A stretch of DNA of 64,000 bases from Henricia sp. BOLD:AAB3569 (taxonomy: Eukaryota > Echinodermata > Asteroidea > Spinulosida > Echinasteridae): assembly GCA_037783545.1 (NCBI GenBank), contig JBBELK010000366.1, positions 1-64,000 on the forward strand. Direction: 5' to 3'. This document shows positions 1 to 64,000 of the stretch, one piece after another (the first letter of the stretch is position 1; every line of letters starts with the position of its first letter). Below the pieces are notes generated by a model. The model saw only the letters and a list, made by a program, of their open reading frames with translations. It ran no database searches and was not told the DNA's origin. Both the position numbers and the translations under genes were made by a program.

Positions 1-1212
1 ATAGTATTCACTCCATGATGGAGGCATTCTGTGCCCAACTCCACTCCGGGTGGATGCGGTACCCAAGGGGGATACGTTGGTCCTTCTCGGTGACTTTAAT
101 GCTACCACTGGCACATCCAGAGATGGTTATACGAGCCATATGTATCGGTCATCACGGCTCTGGATCACGTGGTGAAAGCTCCTCAATGCTGCTTGACTTT
201 ACAGTAAGTCGAGGGTTGACGATAGCTGGATCGTGGTTCCAGAGATCGGACTGGCGTCGCTGGACTTGGTATTCCAACGATGGTTTCACCAGGAAGGAGA
301 TCGATCATGATCTTGGGGTCGGGTGCTAGAGGCTGATCGAGAACTTCCGCGTGTACAGGGGTGCCCAGTTCTTCACCACTGACCATAGGCTGCTGGTAGC
401 TACCCTAAAGCTGCGGGGAAACTGCTGAAATCGTCAATAAGAGCTGAAGGGTGAGGCTCTACGGCAAGACTGGACAGCACAGGAAGCTGCGTCGCGAAGC
501 GCTTCGACGATGCGTTGTGACCTGCAGGCCAGAGTCGGGATCTCTGTGGGACGGTCTAGAGCCACTTAAGTACAAGCGACTCCCAGCCGGCCCACGGGGC
601 AATCTGGAAACTGCGCTCTCGTGGGTGCCTCTGTTAGAAGCCTGACGTACGCGCGGCTGACGGCGAGCTCCTGACCGGGGGAGTGTACCATTAAGGAACG
701 TTGGGCCAGATACTTTGAGGAGTGCTGACCCGCCTGGCTGCGAAATCCCTGCGGATGGAGACGAGCCCCTAGCTGCCGAACCGCCAGTGAGCTGCGACCA
801 ACCGAGCCTCGAGTAAGTTTGAAGGCTCAGGGTCAGCTATAAGGACGGCAAGGCACCAGGTGTCTGCGGCGTCTACGCGGAGATGCTCAAGGCGGGCGGC
901 GAGGCATCTCCTGTGGTTGCTGCACACTCTCATCTGTTCCGTCTGGAACTCGGGTGTCATCCCATCTGACTGGGGGAAGGGCATTATTGTCCTAATGCTG
1001 GAAGGGGAATGGTGACATTCGAGAGTGCAGTCACTACAGGGGCGTGACCCTCCTCTCGGTTCCGGGCAAGCTGATCTTTGCGCGCCGTGCTTCTCAATCG
1101 GGTGCACCATGCAGCAGCTGCTGGATCCGAAGAGATCCACCTTAGACCGCATCCTGGCCCTCTGAGTCCTCACCAAGTGCTTTCGAGAGTCATCTGCTTA
1201 AAAAAGTTTTGG
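1..1212 (+). pseudogene. Degenerate AP-endonuclease LINE fragment (copy I)
   Basis: Non-LTR retrotransposon remnant, truncated at the left by the window edge. Endonuclease-type segments include LLDFTVSRGLTIAGSWFQR and RWTWYSNDGFTRKEIDHDL. These are followed by reverse-transcriptase N-terminal segments (APGVCGVYAEMLKAGG and YRGVTLLSVPGK), and in another frame KRSTLDRILAL, stop, VLTKCFRE. Frames are broken by stops and indels, and the element ends abruptly before the RT catalytic core. The layout is like RTE-type LINEs, but I cannot settle the clade. Fuller copies lie at 19165-20930 and 29561-31326. Confidence 0.75.
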
Positions 1213-1610
1213 GCAGCTCTTTCCTGCCTGATCCAGAATCCATCCATGCAGATTGCTAGAATTAATCTAGATTGTGCACAACAGAATTGAACCCGGAAGG
1301 GGTGGTTAAAACATCATTTATTTTCAGTCATGGGCATAACACTATGTACTGCACTGCTGTTTTATTTTAGTCCCTGCTCTGGATTTGGAATCGTTGTTCA
1401 AGATGTTTCCATTGACTTCGGCCTCTAGGTCCAATTGGACCCGCTGGTCAGGAACAAAGTTCGTCGGAACAAAGTTGCAAGAAATGTGACATTTCCTGCA
1501 TGTTCTTAGAAAATCATGAAGATCTCAGACAACCCATTTTGTTAAGTTTTCTAACTGATTGAACCAGCGTGGAATGAATCGCGCGTTTCAGAAACAGCAG
1601 TAAAGTGCAG

Positions 1611-2101
1611 CGTTTACACTCGAATCGGCAAAGGTGGATACAGATCCAACATTTTTATTGCGACCACAAAACTGAACATTTGCCGCGTTTACACTACACC
1701 CCAAATCGCTTCAACTCGCTTCAGAAACCGCAAAAGTCACCACTAAATGTAACTGCAGCGCATGCGTGAGCTGTTAGGTGTTGCTGCACTAGTGCCAGAT
1801 TGGTCAATTAAGACTACTACAAAAAATGCGGGCACCGCCCCAAGGAAACTCAAATTGCCGAATCTGTATTCGGGTAGCGTTTACACTACAAGCGACCTTG
1901 ACGATTGCAGGGTTCAACCCCGCAATTGCGGGGTTCAACCCTACCCCAAAGGTGACTTGATAAAGGCGAATCAGACCCGGGTCTGGTCCGCCTTTTTCAA
2001 TTCACCTTTTGCGTTTACACTTAGTGCCTACCCGGCTTCAACTCCCCTTTTTGGAAATTGCGGAGTTCGATTCGGCAACTGAGGCGATTCGAGTGTAAAC
2101 G
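1611..2101. mobile_element. hAT-like MITE, 491 bp (copy I)
   Basis: Terminal inverted repeats CGTTTACACTCGAATCG and CGATTCGAGTGTAAACG bound the segment. Flanks AAGTGCAG and GGGTGCAG agree at 6 of 8 positions, suggesting an old 8-bp target duplication. GTTTACACT words recur inside near 1689, 1880 and 2012, suggesting internal multimerisation. No transposase is encoded. Identical copies lie at 21325-21815 and 31725-32215. Confidence 0.6.
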
Positions 2102-2616
2102 GGGTGCAGTCATGATCAGCCTTGTTCAGAGGTGTTCGTACATAGTCAGGTGATAACACGTACACGTTACTGACCGATAAATTATATAAGCTACATCTAT
2201 CGGCCTACTCCATATCTTTTGATCAAAGTATATGCTATAATTGGATTTCTTTTTTAACCGCGTATAGGCATAGCTATTTCATGTACGAGGTTACAAACCT
2301 ATATAATCCCTTCAGATGGACATTAAAATAAATCCAGTACACTCTCTGAGTCTATTTTATGTTCTTTAATTGCGTCTAGAATTTAAAAAAAGGAAACTCT
2401 GTCATATTTTTTCAAACTACGATCATCGTAGATAACGAGTAACCATATATGCCCTATACATGCATATATAAAAATTATGCTTGTTTGTGCACCAAAAGTG
2501 CATTGACCTCTCACTGACCTCAGAGGTCATATCAGCAATGCCTCGTCCATGTCTTAAATTGACGTTCAAAGTATGAACTATAGCATTGTACAAAGTTTCA
2601 TGCTTTAGTCACAACC
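2102..2616. other. AT-rich non-coding stretch
   Basis: No coding signal or terminal repeats recognised. Contains CATATATG-type words and a small TGACCTC/GAGGTCA inverted pair near 2506-2530. Confidence 0.4.
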
Positions 2617-3395
2617 CACTGGGCATTTTACCCGTTATTACCCGGGTTATAATATACAAATATTGACTGCAATGAGGGGCATGGTTAAGATTATAGGCCC
2701 AAGGTGATCTCGAAGCCATGACTATGCCCCGAGGCGGAAGCCGAGGGGCATAGTCATGGCTTCGAGATCACCGAGGGCCTATAATCTTAACCATGACCCG
2801 AATAAACAGCAGTCAATATTTGTTTTATATACCGAATGTGTAGATTTTTGTCATCTGGTTGGTTAAAAGTAACGAGACAGCATATACAGTCATGACAGTG
2901 GTCCTTCGCGTTTCGATTTCGGAAGCTGGTCTACGGCGGAAAAGTTGTATATTTACAGCAAACATTGTAGCATAATCACCTGGCACTTTAGTAGCACATT
3001 TCACCTGACACAGTTTTCACTGTAGGCCACTTCTCTTACTTTCTTAAGGACTTCATCATCTACGACAGACGACAAAATGACGTCGAGATTCCGCCATTAC
3101 CGTCCTGATGAATGTTTACGTGAAGCGCACAGCTGCATAGTTGGTGCACAGCTATAGCTATGCTAACACATGTAATGCGCGCGTCCGGGACCCGCTAAAT
3201 GACTATGCCCGGGGCATGGCAAAGACTATTGACCGGTGGGCATATACGCGCCGGGTCTAGCCGATTCAATGCCCCCACTTTTAACCAATCAGATGACTGG
3301 AATCTACGCATGAGGTATATAACAAGTATTATATACCTCATGCGTAGATTCCAGTCATCAGGGGCCAATTTCATGGCGTTGCTTAGCACAAAAAT
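2617..3395. repeat. Truncated left arm of CACTG-ended foldback element (copy I)
   Basis: Begins CACTGGGCATTTTACCC, as at 32731, and follows the left arm of the foldback until the unit junction at 3395. It contains a hairpin at 2690-2795 whose two halves (CATGGTTAAGATTATAGG.. / ..CCTATAATCTTAACCATG) are nearly perfect complements. The centre and right arm of the foldback are missing here and in copy II (22331-23109), but present downstream of copy III. Confidence 0.7.
3293..3358. mobile_element. 66-bp palindromic mini-element flanked by CAG (copy I)
   Basis: Near-perfect palindrome ATGACTGGAATCTACGCATG...CATGCGTAGATTCCAGTCAT with a very short centre. CAG precedes and follows it. The opposite foldback arm (near 33711-33725, inverted) reads straight through as AATCAGGGGCC, giving the empty site. 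Same element at 23007-23072 and 33407-33472. Confidence 0.65.
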
Positions 3396-3689
3396 GCGGC
3401 ATAGGCCTATACCTTTCTGATTTGATCTGCAGCTTTTTGGAGAAATTCCTGTGCAAAAAAGGGGCAATTTTTACAACTTCCTGATCTGTGCAAAGCTGCA
3501 TTAATTCTACACTGATATATTTTGTTGTCTACAAAGTAATTTTGCTCCAAATTTAATTACGGCAGATGCAGAAATTGTTCATATTTCATTAACAGACAGT
3601 AATCCTCTGCAGCAGCACGTATATAAACATTCTGTGCATGGCTGCAGGTTACATTGAAAAATTAGTGTGAAAGGCAAATTGAACACTGT

Positions 3690-5160
3690 AATGAAACTCA
3701 TGTGTGTAGCTCATTTATTGCAGTTGTGTAGCTCAGAATGCATGTTTTTGAATCTTGTACTCCTACTGAATTCAGGAATTCAGTTTTGTTAAAAATTGCA
3801 ACTGAAAGATTAATAATTTCTTGTTTTGCAGATTAACATTCCATTCTTTTGAAAGTACACTGTTAATGAAAATCCTCATTGCAATTCAAGAATACTCATA
3901 ATTGATTAGTTTTGTGTTTCACATGTTTAGACACTGAAAAATATGAGACTTCTAAATTTGAAGTGCTCACTTGCAGTTTTGTTTCACACCCCATGCCATT
4001 TTTAAATGAATGTTCAGGTCATATAGGCCTACCTAGGCAATTATACTGGCTGAGGATTGTTGTATCAACTATATTAGGCCTAATTTGAAATGTTTGAACT
4101 TGAATAAATGTCTGGGAACTTATTTTGTTGAGTTTGTATTGAGGTGGCATAGTCATGAAGTCCCCCGGCCTGGAATTTTTTTCTACAGGAGGGAAACATT
4201 TCCTGTAAATTGTGTGCCTGCTTATTTGCACATTGCAAAAAAATGTATGTTATCTGAAAGGTCCCTTCAAAAATACTGGATCATGCAAATGGAATTGAAG
4301 GATTTAACACAAATAAACTCAAGTGTGTAACTCAGTCTTAATTCAGAATGCATTTTTAAAATCTTGATGTATGTCACACTGAATTCAGTTTTATTAAAAA
4401 TTGCAACTGAAAGATGAATAATTTCTATTTTTTTGTAGATTAACATTCCCATCTATTAAAAGTAGGGATGGGCATTTACGGTTAATTCAGAAACCGGTTT
4501 GCAATTCTTTCCAGTGTCGGTTAACCGGTTAACCGTTCAGCCGACACCAAAGTTGTTGGTGTTGTTTTACTTTATAGGTGCATTTGCAATGCACACAATA
4601 CCCCAGGCCCCCAAAATATCATTGAATCTTTATCGGGTGACAATTTTACTACGACTCCATATACATTTATTTCAATTTCATGAAGTAAATACAAAGAACC
4701 TTTGAAAACTATTGTAAATTCTTTAAAATTGGGTTTCGTTTAAACGTTCGGCAAAATGGTTTTTAATTTTTTCCCCGGTTAACGCGTTAAATGTCCAATC
4801 CCTGGTTGAAAGAGTGCATTATGTTAATGAAAACCCTCAAATCAAGCATCCTCATGATAATTTGATTAGTTTTGTGCTTCACAAGTTAATCAGACAGATA
4901 CATGAGACTTCCAAATTTGAAGGAATGGATTCAATGGACTGCTCACTTAATTGCAGTTTTGTTTCACACCCCATGTCCTTGTTAAATGAATGTTCAGGTC
5001 ATAATCCCATTACTAGGTGACTCTTGTGTCAAATATTAATTTAAATAAGACTACCGAGAACTTATTTTGCTGAGTTGTGTACCTGCTTAATTATTTTGTG
5101 CATTGCAAAACATGTCTTTATCTGAAGCTCCCACCCGGCGGGCCACAAAAATATTAGATC
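3690..5160. repeat. Old internal two-fold duplication (copy II)
   Basis: Two diverged segments repeat in the same order, about 3690-4290 and 4320-5160. Shared words in order are AAAAATTGCAACTGAAAGAT, GATTAACATTCC, TTAATGAAAA, GTTTTGTTTCACACCCCATG, AAATGAATGTTCAGGTCATA and GCACATTGCAAAA/GTGCATTGCAAAA. The second segment is interrupted by the MITE at 4463-4804. No coding potential seen. Also present in copy III at about 23404-24874. Confidence 0.7.
4463..4804. mobile_element. hAT-like MITE, 342 bp, with inferred empty site
   Basis: Ends TAGGGATGGGCATTTAC and GTTAAATGTCCAATCCCTG are imperfect inverted repeats, and CCGGTTAA palindromes lie inside both ends. Flanking octamers are ATTAAAAG and GTTGAAAG. 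The older paralogous segment reads TTTTGAAAGTACAC at the corresponding point near 3852, consistent with an 8-bp hAT-type target duplication. Copy III has CCGG where this copy has GCGT near 4782. Confidence 0.6.
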
Positions 5161-5637
5161 TGCTACTACATTGTACATGTACATGTTGAACTTCAAGAAA
5201 AGGATAAACAAGAACAGTTGGTTTTTATATTATTTTCGTTTTTTTTGCACTTTTAGCATGAAACTGAAATAAATGGCACAGCAAGGAATAAGCTATCCAA
5301 ATGTTGTTTTTCCATGTAGGACCCCACCCAATCACTCGCACCCCCCTCACAGTAAACCTCCCAGGTACACCAGTCCCCCTACCCCCAAAGTGACCTAGCC
5401 ATTAAAACGTTCGTGCTAGCTATATCTCTATTCTCGCTGCATGAGCTGAGTCACATACACACTGCATGCAATACGCGCAATGTGTACAGTACAGTACTCG
5501 TATGCAGTTTGCGCACACGTACATGCATGCTGCGCTGCAGATATCGATATCGCGGTATCGAACACCGCGACGTGAATGAATATTTATGAGCTCGATTGAC
5601 CTTTGACCCCAGCGGGGAATTGGAGGTTAAGTTCTGG
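5161..5637. other. Unit-specific non-coding stretch before the Ngaro insertion
   Basis: CpG- and CA-rich sequence with ATATCGATATCGCGGTATCG-type palindromes near 5542. A 7-bp segment present in copy III near 25096 is missing here at about 5385. No gene recognised. It ends GTTCTGG at 5637, the left half of the Ngaro target. Confidence 0.5.
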
Positions 5638-5705
5638 ACTATTTATATCGCTCATGCCGTGCCGATGAGGGCGACAGATTAATACAGGTCATTCGTGATT
5701 CTAGC
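5638..5705 (+). repeat. Ngaro split direct repeat A1
   Basis: The first 68 bases of the element, ACTATTTATATCGCTC...GTGATTCTAGC, recur at 14662-14729 (A2). The first 14 bases after AC (TATTTATATCGCTC) are the inverse complement of the element's right end GAGCGATATAAATA. Confidence 0.9.
5689..5695 (+). promoter_or_regulatory. Initiator-like TCATTCG in Ngaro A1
   Basis: TCATTCG fits the metazoan initiator TCAKTY and lies in the terminal repeat. It recurs in A2 at 14713-14719. A transcript starting in A1 could be regenerated after circularisation. Start site inferred only. Confidence 0.35.
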
Positions 5706-6528
5706 AGCTCGCCAGCTGGGTAGGACGTGAGCTGTGCTGGCGATAATTCGTTTCATGCATGGTTGGACCATGGAAGAAGGAAAGACACGGGGCCGGGGCC
5801 CGGTAGATCGAGAGAGTGTACGGGTTACTGTCAATGGTATTTCGGGAATAAAGATTTTGTTCGAAGGATTTTACCGGTAAGGTGTAGTGAGAAAGGTTTT
5901 AAAATCCAGTAAGAATACAGTTCTCGGACGTCACAACTCTCCCATAAATGATTCGTTGCGTATCGTTTTAAGGAATTCAAATGAAGACCCTTCTTATTGG
6001 GAAAGGAGCTTTTCTAGATTGTCTAGGGAAGCTTGTATTATTCTTCCGAGTGGCACTATATGTTTGGTGCACGATGGCTCATGCGTGTAAGGTCCGACTG
6101 GTAAATTCGTTCCAGTGGACTGCCAAAGTGTGACGTCGTTGCTACGGTGGTTACGTCTAAGTAATCGCTGGTAATCTGAAGCTTCCATTTGTGTGAAGCG
6201 CAGAGAAGTGGTTCACAGGTTTTGGTTTGGACCAAATAACCATGGCCACATACTGAGTGTGACGTTTTACTTTGGCGGTCTATTGTTTATGAGAGTTTGC
6301 GGTTTTGGGATTTACCCGTAATGCGTGTGGTTCGGTTGAGGGCGCGTGTATCTGCCCAATTATCAGTCGACAGACTGACGCGGTGCGGCCTGATTGGTTC
6401 AATTCATTAGCGCTCACAGGACATGCGCAGTACGCCTTTTACGTGCACGTTTACGGTGCCGTTGAAAATTTTAGCGCCTTTGCGATACATTCTTCAACGC
6501 TCTCGGAGTTTTGTATGCGGCCGGAGAC

Positions 6529-9500
6529 ATGGACATCGCATACGATATTGTGGAGGTAGGTGTAACCTTATATAGAAAGGAAAATGTATCGATATAAAAC
6601 TAAATGGGTGTATTTTATAGATGCAAATTATTCGGTAAAGTCCAACATAGGCAGCACTTAGTTATGGCGTAGGGGTGGTTGATCTCGGCCAACGATAACT
6701 CCAAGCTGTGCCTTGGTGTACTGGCAGCCAGTAGAGTAAAATAAAATATTAAAGATCGATGAGAATACAAAAAAAGCAAATAAATAAAACGAAACGAAAC
6801 AAAATAAAACAAAGTATCAACAAAGGGAATAGCTGCAGGTCTACGTAGGGTGTCGGCCCTGTATTAAGATTAGTAACGGCAAGGTAACCATACGCGGACA
6901 CCCTAGTTCTCGTTCCCTTCGGGCAGCCTTAAATTTAGTTTTCATTGAAGCTCTTGCGCTTTCATCTTTTCGCCATTTGATACTCCTTTTCCGTCATCAG
7001 GAAAATCATGGGTGTCCGAGCACGGCAGTTTTCCCGAATTAATGCGAAATCGTCCTTTAGTGTTCGCCTTTTAGTTTTCAGACAATCCTCTTTTTCAGGA
7101 AAAACCCGACGCCTACGGGGACGTGGAGTCTCAGGCAAGTCCCGCTTTTAAGGGACTCTGTTCAGCCTTCAGAATTTCAGCAACATTTTTCGACGCCCTG
7201 AGCAAGGACGGCTGGGACGACGTGGACCAGCTCTTGGGCCTGCTCAAGCCATGGATCGACCACATTTTGGCCCTTGCTCCGAATGGAGGTCAACGGCGAA
7301 ATTTCGAGCGGCTACTGGCACGGGTGGAGGCAGGCCCACTGGACGAGCAGTCCGTCGGCAGAGCGGTCAAGAAGCCGAAAACTGCGCAGCAGGGAGAGCA
7401 AGATGTTCAAGAGGTTGACACGGCAGCGGCGAACGTTTCTGGGGTCACACGTCCGGCCCCCGTTGCGACCGACGGAGCAGCGCAGGCAGTTTCCACCTCG
7501 GAGCCACAGCAGGTGAATAATATTATGTTTGAAATGTTCCCCCTGATACATTACTGTAATCTCGATTGGTCCTGATACTAGTTTGAATTTTGTACTCGAG
7601 GTTGGACCTCAAAGCGTGTCGCTAAAGGTTAAAGACACGAAGAGAAACAAAGACAAAATGGTGGGACTCACCCGCGGGCGCTGTGGGCAGGGTGCCCTGG
7701 TAGAAATTTGAAATTCCCGTTCGTTTTACGCGCAGAGGTTGGCCCTTGAGGTGAAAATGTGTTTAAATTATCAAAACGTGTTTCTTTTTAGCTGCAATTC
7801 GGAGGTCGGACCTCGGATGAGCGTGAAGGGCTAAGGGCTGGGTTTCCCGTGTGAGATCAATAACAAATAAATTTGCAATTTCGTATTTGAATTCAGAGGT
7901 TGGACCTCGGAGTGCGAAGGGGCACAGGCTACTTGAAAAAAGATTTGTCAATTTTATTACAGCCCAAATGCTGGGCAGGAACAACGGCGTCGCTAAGCCC
8001 TTTCGAATGGGGGAAGCGACAAAATTTGCCAACGGTAAAATGTTTGGCCCGACAGAATTTTTCGAGCGCTCTCGTGGGGCATCGTGCCGACATATACACG
8101 TAGTGTTTACAAGTGACGCAATAGCATTGCTGATAGTCGGTGACATCTCTTCTTTCGGTTTTCCCCGATTTTGCCAACGGCACCGTGATTTGCCAGCAGT
8201 TCTATGATTTTGCCGGCAAATGAAGTAAGGGGTGGGGGTGCCCCCTGGCGAACCTTGGGGTATTAATCTCTGGTTCCCCGCATGGAAAAATGTTATTAAG
8301 CAAAATTCAGGAGTTGGTCTTGGGAATGTGGAAAGCGGGGTTTCCCTGACAGAGTTCTGAAAATTGCAACCATAACTTGAATTTAGAGGTCGGACTGGGG
8401 TAGGAGTGTGCAAGGGCAGAGTTTCCCCGAGATATATTGGTTACATTGCCTTAAGATTTCAGATTCAGGCGTCGAACCTCGGTGTGTGGTAGGGAGGGGT
8501 TCCCCTACATAGATAACGGAAATTACTATTTAAGCTTAGATTTAAATATTGGACCTCGGAATGTGAAAGGGCGAGGCCACAGAGAGGGTGTGGGATGGCC
8601 TTATCGAATCCAGATCCGGAGGTGGGACCTCGGAGGGTTATGGGGCAGGGTTCCCAAAGATGTGACAAATGGCAATCCCAATTCAGAGGTCGGACCTCAA
8701 AGCAAAAAGGGGCGGGGCCCCCATTGAGATATGGGAGTATTCAGTTGCCCAATTAAGGGGTCACGCTTCGCAGAGCGTGAATGGGGCAGGGTTCCCCTAA
8801 AGAGATCCGAGAGATTGTAGTAGACCCTAAATAAGAGGTCGGACCTCAACGCGAAAAGGGGCCGGGGCCCCCAGGGGGACTCATGAGAATTTAGTTAAGC
8901 CCAAATTGAGAGGTCACGCGTCAGAGCGTTAAGGGGCAGGGTTCCCCCAAGGAAAAATGATAAGTTACGGGAAATATAATTTTCAGGATTTTGTATGGAT
9001 TTTCAAATAGGCCTATTCCGCTCCGAACAATATCCTTTGCTGCTGGCATGGCTCCCTATAAAGAGAGTTCGGGAGGGGAAATCGTACTCGGCTTTTGACT
9101 CGGAGGCCGGCCGCAGGTGCGAAGCTTAGGGGGCAGGGTTTCCCAAATGGGTCGGTCGGTCCACTGCGTCCGTTTGGGATCAGGGCAGGTCGGTCCGCTG
9201 CGTCCTTAGTTTTGGATCAGTTCCCCCGAAACGTTTCACGGGCCGCTCGATTTAAGTCGAATCTTGTTGCATCCTTTATCAAGTTGAACGTCGGGTTCTC
9301 AGGCAAAATGTAAATAAGACGGGATGAATTGTTACCCACCCCACCCTCCCCCTGTGTTACGTCGGCGCGGCCGACGTCATGTCTAGGTGAAAATGTTTCC
9401 TCATGGCCAGTTTTTGGCCCGTAATTAGTACGTTGGGCATTTGGTTTGTTTTATTAAATGCAGGCCAAGTCCGCTTTGGAGGTCCACAAGCCAAGGCGTT

Positions 9501-9958
9501 TGGAGCTTCTGAAGGCTTGTACAGAAACGGGCTACGATCGCAACGTTGCGTACGTGATGTCGGTGCTAAGAAAGTATGTAGAAGAGTTCACGCCCTTAAC
9601 CCCCGACGACATCAAGGAAAAGCAGATGTATGTAAATCTGCTCACGGAGTGCACAAAGCACGTAGAGTCCAAGGTGCTCGGTATCGCCATGTACATTTAT
9701 AAATCGGTTACCGGAGAAGATTCGGACAAGCGTCTCAGATTTGCCCGTAAACATCTGGGCTTGAGTGCTCCTCCGGCCGACGTTAGAGGGCGTGCGGAGC
9801 CGTACGACGGCGTTTTTAGGCCCTTGCGTCGGGGTTTCCGATCCAGATGGAATCCGCAGCGTGGCGGGGGAAGCTTGGGCTTGGCCAAACGTGCAGGCGC
9901 TTGTTTCCGATGTCAAAAGAGGGGTCACATGGCCCGCGACTGTAAAGAGATAGTATAA
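6529..9958 (+). CDS. gag: Ngaro Gag, three exons, CCHC zinc knuckle
   Basis: Reconstructed as exons 6529-6555, 7099-7512 and 9464-9958. The introns are GT-AG and all phase 0 (GAG|GTAGGT ... TTTCAG|GAA and CAG|GTGAAT ... TGCAG|GCC). The product is about 311 residues and starts MDIAYDIVE. The middle exon holds an alpha-helical region (FKGLCSAFRISATFFDALSK) and a low-complexity hinge. The last exon holds a second helical block and ends in the retroviral-type knuckle CFRCQKRGHMARDCKE (C-X2-C-X4-H-X4-C). Gag coats the RNA in the particle. The start was chosen because this ATG is in frame through exon 1 and sits directly before a good donor. The second intron is filled with the GGTCGGACC repeat array. 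Domain identity beyond the knuckle is inferred from position in the element. Confidence 0.8.
7590..9140 (+). repeat. Degenerate tandem array with GAGGTCGGACCTC core, inside gag intron 2
   Basis: About 13 imperfect repeats, spaced roughly 60-150 bases. They share the palindromic core GAGGTCGGACCTC (or GAGGTTGGACCTC), followed by a GCGAAGGGGCAGGGTTCCCC-like segment. Clear copies start near 7599, 7799, 7896, 8383, 8546, 8617, 8684, 8835, 8910 and 9100. Some degrade to GGTCACGC. Purpose unknown. Confidence 0.8.
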
Positions 9959-10234
9959 TGCGTTTTTTTTCGTAAGCTTGGCAGCGGACGCTTGCAATTA
10001 CTATGGTGGATGCCCAGACCCGGATCACCGGGCTACTGACGTCTCACTTTAGCCAAAAAACAACAAAAAAAATAAAAAATAAAAAAATGAATGAATGAAA
10101 GAATGAATAAACAGAGAAGTGTATAGTAACAAAATGTTTGGCGTATTAAAAGAGCATTTTCTTCACTTAACCATTCCCTCTTCTGCATACATATGTACAT
10201 GGATTTTCCTGCTTTCATAAAATTTTAATGATAG

Positions 10235-13127
10235 GAACTTTTGCGATATCTGAGGGCGCTGGAGAGTCACTCATGGGAAAGATCATCCGTTGAGTGTTTT
10301 GATCCCTTTGCAGCCAAGAAAGCAAGACGAGGGAAAGACGACCTCAGATGGGTGAACATATCTGGAAGGCTCGCGAGTTCCCCCGGGGTCGGCGCACCGA
10401 ACCCCAGCGATGTCATTTCAGGTAGTGTCTTGCCAGATTTACAAGCGCTACGGTTTAGGGATCCTGAGCGTTTTATAGCCGGGTCGTTAAATGAGAACGC
10501 GGATCTTTGGGATGTGGTTCTTAAAGAATCCGCAGATGGTCCCGTTGTCGCTAAATGGCTGCGCGAAGGATTTGATATTCATGATTTTTTCCAACATTTC
10601 AAAGGGGAATACCGAGGCAGGCATTTTGACTCCGCTTTGCCCCCTCAGATGTATTTTGTCAACGCACCGTCGTGTCGCCAATTCGTTCCTTTCATAAACG
10701 AGACATTAACGAAGAGGCTCATTGAGGGCTCGGTACAGCTTTTGGGGAAGACAGCCCAAGTCCCTCCGCCGAGGTGCGTAAATGCTCTATCTGTAGAGCC
10801 CAAAGAGCCAAGGCTAGTTCTGTCAATGAAAGGACCAAATTTGTGGTGCAAAGACACACCCTTTAAATTGGTGCCCTTGGGTGAAATCGCCAAATCCATT
10901 AACAGAAATGGTTGCTTTTCGTCTACCGACGATGCACAGGGCTACAAGCAGCTTCTTCTGTCGGAGTCTTCAAAGACGTTTTGTGGCTTCGAATGGGGCG
11001 GATATTATTTTGTGGACACTGCCTTGCCCTTTGGCTTTAAGAATAGTGCATTCGTTTACACGACCGTCGGTTCCTGCCTTTCCACATGGCTAAAGAACCG
11101 TGGCATCCACACCGAAGTTTGGATTGATGACCGTTTCGTTGGCGAATGTTCTCGCTTATCAACACAACCGATGTAGTTTGCCTGGCATTCCTTATATTTT
11201 CCTCCCTCTTCTTCATTTTGCTCGTATCCAGGGCTCGGGAGTGGTGTCAGACGAAGAAGCATTTGACAGGGCTTTGAGATCACTTTACGTGGTTTGCTAC
11301 ATGAAATCACAATTGGGGTTTTTCATCAATCTCAAGAAGAGTCATCTGCATCCATCGTCAAACATCATACATCTAGGTCTGGGGATCTGTTCAAGGACGA
11401 TGTCCTTCTGGATCCCAGAAAAGAAAAAGGTGTCCTTTGCTGAGGTGAGAGAAAGTATTTTATTGACAGAACAGGTGACATTGAAGCAGCTTCAACGCTT
11501 TGTCGGGAAGTGTCAAAGCTTTGCTTTGGTGTTTCCAGCGGCATCTCTATTCGTGAGGGAGTGCTGCGCTTTCATGTCAAAGTTGGATGACATCGCCCCT
11601 ACCCCGCTATCGCAAGACGTTCGGGCCGAGATACTTTTCTGGCGTTTTGTGGATTCATTCTCCCAGCCCATACCCTGGAAAAAAGAGCGCCATGTGTCCG
11701 TGGCTCTCAGCTCGGATGCATCTGGTTTTCGATGGGGGGGAGTCCTGACAGGCCTATCAGGAAACACGAGTTTTGGCGACTACTGGCCCGAAGATATTAT
11801 AGCGCTGGATGACATATGTTTGAAAGAGACCCTAGCTCTATATTTTGTTCTGCAGTCGGTCGTAGATTCATTGTGGGATAGGCGTGTCGACGTGACGGTT
11901 GATGCATTGGTCCTTTGCGAAGTCTGGCACAGAGGCAGAGCAAAGTCGGTAGCTTTGGCAAGGGTCTTGAAGTTGATTTTCGCTCTCACATTAGAGGCAA
12001 ACTTCACGCTGCAGTTAACATGGGTTCCTTCCAGTCAGAATCCAGCAGATGCTCCTTCAAGAGAGATGTCCAGAGCAGACGCTCGGTTATCTCAGCCAAT
12101 CTGGGAATTTCTTCAGAGGGAGTTAGGTGGACCTCGCGGTTTTACGTTTGACCTGATGGCGCTCCCTTCAAATGTGCCGAAGGCACTCGATGGGTCCCCA
12201 CTGAAATTTTATTCAAGAGATCCAGCGCCCGGCTCAGCGGGAATCAACGTCTTTGCCCAAAAGTGCCCTGTTGGGGAAGAGCTTTATGTGTTCCCACCAT
12301 TTGTATTGATCGCCTCTCTCATTCGCTTGTTCCAAGAATGGGGAAATGTAAAGGTTACGATGGTGATTCCGAAGTACGCTCATCCGAGACCATGGTGGAC
12401 GCATTTACTTTCCTTTGTGCGCCGTTCCGTACGTCTTTCGGAGGTTGGACAGACAGGGGTCATCGAGGTTCCGTCAACTAAAGGTTACGTATCAAGTCAT
12501 CAGGGCCTGCCTTTTGAACTATGGGCCTTCGATTGCTTCTTTCCGGGCCAAGACAAGGAGATGGAAGGCCTTCCACTCGAGCAGAAAGGCGTGCTTATCA
12601 TGTCAGATTCTATGTTTAAGGGTCTGAAGGGATTCAGCTGGCCGCTGAGCCTAAATGTGCGGCTCGTTGCAAACGGCGGTCATAAGATCTCGTCATTATG
12701 TAGAGCGGCCGCCGCCGCATGTCGCCGACATTCACAGGACGCAGTGGTTTTGCATGGGGGCATCAACGATCTCAGCAGGTCGGCCGATTGCCGCGAAGGA
12801 GCCAAAGAGGTAGTAAGAGTGTTTCGCATAGCTGCGGCTCGTCTAAAATCCGAGTTTCCAGACTCCATTTTCATCATGTCATCGCTCTGTCAAACGGAGC
12901 TCGTGGAAGTAAACCGTTCTGTTGCCACCGTCAACGAGGCTTTGAGAGCGATATGTAGCGAGGAGAACTGGGTCTTCCTTTCAAATGATTATATTGTGCA
13001 AGGCGATTTGGCAGGCAGCGTCCATCTGTCGCTATGGGGCTGTCTAAAACTGCATCGCAGGTTGCAGATGGTTTTGAAATCGGCATTGTCTCTGCGTACT
13101 GGGCCCGACATAGCATGTTTCCATTAG
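10235..13127 (+). CDS. pol: Ngaro RT-RNase H-SGNH hydrolase polyprotein (interrupted)
   Basis: Two open segments, 10235-11176 and 11232-13127, belong to one protein. The first carries reverse transcriptase motifs: KEPRLVLSMKGPN, the block-A aspartates in CFSSTDDAQGYKQLLL, LPFGFKNSAF, and the catalytic WIDDR (YxDD box with W in place of Y). The second holds the RT C-terminus (FFINLKKSHLHPSSNIIHLG, LQRFVGKCQSFALVFPA), then RNase H (SSDASGFRWGG, KETLALYFVLQS, VDALVL, QNPADAPSR). A C-terminal SGNH-hydrolase domain follows, with block I as IMSDSMF, block III as LHGGINDLS and the terminal VHLSLWG histidine block. No in-frame ATG opens the first segment; an AG acceptor at 10233-10234 suggests splicing. 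Segments are separated by a pyrimidine-rich 55-base stretch ending CCAG, either an intron or a frameshift. Confidence 0.85.
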
Positions 13128-13166
13128 AATACGATTGCTAACGGAATTTTACACCTTCCTTTTCAG

Positions 13167-14399
13167 CATAACGAGGTATCGGCGAGGTTAAAATCGCTAG
13201 ACGGCCTTCTGGACAAGCGGGCTTACGACAAGCAGAAAAATCAGCTGGTGGCATCTCTGGGAGAATTTATTCGCAAGCACCATAGCGACGGATACCGCAC
13301 ATGTGGGTCCGACGTGAGCTCGGCTACGCCTCTGGATATCGTCACTTACCTGGTAGATAAAGATTCCAAAGGAAGGACCCAAGTTCACGCCCTGGGATGT
13401 GAAAACTTAGGCAAGCACGGTGTTTTCCCCTGCCAATGCCCGCGTCGCTTGGCTGCCGGTACCGTAGATTCCTATATTGGACAGATCAGAGGATACTATA
13501 ATTCTGTCGGCAGAACAGAGGTTTGGCGTTCCGACTCCTTGTGGGGAAATCCTTGCATATCACAGCGAGTTCAAAGATATTTGAGAGCTACTCGACTAGA
13601 ACAGGCCGAGGCGCACGTTACCCCAAAGCAGTCTATTCCAATATTCTCGGATAAGTTACGCTGGCTGTCGACTGAGATAAGGAAACGCCTGTCATCCCTA
13701 GAAGATAGCAAGGCTCCTTTCATTCAGCGATATATGCTACAAAGAGATTTAGCATTCTTTCTATGCCTGTGGTGGGCCGGCGACAGGGCTGGAGACTTAG
13801 GAAGGACCAAGACGTGTGAGATTTCAAGAATAGAGGGCGGCGATCTCCTGTTCAACCATACGGTCGGAAAGACAATTAGAGAGTCCGACTCTTCCCTCAT
13901 CATTGTACCAAAGTTGATAGGCCAATCCGTTTTGGATCCAGCAGAGGCAGTAGACAATTTAGTAGAGCTGGCACGGTCGTGCGGTTACAACCTGGCAGAT
14001 GGTTTTCTCTTCCGACCGTCTACACAAGATCACAGGCGTCTTCTCAATAAGCCTTTTGTTGGTGCGGCACCGAATGCGCGGCTACGAGGTTACTTTTCCT
14101 CCTCACCAGACGCAGACGACAGTCAGCTGAGGGCCCACGGGAACCGCGCGGGCGTGGCAGTCACCCTACGCCTCCTTGGCGCTTCAGAGGAGCAAGTCAT
14201 GGACCATTGCAGATGGGCTTCAAGGAAGACCTTCAAGCACTACACCGCTTTGGAAAAAATATCTAGACGCTCTCAAACAGTTCAGGTACTTCGGGAGGCC
14301 GTCGTGAAGGATCGGAATGAACAACCCGCCGCCGATCTAGCAGGCTGTTTTTTCAGAGGGCTCAACTCGGGTTTCAAAGTCCAACGAGCATTTCCATAA
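13167..14399 (+). CDS. Ngaro tyrosine recombinase (integrase)
   Basis: Open from a good acceptor (CCTTTTCAG at 13158-13166) to TAA. The first codons read HNEVSARLKSLDG. No suitable N-terminal ATG exists, so I use the acceptor as the start and expect splicing to an upstream exon. The catalytic set is visible: arginine I in WWAGDRAGDLGR, the HxxR box in AHGNRAGVAVTLRLLG, a conserved W in HCRWASRK, and the tyrosine nucleophile in TFKHYTALEK. The enzyme would recombine the circular cDNA (B1-A2 type junction AGTTC|ACTAT) with a target, which matches the clean insertion seen here. About 410 codons, normal for the family. Confidence 0.88.
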   Translation, partial: HNEVSARLKSLDGLLDKRAYDKQKNQLVASLGEFIRKHHSDGYRTCGSDVSSATPLDIVTYLVDKDSKGRTQVHALGCENLGKHGVFPCQCPRRLAAGTVDSYIGQIRGYYNSVGRTEVWRSDSLWGNPCISQRVQRYLRATRLEQAEAHVTPKQSIPIFSDKLRWLSTEIRKRLSSLEDSKAPFIQRYMLQRDLAFFLCLWWAGDRAGDLGRTKTCEISRIEGGDLLFNHTVGKTIRESDSSLIIVPKLIGQSVLDPAEAVDNLVELARSCGYNLADGFLFRPSTQDHRRLLNKPFVGAAPNARLRGYFSSSPDADDSQLRAHGNRAGVAVTLRLLGASEEQVMDHCRWASRKTFKHYTALEKISRRSQTVQVLREAVVKDRNEQPAADLAGCFFRGLNSGFKVQRAFP

Positions 14400-14430
14400 T
14401 ATAGAGCGCCAGCTAACTGACCCATAAGGA

Positions 14431-14436
14431 AATAAA
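14431..14436 (+). terminator. Poly(A) signal AATAAA after the recombinase
   Basis: AATAAA 32 bases after the recombinase stop codon and upstream of the B1-A2-B2 block. Probably the 3' processing signal of the spliced recombinase message or the element RNA; not proven. Confidence 0.4.
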
Positions 14437-14584
14437 TTAAGGAAACGCAGATCTTGAAAATTTCGTTGGTTTGTCTTCTTGTATCACTACCGTAGGAGTG
14501 GATTTGGGGTTTAGGGTCGGGGTTAGAAATGGGTGGAAAAGGGGCATTTTAGGGCGAGGTCGACGATCGGCTGTGGTTTCGGCA

Positions 14585-14729
14585 AGAATCTATCCAACCC
14601 ATATCTAAGCCTTGTAGATTCTGGAGCCCTCTTCGGAACAATGGAGCGATATAAATAGTTCACTATTTATATCGCTCATGCCGTGCCGATGAGGGCGACA
14701 GATTAATACAGGTCATTCGTGATTCTAGC
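14585..14729 (+). repeat. Ngaro internal repeats B1 and A2
   Basis: B1 (14585-14661) equals B2 (14912-14988) over 77 bases and ends GATATAAATAGTTC. A2 (14662-14729) equals A1. The B1|A2 join AGTTC|ACTAT is what is expected when the element's right end is joined to its left end, so it mirrors a circle junction. Confidence 0.9.
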
Positions 14730-14911
14730 TGGGCGAGAGCGGGTCAGAGTTCGCGGGGCTGCACTAGGTTGGGGCCCGACTTCAGTGGGGTGAGTGGATT
14801 TCTCTTTTTCGTACCCTTATACGATCGCACATGCAAATGTATGGATTTTACGGTTTCCCCGCCCACCCTCCCCTTTTGCCTTCCGGGTTCCGTTTGGGTT
14901 CCGGTTTCTAC

Positions 14912-14988
14912 AGAATCTATCCAACCCATATCTAAGCCTTGTAGATTCTGGAGCCCTCTTCGGAACAATGGAGCGATATAAATAGTTC
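14912..14988 (+). repeat. Ngaro terminal repeat B2 (right end)
   Basis: 77-base copy of B1 starting AGAATCTATCCAACCC and ending the element at 14988. The unit sequence resumes with ACTATATTATGCG at 14989. Confidence 0.9.
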
Positions 14989-15079
14989 ACTATATTATGC
15001 GCTGTCCAAATAATATCGATATTCCGCCCTCTATAGTCGGCCGCGCTACGATCCAATATCGCAATAATATAGTCCAGAA
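14989..15079. mobile_element. 97-bp MITE split by Ngaro (right part)
   Basis: With 5632-5637 this reconstitutes the small inverted-repeat element intact at 25352-25448. Its ends are TTCTGGACTATATTATGCG and CGCAATAATATAGTCCAGAA. Ngaro landed six bases into the left terminal repeat. Confidence 0.75.
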
Positions 15080-15384
15080 TCTGGACTAACGTTAGCCCAA
15101 CGTTGGATCAACGTCAGTAATTGACGAAGAAACGTTGGACCAACGTTAGAAAATGACGTTGTTCCAACGTAAAGTTGCACTTCCGAATAACGTTGGCACA
15201 ACGTTGTTTATAGGTTGGCGTTAACGTTGGACAAACGTCATATCGCTCAATTCCCAACCTTATTTCCACGTCAATTCAATGCTGGCTCAACGGCAGACGT
15301 AAATTATTGACGTCTTATTGACGTCTTATTAACGTCTTTGTGGGGTCGTATGCAAAGCCAAAAAGACGTTATTTCCTGACGCCC

Positions 15385-15480
15385 CATACATTACTCATAC
15401 ATTACTTATACATATTCATCGATACTCATACATTACTCATACACTACTCACATTACTTATACACTACTCATACATTATAT
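15385..15480. repeat. 11-bp minisatellite ATTACTCATAC
   Basis: About eight imperfect tandem copies of CATACATTACT. Also in copy III at about 25753-25848. Confidence 0.7.
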
Positions 15481-16026
15481 TTATGCGCGACTTCTATTTA
15501 TGCTCCACAAAACCTGCAACCTGTAACCCATGGTTGGCACACACCTACTAACCGAATACCAAATTTAATTCTAATCACTCGATCGCCACTTTCAGTTTGT
15601 TCATCCCCAACAATTGCCAATTTGCCTATTATCGAGCAACAACCCATTTACAAAAATCAAAACAACTGCCAAAACTGAAGCAAATTAGCCTTTTTACACG
15701 GTAAATCTGGTCACGACCACTTTATGACGCACGAATCGAAAACGACTGAAAAAAAAGACGTCTTTAACACGTCGTGAGCCCACATGTTGCCGTTAAGGTT
15801 GGATAAACGCCATGCGCGACGCCACACGTACTGACGTCACAACGGTGGCCATAACATGACGTCACACTGACGTCCGAAGACCTACGCAAGACCGACGTCA
15901 CAAGGGTTACAATAATGACCATAGTTTGACGTCTGATTGACGTCAAACTTGCGCCGCTACTCTGATGTTACAGTACAGTGGTGACCATAAGTTGATGTGC
16001 GGCCGACGTAAGATTGTCGACGTTAA

Positions 16027-16210
16027 GCCCGGTTTCCATATAGACGTAACAAACGCGGGGAGTGCCGCAAACTAGCAACGCAAACAGTAACGCAGACAGT
16101 CGGCAAAGTTGAACCAAGTTCAACTTTGCCGACTGTTTCCGTCAGTGTTTGCGTTTGGGTTGTTTGCGTCTAGTCTGCGTGTGCGCGTTACGATTATATG
16201 GAAACCAGGC
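16027..16210. mobile_element. 184-bp palindromic MITE (copy II)
   Basis: Terminal inverted repeats GCCCGGTTTCCATATA and TATATGGAAACCAGGC. A perfect central palindrome has arms CAGTCGGCAAAGTTGAAC around CAA. Flanks TTAA (left) and TTTA (right) are similar but not identical. Identical copy at 26395-26578. Confidence 0.75.
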
Positions 16211-17099
16211 TTTAGACTTTCGACGTTAGACTGACGTCACAGTGGTGACTAAACAACGACGTCCCTCTGTCGTCACATTTAAGAAGCCACTGTGACGTCA
16301 CAGTGATGACGGTAATTTGACGTAAATTGTTGTCCCTTAACCCACGTTAATTCGACGCAGTATGTCGACGCCGTACTGACGTAATGTGATAACCTTTATA
16401 TGACGTCTTACCGACGTTATATTTATGACACTTTATTGACGTCAAATATTGACGTTAAAGTGACGTCATGTTGACCAAATGTCTAACTTAATGCCGACGT
16501 ATAGCAAATACGGAAATCGCCGGCCCATATCTGACGTCGTACCGACGTCGTACACCGACGGGCGACGTTCGTCGACCTATGCCGACCTTTGCCGACGTCG
16601 GTGCGACGTATGCTTGCTGACTGGGACCACACATGCCCCCATCCATGCACCAGAACCACGCAGCAATCCTCCACGAAACCGCCGTCCACCTGAACACCTC
16701 AAGGACTTTGCCACTTAAAGACTGTAGATAGACACCTGCATATTTTGTACCAAAGCTGAGAAAATGTATACTAGCATTTTGTTTCCCGTTTATTGTTGTT
16801 AACTAAAGTTTTAAAATTGGCTGCTAAAAGTGTAATCTGGTTAGCATTAATACTGAAAAATAAGGCATACTCGAGAGTCGTCAAAATAAGGACACTCAAA
16901 CATTTCAGAATTTATTTGGACATTGTTTTCATTTATTCAATCCTCAACTTTACATTCGCCAAATTCCATTTTCACATGTGCATAACTTTTATTCAAGGTG
17001 GAAAGGGATGTAGTATTCATTAATCCAAGTTTGTCACCTAAGGCGCTCCGTACCGATCTACAATAAAGGCCAAAGGTCACCCCTCAGTCAGAAGTCATG

Positions 17100-17756
17100 A
17101 CAGCCACAAAACCATGTGTAATTCTCTCTCTCAATATCTAAGTTTAGGCTCTCGGATCTTACAGAGACGATCACTTTTATCTGCCTGATTATTGTCAGTG
17201 AAGTGCAGATAGTCCAGCAGGTCCACAAATCTGTCTTTGGGTATGATGTTGTGGAAGAAAGGAGTTTCAAGTATGGCGTTTCTCGTCCAGTAAAGTTTCA
17301 GTTCAGGTTTGGGCATTATTCCCATGACGATTATCAATGCCAGAAACACCAACATCTCTTCTGAGGTAGTCTTGAACCATTCACTCCAGTGACTTCGACT
17401 TGGCGTTCAAAGTCTTGGATGTCGGCGGCGTAGCGATTTGTCTCATCGGCGATGTAGGCCGTCAGTTCGGGAATGAACAACTTTTCTAAAAACTCCACGG
17501 GGCTGCTGGTGTCGTCCAAATGCCGCACTTGAACTCCCGTTGTACCGCAAAGGTCATATCGACGCGGGAAGTTGTCACTGTTCTTCCACTGAATTGACCC
17601 AGTAGTCTTAGTTTGCTTGGTACGCTTCGCTAACGGCGCTTCTTCGTCAAAATCACTACTATCACTACTTTCACTATCTGAAATGTGTTCGAATTCTAAT
17701 TCTAAATATGAACCACTCGTTGCCGTCGCAGTTTCCTAATTCTCACTCGAAGACAT
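17100..17756 (-). pseudogene. piggyBac transposase, 5' part only, inactivated (copy II)
   Basis: Reading from the ATG at 17756 on the minus strand, an acidic serine-rich N-terminus (ELEFEHISDSESSDSSDFDE) is followed by piggyBac domain segments SSPVEFLEKLFIPELTAYIA, then EWFKTTSEEMLVFLALIIVM and FFHNIIPKDRFVDLLDYLHF. This is typical of the N-terminal part of DDE_Tnp_1_7 transposases. A stop at codon 7 and a frameshift near 17380 break it, and it ends after about 210 codons, far short of a usual ~570. The catalytic aspartates are absent. Copy III has the same two lesions, so they predate the duplication. One coding difference was seen (D here, Y in copy III near 17414). Confidence 0.85.
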
Positions 17757-17764
17757 CGTGTACA

Positions 17765-18110
17765 CCCCTCCTCCAAAACGTGATCGGGACGTTGTTGGCC
17801 TCCGCATTACGCTCACGCCGACGTCTCCACTGGCGTTAACGACCATCATTTCTGTGCAAGGTAATCTGAGATTCATCGGTGAACAGCACAGTGGACCACT
17901 GCTGCCTGTCCCAGGTCACGTGGTCACGTGTTTACTGCATATGATCACGTCGGTGCTAAGCTGTCAAGGGTGTCAGTGGTATCACCTGCAGTGGTCATCT
18001 AGCATTCAACATGAAGTGATGAAATCGGTTGCGAATGGTCTGTCGGGACATCCTGGTGCCTCGCATATCTCGCAAACGTGATTGACGTTGGGTAGACTTG
18101 AGGTCAAGTC
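17765..18110 (-). pseudogene. Tc1-like transposase fragment (copy II)
   Basis: Minus-strand translation gives STQRQSRLRDMRGTRMSRQT and IRNRFHHFMLNA (the HTH linker of Tc1 transposases). After two stops comes WSTVLFTDESQITLHRNDGR, which contains the second catalytic aspartate block (FTDES). It ends RERNAEANNVPITFWRR, just before the VMVWGG block would be expected. At its 3' end it abuts the start codon of the piggyBac remnant on the same strand. Confidence 0.8.
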
Positions 18111-19108
18111 TCTAGACAGTCGTATTTGGTCCGTCTGACGCCTATAATCCCCACACGCAACAGTCGTTGTCATGAATAGTACCTGTCTAGAGGTCGATTA
18201 GACTTGATCTCATTTCAAGCCCCGACAACCCCAGCAAAAAACCACAAATAAAACACAATTTGTATATAAATTATAATACTGTTTTACTCTTGCATGTGTA
18301 GCAGTCAACCGCGCCCTTCTGAGCGTCATAACACATTTTATGAAATAAATATCTTCAAAATACATGTAGCATTCCTTAACTAGTACACTACACTTGTAAT
18401 AACACTTCTCTTGTGTTGTGTTTTGTCGTAAAAAAAATAACTGCCCAACCTGGCTTAATAATTATTAAACTTAATAATTTACGGCCCTGAGACAGGCGAA
18501 AAACCAGAGTTAAAACCTATTTTTTGTGGCAAAAACTCTTGTGGCAAGACCCCGAAGGCGGTCGAGCTATGGACATTGAACGAATGGAACTCCAGGGTCT
18601 CTGCTGTTTGAACGAGTAATACATTTATGTAAGACTTAAACATCACTGAAGCGATATTGTGTGGCGTGGCGACTGCGAATGCCACCAAAAGCATTCCACG
18701 CCCTTATATACCCACACCCCGTGCCTCGCCTCATTGCACCTCAACTATTTGCATATCAAATTCCATGCATATCTCACACTTTTAATGAGATAGTAATTCT
18801 CTTTTCTATATCCATGACAAAGAGAATTTATAATTCCCAGTCCATTCACGACTACGCTGCTGCCGTTTACGAAACAGCCGGTCTAGTTACAGACTTGACA
18901 TCAAGTCTAGACGCTGGGCGGCCCTTGCATCACGGTGTCTGAGGGCATAGGTCCTCAGGTATTGATCGTCACCCCGATTAGTAAGTCGTAAAGCTCCACT
19001 TCGGGGCCAATCTCGCACGTACCAAGTGCCAAGTCCAAAAAGTGCCAAAAAACAGCCCCTAAACTACCCGGGAAGACATCGGTTTGGAAATGTGACTGGG
19101 GTATTACT
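18111..19108. other. Non-coding remainder of the unit (copy II)
   Basis: No gene recognised. Inverted words GACTTGACCTCAAGTC-like recur near 18093, 18196 and 18894, possibly ends of a further small element. On the minus strand an octamer ATGCAAAT (18747-18754) and TATATAA (18704-18710) lie ahead of a 71-codon frame, but the frame has no recognisable content. Confidence 0.4.
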
Positions 19109-19164
19109 GGGGGGGGGGGTGGGGGGGGGGGGTGGGTGGGGGGGGGGGGGGGGTGGGGGGGGGG
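19109..19164. repeat. Poly-G tract, 56 bp (copy II)
   Basis: G runs broken by single T's. The matching tract in copy III (29476-29560) is 85 bp. Potential G-quadruplex and a likely polymerase-slippage or sequencing-error site. Confidence 0.9.
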
Positions 19165-20930
19165 CTGGCACCCCAGCCCGGCTCCCTTAAAATGTATTCG
19201 CTCGAGGTCACAAAACTAGTAAATCGAATCCTCTCCGTGAGTACCTCTGACGCGAGAAGGGCGTGGCAAAGCCCACAGGACCATCGTCGCCCGATTAGGG
19301 GGAAACCACTTAATTATAGCAGTCAAGTTGGTGTGGTTGAGCCACCGCGGCGCGGTGGTGCTGAGGCGATCGGTTCGGGTTGGTGCCTGGAATGTCCTTT
19401 CCCTTCAAGATGATGCCCGCGTGCCTGCCTTATCGGCGGAGCTCGCTCGTTTCGTCATAGCCGTTGTTGCCTTGTCCGAGGTTAGGAGGCCACGTTTGGG
19501 TGAGATCAGAGGAGGTGGTTACACCTACTTCTGGTCCGGCCGATCTGATGGCCAGCACCGACTGCGTGTGGCAGTGCCGGGTGCTCACCGGCTTGCTCCG
19601 TTGGTGAGGGATGGTTACGCCAGTCTCAGAGCGTATGATGCGTCTGATACGAGGCTTGCCCATACTTTGGGCGTATAGTCTCATTTATCACAGACGAGTG
19701 TGCGCTGCGACCGGGGATAGTATTCACTCCATGATGGAGGCATTCTGTGCCCAACTCCACTCCGGGTGGATGCGGTACCCAAGGGGGATACGTTGGTCCT
19801 TCTCGGTGACTTTAATGCTACCACTGGCACATCCAGAGATGGTTATACGAGCCATATGTATCGGTCATCACGGCTCTGGATCACGTGGTGAAAGCTCCTC
19901 AATGCTGCTTGACTTTACAGTAAGTCGAGGGTTGACGATAGCTGGATCGTGGTTCCAGAGATCGGACTGGCGTCGCTGGACTTGGTATTCCAACGATGGT
20001 TTCACCAGGAAGGAGATCGATCATGATCTTGGGGTCGGGTGCTAGAGGCTGATCGAGAACTTCCGCGTGTACAGGGGTGCCCAGTTCTTCACCACTGACC
20101 ATAGGCTGCTGGTAGCTACCCTAAAGCTGCGGGGAAACTGCTGAAATCGTCAATAAGAGCTGAAGGGTGAGGCTCTACGGCAAGACTGGACAGCACAGGA
20201 AGCTGCGTCGCGAAGCGCTTCGACGATGCGTTGTGACCTGCAGGCCAGAGTCGGGATCTCTGTGGGACGGTCTAGAGCCACTTAAGTACAAGCGACTCCC
20301 AGCCGGCCCACGGGGCAATCTGGAAACTGCGCTCTCGTGGGTGCCTCTGTTAGAAGCCTGACGTACGCGCGGCTGACGGCGAGCTCCTGACCGGGGAGTG
20401 TACCATTAAGGAACGTTGGGCCAGATACTTTGAGGAGTGCTGACCCGCCTGGCTGCGAAATCCCTGCGGATGGAGACGAGCCCCTAGCTGCCGAACCGCC
20501 AGTGAGCTGCGACCAACCGAGCCTCGAGTAAGTTTGAAGGCTCAGGGTCAGCTATAAGGACGGCAAGGCACCAGGTGTCTGCGGCGTCTACGCGGAGATG
20601 CTCAAGGCGGGCGGCGAGGCATCTCCTGTGGTTGCTGCACACTCTCATCTGTTCCGTCTGGAACTCGGGTGTCATCCCATCTGACTGGGGGAAGGGCATT
20701 ATTGTCCTAATCTGGAAGGGGAATGGTGACATTCGAGAGTGCAGTCACTACAGGGGCGTGACCCTCCTCTCGGTTCCGGGCAAGCTGATCTTTGCGCGCG
20801 TGCTTCTCAATCGGGTGCACCATGCAGCAGCTGCTGGATCCGAAGAGATCCACCTTAGACCGCATCCTGGCCCTCTGAGTCCTCACCAAGTGCTTTCGAG
20901 AGTCATCTGCTTAAAAAAGTTTTAGGCAGC
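19165..20930 (+). pseudogene. Degenerate AP-endonuclease LINE (copy II)
   Basis: Starts right after the poly-G tract. The endonuclease N-terminus is RVGAWNVLSLQDDARVPALS and AVVALSEVRRPRLGEIRGGG (asparagine and glutamate metal-ligand blocks WNV and SEVR), then GGYTYFWSGRSDGQHRL. Further blocks include LLDFTVSRGLTIAGSWFQR, RWTWYSNDGFTRKEIDHDL and RT entry segments up to GVTLLSVPGKLIFARVLLNR and, shifted, STLDRILAL. It stops before the RT palm. Multiple frameshifts and stops make it inactive. The organisation resembles RTE-type LINEs. Confidence 0.82.
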
Positions 20931-21324
20931 TCTTTCCTGCCTGATCCCAGAATCCATCCATGCAGATTGCTAGAATTAATCTAGATTGTGCACAACAGAA
21001 TTGAACCCGGAAGGGGTGGTTAAAACATCATTTATTTTCAGTCATGGGCATAACACTATGTACTGCACTGCTGTTTTATTTTAGTCCCTGCTCTGGATTT
21101 GGAATCGTTGTTCAAGATGTTTCCATTGACTTCGGCCTCTAGGTCCAATTGGACCCGCTGGTCAGGAACAAAGTTCGTCGGAACAAAGTTGCAAGAAATG
21201 TGACATTTCCTGCATGTTCTTAGAAAATCATGAAGATCTCAGACAACCCATTTTGTTAAGTTTTCTAACTGATTGAACCAGCGTGGAATGAATCGCGCGT
21301 TTCAGAAACAGCAGTAAAGTGCAG

Positions 21325-21815
21325 CGTTTACACTCGAATCGGCAAAGGTGGATACAGATCCAACATTTTTATTGCGACCACAAAACTGAACATTTGCCGC
21401 GTTTACACTACACCCCAAATCGCTTCAACTCGCTTCAGAAACCGCAAAAGTCACCACTAAATGTAACTGCAGCGCATGCGTGAGCTGTTAGGTGTTGCTG
21501 CACTAGTGCCAGATTGGTCAATTAAGACTACTACAAAAAATGCGGGCACCGCCCCAAGGAAACTCAAATTGCCGAATCTGTATTCGGGTAGCGTTTACAC
21601 TACAAGCGACCTTGACGATTGCAGGGTTCAACCCCGCAATTGCGGGGTTCAACCCTACCCCAAAGGTGACTTGATAAAGGCGAATCAGACCCGGGTCTGG
21701 TCCGCCTTTTTCAATTCACCTTTTGCGTTTACACTTAGTGCCTACCCGGCTTCAACTCCCCTTTTTGGAAATTGCGGAGTTCGATTCGGCAACTGAGGCG
21801 ATTCGAGTGTAAACG
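21325..21815. mobile_element. hAT-like MITE, 491 bp (copy II)
   Basis: Second copy of the element at 1611-2101, same ends and flanks. Confidence 0.6.
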
Positions 21816-22330
21816 GGGTGCAGTCATGATCAGCCTTGTTCAGAGGTGTTCGTACATAGTCAGGTGATAACACGTACACGTTACTGACCGATAAATTATA
21901 TAAGCTACATCTATCGGCCTACTCCATATCTTTTGATCAAAGTATATGCTATAATTGGATTTCTTTTTTAACCGCGTATAGGCATAGCTATTTCATGTAC
22001 GAGGTTACAAACCTATATAATCCCTTCAGATGGACATTAAAATAAATCCAGTACACTCTCTGAGTCTATTTTATGTTCTTTAATTGCGTCTAGAATTTAA
22101 AAAAAGGAAACTCTGTCATATTTTTTCAAACTACGATCATCGTAGATAACGAGTAACCATATATGCCCTATACATGCATATATAAAAATTATGCTTGTTT
22201 GTGCACCAAAAGTGCATTGACCTCTCACTGACCTCAGAGGTCATATCAGCAATGCCTCGTCCATGTCTTAAATTGACGTTCAAAGTATGAACTATAGCAT
22301 TGTACAAAGTTTCATGCTTTAGTCACAACC

Positions 22331-23109
22331 CACTGGGCATTTTACCCGTTATTACCCGGGTTATAATATACAAATATTGACTGCAATGAGGGGCATGGTT
22401 AAGATTATAGGCCCAAGGTGATCTCGAAGCCATGACTATGCCCCGAGGCGGAAGCCGAGGGGCATAGTCATGGCTTCGAGATCACCGAGGGCCTATAATC
22501 TTAACCATGACCCGAATAAACAGCAGTCAATATTTGTTTTATATACCGAATGTGTAGATTTTTGTCATCTGGTTGGTTAAAAGTAACGAGACAGCATATA
22601 CAGTCATGACAGTGGTCCTTCGCGTTTCGATTTCGGAAGCTGGTCTACGGCGGAAAAGTTGTATATTTACAGCAAACATTGTAGCATAATCACCTGGCAC
22701 TTTAGTAGCACATTTCACCTGACACAGTTTTCACTGTAGGCCACTTCTCTTACTTTCTTAAGGACTTCATCATCTACGACAGACGACAAAATGACGTCGA
22801 GATTCCGCCATTACCGTCCTGATGAATGTTTACGTGAAGCGCACAGCTGCATAGTTGGTGCACAGCTATAGCTATGCTAACACATGTAATGCGCGCGTCC
22901 GGGACCCGCTAAATGACTATGCCCGGGGCATGGCAAAGACTATTGACCGGTGGGCATATACGCGCCGGGTCTAGCCGATTCAATGCCCCCACTTTTAACC
23001 AATCAGATGACTGGAATCTACGCATGAGGTATATAACAAGTATTATATACCTCATGCGTAGATTCCAGTCATCAGGGGCCAATTTCATGGCGTTGCTTAG
23101 CACAAAAAT
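22331..23109. repeat. Truncated left arm of CACTG foldback (copy II)
   Basis: Same as 2617-3395. Ends at the unit junction 23109|23110 and includes the 66-bp palindrome at 23007-23072. Confidence 0.7.
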
Positions 23110-23403
23110 GCGGCATAGGCCTATACCTTTCTGATTTGATCTGCAGCTTTTTGGAGAAATTCCTGTGCAAAAAAGGGGCAATTTTTACAACTTCCTGATC
23201 TGTGCAAAGCTGCATTAATTCTACACTGATATATTTTGTTGTCTACAAAGTAATTTTGCTCCAAATTTAATTACGGCAGATGCAGAAATTGTTCATATTT
23301 CATTAACAGACAGTAATCCTCTGCAGCAGCACGTATATAAACATTCTGTGCATGGCTGCAGGTTACATTGAAAAATTAGTGTGAAAGGCAAATTGAACAC
23401 TGT

Positions 23404-24874
23404 AATGAAACTCATGTGTGTAGCTCATTTATTGCAGTTGTGTAGCTCAGAATGCATGTTTTTGAATCTTGTACTCCTACTGAATTCAGGAATTCAGTTT
23501 TGTTAAAAATTGCAACTGAAAGATTAATAATTTCTTGTTTTGCAGATTAACATTCCATTCTTTTGAAAGTACACTGTTAATGAAAATCCTCATTGCAATT
23601 CAAGAATACTCATAATTGATTAGTTTTGTGTTTCACATGTTTAGACACTGAAAAATATGAGACTTCTAAATTTGAAGTGCTCACTTGCAGTTTTGTTTCA
23701 CACCCCATGCCATTTTTAAATGAATGTTCAGGTCATATAGGCCTACCTAGGCAATTATACTGGCTGAGGATTGTTGTATCAACTATATTAGGCCTAATTT
23801 GAAATGTTTGAACTTGAATAAATGTCTGGGAACTTATTTTGTTGAGTTTGTATTGAGGTGGCATAGTCATGAAGTCCCCCGGCCTGGAATTTTTTTCTAC
23901 AGGAGGGAAACATTTCCTGTAAATTGTGTGCCTGCTTATTTGCACATTGCAAAAAAATGTATGTTATCTGAAAGGTCCCTTCAAAAATACTGGATCATGC
24001 AAATGGAATTGAAGGATTTAACACAAATAAACTCAAGTGTGTAACTCAGTCTTAATTCAGAATGCATTTTTAAAATCTTGATGTATGTCACACTGAATTC
24101 AGTTTTATTAAAAATTGCAACTGAAAGATGAATAATTTCTATTTTTTTGTAGATTAACATTCCCATCTATTAAAAGTAGGGATGGGCATTTACGGTTAAT
24201 TCAGAAACCGGTTTGCAATTCTTTCCAGTGTCGGTTAACCGGTTAACCGTTCAGCCGACACCAAAGTTGTTGGTGTTGTTTTACTTTATAGGTGCATTTG
24301 CAATGCACACAATACCCCAGGCCCCCAAAATATCATTGAATCTTTATCGGGTGACAATTTTACTACGACTCCATATACATTTATTTCAATTTCATGAAGT
24401 AAATACAAAGAACCTTTGAAAACTATTGTAAATTCTTTAAAATTGGGTTTCGTTTAAACGTTCGGCAAAATGGTTTTTAATTTTTTCCCCGGTTAACCGG
24501 TTAAATGTCCAATCCCTGGTTGAAAGAGTGCATTATGTTAATGAAAACCCTCAAATCAAGCATCCTCATGATAATTTGATTAGTTTTGTGCTTCACAAGT
24601 TAATCAGACAGATACATGAGACTTCCAAATTTGAAGGAATGGATTCAATGGACTGCTCACTTAATTGCAGTTTTGTTTCACACCCCATGTCCTTGTTAAA
24701 TGAATGTTCAGGTCATAATCCCATTACTAGGTGACTCTTGTGTCAAATATTAATTTAAATAAGACTACCGAGAACTTATTTTGCTGAGTTGTGTACCTGC
24801 TTAATTATTTTGTGCATTGCAAAACATGTCTTTATCTGAAGCTCCCACCCGGCGGGCCACAAAAATATTAGATC
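23404..24874. repeat. Old internal two-fold duplication (copy III)
   Basis: Collinear with 3690-5160, including the nested hAT-like MITE at 24177-24518. Confidence 0.65.
24177..24518. mobile_element. hAT-like MITE, 342 bp (copy III)
   Basis: Same as 4463-4804, with an intact GGTTAACCGGTTAA palindrome near its right end. Confidence 0.6.
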
Positions 24875-25351
24875 TGCTACTACATTGTACATGTACATGT
24901 TGAACTTCAAGAAAAGGATAAACAAGAACAGTTGGTTTTTATATTATTTTCGTTTTTTTGCACTTTTAGCATGAAACTGAAATAAATGGCACAGCAAGGA
25001 ATAAGCTATCCAAATGTTGTTTTTCCATGTAGGACCCCACCCAATCACTCGCACCCCCCTCACAGTAAACCTCCCAGGTACACCAGTCCCCCTACGCCCC
25101 ACCCCCAAAGTGACCTAGCCATTAAAACGTTCGTGCTAGCTATATCTCTATTCTCGCTGCATGAGCTGAGTCACATACACACTGCATGCAATACGCGCAA
25201 TGTGTACAGTACAGTACTCGTATGCAGTTTGCGCACACGTACATGCATGCTGCGCTGCAGATATCGATATCGCGGTATCGAACACCGCGACGTGAATGAA
25301 TATTTATGAGCTCGATTGACCTTTGACCCCAGCGGGGAATTGGAGGTTAAG

Positions 25352-25448
25352 TTCTGGACTATATTATGCGCTGTCCAAATAATATCGATATTCCGCCCTC
25401 TATAGTCGGCCGCGCTACGATCCAATATCGCAATAATATAGTCCAGAA
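25352..25448. mobile_element. 97-bp inverted-repeat MITE, uninterrupted
   Basis: TTCTGGACTATATTATGCG and CGCAATAATATAGTCCAGAA form near-perfect terminal inverted repeats. In copy II this element is split by Ngaro. Confidence 0.75.
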
Positions 25449-27008
25449 TCTGGACTAACGTTAGCCCAACGTTGGATCAACGTCAGTAATTGACGAAGAA
25501 ACGTTGGACCAACGTTAGAAAATGACGTTGTTCCAACGTAAAGTTGCACTTCCGAATAACGTTGGCACAACGTTGTTTATAGGTTGGCGTTAACGTTGGA
25601 CAAACGTCATATCGCTCAATTCCCAACCTTATTTCCACGTCAATTCAATGCTGGCTCAACGGCAGACGTAAATTATTGACGTCTTATTGACGTCTTATTA
25701 ACGTCTTTGTGGGGTCGTATGCAAAGCCAAAAAGACGTTATTTCCTGACGCCCCATACATTACTCATACATTACTTATACATATTCATCGATACTCATAC
25801 ATTACTCATACACTACTCACATTACTTATACACTACTCATACATTATATTTATGCGCGACTTCTATTTATGCTCCACAAAACCTGCAACCTGTAACCCAT
25901 GGTTGGCACACACCTACTAACCGAATACCAAATTTAATTCTAATCACTCGATCGCCACTTTCAGTTTGTTCATCCCCAACAATTGCCAATTTGCCTATTA
26001 TCGAGCAACAACCCATTTACAAAAATCAAAACAACTGCCAAAACTGAAGCAAATTAGCCTTTTTACACGGTAAATCTGGTCACGACCACTTTATGACGCA
26101 CGAATCGAAAACGACTGAAAAAAAGACGTCTTTAACACGTCGTGAGCCCACATGTTGCCGTTAAGGTTGGATAAACGCCATGCGCGACGCCACACGTACT
26201 GACGTCACAACGGTGGCCATAACATGACGTCACACTGACGTCCGAAGACCTACGCAAGACCGACGTCACAAGGGTTACAATAATGACCATAGTTTGACGT
26301 CTGATTGACGTCAAACTTGCGCCGCTACTCTGATGTTACAGTACAGTGGTGACCATAAGTTGATGTGCGGCCGACGTAAGATTGTCGACGTTAAGCCCGG
26401 TTTCCATATAGACGTAACAAACGCGGGGAGTGCCGCAAACTAGCAACGCAAACAGTAACGCAGACAGTCGGCAAAGTTGAACCAAGTTCAACTTTGCCGA
26501 CTGTTTCCGTCAGTGTTTGCGTTTGGGTTGTTTGCGTCTAGTCTGCGTGTGCGCGTTACGATTATATGGAAACCAGGCTTTAGACTTTCGACGTTAGACT
26601 GACGTCACAGTGGTGACTAAACAACGACGTCCCTCTGTCGTCACATTTAAGAAGCCACTGTGACGTCACAGTGATGACGGTAATTTGACGTAAATTGTTG
26701 TCCCTTAACCCACGTTAATTCGACGCAGTATGTCGACGCCGTACTGACGTAATGTGATAACCTTTATATGACGTCTTACCGACGTTATATTTATGACACT
26801 TTATTGACGTCAAATATTGACGTTAAAGTGACGTCATGTTGACCAAATGTCTAACTTAATGCCGACGTATAGCAAATACGGAAATCGCCGGCCCATATCT
26901 GACGTCGTACCGACGTCGTACACCGACGGGCGACGTTCGTCGACCTATGCCGACCTTTGCCGACGTCGGTGCGACGTATGCTTGCTGACTGGGACCACAC
27001 ATGCCCCC
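25449..27008. repeat. ACGTTGG / TGACGTC tract (copy III)
   Basis: Same as 15080-16640. Contains the minisatellite at about 25753-25848 and the palindromic MITE at 26395-26578. Confidence 0.7.
26395..26578. mobile_element. 184-bp palindromic MITE (copy III)
   Basis: Collinear copy of 16027-16210. Confidence 0.75.
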
Positions 27009-27467
27009 ATCCATGCACCAGAACCACGCAGCAATCCTCCACGAAACCGCCGTCCACCTGAACACCTCAAGGACTTTGCCACTTAAAGACTGTAGATAGA
27101 CACCTGCATATTTTGTACCAAAGCTGAGAAAATGTATACTAGCATTTTGTTTCCCGTTTATTGTTGTTAACTAAAGTTTTAAAATTGGCTGCTAAAAGTG
27201 TAATCTGGTTAGCATTAATACTGAAAAATAAGGCATACTCGAGAGTCGTCAAAATAAGGACACTCAAACATTTCAGAATTTATTTGGACATTGTTTTCAT
27301 TTATTCAATCCTCAACTTTACATTCGCCAAATTCCATTTTCACATGTGCATAACTTTTATTCAAGGTGGAAAGGGATGTAGTATTCATTAATCCAAGTTT
27401 GTCACCTAAGGCGCTCCGTACCGATCTACAATAAAGGCCAAAGGTCACCCCTCAGTCAGAAGTCATG

Positions 27468-28124
27468 ACAGCCACAAAACCATGTGTAATTCTCTCTCTC
27501 AATATCTAAGTTTAGGCTCTCGGATCTTACAGAGACGATCACTTTTATCTGCCTGATTATTGTCAGTGAAGTGCAGATAGTCCAGCAGGTCCACAAATCT
27601 GTCTTTGGGTATGATGTTGTGGAAGAAAGGAGTTTCAAGTATGGCGTTTCTCGTCCAGTAAAGTTTCAGTTCAGGTTTGGGCATTATTCCCATGACGATT
27701 ATCAATGCCAGAAACACCAACATCTCTTCTGAGGTAGTCTTGAACCATTCACTCCAGTGACTTCGACTTGGCGTTCAAAGTATTGGATGTCGGCGGCGTA
27801 GCGATTTGTCTCATCGGCGATGTAGGCCGTCAGTTCGGGAATGAACAACTTTTCTAAAAACTCCACGGGGCTGCTGGTGTCGTCCAAATGCCGCACTTGA
27901 ACTCCCGTTGTACCGCAAAGGTCATATCGACGCGGGAAGTTGTCACTGTTCTTCCACTGAATTGACCCAGTAGTCTTAGTTTGCTTGGTACGCTTCGCTA
28001 ACGGCGCTTCTTCGTCAAAATCACTACTATCACTACTTTCACTATCTGAAATGTGTTCGAATTCTAATTCTAAATATGAACCACTCGTTGCCGTCGCAGT
28101 TTCCTAATTCTCACTCGAAGACAT
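27468..28124 (-). pseudogene. piggyBac transposase 5' part (copy III)
   Basis: Same truncated, frameshifted remnant as 17100-17756, with the same stop at codon 7. Confidence 0.85.
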
Positions 28125-28132
28125 CGTGTACA

Positions 28133-28478
28133 CCCCTCCTCCAAAACGTGATCGGGACGTTGTTGGCCTCCGCATTACGCTCACGCCGACGTCTCCACTG
28201 GCGTTAACGACCATCATTTCTGTGCAAGGTAATCTGAGATTCATCGGTGAACAGCACAGTGGACCACTGCTGCCTGTCCCAGGTCACGTGGTCACGTGTT
28301 TACTGCATATGATCACGTCGGTGCTAAGCTGTCAAGGGTGTCAGTGGTATCACCTGCAGTGGTCATCTAGCATTCAACATGAAGTGATGAAATCGGTTGC
28401 GAATGGTCTGTCGGGACATCCTGGTGCCTCGCATATCTCGCAAACGTGATTGACGTTGGGTAGACTTGAGGTCAAGTC
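28133..28478 (-). pseudogene. Tc1-like transposase fragment (copy III)
   Basis: Same as 17765-18110, including the FTDES block. Confidence 0.8.
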
Positions 28479-29475
28479 TCTAGACAGTCGTATTTGGTCC
28501 GTCTGACGCCTATAATCCCCACACGCAACAGTCGTTGTCATGAATAGTACCTGTCTAGAGGTCGATTAGACTTGATCTCATTTCAAGCCCCGACAACCCC
28601 AGCAAAAAACCACAAATAAAACACAATTTGTATATAAATTATAATACTGTTTTACTCTTGCATGTGTAGCAGTCAACCGCGCCCTTCTGAGCGTCATAAC
28701 ACATTTTATGAAATAAATATCTTCAAAATACATGTAGCATTCCTTAACTAGTACACTACACTTGTAATAACACTTCTCTTGTGTTGTGTTTTGTCGTAAA
28801 AAAATAACTGCCCAACCTGGCTTAATAATTATTAAACTTAATAATTTACGGCCCTGAGACAGGCGAAAAACCAGAGTTAAAACCTATTTTTTGTGGCAAA
28901 AACTCTTGTGGCAAGACCCCGAAGGCGGTCGAGCTATGGACATTGAACGAATGGAACTCCAGGGTCTCTGCTGTTTGAACGAGTAATACATTTATGTAAG
29001 ACTTAAACATCACTGAAGCGATATTGTGTGGCGTGGCGACTGCGAATGCCACCAAAAGCATTCCACGCCCTTATATACCCACACCCCGTGCCTCGCCTCA
29101 TTGCACCTCAACTATTTGCATATCAAATTCCATGCATATCTCACACTTTTAATGAGATAGTAATTCTCTTTTCTATATCCATGACAAAGAGAATTTATAA
29201 TTCCCAGTCCATTCACGACTACGCTGCTGCCGTTTACGAAACAGCCGGTCTAGTTACAGACTTGACATCAAGTCTAGACGCTGGGCGGCCCTTGCATCAC
29301 GGTGTCTGAGGGCATAGGTCCTCAGGTATTGATCGTCACCCCGATTAGTAAGTCGTAAAGCTCCACTTCGGGGCCAATCTCGCACGTACCAAGTGCCAAG
29401 TCCAAAAAGTGCCAAAAAACAGCCCCTAAACTACCCGGGAAGACATCGGTTTGGAAATGTGACTGGGGTATTACT
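28479..29475. other. Non-coding remainder of the unit (copy III)
   Basis: Collinear with 18111-19108; no gene recognised. Confidence 0.4.
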
Positions 29476-29560
29476 GGGGGGGGGGGGGTGGGGGGGGGGT
29501 GGGGGGGGGGGGGTGGGGGGGGGGTGGGGGGGGGGGGGGGGGGGGGGTGGGGGGGGGGGG
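29476..29560. repeat. Poly-G tract, 85 bp (copy III)
   Basis: Homologous to 19109-19164 but 29 bases longer. A glycine-rich frame crossing it is an artefact. Confidence 0.9.
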
Positions 29561-31326
29561 CTGGCACCCCAGCCCGGCTCCCTTAAAATGTATTCGCTCG
29601 AGGTCACAAAACTAGTAAATCGAATCCTCTCCGTGAGTACCTCTGACGCGAGAAGGGCGTGGCAAAGCCCACAGGACCATCGTCGCCCGATTAGGGGGAA
29701 ACCACTTAATTATAGCAGTCAAGTTGGTGTGGTTGAGCCACCGCGGCGCGGTGGTGCTGAGGCGATCGGTTCGGGTTGGTGCCTGGAATGTCCTTTCCCT
29801 TCAAGATGATGCCCGCGTGCCTGCCTTATCGGCGGAGCTCGCTCGTTTCGTCATAGCCGTTGTTGCCTTGTCCGAGGTTAGGAGGCCACGTTTGGGTGAG
29901 ATCAGAGGAGGTGGTTACACCTACTTCTGGTCCGGCCGATCTGATGGCCAGCACCGACTGCGTGTGGCAGTGCCGGGTGCTCACCGGCTTGCTCCGTTGG
30001 TGAGGGATGGTTACGCCAGTCTCAGAGCGTATGATGCGTCTGATACGAGGCTTGCCCATACTTTGGGCGTATAGTCTCATTTATCACAGACGAGTGTGCG
30101 CTGCGACCGGGGATAGTATTCACTCCATGATGGAGGCATTCTGTGCCCAACTCCACTCCGGGTGGATGCGGTACCCAAGGGGGATACGTTGGTCCTTCTC
30201 GGTGACTTTAATGCTACCACTGGCACATCCAGAGATGGTTATACGAGCCATATGTATCGGTCATCACGGCTCTGGATCACGTGGTGAAAGCTCCTCAATG
30301 CTGCTTGACTTTACAGTAAGTCGAGGGTTGACGATAGCTGGATCGTGGTTCCAGAGATCGGACTGGCGTCGCTGGACTTGGTATTCCAACGATGGTTTCA
30401 CCAGGAAGGAGATCGATCATGATCTTGGGGTCGGGTGCTAGAGGCTGATCGAGAACTTCCGCGTGTACAGGGGTGCCCAGTTCTTCACCACTGACCATAG
30501 GCTGCTGGTAGCTACCCTAAAGCTGCGGGGAAACTGCTGAAATCGTCAATAAGAGCTGAATGGTGAGGCTCTACGGCAAGACTGGACAGCACAGGAAGCT
30601 GCGTCGCGAAGCGCTTCGACGATGCGTTGTGACCTGCAGGCCAGAGTCGGGATCTCTGTGGGACGGTCTAGAGCCACTTAAGTACAAGCGACTCCCAGCC
30701 GGCCCACGGGGCAATCTGGAAACTGCGCTCTCGTGGGTGCCTCTGTTAGAAGCCTGACGTACGCGCGGCTGACGGCGAGCTCCTGACCGGGGAGTGTACC
30801 ATTAAGGAACGTTGGGCCAGATACTTTGAGGAGTGCTGACCCGCCTGGCTGCGAAATCCCTGCGGATGGAGACGAGCCCCTAGCTGCCGAACCGCCAGTG
30901 AGCTGCGACCAACCGAGCCTCGAGTAAGTTTGAAGGCTCAGGGTCAGCTATAAGGACGGCAAGGCACCAGGTGTCTGCGGCGTCTACGCGGAGATGCTCA
31001 AGGCGGGCGGCGAGGCATCTCCTGTGGTTGCTGCACACTCTCATCTGTTCCGTCTGGAACTCGGGTGTCATCCCATCTGACTGGGGGAAGGGCATTATTG
31101 TCCTAATCTGGAAGGGGAATGGTGACATTCGAGAGTGCAGTCACTACAGGGGCGTGACCCTCCTCTCGGTTCCGGGCAAGCTGATCTTTGCGCGCGTGCT
31201 TCTCAATCGGGTGCACCATGCAGCAGCTGCTGGATCCGAAGAGATCCACCGTAGACCGCATCCTGGCCCTCTGAGTCCTCACCAAGTGCTTTCGAGAGTC
31301 ATCTGCTTAAAAAAGTTTTGGGCAGC
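29561..31326 (+). pseudogene. Degenerate AP-endonuclease LINE (copy III)
   Basis: Third copy of the LINE remnant, with the same blocks and same broken end as 19165-20930. Confidence 0.82.
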
Positions 31327-31724
31327 TCTTTCCTGCCTGATCCCAGAATCCATCCATGCAGATTGCTAGAATTAATCTAGATTGTGCACAACAGAATTGA
31401 ACCCGGAAGGGGTGGTTAAAACATCATTTATTTTCAGTCATGGGCATAACACTATGTACTGCACTGCTGTTTTATTTTAGTCCCTGCTCTGGATTTGGAA
31501 TCGTTGTTCAAGATGTTAATTTCCATTGACTTCGGCCTCTAGGTCCAATTGGACCCGCTGGTCAGGAACAAAGTTCGTCGGAACAAAGTTGCAAGAAATG
31601 TGACATTTCCTGCATGTTCTTAGAAAATCATGAAGATCTCAGACAACCCATTTTGTTAAGTTTTCTAACTGATTGAACCAGCGTGGAATGAATCGCGCGT
31701 TTCAGAAACAGCAGTAAAGTGCAG

Positions 31725-32215
31725 CGTTTACACTCGAATCGGCAAAGGTGGATACAGATCCAACATTTTTATTGCGACCACAAAACTGAACATTTGCCGC
31801 GTTTACACTACACCCCAAATCGCTTCAACTCGCTTCAGAAACCGCAAAAGTCACCACTAAATGTAACTGCAGCGCATGCGTGAGCTGTTAGGTGTTGCTG
31901 CACTAGTGCCAGATTGGTCAATTAAGACTACTACAAAAAATGCGGGCACCGCCCCAAGGAAACTCAAATTGCCGAATCTGTATTCGGGTAGCGTTTACAC
32001 TACAAGCGACCTTGACGATTGCAGGGTTCAACCCCGCAATTGCGGGGTTCAACCCTACCCCAAAGGTGACTTGATAAAGGCGAATCAGACCCGGGTCTGG
32101 TCCGCCTTTTTCAATTCACCTTTTGCGTTTACACTTAGTGCCTACCCGGCTTCAACTCCCCTTTTTGGAAATTGCGGAGTTCGATTCGGCAACTGAGGCG
32201 ATTCGAGTGTAAACG
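31725..32215. mobile_element. hAT-like MITE, 491 bp (copy III)
   Basis: Collinear copy of 1611-2101. Confidence 0.6.
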
Positions 32216-32763
32216 GGGTGCAGTCATGATCAGCCTTGTTCAGAGGTGTTCGTACATAGTCAGGTGATAACACGTACACGTTACTGACCGATAAATTATA
32301 TAAGCTACATCTATCGGCCTACTCCATATCTTTTGATCAAAGTATATGCTATAATTGGATTTCTTTTTTAACCGCGTATAGGCATAGCTATTTCATGTAC
32401 GAGGTTACAAACCTATATAATCCCTTCAGATGGACATTAAAATAAATCCAGTACACTCTCTGAGTCTATTTTATGTTCTTTAATTGCGTCTAGAATTTAA
32501 AAAAAGGAAACTCTGTCATATTTTTTCAAACTACGATCATCGTAGATAACGAGTAACCATATATGCCCTATACATGCATATATAAAAATTATGCTTGTTT
32601 GTGCACCAAAAGTGCATTGACCTCTCACTGACCTCAGAGGTCATATCAGCAATGCCTCGTCCATGTCTTAAATTGACGTTCAAAGTATGAACTATAGCAT
32701 TGTACAAAGTTTCATGCTTTAGTCACAACCCACTGGGCATTTTACCCGTTATTACCCGGGTTA

Positions 32764-34357
32764 TAATATACAAATATTGACTGCAATGAGGGGCATGGTT
32801 AAGATTATAGGCCCAAGGTGATCTCGAAGCCATGACTATGCCCCGAGGCGGAAGCCGAGGGGCATAGTCATGGCTTCGAGATCACCGAGGGCCTATAATC
32901 TTAACCATGACCCGAATAAACAGCAGTCAATATTTGTTTTATATACCGAATGTGTAGATTTTTGTCATCTGGTTGGTTAAAAGTAACGAGACAGCATATA
33001 CAGTCATGACAGTGGTCCTTCGCGTTTCGATTTCGGAAGCTGGTCTACGGCGGAAAAGTTGTATATTTACAGCAAACATTGTAGCATAATCACCTGGCAC
33101 TTTAGTAGCACATTTCACCTGACACAGTTTTCACTGTAGGCCACTTCTCTTACTTTCTTAAGGACTTCATCATCTACGACAGACGACAAAATGACGTCGA
33201 GATTCCGCCATTACCGTCCTGATGAATGTTTACGTGAAGCGCACAGCTGCATAGTTGGTGCACAGCTATAGCTATGCTAACACATGTAATGCGCGCGTCC
33301 GGGACCCGCTAAATGACTATGCCCGGGGCATGGCAAAGACTATTGACCGGTGGGCATATACGCGCCGGGTCTAGCCGATTCAATGCCCCCACTTTTAACC
33401 AATCAGATGACTGGAATCTACGCATGAGGTATATAACAAGTATTATATACCTCATGCGTAGATTCCAGTCATCAGGGGCCAATTTCATGGCGTTGCTTAG
33501 CACAAAAATTTGCTTAGCACAGGATTTATTTGCTTTATAAAATGGACTACAAGCCAAAATTATACACTAACTTGTGTTCTTTGCAAGAGTAGGAGAATAC
33601 CTTTCAAAACACATCACTTACGATTTTGGCTGGCAATCCATTTTTGCAAAATAAAGCAAACAAATCCTGTGCTAAGCAAATGTTTGTGCTAAGCAACGCC
33701 ATGAAATTGGCCCCTGATTGGTTAAAAGTGGGGGCATTGAATCGGCTAGACCCGGCGCGTATATGCCCACCGGTCAATAGTCTTTGCCATGCCCCGGGCA
33801 TAGTCATTTAGCGGGTTCCGGACGCGCGCATTATACATGTGTTAGCATAGCTATAGCTGTGCACCAGCTATGCAGCTGTGCGCTTCACGTAAACATTCAT
33901 CAGGACGGTAATGACGGAATCTCGACGTCATTTTGTCGTCTGTCGTAGATGATGAAGTCCTTAAGAAAGTAAGAGAAGTGGCCTACAGTGAAAACTGTGT
34001 CAGGTGAAATGTACTACTAAAGTGCCAGGTGATTATGCTACAATGTTTGCTGTAAATATACAGCTTTTCCGCCGTAGACCAGCTTCCGAAATCGAAACGC
34101 GAAGGACCACTGTCATGACTCTATGATGTCTCGTTACTTTTAACCAACCAGATGACATAAATCTACACATTCGGTATATAAAACAAATATTGACTGCTGT
34201 TTATTTGGGTCATGGTTAAGATTATAGGCCCTCGGTGATCTCGAAGCCATGACTATGCCCTTCGGCTTCCGCCTCGGGGCATAGTCATGGCTTCGAGATC
34301 ACCTTGGGCCTATAATCTTAACCATGCCCCTCATTGCAGTCAATATTTGTATAATAA
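32764..34357. repeat. Long foldback (inverted repeat), arms of about 0.75-0.8 kb
   Basis: From TATAATATACAAATATTGAC on the left to GTCAATATTTGTATAATA on the right, the two halves are inverse complements around a centre near 33570-33620. Shared arm features include the GGGCATAGTCATGGCTTCG hairpin, the CGGAATCTCGACGTCATTTT region and GCTTAGCACA words at the centre. Arms differ by substitutions and by a 66-bp palindrome present only in the left arm (33407-33472). This intact foldback establishes that 33509|33510 is native sequence and 3395|3396 is a rearrangement junction. Confidence 0.85.
33407..33472. mobile_element. 66-bp palindromic mini-element flanked by CAG (copy III)
   Basis: CAG at 33404-33406 and 33473-33475 flank the palindrome. 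The opposite arm lacks it and keeps a single CAG. Confidence 0.7.
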
Positions 34358-34830
34358 CATATGTTATTACTGGGTAATATCATACAAGTGGGTAATAACG
34401 GGGAATTAGACCAATATTTCCCCATTACAACCCAGTATTACCTCATTTACCCGATATTACCAGAGGGGATGTAACCGATATTTCTTGCATTGCCATGTTA
34501 TTAACGCCCGATATTACCCCATATTAACCCGTTTTCTCGATATTACCCCATTTACCGGATACCAGGGAGAATGTAACCAATATTTCTTGCATTGCCACGT
34601 GATTACCGCGCCCGATATTACCCCGTTTACCCAACATTACCAAGCAACATCTAACCGATATTTCTTGCATTGGTTAAATGTAACCGATATTTCATATCTT
34701 GCATTGGCATGTTATTTATTACCACCCGATATTACCCAATTTTCCAGATATTACCAGAATGCAACCGATATTACCCAATTTTCTCGATTTTTTTTGCATT
34801 GCCCTATTTATGATACAAGATAATAATGAC
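34358..34830. repeat. Degenerate GATATTACCC / TTTCTTGCATTG minisatellite
   Basis: About six irregular repeats combining GATATTACCCC and CCGATATTTCTTGCATTG. A related GGTAATATTGG array in the opposite sense lies at about 35450-35880, at the other end of the CACTG element. Confidence 0.65.
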
Positions 34831-34893
34831 GTAATGTGCAATTATAAACTACATGTACAACTACATATACAACTCGCTTGATATCAGTCACTG

Positions 34894-35180
34894 TTGTTGT
34901 TGTTGTTGTATATTTTATGGCATCTTCGGCAACTAAGGCCCTTTATGCCATCAACTATACGGTTTTAGCTTTAACTATACTATATTATCAACTTGAGATG
35001 ACGAAGAAGGAGTTGCAGTTTTAGAAGTGGGAGGAAAACCCCCAGAGAAATGCCCCAAGGGAAAACCCACGCGGTCAAGTAGGGACTGCAAACCCAATCC
35101 ACATACACGCCCCGGATTCGAACCCGGGACCCCAGAGGTGAAAGGCGAGGAAAGAACCCGTACGCCAACCCGACCGCCCC
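34894..35180 (-). mobile_element. tRNA-derived SINE, full length, with 10-bp target duplication
   Basis: Read on the minus strand from 35180: a tRNA-like head with a perfect B box GGTTCGAATCC, then a conserved-looking body (GGTTTTCCTCCCAC), and a CAA-repeat tail ending at 34894. Target duplications TCAGTCACTG stand at 34884-34893 and 35181-35190. Transcribed by RNA polymerase III in life and mobilised by a partner LINE. Members of this SINE class occur in aquatic deuterostomes; the exact family name is not determined. Confidence 0.88.
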
Positions 35181-35190
35181 TCAGTCACTG

Positions 35191-35449
35191 CCTCTTACGC
35201 TTGGTATATGCTCCTTGAATTTCCTTCGTATGTAGTCACGGTTGGCGAACATTGGAAACCACATTTGTTCAACCATTTCTTGAAAATCTTACTTTTTTAG
35301 ACTATAGATTGGTTTTATATACAAAAGTACATACATTCGAAATCAGGCAGTGCGTGGTTACAGTACGTAAAGCTTAAAACAATGCATTTCTTGTAAAATA
35401 TATGGGAAAATGATCTCTGAGCGATTTCGGTAAAATATTGGTTTCAACA
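35191..35449. other. AT-rich stretch between SINE and minisatellite
   Basis: Nothing recognised. Contains GGTTTCAACAGAGTAATAA-type words shared with about 35450 and 35610. Confidence 0.4.
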
Positions 35450-35971
35450 GAGTATAATAACAGTAGCATTTTGGCCACTTGGGTGTTTTCCTGGGATTTA
35501 CATGATTTTACTGTTATTACTCACGTTCCGAATGTTATAACCAATTCAAAAATTTTGTTGTTACCCATATTACCTTTCATTAGCCTGTTGTAACTCGGTA
35601 AAATGTTGGTTTAAACAGGGTAATAACAGTAACATTTTGGACTTAATAATTTCGGCAGGCGGTGTGCCACATTTTAATTGTTTTTTTTTTTTTTTTAAAG
35701 TCCCTGTCATCTGCGAGGATCAATCAAATTTAATTGTCATCCTTAAATACCAAATTGTGTAACCCAACCAGGTAATATCCTTTGGGTAATAACACGGTAA
35801 TATTGGTAATATTTAGACTTATTCAAATTTCGGGGTGATATTACCGGTAATATCGGTAATCGGTAACATTTTGCCCAGTGGGAAAGTGCACAATATTCGT
35901 CGAATATTGGGGGCTTATCCGCTGCACTGCACTATGGGTGAAAAACATCAATAACGATGTTGTGGACCAAA

Positions 35972-36093
35972 ATAGACTAGTTCCCTATTCCTACATTTCA
36001 CAAACCAAAAGAGGGCGCTACGGAAACCACAATCTTGGACTTGGAAGTAGTTTCCGATTTGTGAAATGTATGGACAGGAAACTAGTATATTTC
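35972..36093. mobile_element. Small TAGACTAGTTCCC-family inverted repeat
   Basis: TAGACTAGTTCCCTATTCC and GGACAGGAAACTAGTATA are inverted ends, around CATTTCACAAA / TTTGTGAAATG and AGAGGGCGCTACGG. Same family as 36109-36357. Confidence 0.55.
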
Positions 36094-36108
36094 GGTCTGA
36101 ATTGAAAT

Positions 36109-36357
36109 AGACTAGTTCCCTGTCCATACATTTCACAAATCAACAGAGGGCGCTACGCATACGGAAAACAAACCAGGATCTCGGACTTGGAACCAAGCCC
36201 TTTTTCCAAATCTCGACTTGGGCTCAAGCTCAGGCTCCGGCTCCATGTAAACCACATGGAGACGGAGCCGGAGACGGAGACGAAGCCGAGATTTGGAAAA
36301 AGGCCCAAGTCTAAAGTCTATATGTGTGCAGGTTACGTGGTCCGGGAACCAGTCTAC
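36109..36357. mobile_element. TAGACTGGTTCCC-family MITE abutting DNAJC17
   Basis: Left end TAGACTAGTTCCCTGTCC and right end GGTCCGGGAACCAGTCTA. An internal hairpin (36189-36309) pairs CCCTTTTTCCAAATCTCG with GAGATTTGGAAAAAGGC. The right end is 28 bases from the DNAJC17 start codon, so the promoter or 5' UTR of the host gene must lie in or across it. Confidence 0.6.
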
Positions 36358-36385
36358 AAGCACATAACACAGCTAGCTAAACAAA

Positions 36386-36457
36386 ATGGCACCGAACTCA
36401 AATGAGAAAGATTTTTACGAAGTTCTCGGAGTGCTCCCAGATGCTTTAGTCAGTGAG
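36386..36457 (+). CDS. DNAJC17: DNAJC17 exon 1
   Basis: 24 codons ending ...PDALVSE, J-domain helix I (KDFYEVLGV). Donor GAG|GTAGTA. Confidence 0.92.
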
Positions 36458-39400
36458 GTAGTATTTCCTGAAAGCTAAACAATCGGAAGTTGATATTTTC
36501 CTTAAAAGCCGTGGCGAAACAAAAATTACCATAGCACACACGGACACTGTGTGGGGCCCATACTGTGGCCAAGCATGCCAAGATTCCGAAACTAAACTTA
36601 AGATTAAGAAGGCCACGAGAATAACAAATCCGGTTTACCGTCCGAGGGATTTTGCAAAATGATGAGGCTTTTTTTCATTTTTCATTATTCATTATTTCAT
36701 TATACACACAATGTTCGCGTATACATGTAATTTTGAAACGAAGCCCCGGCGTAGCCAGAGGAACTACGCTATGCTACGGGAGCTCCTATTGGTCGGTTTT
36801 ACAGAATGGTCCTTCCGTAAAGCCAATGAAATCACATGATAAAAAACGTGGAGACTTACCTTCGGGGATGTTCGGTTTTATGTCGTTGATTTTCGACGCA
36901 CTGGTCATGATATGACGTCAAAAGTGGCATTTAAACTTCTGAAGCCCCTGGGCCCTGCCCCAACTTGTCAAAACACATTGCTATTTTAGGCTAAGTACAC
37001 GCGTGCTTTGTCTATCTTTCAGTGAGGTAGTAAACAGCTAGAATCCCCCAATCCACATTTTTTTTGTTTTCCATGTTTATCATGGAGGTTTATGTTTCTA
37101 CAACGCGATTACAACGTGTTTTCCGCCAAAAACCGACAGTCTTTTGTTTAAAACGCAATTCAGTTCCGACCCTCTTCACCCGAAATTCTGAAATGCTCGA
37201 GGTCACTTGGTTTGTTTACAAACAGGGGCGTGACGTCATCCTGAGAAGAACTCAAAACGGCCTGTGTAGTATTGAATAGAAAACATACAAAGTGTATGTT
37301 CATCATGCCTGTTTCGTCCTTGTAATTCAAATTACAAACGTGAAAAATACTTTCTGTACTAGGACAACAATTTATTGTTATCTTTTTGTGAAAAAAAAAA
37401 TGAAATTGTGGCTCACAATGATGCTCTTTTGAAGTAAATTTCAGTGAATCGCAGCCGTTGGTTTTGACACGAACGGCCGTCTTGAAATTAAAAAAAAAAT
37501 TAATTGGGTATGAATTTAGGAGCTGAATTCCACATCTTGTTATGAGCTGTAAACCACGAAACAAACGGTGAGAGTTTGATGGAGAAAAAAAAGACGACTG
37601 AGACAAAGTTATGATTTTTACTGAAGCAAAACACATGAGTGCCACAGCGGCAGTTGGCAAACGGTCGAGCGTTGTACTTGGTCAACTTCAAGTTGACTGT
37701 TGCACCAGCTCGACCGTTGTTAGCGACTTGGAAAAAAAATCAAAATATCTATTTTGGGTTAAAACCACTTTCAAACAACAGACCAGCTGCAACAGATTTC
37801 AAAAATACCTTTGTTGCAAAAAATCATAAAGCGGTTGCTGTTTTATGCTTGTTAAATTGCGTCCAATTTACGTGCGGAATCGTCAATGAAAATGAATAGA
37901 CAGCTAGTTCAAAAATTGTGATATGATGCATAGCCCCTACCGGTATACGGTACGCGCGCACACACGGCAGCCTAGCCGTACACATAACCCAACTCATGGC
38001 AGCCTACCTGGTACAAGTTCGCCTATAAGTACACCTTTGCGCGACTCATTTTTCTCATTCTTCGAAATAATAAAGAAAATGTTTCTGCTTTTTTTTTGTT
38101 CATAGTGTCTGGTAAAACATACAACCACGCAACTACTGGCTTTTTGGACCAAAACAATTCTTCAAAAAACACTATCTAACAGAGACGGTTTTTCAAGTCT
38201 TTTGCGTGTAAACGTATGGAGCTAATAATCGTGTTGACTTTTCTTTTTCAGGATTGCGTCATGGGGTCACGCGCATATCATTAATACCTAATGAGTGTTT
38301 CAAAAATCGCGAAAATCTAATTTTCGAAAAGCGCACTTAAAACTGACAATTAAAAAAAAAACAATCCACGTCGGCAAGAGGGATGTTTGGACTATCGAAA
38401 AAAGCCTAACTGCTGGATTTCCCTTCAAGGGGATTGTAGCTCTTTAAATAATGACTTTTTTTGGCGGGGGCCACGACAGCATGCGAGCGGTGGACGGTAA
38501 ACCGGATTTTTCATTCTGTCGGCCTAAGGCTGGACCTGTGAACGGTGAACAGCGCAGTTTGTAAAATATTTCCTTTGCTCAGCATATTTTATTTTATTAT
38601 TTTATTTTTTTAAATGTTAATAATGTATTTTGCCTTGCTTTTCCGTCAGATCAAGAAAGCGTACAGGAGGAAAGCACTGACATGCCATCCTGACAAAAAC
38701 CCAGATAATCCCAGGGCAGGTAAGCAGCTTTCTCGTAGCTGCTGGATTATTACTAATTAGACATAGCATTTGATTAATTTGATCAAACCTCATACATATT
38801 CACAAACGAGAGTCCCATTTTCACTGGTCCGCTCATCACGACGTGCCAGCAATTATTTATTTTTTGTTTACCAGCACGCACAGTATGCGAATGCTCAGAT
38901 ATGCACGCATGTCAAATGCGCAAGCGTAGTGAACTAATTCCTAGCTGTTTGTTACCTGGGAATTAGTTTACGAGCTACCGGTATATTGTATCTGGGAATT
39001 CATTTACGATGCACGTGCTTCAAATAGCAGCTGGGTCAGGGTGTAACATGAACATGTGTACTACACCCAACCAAAAATTAAATGAACACACCGGCTTTGT
39101 TGGGCTATTTTGGGCTCGAAATAGACCCATACATTATTCTGAAGCGCCTTCGAGAGTAAATTAGATATATCCTGAAAAGACGCCGTCAAATTTGGCCGTT
39201 TTTGAGCACTTTTGAAAAATTCAAGGTCACGTGACTTTTCGGAACCAAATTCTGGTTCCGAAAAGTCACGTGGTCTTGTGAGTTACATGTAGTTGTATTT
39301 CCAGCCGTATAAAAATTTGTTACTGCAGAACTGCACCAAATTCAACTCTGATTTCCCCCCAATATTTATAAGTAATTGACAAAAGAGAGACTATTTATAC

Positions 39401-42400
39401 AGGTATGAAACAAGTATGAAAATTTGAACATAATTGTTTGTTTCGAGAGTCCGGAGAACGGGAGCGAGCGCGTGCTACGGCAGGCTACCGTGGAGTGTAG
39501 GATATTTGCCCGCACGGCAAATAGCCTGAGTGCACACACGGCTGGGTACATGTATGTTGCTCCGGTGTACGTTCGTGAAGAAAAAACATGATGCCAACTC
39601 CTCAAAAGAAAACGGAAATTCCTATTCGGTCGTCCGGGCTGTCCAGTTAAATCGTGAGCAGAAAATTTGAGATATCCTGAGCAGGAGAAGAGCGAATCGT
39701 TTGTGACAAAGTCGTGAGGCTCGCGCGTATTTGCAACGGCTGGTGAAGCGTATAACCAGTCTTTTGACCGTTTTTGTTAATTTTGCACTTCTTTAGTAAA
39801 TTACGGGATATTTTGATGGTCTTTTTTCACAACGACCATTAAAAAAGTATTGTCAATGCTGCTACATCACTAAATCATGTAAACAGTAGGCCTGTGTGTA
39901 CCTTTAGGTTTCCCTCTAATACTTTTTGATGTAACTCAAAAACTACTGTATTGATTTTTGTCATTTAAAAAAGTGTTTGCACAGATGTCTTAAATGAATG
40001 GTTTTGAATTTTGCGCAAAAAGAGACATTGCACTTTTTTCAGCATGTTCACGCATGAAAAGATTGTTTTTCTGGCCATGAGAACTCCTTGTCGTAACTTC
40101 ACTTAACATGCTTTTAAAAGTACATGTAGCCCAATGAAAAGAATACACGATGTTTGTGCTTATCTGCAAGAACTGTTCAAAAATGAGTGGAACCGCTGTC
40201 TTTTGCAATCGGCCCGACACACCTGCATACTGTTTATCAATATTCGAATGCGCTGCTGATCTAATTTGGCCAATATCCACTGTAAAATGCGCTGTAAATC
40301 CTGCAGAGAAGTGTTGTCATTCATGTTGACGAGGTGTTGCAACGTATGCAGCAGCCATTGAAGACGAATTCGTCTGTATGGACGAAAATTCAACAAGATA
40401 ATATCTTTTTGATGTCTGTCCTGTTATATTTTTGACATCTGCCTGAAACAGTATTCTTTTTATAAGAAAACGACAATGGAAGATGAACTTGCATAAATGC
40501 AAGCACACACTTATGTGAATGAAACTACATGTACTGGGGTCTTTTTATAAATTAGGGGTCCAAAAGTGTGACATTTAGTGTCCCCCGTTACACCTGATAT
40601 GTGTTATTTTTCGTACAAAAATCATTAAAATGGCTTTTAAACCATTTTCTATGAATTGTACTTTATGTACTCACTCTTTGAGATGGAAAGTATTTAAAGA
40701 ATGTGTCCTGAATTTACAAAAACAAGATGTAAAATGTAACGGGGGACACCAACACTGGACCCCTAATTTATAGAAAGACCCACTGGCTCTGTTTCCATGG
40801 AGTAGGCCTATCGCCAGAAAACCAGCCTAAATGTTGTAACCAGCCTGTTGTAACAGTTTTCCAATTTTGTCATCTATCTTTAAAATGTAAAGATGTGACT
40901 TAAAGGTAGTATACATTATTGGTAAACTGTTACAAATAGTTTCATCCTCCTGTGATTGAAGGTACATTGTATGCATGCTTAAAACCAACCTGAGCAAAAA
41001 TCAGCTCCGTACTTCGTCTAACTTTTGAGTAGACTGGTTCCCGCTCCACATATTCCACAACGACTGAATATGAGGACCGGCTATCGTCATGATCGTGGTG
41101 TTTAAAATAGCACTAAGCATTACGTCATGCATTTATTTTTAGGAGCGCTTTAACCGTTAATTTTTAAAGCGCGCTACGCGCTATATGGCATGAATGTACA
41201 ACAATTTGAAAGGGGTTATTCCATATTTGACCAATACAAATTTAATGTATTAACCTTAAAATATTACACATGCCCATTTTAATATACATGTAGGCTAGCA
41301 TCAAAAAGAAAATTCAAACCTTGTCTGCATCACCAAGTGAGCTCCATAGTTTTAATCTGCTGTTGTAATCCCGTAACTGAACCATTCATTATCGTGTTAC
41401 GGTTACCGTACAACTATAGCCTCTGCGTAGTTTCAAATCCGTGGCATCACCATAAATACAAACGCAGCGGCACGCGTGCACGTGGCGTCAACTCAAATTC
41501 TCGAAACACTGACGAATCGTACCCGACGATTAACGATAACGTCCGGACGTGCATTCGGGTAAGTTCGGGAACCTTCGGAAAAAGGAGGAATTCCTCCTGT
41601 TTCAATATGGCGGACTGGCGGTTGCCGGACCTTAAAATCAGTCTAGTGATCGATTTTATTTTAGAAAACGGTCAAAAACTGGTTTACAGTCACTTCGCCC
41701 CAAAACCACATCGCCCTGAACCACTTCGCCCTGAACCACGGCCTGTGCACGAAGTTGTTTTGGGGCGAAGTGGCATTTGGGCGAGATACATGTAGTGTTT
41801 AATCGAAGTGGTTTTGGGGCGAAATGGCCTTTGGGTGAAGTGCTTCAGAGCGAAATGGTCCAGGGCGAGGTGGTTTTGGGGCAAAATTAATTTACATCTC
41901 GTGAGACGAAAAATAATATTGTTATGCTAATTTCTCAAAGACTATAGCACTTCAGACAAAACCATTTCAGGGGAAGTTTTCTACCGTTATCGTGTTTGAT
42001 TGTGTAAGTTATGTGTAAATCTGTTAACATTTCTGATTCCTCGAAATACCAATCATGTATTCTACCTTTAAGTTTTTTATGTAATTTGTCTCCTGTAGCC
42101 ATTGAATGGGAGGAATTGGCCAAAGCTCTTGAGGTTCTAACAGACTCGGAAGCAAGGGTAAGTACGTTTTTCTTAACAACAATCCTCATTTAAGTCAGAT
42201 CACAGATGCGAATTTTCACTTGTAAACCTCAGACAAATCAGCCCAGAACATTTGATCAAATCCCATATGTTTTACATGTACCTCATTTAAAGCCCCAATA
42301 CATCATTTTCAGTTACCCAAAATTTGACTTCACAAGTTGACAAGTTGAAAAGTGTAGATTGCACTGGCAACAAACACCACATGATTTGTTTTCCCGTGAA

Positions 42401-45400
42401 AAATTGCCAACTGAAGGTACTTTTCAAAAATGTTGTCTGCAGACAACTTTTTTTGCCATTCATTTATGCACAAAAAACCATGCATGGATGTCCATGTTTT
42501 CTTAAATTTGTGCGGCTGAAATTTCTACAAGGCAGTTATTCTTTAGTTATGTAATGCTGTTCCTGTTTTTTAAAGTTTTCCAATCAAGTCATCTGTCTTT
42601 AAGTCGGAATGGATACATTTTGTGTATTTATTCATTCCAGTCCAGTCTCCATGTACCGTACATGTAGAATTTACTAATTGTAGAAATGATGCGGCCTCTT
42701 GTGCCCGCATGTAGCGTTCTCAGCGGCAAAGTGTTCACGCCAACGTCCTCGTAAAAGAAGCCTTGTGCAGCTTGGTCTTTGCTTCAGCACTGCGTGTATA
42801 GACCATATCGAATAGCACCTTTAATTGTGTTACCGGTACTTAAAGGGCCCCTTATTTAGGATTTTTATCAATGAAATATAAGCTTTAAAACCACTCTACT
42901 CAGTTAAAGTCATAAAAATCCTATTTGGAGCTTGCTTTGGGGGTTAAAACAAAGGTTTTTAGTTTTTATGCTAATGAAAATATGCATATTCATTACCAAG
43001 GTCACAATGTCACAAGAGGCAAACACAGGAAAATCACATTCAACTGTGCACAGAAGATAACACTTTTTTATCAATTTTCCTGAAACTTTTGTAATCTACC
43101 GGTATGGCTGTTTGAGTTTGTTTTACATGTTGCCTGCTGTAAGCCATGACAAAATTGGGGGTATACTGCAGCAATTTGCCACAAATCTAACTTGAAGTCT
43201 TATGTTTTTTCTTAACTTTTCCCTTCTGTCTTCCTTACGTGATGCACTCCGAACAGCGCCCTCTGTCTGTGATTTATTGCAATGAAATCTTCAAAGTTGA
43301 AAAAGGCCACCTTTTATTGATTTTACATCCAAACGAACAATAGTATGTCTTGCTGAAAAAGTAATCCGTCATTATGAAGCAAAGCTTAGGCACAAAGTTA
43401 TTTAGCATGTCACAGCCCTTTAAACCGTTCAACAATGGAAGCACAATATGTGCAACCATGCATGTCCTCAAGGAACAAAGAAACTGCCCCACGAAATGGG
43501 GGCTATTCGATACGGTCTATTCACTGGCAAGAAGTGCTTTGATTCTGCTCCTGCTTTTCATAATTTTGAAATTACATTTACATTGTACATTCACAAGCAG
43601 TGGAAAAACAATGCTGTTCGTTGTGTGGTTTTTAATTTCACTATGTGGGTATATTTCCCCTTGGGCTGTGAAATTTGGGATAGTTTTTTTTTTTGGAGTG
43701 ATTTTGTCCGAGGGTACTGTGCCTGGACAAAAATATTGAGGCAGTGCTTAACCCTGTGGTAGTCATGTGTCTTGGTGTTCTTTTGACATCAACTGTCATC
43801 TGTTAAATCAACACTTGCATCGTCTGAAACCTAGAAACTACATGTACATATGTAGTAGTCAAACTCATAACATGTTTGTGTCATCATTACTGTGTCGTAT
43901 AGGCTGCCTATGATAAAGTGTTGAAAGCGAGAAAAGCCAATGAGCTCCGGAACAGAGCACTAGATAGCAAGAGGAGAAAAGTCAAGGAAGGTAAAGCTGT
44001 AAAATTTATGGTACATGTACATGTAGACCTGTCCGTGCAGACATCCTGGCACTTTCAGCAATGCTTATTAAGTGGCACAACCACTCGGATTTCGCATTTA
44101 ATTGCGTCGGATTTCCAACGCAGATATAAAGAAACTTATAACACGCCACGTACAGAAAGAACAAGGCTATGTTTGAGCCTCAGTTGGGTAGTCTGGTTTT
44201 TAGACCAAGATATTCTGGTAACCAGCCTATTCGCTGAACTATTGGCCAAATTTCATCAGGCCTTTCTCCATGGCGTGGCCATCGCCGGCAAGGCTAGAAC
44301 TGGTAGAAGTATTGCTGCATGTGGCTGAAATTTCTACAAGGCAGTTTATCAACATTCTTTTATAGTTATGCAATGCTGTTGTTCCTGTTTTTAGAAGTTA
44401 TCCAATCATGTAATCTGTTTAAAGCGACGTATTACGCATCAGATGAATGAAGCATTCCTGGGGAAGCAATCAAGAGGAAACAGATAGGAAAGCTTTGAGC
44501 AGACATGGTGCAATGCCTCTGTCCACACAGCTCGGGTGGCAGAAGCAGCCAACTGTGGCTATGAATTGTTGCCTCATGCCCCTTGCTCACTTGACATGGC
44601 ACCGTCTGACCTCTACCCATTTCCTAAACTCAAATCCTACCTGCGGGTCACCATTTAGAGCAATAATGAAGTCATCCATATTAAGAATCATTTGGAGGAC
44701 CAGTACATGTATACTGAGCAGCAAAAGAAATGCAAAAATTGTCTCCATGTTTTGATTTTAAAAGCTGTCAAGAGCGGGAATTTTCAGCACACTGAAGCTT
44801 TGTGCAGTTACAATGATATGCATTTATAATGAAGCTTTTATGTGAACATTTTGATGTCAACTTAATTACAAAAGAAATGTTCAAATTCTGATTTTACTTC
44901 TCATTTGGGCAGTCCGAAATGGGCGCTTTGTACTGCGTGTATGCTGTTACAATGTAATGCATTTTTTAATGCATCGCGTGGGTCGCGCAAACACGCAGTA
45001 TGCATGACGCGCGCCACAGAGTGCATGACGCGAGCCACAGAATACGCGACTGACTGAGAACGAATATTTGAAACACCCAGCCAAGACCGGTAAAATGTAT
45101 TTGGATTTTCATGTTTTTAGAAGACGTAGTACATGTACATACAGTATGACAGAGCTGAAATTTCTTCGGATGAGTTGAGTTTCTTTAATTCATAATGGTT
45201 TCATTCCCAGAATTGCTCAAAAGCAGATCCTATATAGGGCCTTTAAAACTTTTTGAATGCAAAGTACTGCTATAGAAATTGCAGCTTGTGAATTTCAACT
45301 TACATGTGTATGAACTCCATTTCTTGCAGATCTTGAGTCCAGGGAAGCTGCTTTCCGAGAACAAGAGAAAGCCAGTGGTAGAGATGCTGCAAAAGACCTT

Positions 45401-48400
45401 CAAGACATTGTAAGAGCATAGAGTAGACGACTAAAGTGCGATGTCAGTTGCCATGGTAATTGGGTCTGAACATTCCCTGGTAATCTGAAACGTCCTTTGC
45501 TAAAGCGCAAGGAAAAGGTCCACTGGCTTTAGTGTAGACCCAATAACCATGTCAACACACAAAGGTTCGCTTATACCCAGCGTGGTACGGGCTAATGTGC
45601 CTGCACATATTTCTGTGACGGAAACACGTGACACAAAGGTCACATATACAGGCCCGCGGAGCATTGTGCGTTGCTTGCTGCCAGACGAATGATTAATAAA
45701 TAGTATGTTGCAAAAATCAAATTTACGAATAAAATGAGTGTACTTTGTGCGAGACCCATGTTGTCTGCTGGAAAATTGTTTTTACGTCTGTTTACAAGAA
45801 AAAGATGTGACCTCGTGGTCACGTGTCGCGTAAAAGTTTAGCCAATGAGGGCGCTAACAAATTAGCCCGTCCCAGCGCCCTGTAAGACGCGCTGGGTATG
45901 AGCGAACACACAAAGGGTGACGTTTTTTACTTTCTGTCCCTACATGAAGTGCTCTCTGGAGTGTTTATTAAAAACGCATATTTAAATCATATTTTGTTTA
46001 TTTTGGGACGTTCATATTGTATTCCTTTCTCCTAAACATTAACCTCGGAAGCCACTGAAGAAGTTGACAAATAGAGCGCCTTTACCACAGTCGGTGATAA
46101 AGTGTCCATTCGATTTTCCTAATGAGACTTTGGCAAAACCAGACATGCCTCGGCCAATAGTTCATCAAGATGCTTTTTCCTGATGAACAGCCTTTATTTT
46201 TCCAGCCCTTTTTCCCCCCACTTATAGGCCTATCCCTCACAATTCAAATTTGTCGTGCAACCTTTTCCTCTCGAATAATCTCTCTCGCAATCCCACTTAA
46301 CTCGGTTTTTGCCGTCCAACTTATTTTTCTTTCACATACTTTCAATTATCATACAACATTAATCATAACCCCCATCCCCTTCACCACTTTCATTGGAAAC
46401 CTGACGAGAAGTTCACACAATGGACCTCGTAGAGGTAGCTAGCTAGAGCCACGATGTTGCTCACTCTCGACAACTGTCGTCAATAGAGGGCGCTATTCAT
46501 TTACTCTGCGATAGCTGTAGGGAGCAATGTGGGCCGTAGACGTCTTTGAAAAGGTCGATTTATTTCGCTCAAAGAGACTTTGCGCTCATTTTGCGGCGGA
46601 TTACTTTTGTAGCCAAGTAACCAAAGTAACAATTTTTGATAAGAGTAGAAAGTTTTGCCCTGGCCGTTTATGGCCGATTGTAAAAATATCTGACTAAACA
46701 CATTTGCCTGTTTTTCATATATTTCAAAACTTCTCGATAAGATATCACTGCTTCGTTTGCCACTTCACTAATAATTATTTAAAACAATCATTATACCAAT
46801 GGAAAGAGCATTTCAAGGACTAAAATATAATGCATAGAACATAACAAAAAAAAATTTGTTCTATTCGGGAAAATATGAGATTTAGTTCAGTTGACTGGAC
46901 GTTTTAATTACTCGGCTTATTCTCATACAGTTACATTAAGGCTACAAATAGGCAATTTTTCGGGGCACAACAAAGTTTTTTTGTCCCAAATCCATTTGTT
47001 CAGATACAACTGACTTGTTATAAGTAAAAAAACTGCAAACCAAAATCGGTCGAAATGTCTGCGTCTTAAACCACTGTGTAATGTGGAAACCAATGGCACA
47101 GGCGCGCACAAGAACATTTTTCCACGATAATGTGAACGCCGCTTTAGTCTCTTGTGACATGCTGTGCTGGCATACATTGTACACTTCTGCCAACCACATT
47201 CTGACTAAAAGGCCCAATATATAATTTGCAAGATAAAACTTTTATGGATTCCTGGAATGAGGGTATAAAATATCTAACGAAGAAAGTTGGCAAACCATAT
47301 AGCCTGCAAACATTTTAGCTACATAGATGCAGGAATGCTTTAGAAAACCTCAAAAATCTCTCCACAGCTTTTTTGTTAACTGAATGTTAACAAATATGTG
47401 CTATAGTACCATCTTGGAAAAAATAACAACTTTGAAAGTAAAGAACAACTTTGAAACAATTTCTAAAGTAGAATCATTTTTGTGTATGAAGATCAAGCGA
47501 CTTCAAGAGGAGGGCTCCCGTATCTTGGCAGAGGAGCAGAGACTCTTGAAAGAGGAACTTAAAAAAGCAAGCCAGGCCAGCCAGTTGGAAGGTATTAGAA
47601 GCACCGACCTCTATCGGGTGTTTTAGGTGGACTCATACGGCCAGTACTCATCTTCCATTTCCATAGCATGGAGTGACTAGGAGCATTGCTACGCCTGGAT
47701 GGGATGCCAGTCCATCAAATGTTTTAGCCCCAGCAGTTAGTTTGGTCCCCTAACCAGTATTTGCTGGTACCTAATTTGTACGCCTGGGTAAAGAGAGACA
47801 ATGTGAAGTAAAGTGTCTTGTCTATAGGACACCAGAGACACAATAAGCATAAACTTATTGCCTGAAAGTCTTATGCACTATCCACTAGACCACCGCATCT
47901 CCAGCAGTGCTCTAAGCAAGTTGCTTTTCCCTAATCATGTCGCCAGTCTTTGTTTTGCAAGTCACGTTACATGTAGTCAAGTTGTAAGTAATTTTTGTCC
48001 CAGTCAAAGTCACAAGTACATGTACATCCAGCTTGGGCCTTGGGTCTCAAGTAAATTCAAAGTTTACATGAATGCACTAAATCAAAGTTCAAATGACACA
48101 CTAATCAATTTCACATTGAGCATCAGGTTCCATAATATAATATCCAGTACTTTGCCACAATGATTCATGCATACCAACAGTAAACCATTGCAGGTGCCAA
48201 TTTTCTCCTGGGTAGAGAAGCCCTATAGCAACTTACCTTGCCCAAGAGCACATGCACCATGGAGGCAGGATTATTTGTGTCGTCCTGGAAAAAAATAATC
48301 CATTTTCCCCTCTAAAAACACTGCTGAAGTACAGCTGAGTCATTCAAAATTAGGTGTGATGTCGCCAAACATGATTCACTGGCCACTGGTGTCATTATCG

Positions 48401-51400
48401 TTCACTTACCACGCATTATCTATCGCATCAGCAAACATTTGCATGCATCTGTTTTGAACAGCCTCCCCATGCGCCCAACAGAGGGTTGGTCAGTGTTTGC
48501 TGCATGAGGGCACTGCTCAGCATGCCTGAACAAATTGTCAACAGTGGAAAACACTGCTTGGCCATGATACTCCACTCGTAAAGAGGTACTGAGATGCTTA
48601 GAATGCATTTGGAATTTGAAGTCTGTAATGTAGTCTTATATTCATGCCAAGACCCGTTGCACCTTTGTAATGTGATCAGCCTTTCATAGACGTTGAGGCA
48701 CAACCAACATACATGTACATGTAGCAAGGGGGTTATCCAAACTGCCTTGGCATTTACAAATGAAATTTGTAGGCTTCTGAAAACAAATTTAAACTGGTTT
48801 TTTTTCTGTTATTTTATCAGATAATGATCCACCCAGATTGAAACTAAGATGGAAAAGCGAAAAGTCTGATGAAACTAACGGAGGATACAACTATGATGTC
48901 CTCCACAAGACTTTCCAAAAGGTAAAAACTCATGATTGGAAGCCACATTTATAGAGCCACTTGTGCAACTTTGTATTTCCTAAGCTGCCTTTGCACAACA
49001 ATAATGCACAATAATTTCCTGAAAGTTACACCATTTTGAAAAGTTGTCCAAACTGCTGGGTTTGCTTCCCATTTTCTGTCTAAATCTTTTGACCTATTAA
49101 TGACGTACATGTATTCCCATTGGCTTTTCTTTATATTAGGTTTAATGCAAAGTTTACAGTAAATTACTGTGGTTTTACACCTGTTATTGTAAAATTACAT
49201 ACAGTACTTGTACAATGATGGAGGCTTCAATGCATAGTTCCGACCTGTCAATCAAGCCGAACCCGCGACCAATCACAACAGAGCTAGCAGACGGCGCCCA
49301 CATAGGTCAAAGTGATGCAATCATCACAAACAATCCGCGATGTTCTGCCCATACAGTTTGTATGTTGTATGCGCCAGTGACCGGGTGAATTTTGGTTTCA
49401 ATGTCAGGCGATTCGCTGTTCAAAGGTAGGAAAGCGCATTTTTATGAATATATGTCATCCCTGCATTACTAGCCCTTTGCTCAGTGTGTGCTACGGTAAC
49501 TGTCGACCTCAAAACATAAATACCTTTGGGTTTTCTCCAATGAATCTGTGCTTTCCATGCTGAGTCCCGTTGCTTTGTACGTAGTCTCGCCATTTTTTTG
49601 CGATGGCTTGTGAGCACATAGCAACAATATCCAAGGGGGCGGGGTTAACTGGGCAATCTCGGAACTATGCATTGTTGGTGGTGGTTGTTTAATTTATTTG
49701 TTATTTTAACCGAACAAAAACCCAATGGAAACATGGATAGAGTACATGTACATGTATAATTTCTGTTTTTATAAAGTGACTAAGCCAATTTGCCTTTTTA
49801 TAGTGTTTGTGTTGTTTTTTGTTATTGTTTTTTTCTTTTTACAGTATGGTCCAATAACAAATCTTCTTGTGTCCAGCAAAAAGAAGGGAAGTGCAGTGGT
49901 TGAGTTTGGAACAACCAAAGCTGCTGTGAGTATTCTGCCACAGATTGGAAAATTTTGGGTTATAAAAAGCGCCCCCAAATACGATGAAAGATATGGAAAG
50001 ATAGTCCAAAGTACTGTAGAATAAGATGATTAATATATGTATGTTTTCTTCAAAATAGTTTGTTTGGCTGTAATAGACCGTGTAAGTTGACCCAAAGAAC
50101 TTGCGGTACCCTGCGAGATTCATCGTCCTCCGGGGACCACGTACCGGTATAGGAGCTAACGCACGTGCGCCGGCCATTTTTAATTTTTTTTTTCCATTTT
50201 GGATCCACGTCAAAATAAGCAGTTTCACCAAACGATTCGGGGTCCACTTTAACAATTCCTAAAATCACATTTATTACTTGTGCGAAAAGTTAATTGAACA
50301 AAAAGTTCATAAAATTATAAATCTGACCTTTTATTTTTGTCTCTGAGATAAACTGGTAACCCTGGACGTATTATAAAAACCACGCAGCTCATCGCTGGTA
50401 GTCCGCAAGTGGCACAAATATTTTTGCGTGTGTATTATGGCCATTTTCAAAAGTACTTCGGACGCGTCTTTGCGATTTTCTGTTCTGGACGTGTGTACTT
50501 TATTTGTTTGGGTTTTTGAAGTGGACGTTGATGTTCAAACCAGATATTTTTGTAGCCAACACTATTTTTCTGAGATGCACCAAGCCTAAGCTTGTAATTC
50601 GTAAAGGTACTTGCGAACCGGAAATGAAAGGTCAAACATTTTAATTTGTTTTTGACAAGTTCAGAGAACATTTTCTTCATTTTATTTTATTGAATCGGTA
50701 GAATTTAAGGTGCTATAACAGGCTGTACTCGCAAGCTCTAGGTTTAACGCAAAGTTGACGCAAGAGGGCTGAACGCAACAAAGCAGACTTCTTTGAAGTA
50801 CAGCTGCTAGAGTTCGCAAGGGTCTCGACAGAAGCCTTTAATCCATATCAATCATTCTTAGCTCCAGGCTCCGGGAAAACTACAAGCAAATAAAATGCAG
50901 ATAGATTCACATAAGTATTTGTTATGCCACAAGGTAAATACATCCAAATATCCAAGTGTGACAAAACATCCGGTTGAAATGCAGGTAAATCCACTCTGTA
51001 ATCTCCAATATAAGAGAATGTACTATGTACCTCCTTGCATCCTTTAAGTCTACTATAGGATCCATTAAAATCAAGAATTTCGTCTTAAACTTTCAAAAAC
51101 GTCACAAGATTCATACAAAAACATTATATTGGTTCCCGATCCCTATAGATTGGTTCGCTTATTGCGAAAATATAGGGATCGGTAAAGGGCAGCCATGACA
51201 GGCAGAATTCTGCCCGTCACGTGGTTATTATTATTTTTATTTTGTTAGTAAGTGCGCAGATTTTGCATTGACATTTGTAACTTGGCCGTGCGTGTCGAAC
51301 ATATCCAATTATGTAAATAAAGTACATTGCCTAAAAGCAAAGGGCTTGGCCAATTTTTAAATATAAAAAACACAATGCGCACGCGCAAAGACGACCAATT

Positions 51401-53367
51401 ACAGATCAAGATGAAGCGCCCTTTACCTGTCCTTATATTCTCCTGTGTGGAATATGTGGACGGGAACCAGTCTAACAAAAACATGACTTCTACAGCATGA
51501 GTTGTTCGTTTGTTAGAGGCGGTGATTTCTCTACTCCACTAAGTACACTAGATGCGTGAGGGCGCTATAACAGGTTAACGGTGATACATCTGCATCAACA
51601 GGTGCTTTTTCCATTTATTGGCGTTTGAACGCTTACAAACGTGGTATGGTAAAGTGACAAATCAAAGAATATCATCACAACGTTAAAATCCCATAGCCAT
51701 TCCCTGACTGGTCCCCAGAAGTGTGACCCGCTGCGACTAGGTTCGATTTAGACGGGTGCACGCATGCACTGGTGCATGTACTTTTTTATCTGTGCATGTA
51801 AGGATTTGTATTTACGTGCACACTGTGCACGTACTTTTTTTTAGGCCCAATTACGTACCTGGTATATTTCCCCACATTGAACCAGCCATGTCACAACGCA
51901 CGCACCGTACCCGTACCGTACACGCAACGCACGATCAGACGATCGATCGATCAACCAGCGCTATCACGGTACATATTGCCAAGACTCTACCGCTGTGTGC
52001 GTAGACGTGAGTGTGGCCGTTTTCTAAACACTTCCTTCATCTATATGTTCCGGGTACATGCAATTCACCATCCAAGCAATACAGCGCGTGAGCACGTAGC
52101 ATAAAAACGAATGGGAAAACACTAGGGGGGTATCGCAATTGAGCAATTGGGTATACCCCTCTTGGCCACCGCTGTATGTTGTGCACGTGTACACATACAA
52201 ACACGTGCATGACTAGTGTGTGTAGCGATCGCAGATGATCATTTCCAATGCACTGTAGGCCTAGTGTATTCAGATCATTCATACACTTTCGTGCGATATT
52301 GTGAATCATCCGATAGCATACCTAGCTGCCATCTAGTCCGATTTTATCGTATTTGTTCCGATTGTTAAGTGTTAAAAGTGTTGAAAATCGGAACAATCGA
52401 AACGGTCGACTTGACCTGACTCCCCCGCGCCGCATGTATTGTGTACATGAAAACGGGTGCAGTACATGGATATCTGTGGTGCAGTACTATCAACTTGACC
52501 TTTGGTACCAACTCGACCGTTGCAAGTTTCACTACAGTCCGATTTTTTTGTTTACTCGGCAATGTTGGCAGGTATGCGATAGTGACTTCTAAAACCAGGT
52601 AAATGTAAAGGGTATCAAACTTTTGAAGTTTTATACATCCTTGATGAAATAAACAATAGTGACTGTACAACAAATGCATTTTGTTGAACAAAACAAAACA
52701 ACACCATTAGGGCCTATTAAACAGCGAATACATAAATAATACTCTTTTTTTTAATGAGATGTGTGCACAATTTTTTCGTGCATGTAAAAGTTGCTCTGTG
52801 CATGTAACTTTTTTAGTCTACATGCACCAGTGCATGTAATTTTTTTTTTCTAAGTCGATCCCTGGCTGCGAGGCTTAGGGCCTACACGGTCTATTCTCTG
52901 ACAAAAGATGTACACTTTTCAGGGACCATTTTTTATCCATCACAGGTATCTTGTAATCTCAGGTCAGACATTCCATTCTTCTAACAGCGAATGTCGGCTT
53001 TTGCCCGCCAATCTTTGTTCCATGCACAGCTTATTCATGTAGTGCACGATATACTGGCAAGTTTCATGCCATATTTCTTATTTTCAACATTTCTAGGTAA
53101 TTGAAATATGACCCTCTAAAAATCCATGTACATCCTTCAGGAAAATACAAAAATCTAAATTTTGGTATCTGAGGCTTGCTTTTGATGAACTTACTAATGA
53201 TGTTCAGTTTCATCTGCAGAAAACCAACGCTACACAATTCATTTTAATTCATTTGGCAGGAATTAGCCTTCCGAAATGAAATGGGATTAAGCAGCAATCC
53301 ATTGGAGCTGTCGTGGCTCTCAGGGCAACCAAAAGCTTCCCCAGTCACAACAGGAATATCATCGCAG
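36386..53367 (+). CDS. DNAJC17: DNAJC17 J-domain/RRM protein, nine exons seen, 3' end outside window
   Basis: Nine exons splice with GT-AG introns to 253 codons that align end to end with metazoan DNAJC17: 36386-36457, 38650-38719, 42099-42157, 43903-43990, 45330-45409, 47492-47591, 48821-48921, 49845-49925, 53260-53367 (phases after each: 0,1,0,1,0,1,0,0,0). The J domain spans exons 1-4 (residues ~8-75), with the HPD co-chaperone motif in [13 protein letters not shown] charged coiled-coil region follows (exons 4-6), then an RRM fold (exons 7-9) with [30 protein letters not shown] and [17 protein letters not shown]17 is a nuclear Hsp70 co-chaperone linked to the spliceosome (yeast relative Cwc23). 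The final ~45 residues expected from vertebrate length (~304) are not found up to 64000. The start is the only ATG fitting the family N-terminus, in context AAAATGG. Confidence 0.93.
36458..38649. other. DNAJC17 intron 1
   Basis: AT-rich, no gene. Contains an inverted GTCAACTTCAAGTTGAC word near 37680 between two CGGTCGAGC/GCTCGACCG blocks. Confidence 0.5.
38650..38719 (+). CDS. DNAJC17: DNAJC17 exon 2 (HPD motif)
   Basis: Acceptor TTCCGTCAG, coding [20 protein letters not shown]..., donor GCAG|GTAAGC, phase 1. Carries J-domain helix II and the HPD tripeptide that stimulates Hsp70 ATPase. Confidence 0.95.
38720..40536. other. DNAJC17 intron 2, left part
   Basis: No gene recognised. A perfect 45-bp palindrome lies at 39228-39272. 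Short minus-strand frames between 39990 and 40500 overlap one another, but I cannot tie them to a family. Confidence 0.4.
39228..39272. repeat. Perfect 20-bp-arm palindrome with CACGTG ends
   Basis: CACGTGACTTTTCGGAACCA, five-base loop AATTC, then its exact inverse complement. E-box CACGTG at both ends. Confidence 0.85.
40537..40781. mobile_element. 245-bp MITE flanked by ACTG
   Basis: Ends GGGTCTTTTTATAAATTAGG and CCTAATTTATAGAAAGACCC, with further inverted similarity through GTGTCCCCCGTTACA. ACTG lies on both sides (40533-40536, 40782-40785). Confidence 0.75.
40900..42020. repeat. Dispersed repeat, copy A, with inner insertion
   Basis: 40900-41030 and 41640-42010 match 59430-59910 in order (GGTAAACTGTTACAAATAGTT ... 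ACCATTTCAGGGGAAGTTTT ... TTGTGTAAGTTA). A ~600-base block (41032-~41640) beginning TAGACTGGTTCCCG is extra here. It includes the CACTTCGCCC hairpin array at 41690-41885. Confidence 0.7.
41690..41885. repeat. CACTTCGCCC / GGGCGAAGTG inverted array
   Basis: Alternating units CACTTCGCCC(C)AAAACCA and CACTTCGCCCTGAACCA are followed by their inverse complements around CGGCCTGTGCACGAAG. The stretch can fold on itself. Related array at 59583-59790. Confidence 0.75.
42099..42157 (+). CDS. DNAJC17: DNAJC17 exon 3
   Basis: Acceptor TCCTGTAG, coding (A)[19 protein letters not shown], donor AGG|GTAAGT. J-domain helix III. Confidence 0.95.
42512..42610. repeat. Dispersed repeat also at 44319-44425
   Basis: GGCTGAAATTTCTACAAGGC...GTTATG(T/C)AATGCTGTT...CCAATCA occurs in introns 3 and 4; a related end lies near 40850. 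Confidence 0.6.
42799..43520. mobile_element. ~720-bp inverted-repeat element
   Basis: TATAGACCATATCGAATAGC at the left and GCTATTCGATACGGTCTAT at the right form imperfect inverted ends. No coding content. Boundaries and target duplication are uncertain. Confidence 0.5.
43903..43990 (+). CDS. DNAJC17: DNAJC17 exon 4
   Basis: Acceptor CGTATAG, coding [20 protein letters not shown]..., donor GAAG|GTAAAG, phase 1. End of J domain (AYDKV) and start of the coiled coil. Confidence 0.95.
44470..44780 (+). pseudogene. Mariner transposase C-terminal remnant
   Basis: Frame reads [20 protein letters not shown], then [20 protein letters not shown] and KSYLRVTI, a stop, then [18 protein letters not shown]. 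This matches the mariner block DNAPVHTA...LPHPPYSPDLAPSD (D34D region), with the first D of DNA lost and a stop after the catalytic SPDLAPSD-like block. Lies in DNAJC17 intron 4. Confidence 0.85.
45330..45409 (+). CDS. DNAJC17: DNAJC17 exon 5
   Basis: Acceptor TTCTTGCAG, coding (D)[20 protein letters not shown]..., donor ATT|GTAAGA. Charged coiled coil. Confidence 0.93.
45452..45551. repeat. 100-bp inverted repeat
   Basis: CATGGTAATTGGGTCTGAAC and GTGTAGACCCAATAACCATG bound the segment, immediately left of the 45566 element. Confidence 0.5.
45566..45906. mobile_element. 341-bp Mutator-like MITE with 10-bp target duplication
   Basis: Ends TTCGCTTATACCCAGCG and CGCTGGGTATGAGCGAA. Perfect duplications CACACAAAGG at 45556-45565 and 45907-45916. 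TSDs of 9-11 bp are typical of Mutator-like elements. An inner GTGAC(C)/GGTCAC inverted region is also present. Superfamily by TSD length only. Confidence 0.75.
45917..47491. other. DNAJC17 intron 5 remainder
   Basis: No gene or bounded element recognised. Confidence 0.4.
47492..47591 (+). CDS. DNAJC17: DNAJC17 exon 6
   Basis: Coding [20 protein letters not shown]..., donor GGAAG|GTATTA, phase 1. Acceptor ATGAAG is weak in pyrimidines but is the only in-phase AG; upstream TAG choices introduce stops. Confidence 0.9.
47640..47903 (-). mobile_element. tRNA-headed SINE-like repeat
   Basis: On the minus strand it begins GGAGATGCGGTGGTCTAGTG, like a tRNA 5' half with A box. A conserved body follows with AGACACTTTACTTCACATTG, and it ends near GGACTGGCATCCCATCCAGG. 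The B-box region is degenerate. No target duplication found. Confidence 0.6.
47904..48820. other. DNAJC17 intron 6 remainder
   Basis: No family recognised; a 99-codon minus-strand frame at 48428-48727 has no recognisable content. ACATGTACATGTAG at 48710. Confidence 0.4.
48821..48921 (+). CDS. DNAJC17: DNAJC17 exon 7
   Basis: Acceptor ATTTTATCAG, coding (D)[20 protein letters not shown]..., donor AAG|GTAAAA. First strand of the RRM. Confidence 0.95.
48922..49844. other. DNAJC17 intron 7
   Basis: Only short frames with no recognisable content. 49220-49670 has inverted GGAGGCTTCAATGCATAGTTC / GAACTATGCATTG ends, near 49219 and 49661, suggesting a ~450-bp element. Confidence 0.45.
49845..49925 (+). 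CDS. DNAJC17: DNAJC17 exon 8
   Basis: Acceptor CTTTTTACAG, coding [20 protein letters not shown]..., donor GCT|GTGAGT. RRM strands 2-3 and linking helix. Confidence 0.95.
49926..51127. other. DNAJC17 intron 8, left part
   Basis: No gene recognised; AT-rich with short unassigned frames. Confidence 0.4.
51128..51476. mobile_element. TAGACTGGTTCCC-family element in intron 8
   Basis: Left TTGGTTCCCGATCCC and right GGGAACCAGTCTAAC, with GGAATATGTGGACGGGAAC related to the block at 41032. Internal palindrome GATCCCTATA/TATAGGGATC. Confidence 0.5.
51735..52875. repeat. Inverted-repeat element with GTGCATGTA-rich ends
   Basis: Left GCACTGGTGCATGTACTTTT and right TACATGCACCAGTGCATGTA with TTTTTT runs are inverted, extending outward through GGTTCGATTTAGA / TCTAAGTCGATCC. 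About 1.1 kb; no transposase. Confidence 0.5.
53260..53367 (+). CDS. DNAJC17: DNAJC17 exon 9
   Basis: Acceptor CATTTGGCAG, coding [20 protein letters not shown]..., donor CAG|GTAGGA. End of the RRM; one more exon is expected. Confidence 0.94.
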
Positions 53368-53694
53368 GTAGGAAAGAAAAAAAAGTATGATCCTGTGGCT
53401 AGAATATATGTACATGTAGTTTATAATGGTGGCTGAGATGAGGCTGGTCATCTGCGCCAACCAAAAAGGCATCCGAGTACTTGGCAAGGGTTGGGCAAAT
53501 GCTTTCTTTATGGTCGTTTGGAATCGTGGTTCCACCTTTTGCATGTTTTGGAGGAATAAATTAACTCTACATGTACATGTATCTTAGCAATTCCAGGTGT
53601 ACCCATCTTCCTTTCGCAAGGGTCTTTGCTGCACACCGAGTTCCACAAAACCCTTGCTGCATCGAGTTGAGCTAAGGTGTATTTTAGGGCCCTG
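53368..53694. other. Intron 9 start
   Basis: No coding sequence. 53597-53694 is the inverse of about 58740-58830 (AACTCGATGCAGCAAGGGTT-type words on the other strand), an inverted pair outside the Harbinger ends. Confidence 0.4.
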
Positions 53695-54369
53695 GGGCCT
53701 TATTCACAAAGCACCCGCAAATTTTGCGTTTTGCGGGGCCCGTAAGTGGATGTTAAGGGCACGTAAGACTTGCGTTAAGTGTTATTCACGAAGCACCCTG
53801 AGAGTTTCCTTTGAAGACCCGCAAACTGCGGGCACCCGCAACTTAACGCAAAGACCAAGTGTGCATGGCGGAGCGTGACAAAATTAAAGTTCACGTGATT
53901 ATTACCACAAACGGCGTAATAAATGCATAAACTAACCATCCAAAAACGTCGCCTAGCAGCTGAAGAGAAATTAGCATGTTCAGCAGAAAAGGCTACAACG
54001 CTCCTGTAAAAGCTGGTCGAAATTATACAAACCAAACTTAAGCTAGACAGAGCTAAACATGGAGATTGTTCGATCTCTTACTGTGACACTGAACCAAGAG
54101 AGAATCGCTCACCTACTGTATAGTTAGAGAATCTGCAGTAGACATACTAGAGACAATGCATCAAACTTAAGATTGTCTAATTCTTTCATGATTGGGCCAC
54201 GCCAATATTTTCTTGCATTTAGAGGATCTACACCAAAGTAAATGTAAGAGGAGAGGACAAAGCGAAATTTCCAAACTATCAGTTGACAGTTTTTATTAAC
54301 GTTTCACTATTTAATTAAGGAATCAGCCTTAAAGCTATTTCTAGAATTATACGTTTCCAGGATTAGACG

Positions 54370-54715
54370 TTCATTACACTCTAAATGCAAAAGATAGAAA
54401 AATAATTCTTCAAAAGAGTGAATCCCGTATAAAAGCATTCCATCTGGAGTGGAAATCACTCCATCACTCCAAATATAGTGGACATCTTCTGTATCACTTC
54501 AAAAAGAGTGGGAAAGCACTCCAAAAAAGAGCCATATAACGGACAATTGGAAGAAGTCCCTATATGACTCTTTTTTAGAGTGCCTTTCCATTATTTTATA
54601 AGAGTGATTTAAAGGAGTGATTATAATTATTTTTGAGTGATTTCCACTCTTTTGGAGTGCTTTGAGTCCCAAAATGATTCGCCCTACAAACAAAATTTTT
54701 CAGGGAGCACGCTCT
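54370..54715. repeat. GAGTG/CACTC-rich inverted region
   Basis: Many AAAGAGTG and CACTCC words arranged as inverse complements around GGACAATTGGAAGAAGTCC. Inside the Harbinger remnant. Confidence 0.55.
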
Positions 54716-54922
54716 TTCAACCTTGGTTGCGATAATGAAACTCTGTTTATTCATTTCTTTATTTTACTTTTCTCACCAGTATACCCAAAAACAACACCTT
54801 TACATGGTTTGCTTTTTGGTTTGTAATTTGCAAGTACACTTATGCCTATACAACGAAAACAAAAGAAATGAAAAGTTAAACTTGACATCCCTCAGCGGCA
54901 AATACTGTCCGATAATCACAAG

Positions 54923-55166
54923 TTATATCAAACACAGTTTTTCGTTTCGGAAATGGTCTCTTATCACTCTCGCTCTAATTATTTCGCCATTAACGTCATC
55001 ACCAAGCACCCTTCGGGGATTTGGATCATCATCATCGAGGTTATTATCTAAGTTTTGGGATGCGTCTGTAGGAACGGGCACGCCATTCAGTTCACAAATA
55101 TTGTGCAAAACTGCTGTGGCTACAATGACTTTGTAGCACCGCTCGGGGCGATGAGTAAGGGCTCCA
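54923..55166 (-). pseudogene. Harbinger transposase terminal exon remnant
   Basis: On the minus strand, a pyrimidine tract and TTTTAG acceptor precede GALTHRPERCYKVIVATAVL and HNICELNGVPVP, the C-terminal helix of HARBI1-type transposases (..CHVVMACCVLHNI..). Then follows an acidic DDDDPNPRR tail and a stop. The catalytic DDE region is missing, so this is a decayed autonomous copy. Confidence 0.82.
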
Positions 55167-55898
55167 CTAAAAAAAAAAAGGGAAAAAGTCCATTACATCT
55201 AAGAACCTTCAGTAATCATCGGGGATTATGAAGTAAAACTGAGAGAAAAATATTAAAATGCTTTTCTTAATTTTTTGCTCATTGTTTTTTGGTAGAGCAA
55301 CCTTTTAGAGGGGTGGATAGGCAAAATACATATGTCCATAATCCAGTCAGTTTGAAATAATTCATCTCCAGTCTGATGCACTTCCTAATTTTTTCTTTAA
55401 AAAAAAAAAGTTCCACCTTTTAAAAATTTGTTTTCCGTTTTTGACTTACCTATTTTGACGCTTAAGACGACTCACTCAAGTTGTGGGCCCGTTGCGGGAA
55501 GTCTGGAGTTCCCGCAAATTTACGGGCAGTTTACGGGTGCACGCAGATTTAAGTGGGTTTTGTGAATAACCCGCAAAAGCTTAAAGGAACACGTTGCCTT
55601 CAGATTTCACGAAATCTTACGTTTGAGGGTGTTCCTTATACTTATTAAGAGTTGTTCTTGCAATAAAACACATTTAATGTGTTATAATTAGTGAATGGTA
55701 ATTAAAAAAAAAAAACACTGACCTCTGACCCCCACTACATGTCCCGCGAAATGTATACGTATTTCAAGCCGTCAATACGATCGTCCGGGTAGTGGGCAAA
55801 ATGCAGCGACGAACAGGAGTTAGGCTGGCGCCGTAGCCAGTGGTCAGGTAAACCTATCAGATGAACGCAAGGTACCATACCATTCTCCGCCTCCCGAG

Positions 55899-56378
55899 GG
55901 GTGCACACAAGTAAATAGGGCTCCCATAGGAACCAATGCTAAATGCCCAATTTTCAAAAATCATTTAAAAATACTCACAACTCTCTCAGCTTCTAAGGAC
56001 AACAACCAGAATACTCACTGATTTCTCATCTTTTTAATTCTGTTCAATTTTATGGGGGTAATCCGTCACTTTTATCCCCTAATTTCCACTTGAAACAAAA
56101 CTAAGCCTACAACAGTGAAACTTGCTAATCAGACCTGCATCCATTTTGGAACAAAGGCACATACGCTACTGGGCAAAATAGGGCCACTTCTAGGAGCTAC
56201 AGTGTCCAAAATGTTTGTAGTTGAAAGAAAAAATACCCCACATCGCGGCGATAGTCATATTCTACACAAGACCACACTCGTTCAGCTCGCAATTCTCTCT
56301 AATATAAAAGAATTTGAGGGCATACAAAATATTCATGAGCTCGGCGCACAGATCTTGCCTATTTACTTGTGTGCACCC
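55899..56378. mobile_element. 480-bp TIR element, left copy
   Basis: Perfect 21-bp inverted ends beginning GGGTGCACACAAGTAAATAG. The same 480-bp length recurs at 57365-57844 (constant offset 1466). CGAG immediately precedes this copy and immediately follows the other. A 94-codon frame beginning in each copy has no recognisable family. Confidence 0.85.
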
Positions 56379-56802
56379 TTTAATAACCCGGGTTGTTGAA
56401 TCTTGGCACACAAGTACTCTTGTGGGATAGAATGAACATTACTGATCACATTTCTGCAAAAAAAATTGAAAACAAAATATTGGAAGACAAATGACAAGCC
56501 CACCCAGATAGGGCCCCGCCCATGATGTTTCGTACACTGCTGAATGGACTTGAATGCACATGCACTCTCTAAGATTTTTCCCTCACAAGTCCATCTTCAA
56601 ATTCCACCTGAATTTTGGAATGTCATAAGTCTCGGGATATTTGTTGTGTTCTGCTGTCCCATATTGTAGTAATGGGGCAGGACAGGGGGGAGGGGGGAGA
56701 ACTAGAAAGAGGAGAGTATTGCTAAAACTCTTCCAAATCAAGTCAAGTAAATTGTACATGTATACTGATGCAAAATATCTACCATATGTTGTTCCATTAA
56801 CC

Positions 56803-56880
56803 CCCCCCCCCCCTCCCCCCCCCCTCCCCCCTCCCCCCCCCCTCCCGCCCCCACCCCCCTCCCCCAACCCTACCCCCAGC
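56803..56880. repeat. Poly-C tract
   Basis: C runs broken by single T, G or A, between the two 480-bp copies. Confidence 0.9.
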
Positions 56881-57364
56881 TACCCCAACGGTCTATTTTC
56901 ATGCCCCAGGGTGGGGATTTTGATGCATATAGAAATCAAATTGTATGGCATCTAAGGAGCAAACATGCATGTTTTGCCACACGGGTTGGAATATTTTGTC
57001 ACCTAAATTTTGCCCCAGGGGTGGGGATTTTGTTACTTGACAATCACCCTCCCCCCCGCACCTCTTAGGTCAAGCAGCCGGGGAGGGGGAGGGGGAGTGG
57101 AACAAGCTTGATAGCTGCAGTGGTGCATAATACTACATGTAATACCTGTTTTGCTCTGGGCTAACTTCTCTCCACTGTGATTGGCAGAATTTGTCTTGCA
57201 CCAGACCTGAAGAAATAAAATAAATAATATTTTTACCAAATTAAAATGACTTCAAAATGTCATTATTCCTGTAATTTCAACTTTTACCTTCGATGTAAAC
57301 AAACTCACGTGTTTAAATACATGTGGAGTAATGAACAACAAACAACATGGCCGCCACTCCTACA

Positions 57365-57844
57365 GGGTGCACACAAGTAAATAGGGCTCCCATAGGAACC
57401 AATGCTAAATGCCCAATTTTCAAAAATCATTTAAAAATACTCACAACTCTCTCAGCTTCTAAGGACAACAACCAGAATACTCACTGATTTCTCATCTTTT
57501 TAATTCTGTTCAATTTTATGGGGGTAATCCGTCACTTTTATCCCCTAATTTCCACTTGAAACAAAACTAAGCCTACAACAGTGAAACTTGCTAATCAGAC
57601 CTGCATCCATTTTGGAACAAAGGCACATACGCTACTGGGCAAAATAGGGCCACTTCTAGGAGCTACAGTGTCCAAAATGTTTGTAGTTGAAAGAAAAAAT
57701 ACCCCACATCGCGGCGATAGTCATATTCTACACAAGACCACACTCGTTCAGCTCGCAATTCTCTCTAATATAAAAGAATTTGAGGGCATACAAAATATTC
57801 ATGAGCTCGGCGCACAGATCTTGCCTATTTACTTGTGTGCACCC
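57365..57844. mobile_element. 480-bp TIR element, right copy
   Basis: Direct copy of 55899-56378; followed by CGAG. Confidence 0.85.
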
Positions 57845-57902
57845 CGAGACATGTGTGAAATGTAAACACACTTACACACACACACCGACTGGCTGTCAAA
57901 AA

Positions 57903-57967
57903 ATGGATCGTCAAGAGAACACAGCAGACGCGTCAAAAAAGAAAAAACGAAAACCTCGCCAATCAGG
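57903..57967 (+). CDS. Exon-like short basic frame in TTAA element
   Basis: ATG then DRQENTADASKKKKRKPRQS with a nuclear-localisation-like KKKKRKPR. It ends at a consensus donor AGG|GTAAGA. It could be the first exon of the element's lost transposase. No downstream exon recognised. Confidence 0.3.
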
Positions 57968-58126
57968 GTAAGAATATTGTCATGGGACAAACCGATAGAA
58001 AGGACTTGGATGATTTATACCCAATGGTTATTGTAGACACGAATTTAAAAAACAGGCACATCACACGCAACGGAAGAAGGAAAAATAATTTCTTTCTCCA
58101 GGCTGGAAATAAGACTAATATAATTT

Positions 58127-58174
58127 CTCCGCCATTTATGGGAGTCAAGATTTTGACTCCCATAAATGGCGGAG
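58127..58174. repeat. Perfect 48-bp palindrome
   Basis: CTCCGCCATTTATGGGAGTC...GACTCCCATAAATGGCGGAG with a four-base loop GATT. Confidence 0.85.
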
Positions 58175-58409
58175 CGTGCTGCTTCGAGAAATTACGCAAA
58201 ATTGAAGCATTCCTAAGGCACGTTTGTGTGGATCATTATAGTCTACTTTTTAAACATCTTTCAGATCGTGCTCATTATACTTCAAACGCTTGTAATAGCC
58301 CAAAAACGCCCAATAAAGCGCAACCCGAAGGCAACGTGTTCCTTTAAGTGGGGGTTACGGGGTAGTTGCGTGCCCGCAAATCGTTGCGGGGGCTTTGTGA
58401 ATAAGGCCC

Positions 58410-59429
58410 CTGGGCTGTTAGACCAATGAGAGACACAGGATTTTTTTTGGCCTGGAACTTGTGACCTTTTAATGAAGCTGTTTCGAACAATCATCTCGCG
58501 CGTTGTATCTCGCGACATATTAGCCGCAAATACCACAATTTTTATCGGGGAGATCTTTTTATGTACATGTTGGCAACAGCGTCCGTAGCTATTATGCAAT
58601 TTTGAATGTCGCGCTACGTGCACGCATGCTTTAGTATATCGGCACTGCGATGACCGAGCAACATGCGCGGCGCGTGATTGGTCAGTTGCGATCACTGTCA
58701 CTTGCTAATAAATATTCATATATATTCCTAAATACAGCCTAGCTCAACTCGTTTCAGCAAGGGTTGTGTGGAACTCGGTATGGTGGAACAAATACTCTTG
58801 CGGCAGGAAGATGGGTGTACCCAGTAATTCTGAATGTTAATGGTGTAGAAATTACAAAACTCCAGGAATTAGGTCTTGTTTTTGTATCAGGCTTGCGTCT
58901 TTGTGAGCAATTTGTTTCAGAAGTGGAATTAAATCCGAATGGAATCGTGATTCCTCGGTGAGATCAGAATCATTTCCAGAAATGTTGTACTTGTAATTGC
59001 CCAAGACTACTAGCGGTTGAATACTTGGGTTAAATGCTCTTAAGATTATGTTGAGCATTCTAAAAGGTTTTCGGAACAAGGCCATGCAAGCCCATTCCAT
59101 ATAGATCTTAGACTTATTAGTCGAGCTATTTATTGACATTCAATGTTAATTTTTTGCTCGTAGGGAACTTGAGTTTTTGCTTTATCAGCCATTCATGGTT
59201 GCTTTTAAAGATGGAACATCCCCCATCATTTTTTTCCAATTAACCTTTTCATAAATACATGCTTGTGTGAATTTAGACAAAAGACTGGACCTGCTTTGTG
59301 GGAAAGATACATTACATTAAAGATACAAATTACAACCTTCCCACGGTGGTAGTTTTATTCCAAGTTCACTGAAGCAGTATTTTCAAAAAAGGTTTATACA
59401 GTCTAACCCTCTTAATAACAGGTCCTTGG
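58410..59429. other. Intron 9 continuation
   Basis: No gene recognised. 58740-58830 is the inverse partner of 53597-53694. A 95-codon minus-strand frame at 58852-59139 has no recognisable family. Confidence 0.4.
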
Positions 59430-59910
59430 GACCTTAAAGAATAGTATACATGATTGGTAAACTGTTACAAATAGTTTTATCCCCCTGTGTGATTGAAGAT
59501 ATGCATGATTAAAAGCAACCTGAGCAAAACCCATCTCCGTACTTCATCTAACTTTTGAGAAAACGGTCAAAAAAGGGTTTGCAGTCATTTCGCCCCAAAA
59601 CCACTTCGCCCTGAACCATTTCGCCCTGAACAACGGCCTGTGCACGAAGTGGTTTTGGGGTGAGGTAGCATTTGGGCGATGTAGTGTTTGGACGAAGTAA
59701 TTTGTGACGAAATGGCACTCGGGCGAAGTGGTTTGGGGGCGAAATCAAATGGCACTCGGGCGAATTGGTTTTGGGGCGAATTGAATTTTCGTCTCATGAG
59801 ACGAAAAATAATTGTTCTACTCATTCCTCAAAGACTGTACTATAGCACTTCTGACAAAACCATTTCAGGGGAAGTTTTCTACGGTCATCATGTTTATATT
59901 GTGTAAGTTA
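59430..59910. repeat. Dispersed repeat, copy B
   Basis: Uninterrupted relative of 40900-42010, with the CACTTCGCCC inverted array at 59583-59790. It ends TTGTGTAAGTTA, where Harbinger ends begin. Confidence 0.7.
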
Positions 59911-60668
59911 AGCCACTCTCCCACATACGAGTATACGGCGCAATTTGAGCCAAAATCAGGGCCATACGGGAGTCAGAGCCGTATCGCCCTGTATCACAAA
60001 AGTATGGCCCCGTATCAGAAAGTATCGCTCCGTATTTCGAGGAAGATTTTATACGGGCCGATACGGGTTAATACGGGCCTACATGTAATTCGGGACTATA
60101 CGGGACTTTTTACGGGAGATTTTTATCTCCCGAATCGGCCTGTATCAGTACGCAACCCGTATGGCCCTGTATAAGAAAATATATCCCCGTAAAGCCCCCT
60201 TCCCACATACAGGTATAGTACGTCGTATCGACGGCGGATGCCCATCCCTGCTCATCCGGGAGACATCCCTGAGTATCCCCAGTACACCCCTGGGCATCCC
60301 TAGTAGCAGTGGCGGATACGGCGAAGCCGTGGCCACGCCGCGAAAATTTCAAACATGTTTGAAATTTCCGGGAGTCTGCTCCCGGTAGGACACACCCGTA
60401 GCACAGCCGGCGGACATCCGACGGCATACGCCTACACCCGGCGGCTAATCCGGCGCATTCGTGAACAGCCGTGGCAGACACGTGGCGTGTGAAGTCGTCG
60501 GATCCACCACGGCTCCATGCCGGGTGTGCAGGGCCAGGGATGCGTCACGGATGGGTTCACGGCTGTGACGGGTGTACCAGGTATGAGGTACGTATGCGAC
60601 GGATAGCGCCGGCTGATTGGCGGATACCACGTATGATCCGACGAGTGCACTACGGCTTGAGGACGGGT

Positions 60669-60673
60669 CCAAT
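60669..60673 (+). promoter_or_regulatory. CCAAT box of Harbinger accessory gene
   Basis: CCAAT 15 bases upstream of the TATA box. A GATCC word stands at 60635-60639 and an inverted CCAAT (ATTGG) near 60616. Confidence 0.5.
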
Positions 60674-60688
60674 ACGGTTTGGAGGTAG

Positions 60689-60696
60689 TATAAATA
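60689..60696 (+). promoter_or_regulatory. TATA box (TATAAATA) of accessory gene
   Basis: Consensus TATAAATAG, 92 bases before the ATG and ~32 before the cap heptamer. Confidence 0.8.
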
Positions 60697-60718
60697 GGAG
60701 TGCGCTGGCCCAGAGAAG

Positions 60719-60725
60719 TCATTCG
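60719..60725 (+). promoter_or_regulatory. Cap-site heptamer TCATTCG of accessory gene
   Basis: Matches the YCATTCR heptamer known at sea-urchin histone mRNA starts and also the general initiator TCAKTY. Spacing to TATA is canonical. The same heptamer precedes the transposase gene. Confidence 0.65.
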
Positions 60726-60780
60726 TATCTCTGCTTTCGACGAGATCACATCGACGTGTACGACAACATAGTATACAAGA

Positions 60781-62139
60781 ATGCCTAGAGTCAGAGCTTC
60801 CAAGAAGTCCACAACTGCTGCTGCTGCTGCTGCTGCCAGAAGAGAGCAGGAAGAACAGCCACTCCAGTCAACGCCTGCTGATGAGGGGCCTGATGAGGGG
60901 CCTACCGAAGAGCCTGCTGAAGAGCCTGCTGCGGATCCTGCCGAGGATGTTGAGCCAGCCAGTCCGGTTCCTGGACCTCCTTCGCCAGTTTTGGGCCGGA
61001 CCTCCAGACCTGGATCATCCTTGTCTAAGCGCAGCTCTGACGACCCAGCCAGGAGAAGACATGACAAGCTGCACCTGCCTCCCGAAGATGAACAGAAGGT
61101 GGCTGACTGGTTCGAGGACCACCCTATGTTCTATGACAAGGCCCGGCGTGACTACAAGGACACTGCCCTGAAGTCCCGGAAGCTGGAGGAGATAGCTGCC
61201 TCTCTGTCTGTTCCCTGCTCTGCCCACGCCTTGAAGACCTGGCTGGATTCCATGCGGACATCGGCTGGCAAGCTTCTGAAGCAAGGTCCTTCTGGAACAG
61301 CGAAGAAGAACCCAACGGAGAAGGAGTCCTGGGTGATCCAGAACTTTGGGTTCCTCGCCGACCACATCAAGAGGGTGCCCGGCAGACAGGCTGGTCGGAT
61401 CGTGCGGCAGAAGAGGATCTCCGACTCCAGTTCTAGCGAACAGCGCCAGTCAGATCCCGAGGAGGAAGAGGAGGAGGAAGAACCTGAGGTGGCCTTCATC
61501 GAGGAGCCTGTGGCCGGAACCTCCAGGGGGAAGGGGAAGAAGAGGAAGACTGAAGGACCTTCTCCTATGGTCCAGCGACCCGTCGTTGCTGCCCTGCTGA
61601 CCTCCCAAGCTGTGGAACAGAGGACCAAGGTGGAACAGGCACCCAAGGACCACCACAGCCTGCGTGTGAAGAACTGGTGCCAGTACCTCTACACCGAGGC
61701 CATTGAGCTTGAGAAGGATGACTACGAAGACTTCCAAGCACAAGTGGTCTCCCTGCCGCACCAGGTAAAGAGGACTGCGCGCCAGAGGAAACAACAGCAG
61801 CAACACCAGTTCCAGCATCCACCGCAGCCCACCATGATGCATCCCATGCCCATGCAGCACCAGGGCTATGGGATGGCATATGTGCCTATACAGCCGCCTC
61901 CTGCACCTTACAGGATGCCACAGCCAGGGACCCCGACAGCCCAGCCACAGCAGCAGCAGCCGGTGCCTTCAACATCAGGACCTGCAGCGACCGACACCGG
62001 CCCTCCATCCATCGGCAGCCTGTTGGCCTCTTTGGACAACATGACTCCAGGGACTCCAGGGACTCCATTCTCCTTCACCAGTCAGAGGAGCCCTACAACA
62101 ACATCACCAGCGAAGTCCAGCAGCAGCCGTTACCAGTGA
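60781..62139 (+). CDS. Harbinger accessory DNA-binding protein (MADF type)
   Basis: Intronless, 452 codons. An alanine-rich and acidic proline-rich N-terminus (to ~90) is followed by a MADF domain at ~102-196: EDEQKVADWFEDHPMFYDKA, DYKDTALKSRKLEEIAASL, LKTWLDSMRTSAGKLLKQG, and WVIQNFGFLADHI. Then come an acidic patch with a run of eight E's, a basic KGKKRK nuclear signal near 251, and a BESS-like helical segment near 298-340 (WCQYLYTEAIELEKDDYEDF). The C-terminal ~110 residues are Q/P/T-rich. PIF/Harbinger elements need a Myb/MADF-type partner that binds the transposon ends and carries the transposase into the nucleus. The ATG follows a CCAAT-TATA-TCATTCG promoter with a ~60-base leader. The message ends in a histone-type stem-loop (62167-62182). 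Confidence 0.9.
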   Translation: MPRVRASKKSTTAAAAAAARREQEEQPLQSTPADEGPDEGPTEEPAEEPAADPAEDVEPASPVPGPPSPVLGRTSRPGSSLSKRSSDDPARRRHDKLHLPPEDEQKVADWFEDHPMFYDKARRDYKDTALKSRKLEEIAASLSVPCSAHALKTWLDSMRTSAGKLLKQGPSGTAKKNPTEKESWVIQNFGFLADHIKRVPGRQAGRIVRQKRISDSSSSEQRQSDPEEEEEEEEPEVAFIEEPVAGTSRGKGKKRKTEGPSPMVQRPVVAALLTSQAVEQRTKVEQAPKDHHSLRVKNWCQYLYTEAIELEKDDYEDFQAQVVSLPHQVKRTARQRKQQQQHQFQHPPQPTMMHPMPMQHQGYGMAYVPIQPPPAPYRMPQPGTPTAQPQQQQPVPSTSGPAATDTGPPSIGSLLASLDNMTPGTPGTPFSFTSQRSPTTTSPAKSSSSRYQ

Positions 62140-62166
62140 GCAAGTCTTGCTCCAACTGAAACCCCC

Positions 62167-62182
62167 GGCCCTTTTCAGGGCC
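62167..62182 (+). terminator. Histone mRNA 3' stem-loop
   Basis: GGCCCTTTTCAGGGCC: a six-base-pair stem with loop TTTC, followed by ACCA, 27 bases after the accessory gene's stop codon. This is the exact form (GGYYYTTTTCARRRCCACCA) bound by SLBP in replication-dependent histone mRNAs. The purine-rich 62195-62204 downstream resembles the histone downstream element that pairs with U7 snRNA. Confidence 0.88.
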
Positions 62183-62194
62183 ACCAAATCCTCC

Positions 62195-62206
62195 AAAAAG
62201 AATAAA
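62195..62206 (+). terminator. Purine-rich downstream element overlapping AATAAA
   Basis: AAAAAGAATAAA begins 12 bases after the stem. AAAAAGAA resembles a histone downstream element; AATAAA at 62201-62206 could instead allow polyadenylation, as in some bimorphic histone genes. Confidence 0.55.
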
Positions 62207-62825
62207 CCAATCATCACAGTGTGTTGGCAAAAAAACAGTTCCCTCAGTCCCACTTGCTAATGAAAAACCCCCTATGCACTTTCCATTTCAATGACCTTTT
62301 CCCTTCAACTTTCTTTTCTTACTTTTTTTTATCTCTGATACCACTCTCAGAATTTTCTTTTCTTTTGGCCTAACAACTGAAGTCTTTTATTTAATTTTTT
62401 TGGGCCATGACAAAAGCACTCTTCTTTTTTGCAGGGCCTGACACAAGTACAAGTGTCTACTTTTTAAAATGGTAATAATTAATGAGAAGCACATGACAGC
62501 AATAATATGTACAAGTTTTGACAACACACAAGTAATATGTACAATTTTCTTACTAGTAATACCTATATACATTTAGGAATTTCTACTTACAATAGCTATA
62601 TACATATAATACAAATATACAAAGCGAAATCCACAGGTGCAGAGACTAGACCATGTCGCCCTGCCACTCAACACTGCCAGCTTCCGAGTTGAAGTACTCC
62701 ACCAGGTACAGTCTCTGTCTCTTGGCTTGTGTTGTCCCATAATCGCCTCTGGGTCCTGGAGCAGCATCTTGCAGTTCTCCTACATCCCTCCAGGTACCTG
62801 GGATGACTTGATGTGTGGCTCCGTC
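62207..62825. other. Convergent 3' region between the two Harbinger genes
   Basis: AT-rich. Holds the 3' UTR of the minus-strand transposase and its AATAAA at 62388-62393. Nothing else seen. Confidence 0.5.
62388..62393 (-). terminator. Poly(A) signal of the transposase gene
   Basis: AATAAA on the minus strand, 433 bases after the transposase stop. No histone-type stem-loop is found in this 3' UTR. Confidence 0.5.
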
Positions 62826-63959
62826 TTATCCATCTACCTCGTTGTGGGTCTGGGCAGTGAACCGGATTCGCAGCAGGTTATGCAGGCAGCAGCAGGCCAG
62901 GACGATGGACTCCACAGTCTTTGGTTGCTGTGGCATAGTTGTCAGGAGACAACGAAATCTGGCTGCCAGGATGCCGAAGGCATTCTCTACCACACGTCTG
63001 GCTCTGGAGCATCGGTAGTTGTAGATGCGCTGCTCCATGGTCATGTTGCGTAAAGGCAATGGCTTCATCAACCAGCTGCGAAGAGGAAAAGCGGCATCCC
63101 TCAACAGGAAGTACGTCAAAGGCACTTGGTCACCAGGAAGTGGTTCTGCAGGGGGTAGCCCCAGAGTATCACTTTCCAACCCTTCCCGGAAGTCCATCTC
63201 AGCAAACACCCCGCCATCGGATCCAGCTCCATTCGCTCCTGCATTCACGTAGATGAACTTGTAGTCAGCATCCACTACAGCCATCAGCACTATAGAGTAG
63301 AAGCCTTTGTAATTGTAGTAAATGGACCCGGACTTCTTGGGACATCTCAGGGCGACGTGCTTGCCATCAACTGCACCTATGCAGTGGGGGAAGTTCCAGC
63401 GGTCCTCAAACTTCTTCGCCACCTGCCTCCATTCATCTGGTGTTGATGGGCAGACTATCACCTCCTCAGCATAGGCGTCAATGATAGCCTCGCAGACCTC
63501 CGGAATAAACTTGGAGATGGTGTTGTGGGCCACTCTGAAACCATACATCAGACTCTGGTAGCTGCTTCCTGTTGCCAAATATCTCAGGGTAATAGCAAGT
63601 TTCAGGCCAGGCTCCAGTGCCTTCCTCCTGAAGGTGTTCTGTCGCTGTATCTTCCCCTGGATCTTCTCTAAAATTTCTTGCCAGATTGCAGCGTCGATGC
63701 GCAGGAAATTCCTCAGTCTGCCTTCATCTTCTCTCTGCAGTTCTTTAAGTAGAGTGTGGTAATGGCCCTGCTGCACTCTGCGAAGCAACCATGGTCGCAC
63801 CCACCATCTTCTTCTTGCTGCTCTACGGGCTGCCTGTTGTTCTCTTTTCTTTCTGCTCCTCTCCCTTTCTTCCTCGTCCAGAACCACTACAAGGGTAGTC
63901 GTACAAAGGACCTGGGCACTGGCAAGGTAGACATCTTCATCTGTTGTATCCTGGGACAT
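62826..63959 (-). CDS. Harbinger DDE transposase, apparently intact
   Basis: Single frame of 377 codons, close to HARBI1 length (349). A basic N-terminal region (ERSRKKREQQAARRAARRRW) leads into the helix-turn-helix-like part (FRRKALEPGLKLAITLRYLA, SLMYGFRVAHNTISKFIPEV). The DDE_Tnp_4 catalytic triad is present: D198 in CIGAVDGKHVAL, D248 in GANGAGSDGGVF, E325 in ARRVVENAFGILAARFR. It ends ACCCLHNLLRIRF. The enzyme would cut and join element ends at 3-bp targets with the MADF partner. The ATG at 63959 is 24 bases downstream of a TCATTCG heptamer on the same strand. The only oddity is a long acidic-then-basic extension ahead of the usual N-terminus. Confidence 0.93.
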   Translation of the reverse strand: MSQDTTDEDVYLASAQVLCTTTLVVVLDEEERERSRKKREQQAARRAARRRWWVRPWLLRRVQQGHYHTLLKELQREDEGRLRNFLRIDAAIWQEILEKIQGKIQRQNTFRRKALEPGLKLAITLRYLATGSSYQSLMYGFRVAHNTISKFIPEVCEAIIDAYAEEVIVCPSTPDEWRQVAKKFEDRWNFPHCIGAVDGKHVALRCPKKSGSIYYNYKGFYSIVLMAVVDADYKFIYVNAGANGAGSDGGVFAEMDFREGLESDTLGLPPAEPLPGDQVPLTYFLLRDAAFPLRSWLMKPLPLRNMTMEQRIYNYRCSRARRVVENAFGILAARFRCLLTTMPQQPKTVESIVLACCCLHNLLRIRFTAQTHNEVDG

Positions 63960-63983
63960 GTTGCCTCTCTGAAGTCTTGTGAA

Positions 63984-63990
63984 CGAATGA
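63984..63990 (-). promoter_or_regulatory. Cap-site heptamer TCATTCG of transposase gene
   Basis: TCATTCG on the minus strand, matching the accessory gene's heptamer. A TATA box would be expected about 30 bases further out, beyond the window end. Confidence 0.5.
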
Positions 63991-64000
63991 CCAGAGGCTG

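Follow-up and report, generated by a model that had tools for sequence, protein, structure and literature searches.

The locus described here raises the question of whether the accessory gene of a DNA transposon could use the 3' end signal of replication-dependent histone genes. PIF/Harbinger transposons encode a transposase together with a Myb/SANT/MADF protein (PMC9710019, excerpt), and the same two genes, a DDE_Tnp_4 transposase and a MADF protein, are present in the 64,000-nt stretch of Henricia DNA that was analyzed (the window). The transposase ORF (62826..63959 on the minus strand, including the stop) matches PF13359 (DDE_Tnp_4) with E 1.8e-30. The MADF gene is an intronless plus-strand ORF of 452 amino acids plus stop (60781..62139, codons 60781-62136) and matches PF10545 with E 9.3e-8; the first-pass annotation was thus correct in recognizing a Harbinger element with a MADF gene. 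Pfam found the MADF domain only, and no histone, in this ORF. No relatives of the whole MADF protein were found among the 7999 candidates sharing the most words with it, nor any of residues 96-205 among 31 candidates. The closest relative of the transposase is found in Diadema setosum (95% identity over 80%), and scans of viral and prokaryote contigs for transposase relatives gave no confirmed locus. Residues D200, D250, D290 and E327, which we take to be the catalytic residues, are invariant in a 43-row transposase alignment.

Sibling copies in the same genome define the ends of the element. They possess short terminal inverted repeats, as in other PIF/Harbinger transposons, with AGCCCCCTTCCCACATACAGGTATA on the left at ~60193 and the inverted copy TATACCTGTATGTGGGAAGGCCGC on the right. 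A 3-bp TWA target duplication is expected of such transposons; TTA/TAA stands at both edges of the copies inspected, the left and right triplets not always being identical. In the window the left terminal repeat of the family lies at 60193..60217 (plus strand), where the siblings start beside T(T)AA. Position 59911 had been considered as the left end on the basis of a broken host repeat and was rejected, as the siblings start at ~60193 and 59911-60192 is an outer, ATACGGG-rich repeat that precedes the window copy. The window copy of the element is atypical. Its match to the family breaks off at 64283, a position beyond the window, and it lacks the family's right end; in its transposase an in-frame stop precedes the conserved C-terminal tail, which was recovered by reading the frame beyond the stop. 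Elsewhere in the window are long duplications of near-identical sequence, 14989-23109 matching 25358-33509 at 99.5% and 1-5646 matching 19717-25367 at 99.7%. By eye, ORFs at 9458-14399 resemble those of a retroelement, with a CCHC-type motif and frames similar to reverse transcriptase and recombinase, and a perfect inverted repeat of 22 bp with a 4-nt spacer lies at 58127-58174.

The distinctive feature of the MADF gene is found immediately downstream of its coding region. The stop codon TGA ends at 62139, and 27 nt farther 3' is the histone-type stem-loop GGCCCTTTTCAGGGCC (62167..62182, plus strand), with a 6-bp stem and a TTTC loop. It is followed by ACCA (62183..62186, plus strand), the expected site of cleavage by the histone route, and by the purine element CAAAAAGAAT (62194..62203, plus strand), which resembles a U7 site and aligns with CAAAAAAGAGA of host histone genes; within it, AAAAAGAA begins at 62195, 12 nt after the stem. 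The stem-loop, loop, ACCA and purine element reported in the first pass after the MADF stop are therefore all where they had been placed. The predicted fold of the plus strand is the expected hairpin. Rfam gives a full-length match to Histone3 (RF00032) at 62162-62206 with 34.8 bits (cut-off 34 bits, window E 2.4e-6), which is the sole Rfam match over cut-off within the 64 kb; a laxer search of both strands of 56000-64000 revealed no second Histone3 match. A second small hairpin, GAGCAAGTCTTGCTC, is predicted by folding at 62138-62152, where it overlaps the MADF stop codon.

This 3' end departs from the histone pattern in several respects. The description of a full histone signal holds insofar as the Histone3 match is full-length and over cut-off, but the adenines 5' of the stem are missing, GAAT replaces GAGA in the purine element, and a poly(A) signal overlaps it. 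In particular, the 5' flank is not A-rich, the bases just 5' of the stem reading CCCCC. The AATAAA that the first-pass annotation had described as downstream is present (62201..62206, plus strand), but it shares 2 nt with the purine element and so is not merely downstream of it. A putative GU-rich downstream element of a poly(A) site, GTGTGTTGG, follows at 62219..62227 (plus strand). The hairpin signal is confined to the MADF gene; the convergent transposase gene has instead two A[AT]TAAA poly(A) signals on the minus strand (first bases 62391..62395).

The 5' region of the MADF gene contains a TATA box, TATAAATA (60689..60696, plus strand), and 30 bp after it a possible start site, TCATTCG (60719..60725, plus strand), presumably the sea urchin histone cap word. 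The idea that a whole histone cassette (TATA box plus TCATTCG) had been copied is nonetheless weak, because TCATTCG is also found at the transposase gene (63990-63984, minus strand).

A hairpin of this kind could in principle have arisen by chance, with no connection to histone processing. The exact 20-mer consensus does arise randomly, as it occurs at three places in a prokaryote genome collection (and at none in viral_contigs), with scores of 29.8, 22.7 and 21.2 bits; all three are below the Histone3 cut-off, and the best of them is antisense within a long bacterial ORF. Similarly, a laxer degenerate pattern allowing one mismatch, which finds only the same site in the window, also gives one match in 6 of 100 shuffles. 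Chance matches to the 20-mer are thus real, yet rare. Against a chance origin, the window contains a single histone-type hairpin with a 6-bp stem and 4-nt loop on the plus strand and none on the minus strand, and no hairpin of this type appeared in 200 Markov simulations of one strand. The match is moreover full-length, over cut-off and in the sense orientation, and because it is situated just after a stop codon, coincidence becomes less likely still; we regard it as very improbable.

A search of the 740.7 Mb genome with 60600-62300 as the query returned at least 45 matches, from which a set of 40 copies (39 fetched siblings and the window copy) was assembled. Four pairs in this set (L014/L017, L020/L022, L028/L046 and L040/L041) share their left flank, possibly as haplotype or segmental duplicates. 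Absence or decay of the stem-loop in sibling copies had been named in the first pass as grounds for refutation; the hairpin is instead exact in 36 of the 40 copies, altered in three and lost together with its region in one (L047). More specifically, one stem position is unpaired in L024 and L030, and L039 has a wobble pair. When Rfam was run on 20 of the 39 siblings, 17 scored over the Histone3 cut-off and these three altered copies fell below it. L030 additionally has a match to signal recognition particle RNA (L030:86-387, 209.7 bits) close to its transposon copy.

The purine element and AATAAA (62195-62206) show no variation among copies, and AAAAAGAATAAA is unvaried in the aligned copies. 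Nevertheless, this uniformity was rejected as evidence of selection. While the stretch from the stop codon to AATAAA is quiet, 47 of 400 windows of the same size are quieter, and codon positions vary about alike in both genes across the copies. The mean minority frequency is 0.0051 in the hairpin (62167-62186) and 0.0037 in the MADF ORF. A MADF frame of at least 440 amino acids is retained in 13 of 40 copies and a transposase frame of at least 425 amino acids likewise in 13 of 40, both counts requiring a start motif; the 437-residue transposase frame is found in 11 of 40. The sequences indicate that the family is a recent burst whose copies reflect the content of their founder and not selective retention, and because the burst is young, conservation within the family is no sign of selection.

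The signal is closely tied to this family within the genome. The exact 18-mer GGCCCTTTTCAGGGCCAC occurs 49 times and its reversed control not at all. Comparison with the lists of MADF matches placed 46 of these occurrences next to MADF 3' ends of this Harbinger family, and in 44 of the 46 the stem starts exactly 31 nt past the last codon; the other two differ in that the listed match ends elsewhere. The remaining three (C244, C683 and C752) belong to another repeat. Distant Harbinger-MADF relatives with 27-32% identity fall into three groups by sequence, and the six loci read (L052-L057) cover one of the two listed for one group and all those listed for the other two groups (three and two loci). 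At E up to 1, Histone3 matches none of these six; among the Harbinger loci read, therefore, only the present family has a histone-type 3' end. Two of the three distant groups show an intron-like frame break at GTAAGT...CAG, and one of these two has AATAAA after the stop. Because the distant relatives read are without the hairpin and two of their three families have an intron-like break, the hairpin seems to be a feature derived within this family, accompanying an intronless gene, and was probably gained recently, after the family split from other Harbingers.

The source of the signal was considered by comparison with the histone genes of the host. In a whole-genome search with RF00032, the best 75 of 128,444 candidates scored were all over cut-off, the window copy ranking below these 75. 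Thirteen of the 75 loci were read, and ORFs for H1 (L061), H2B (L066) and H4 (L067) were recognized by eye, the last lying in an array of ~4.1-kb units on C835. Their 3' ends consist of the hairpin, ACC(C)A or ACAAC, and then CAAAAAAGAG or CATAAAAGAG at a spacing similar to that of the transposon. In a 9-row alignment the transposon and the host genes agree in the hairpin, in the ACC that follows and in where CAAAAA lies. In contrast, the fourth stem pair is C-G in the transposon and U-A in the host genes, the 5' flank is CCCCC where the host genes have CCAAAC, CCAACC or ACAACC, and the purine site has GAAT (CAAAAAGAAT) where the host has GAGA (CAAAAAAGAGA). With the paired change, 54 of 54 pair cells are still standard; the change is confined to one row, however, and is reached by 44 of 500 shuffles. 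Because no similarity is visible outside the signal in this short alignment, a very recent copy of one of the three host ends (H1, H2B or H4) appears unlikely; an older or foreign capture, or a stepwise origin, may account for the signal instead.

Relative to the replication-dependent histone 3' end in general (RF00032), the transposon gene shares the 6-bp stem, the 4-nt loop, ACCA, the purine-rich site and an intronless structure, histone genes being without introns (PMC5636114, available portion). It differs in encoding a MADF protein and in the overlap of AATAAA with the purine site. The reading that we favor, with a probability of about 0.5, is that the MADF gene has a dual 3' end, histone-type and polyadenylated, with its message open to alternative processing at that end. 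SLBP and U7 would direct a cut after ACCA in cycling cells or in oocytes, yielding a tail-less, replication-linked message; otherwise AATAAA would be used and the MADF message would be polyadenylated. In histone messages the cut lies 4-5 nt after the stem (PMC7026596, in the part available). The supply of the DNA-binding partner would thereby be timed to S phase or to egg stores, and the transposase would keep its poly(A) end. Timing the MADF partner alone might be sufficient to time transposition. According to the accessible section of PMC9710019, the Myb-like partner of Harbinger3_DR in zebrafish binds to a subterminal motif and is required for it and the transposase to co-localize in the nucleus. 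Zebrafish eggs also store histone messages (PMC10883267, partial text), and by analogy this is the kind of storage that a transposon might exploit. We infer the RNA processing, its timing and any benefit from the sequence.

Overlap of the two signals has precedents among histone genes. In C. elegans, AATAAA comes right after the putative U7 site of histone genes and the messages still end at the hairpin (PMC1924863, excerpt), while in human H2AC18 an overlap of the poly(A) signal and the HDE permits either fate (PMC9756948, excerpt). The C. elegans genes and human H2AC18 and H1C likewise have a poly(A) signal overlapping or adjoining the U7 site; they differ from the transposon gene in being histone genes and in having RNA or biochemical evidence behind them. 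In favor of a dual end are the sense-strand Histone3 match over cut-off 27 nt past the stop, its family-wide occurrence, the concentration of the stem at MADF 3' ends of this family, the spacing similar to that of the host H1, H2B and H4 genes, the paired change in the stem and the lack of an intron. Against it are the C-rich 5' flank, full SLBP affinity reportedly depending on two adenines ahead of the stem (PMC10388802, available part), the lack of GAGA, the three altered stems, the lack of a sign of selection within the family and the limitation of the paired change to one row.

These same points bear on a rival that we consider a serious but somewhat weaker candidate, in which the hairpin is inherited but idle, the message undergoes ordinary cleavage and polyadenylation at the AATAAA at 62201, and the block is left over from an older capture or from drift in the founder. 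The succession of AATAAA and the GTGTGTTGG element, the absent 5' adenines, the altered U7 site and the lack of visible selection within the family are all as expected for an idle signal, as are the distant families, which were read without the hairpin and one of which has AATAAA after its stop. This explanation is less able to account for the three main parts occurring together at the right spacing, or for the paired change relative to host histone stems, which keeps the stem closed. Alternatively, the message may be polyadenylated without U7 cleavage and its hairpin bound by SLBP, serving storage in the egg or control of translation. The poly(A) signal directly after the hairpin suits such a role, and polyadenylated human H1C and H2AA3 transcripts do retain SL/HDE motifs (PMC9756948, excerpt). 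The C-rich 5' flank argues against this role too, and we consider it improbable.

To our knowledge, essentially all messages known to take the SLBP/U7 route are those of histones, and no transposon, Harbinger or otherwise, was found described with a histone hairpin in the open-licence literature. If a dual 3' end on the MADF gene is true, a DNA transposon would link the availability of its DNA-binding partner either to replication, the phase in which elements that move by cut and paste can increase in copy number, or to messages stored in the egg, at the time of germ-line formation. The timing of the transposon would then be directly testable.

Other dispersed repeats in this genome also carry strong Histone3 matches, several of the thirteen loci read showing no histone ORF recognizable by eye. 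Seven loci represented by L058 and L059 (C15:2037268 and C479:492406) score 46.9 bits and are among the best 75. The five of the seven that were read have different 5' start points and stay similar 3' of the hairpin for at least ~530 nt, as far as sequence was fetched; no histone ORF was seen by eye in this group. A second group of related dispersed repeats, L060/L068/L069 and L062/L063/L064, scores 38.3-45.8 bits and has broken reading frames, with a splice-acceptor-like stretch upstream in L060. The three stem occurrences outside the Harbinger family (L080-L082; C244:45746, C683:806410 and C752:165248) belong to a repeat gene whose ORF end resembles a C2H2 finger, Pfam finding nothing in its last 164 residues. 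The hairpin in L081, whose stem is likewise GGCCCT, is located 35 nt downstream of the stop codon and is accompanied by the host-type CAAAAAAGAGA site. The survey suggests that several repeats other than histone genes carry the signal, so that a histone hairpin alone would be no proof of a histone gene in such genomes. The occurrence of strong matches in these repeats also suggests a speculative and rather unlikely generalization, that mobile or dispersed DNA of the host lineage has repeatedly resorted to histone-type 3' ends for its expression, the cases being the Harbinger MADF gene, the C244/C683/C752 repeat, L058/L059 and L060-L064/L068/L069; selfish DNA would by this means obtain tail-less messages that are replication-linked or stored in eggs. 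Elsewhere among the Histone3 loci, histone hairpins occur as outward-facing pairs ~5 kb apart, one at L065 (C498:139012-, 144448+), with no obvious histone ORF, and another at C1010:62334-, 67238+.
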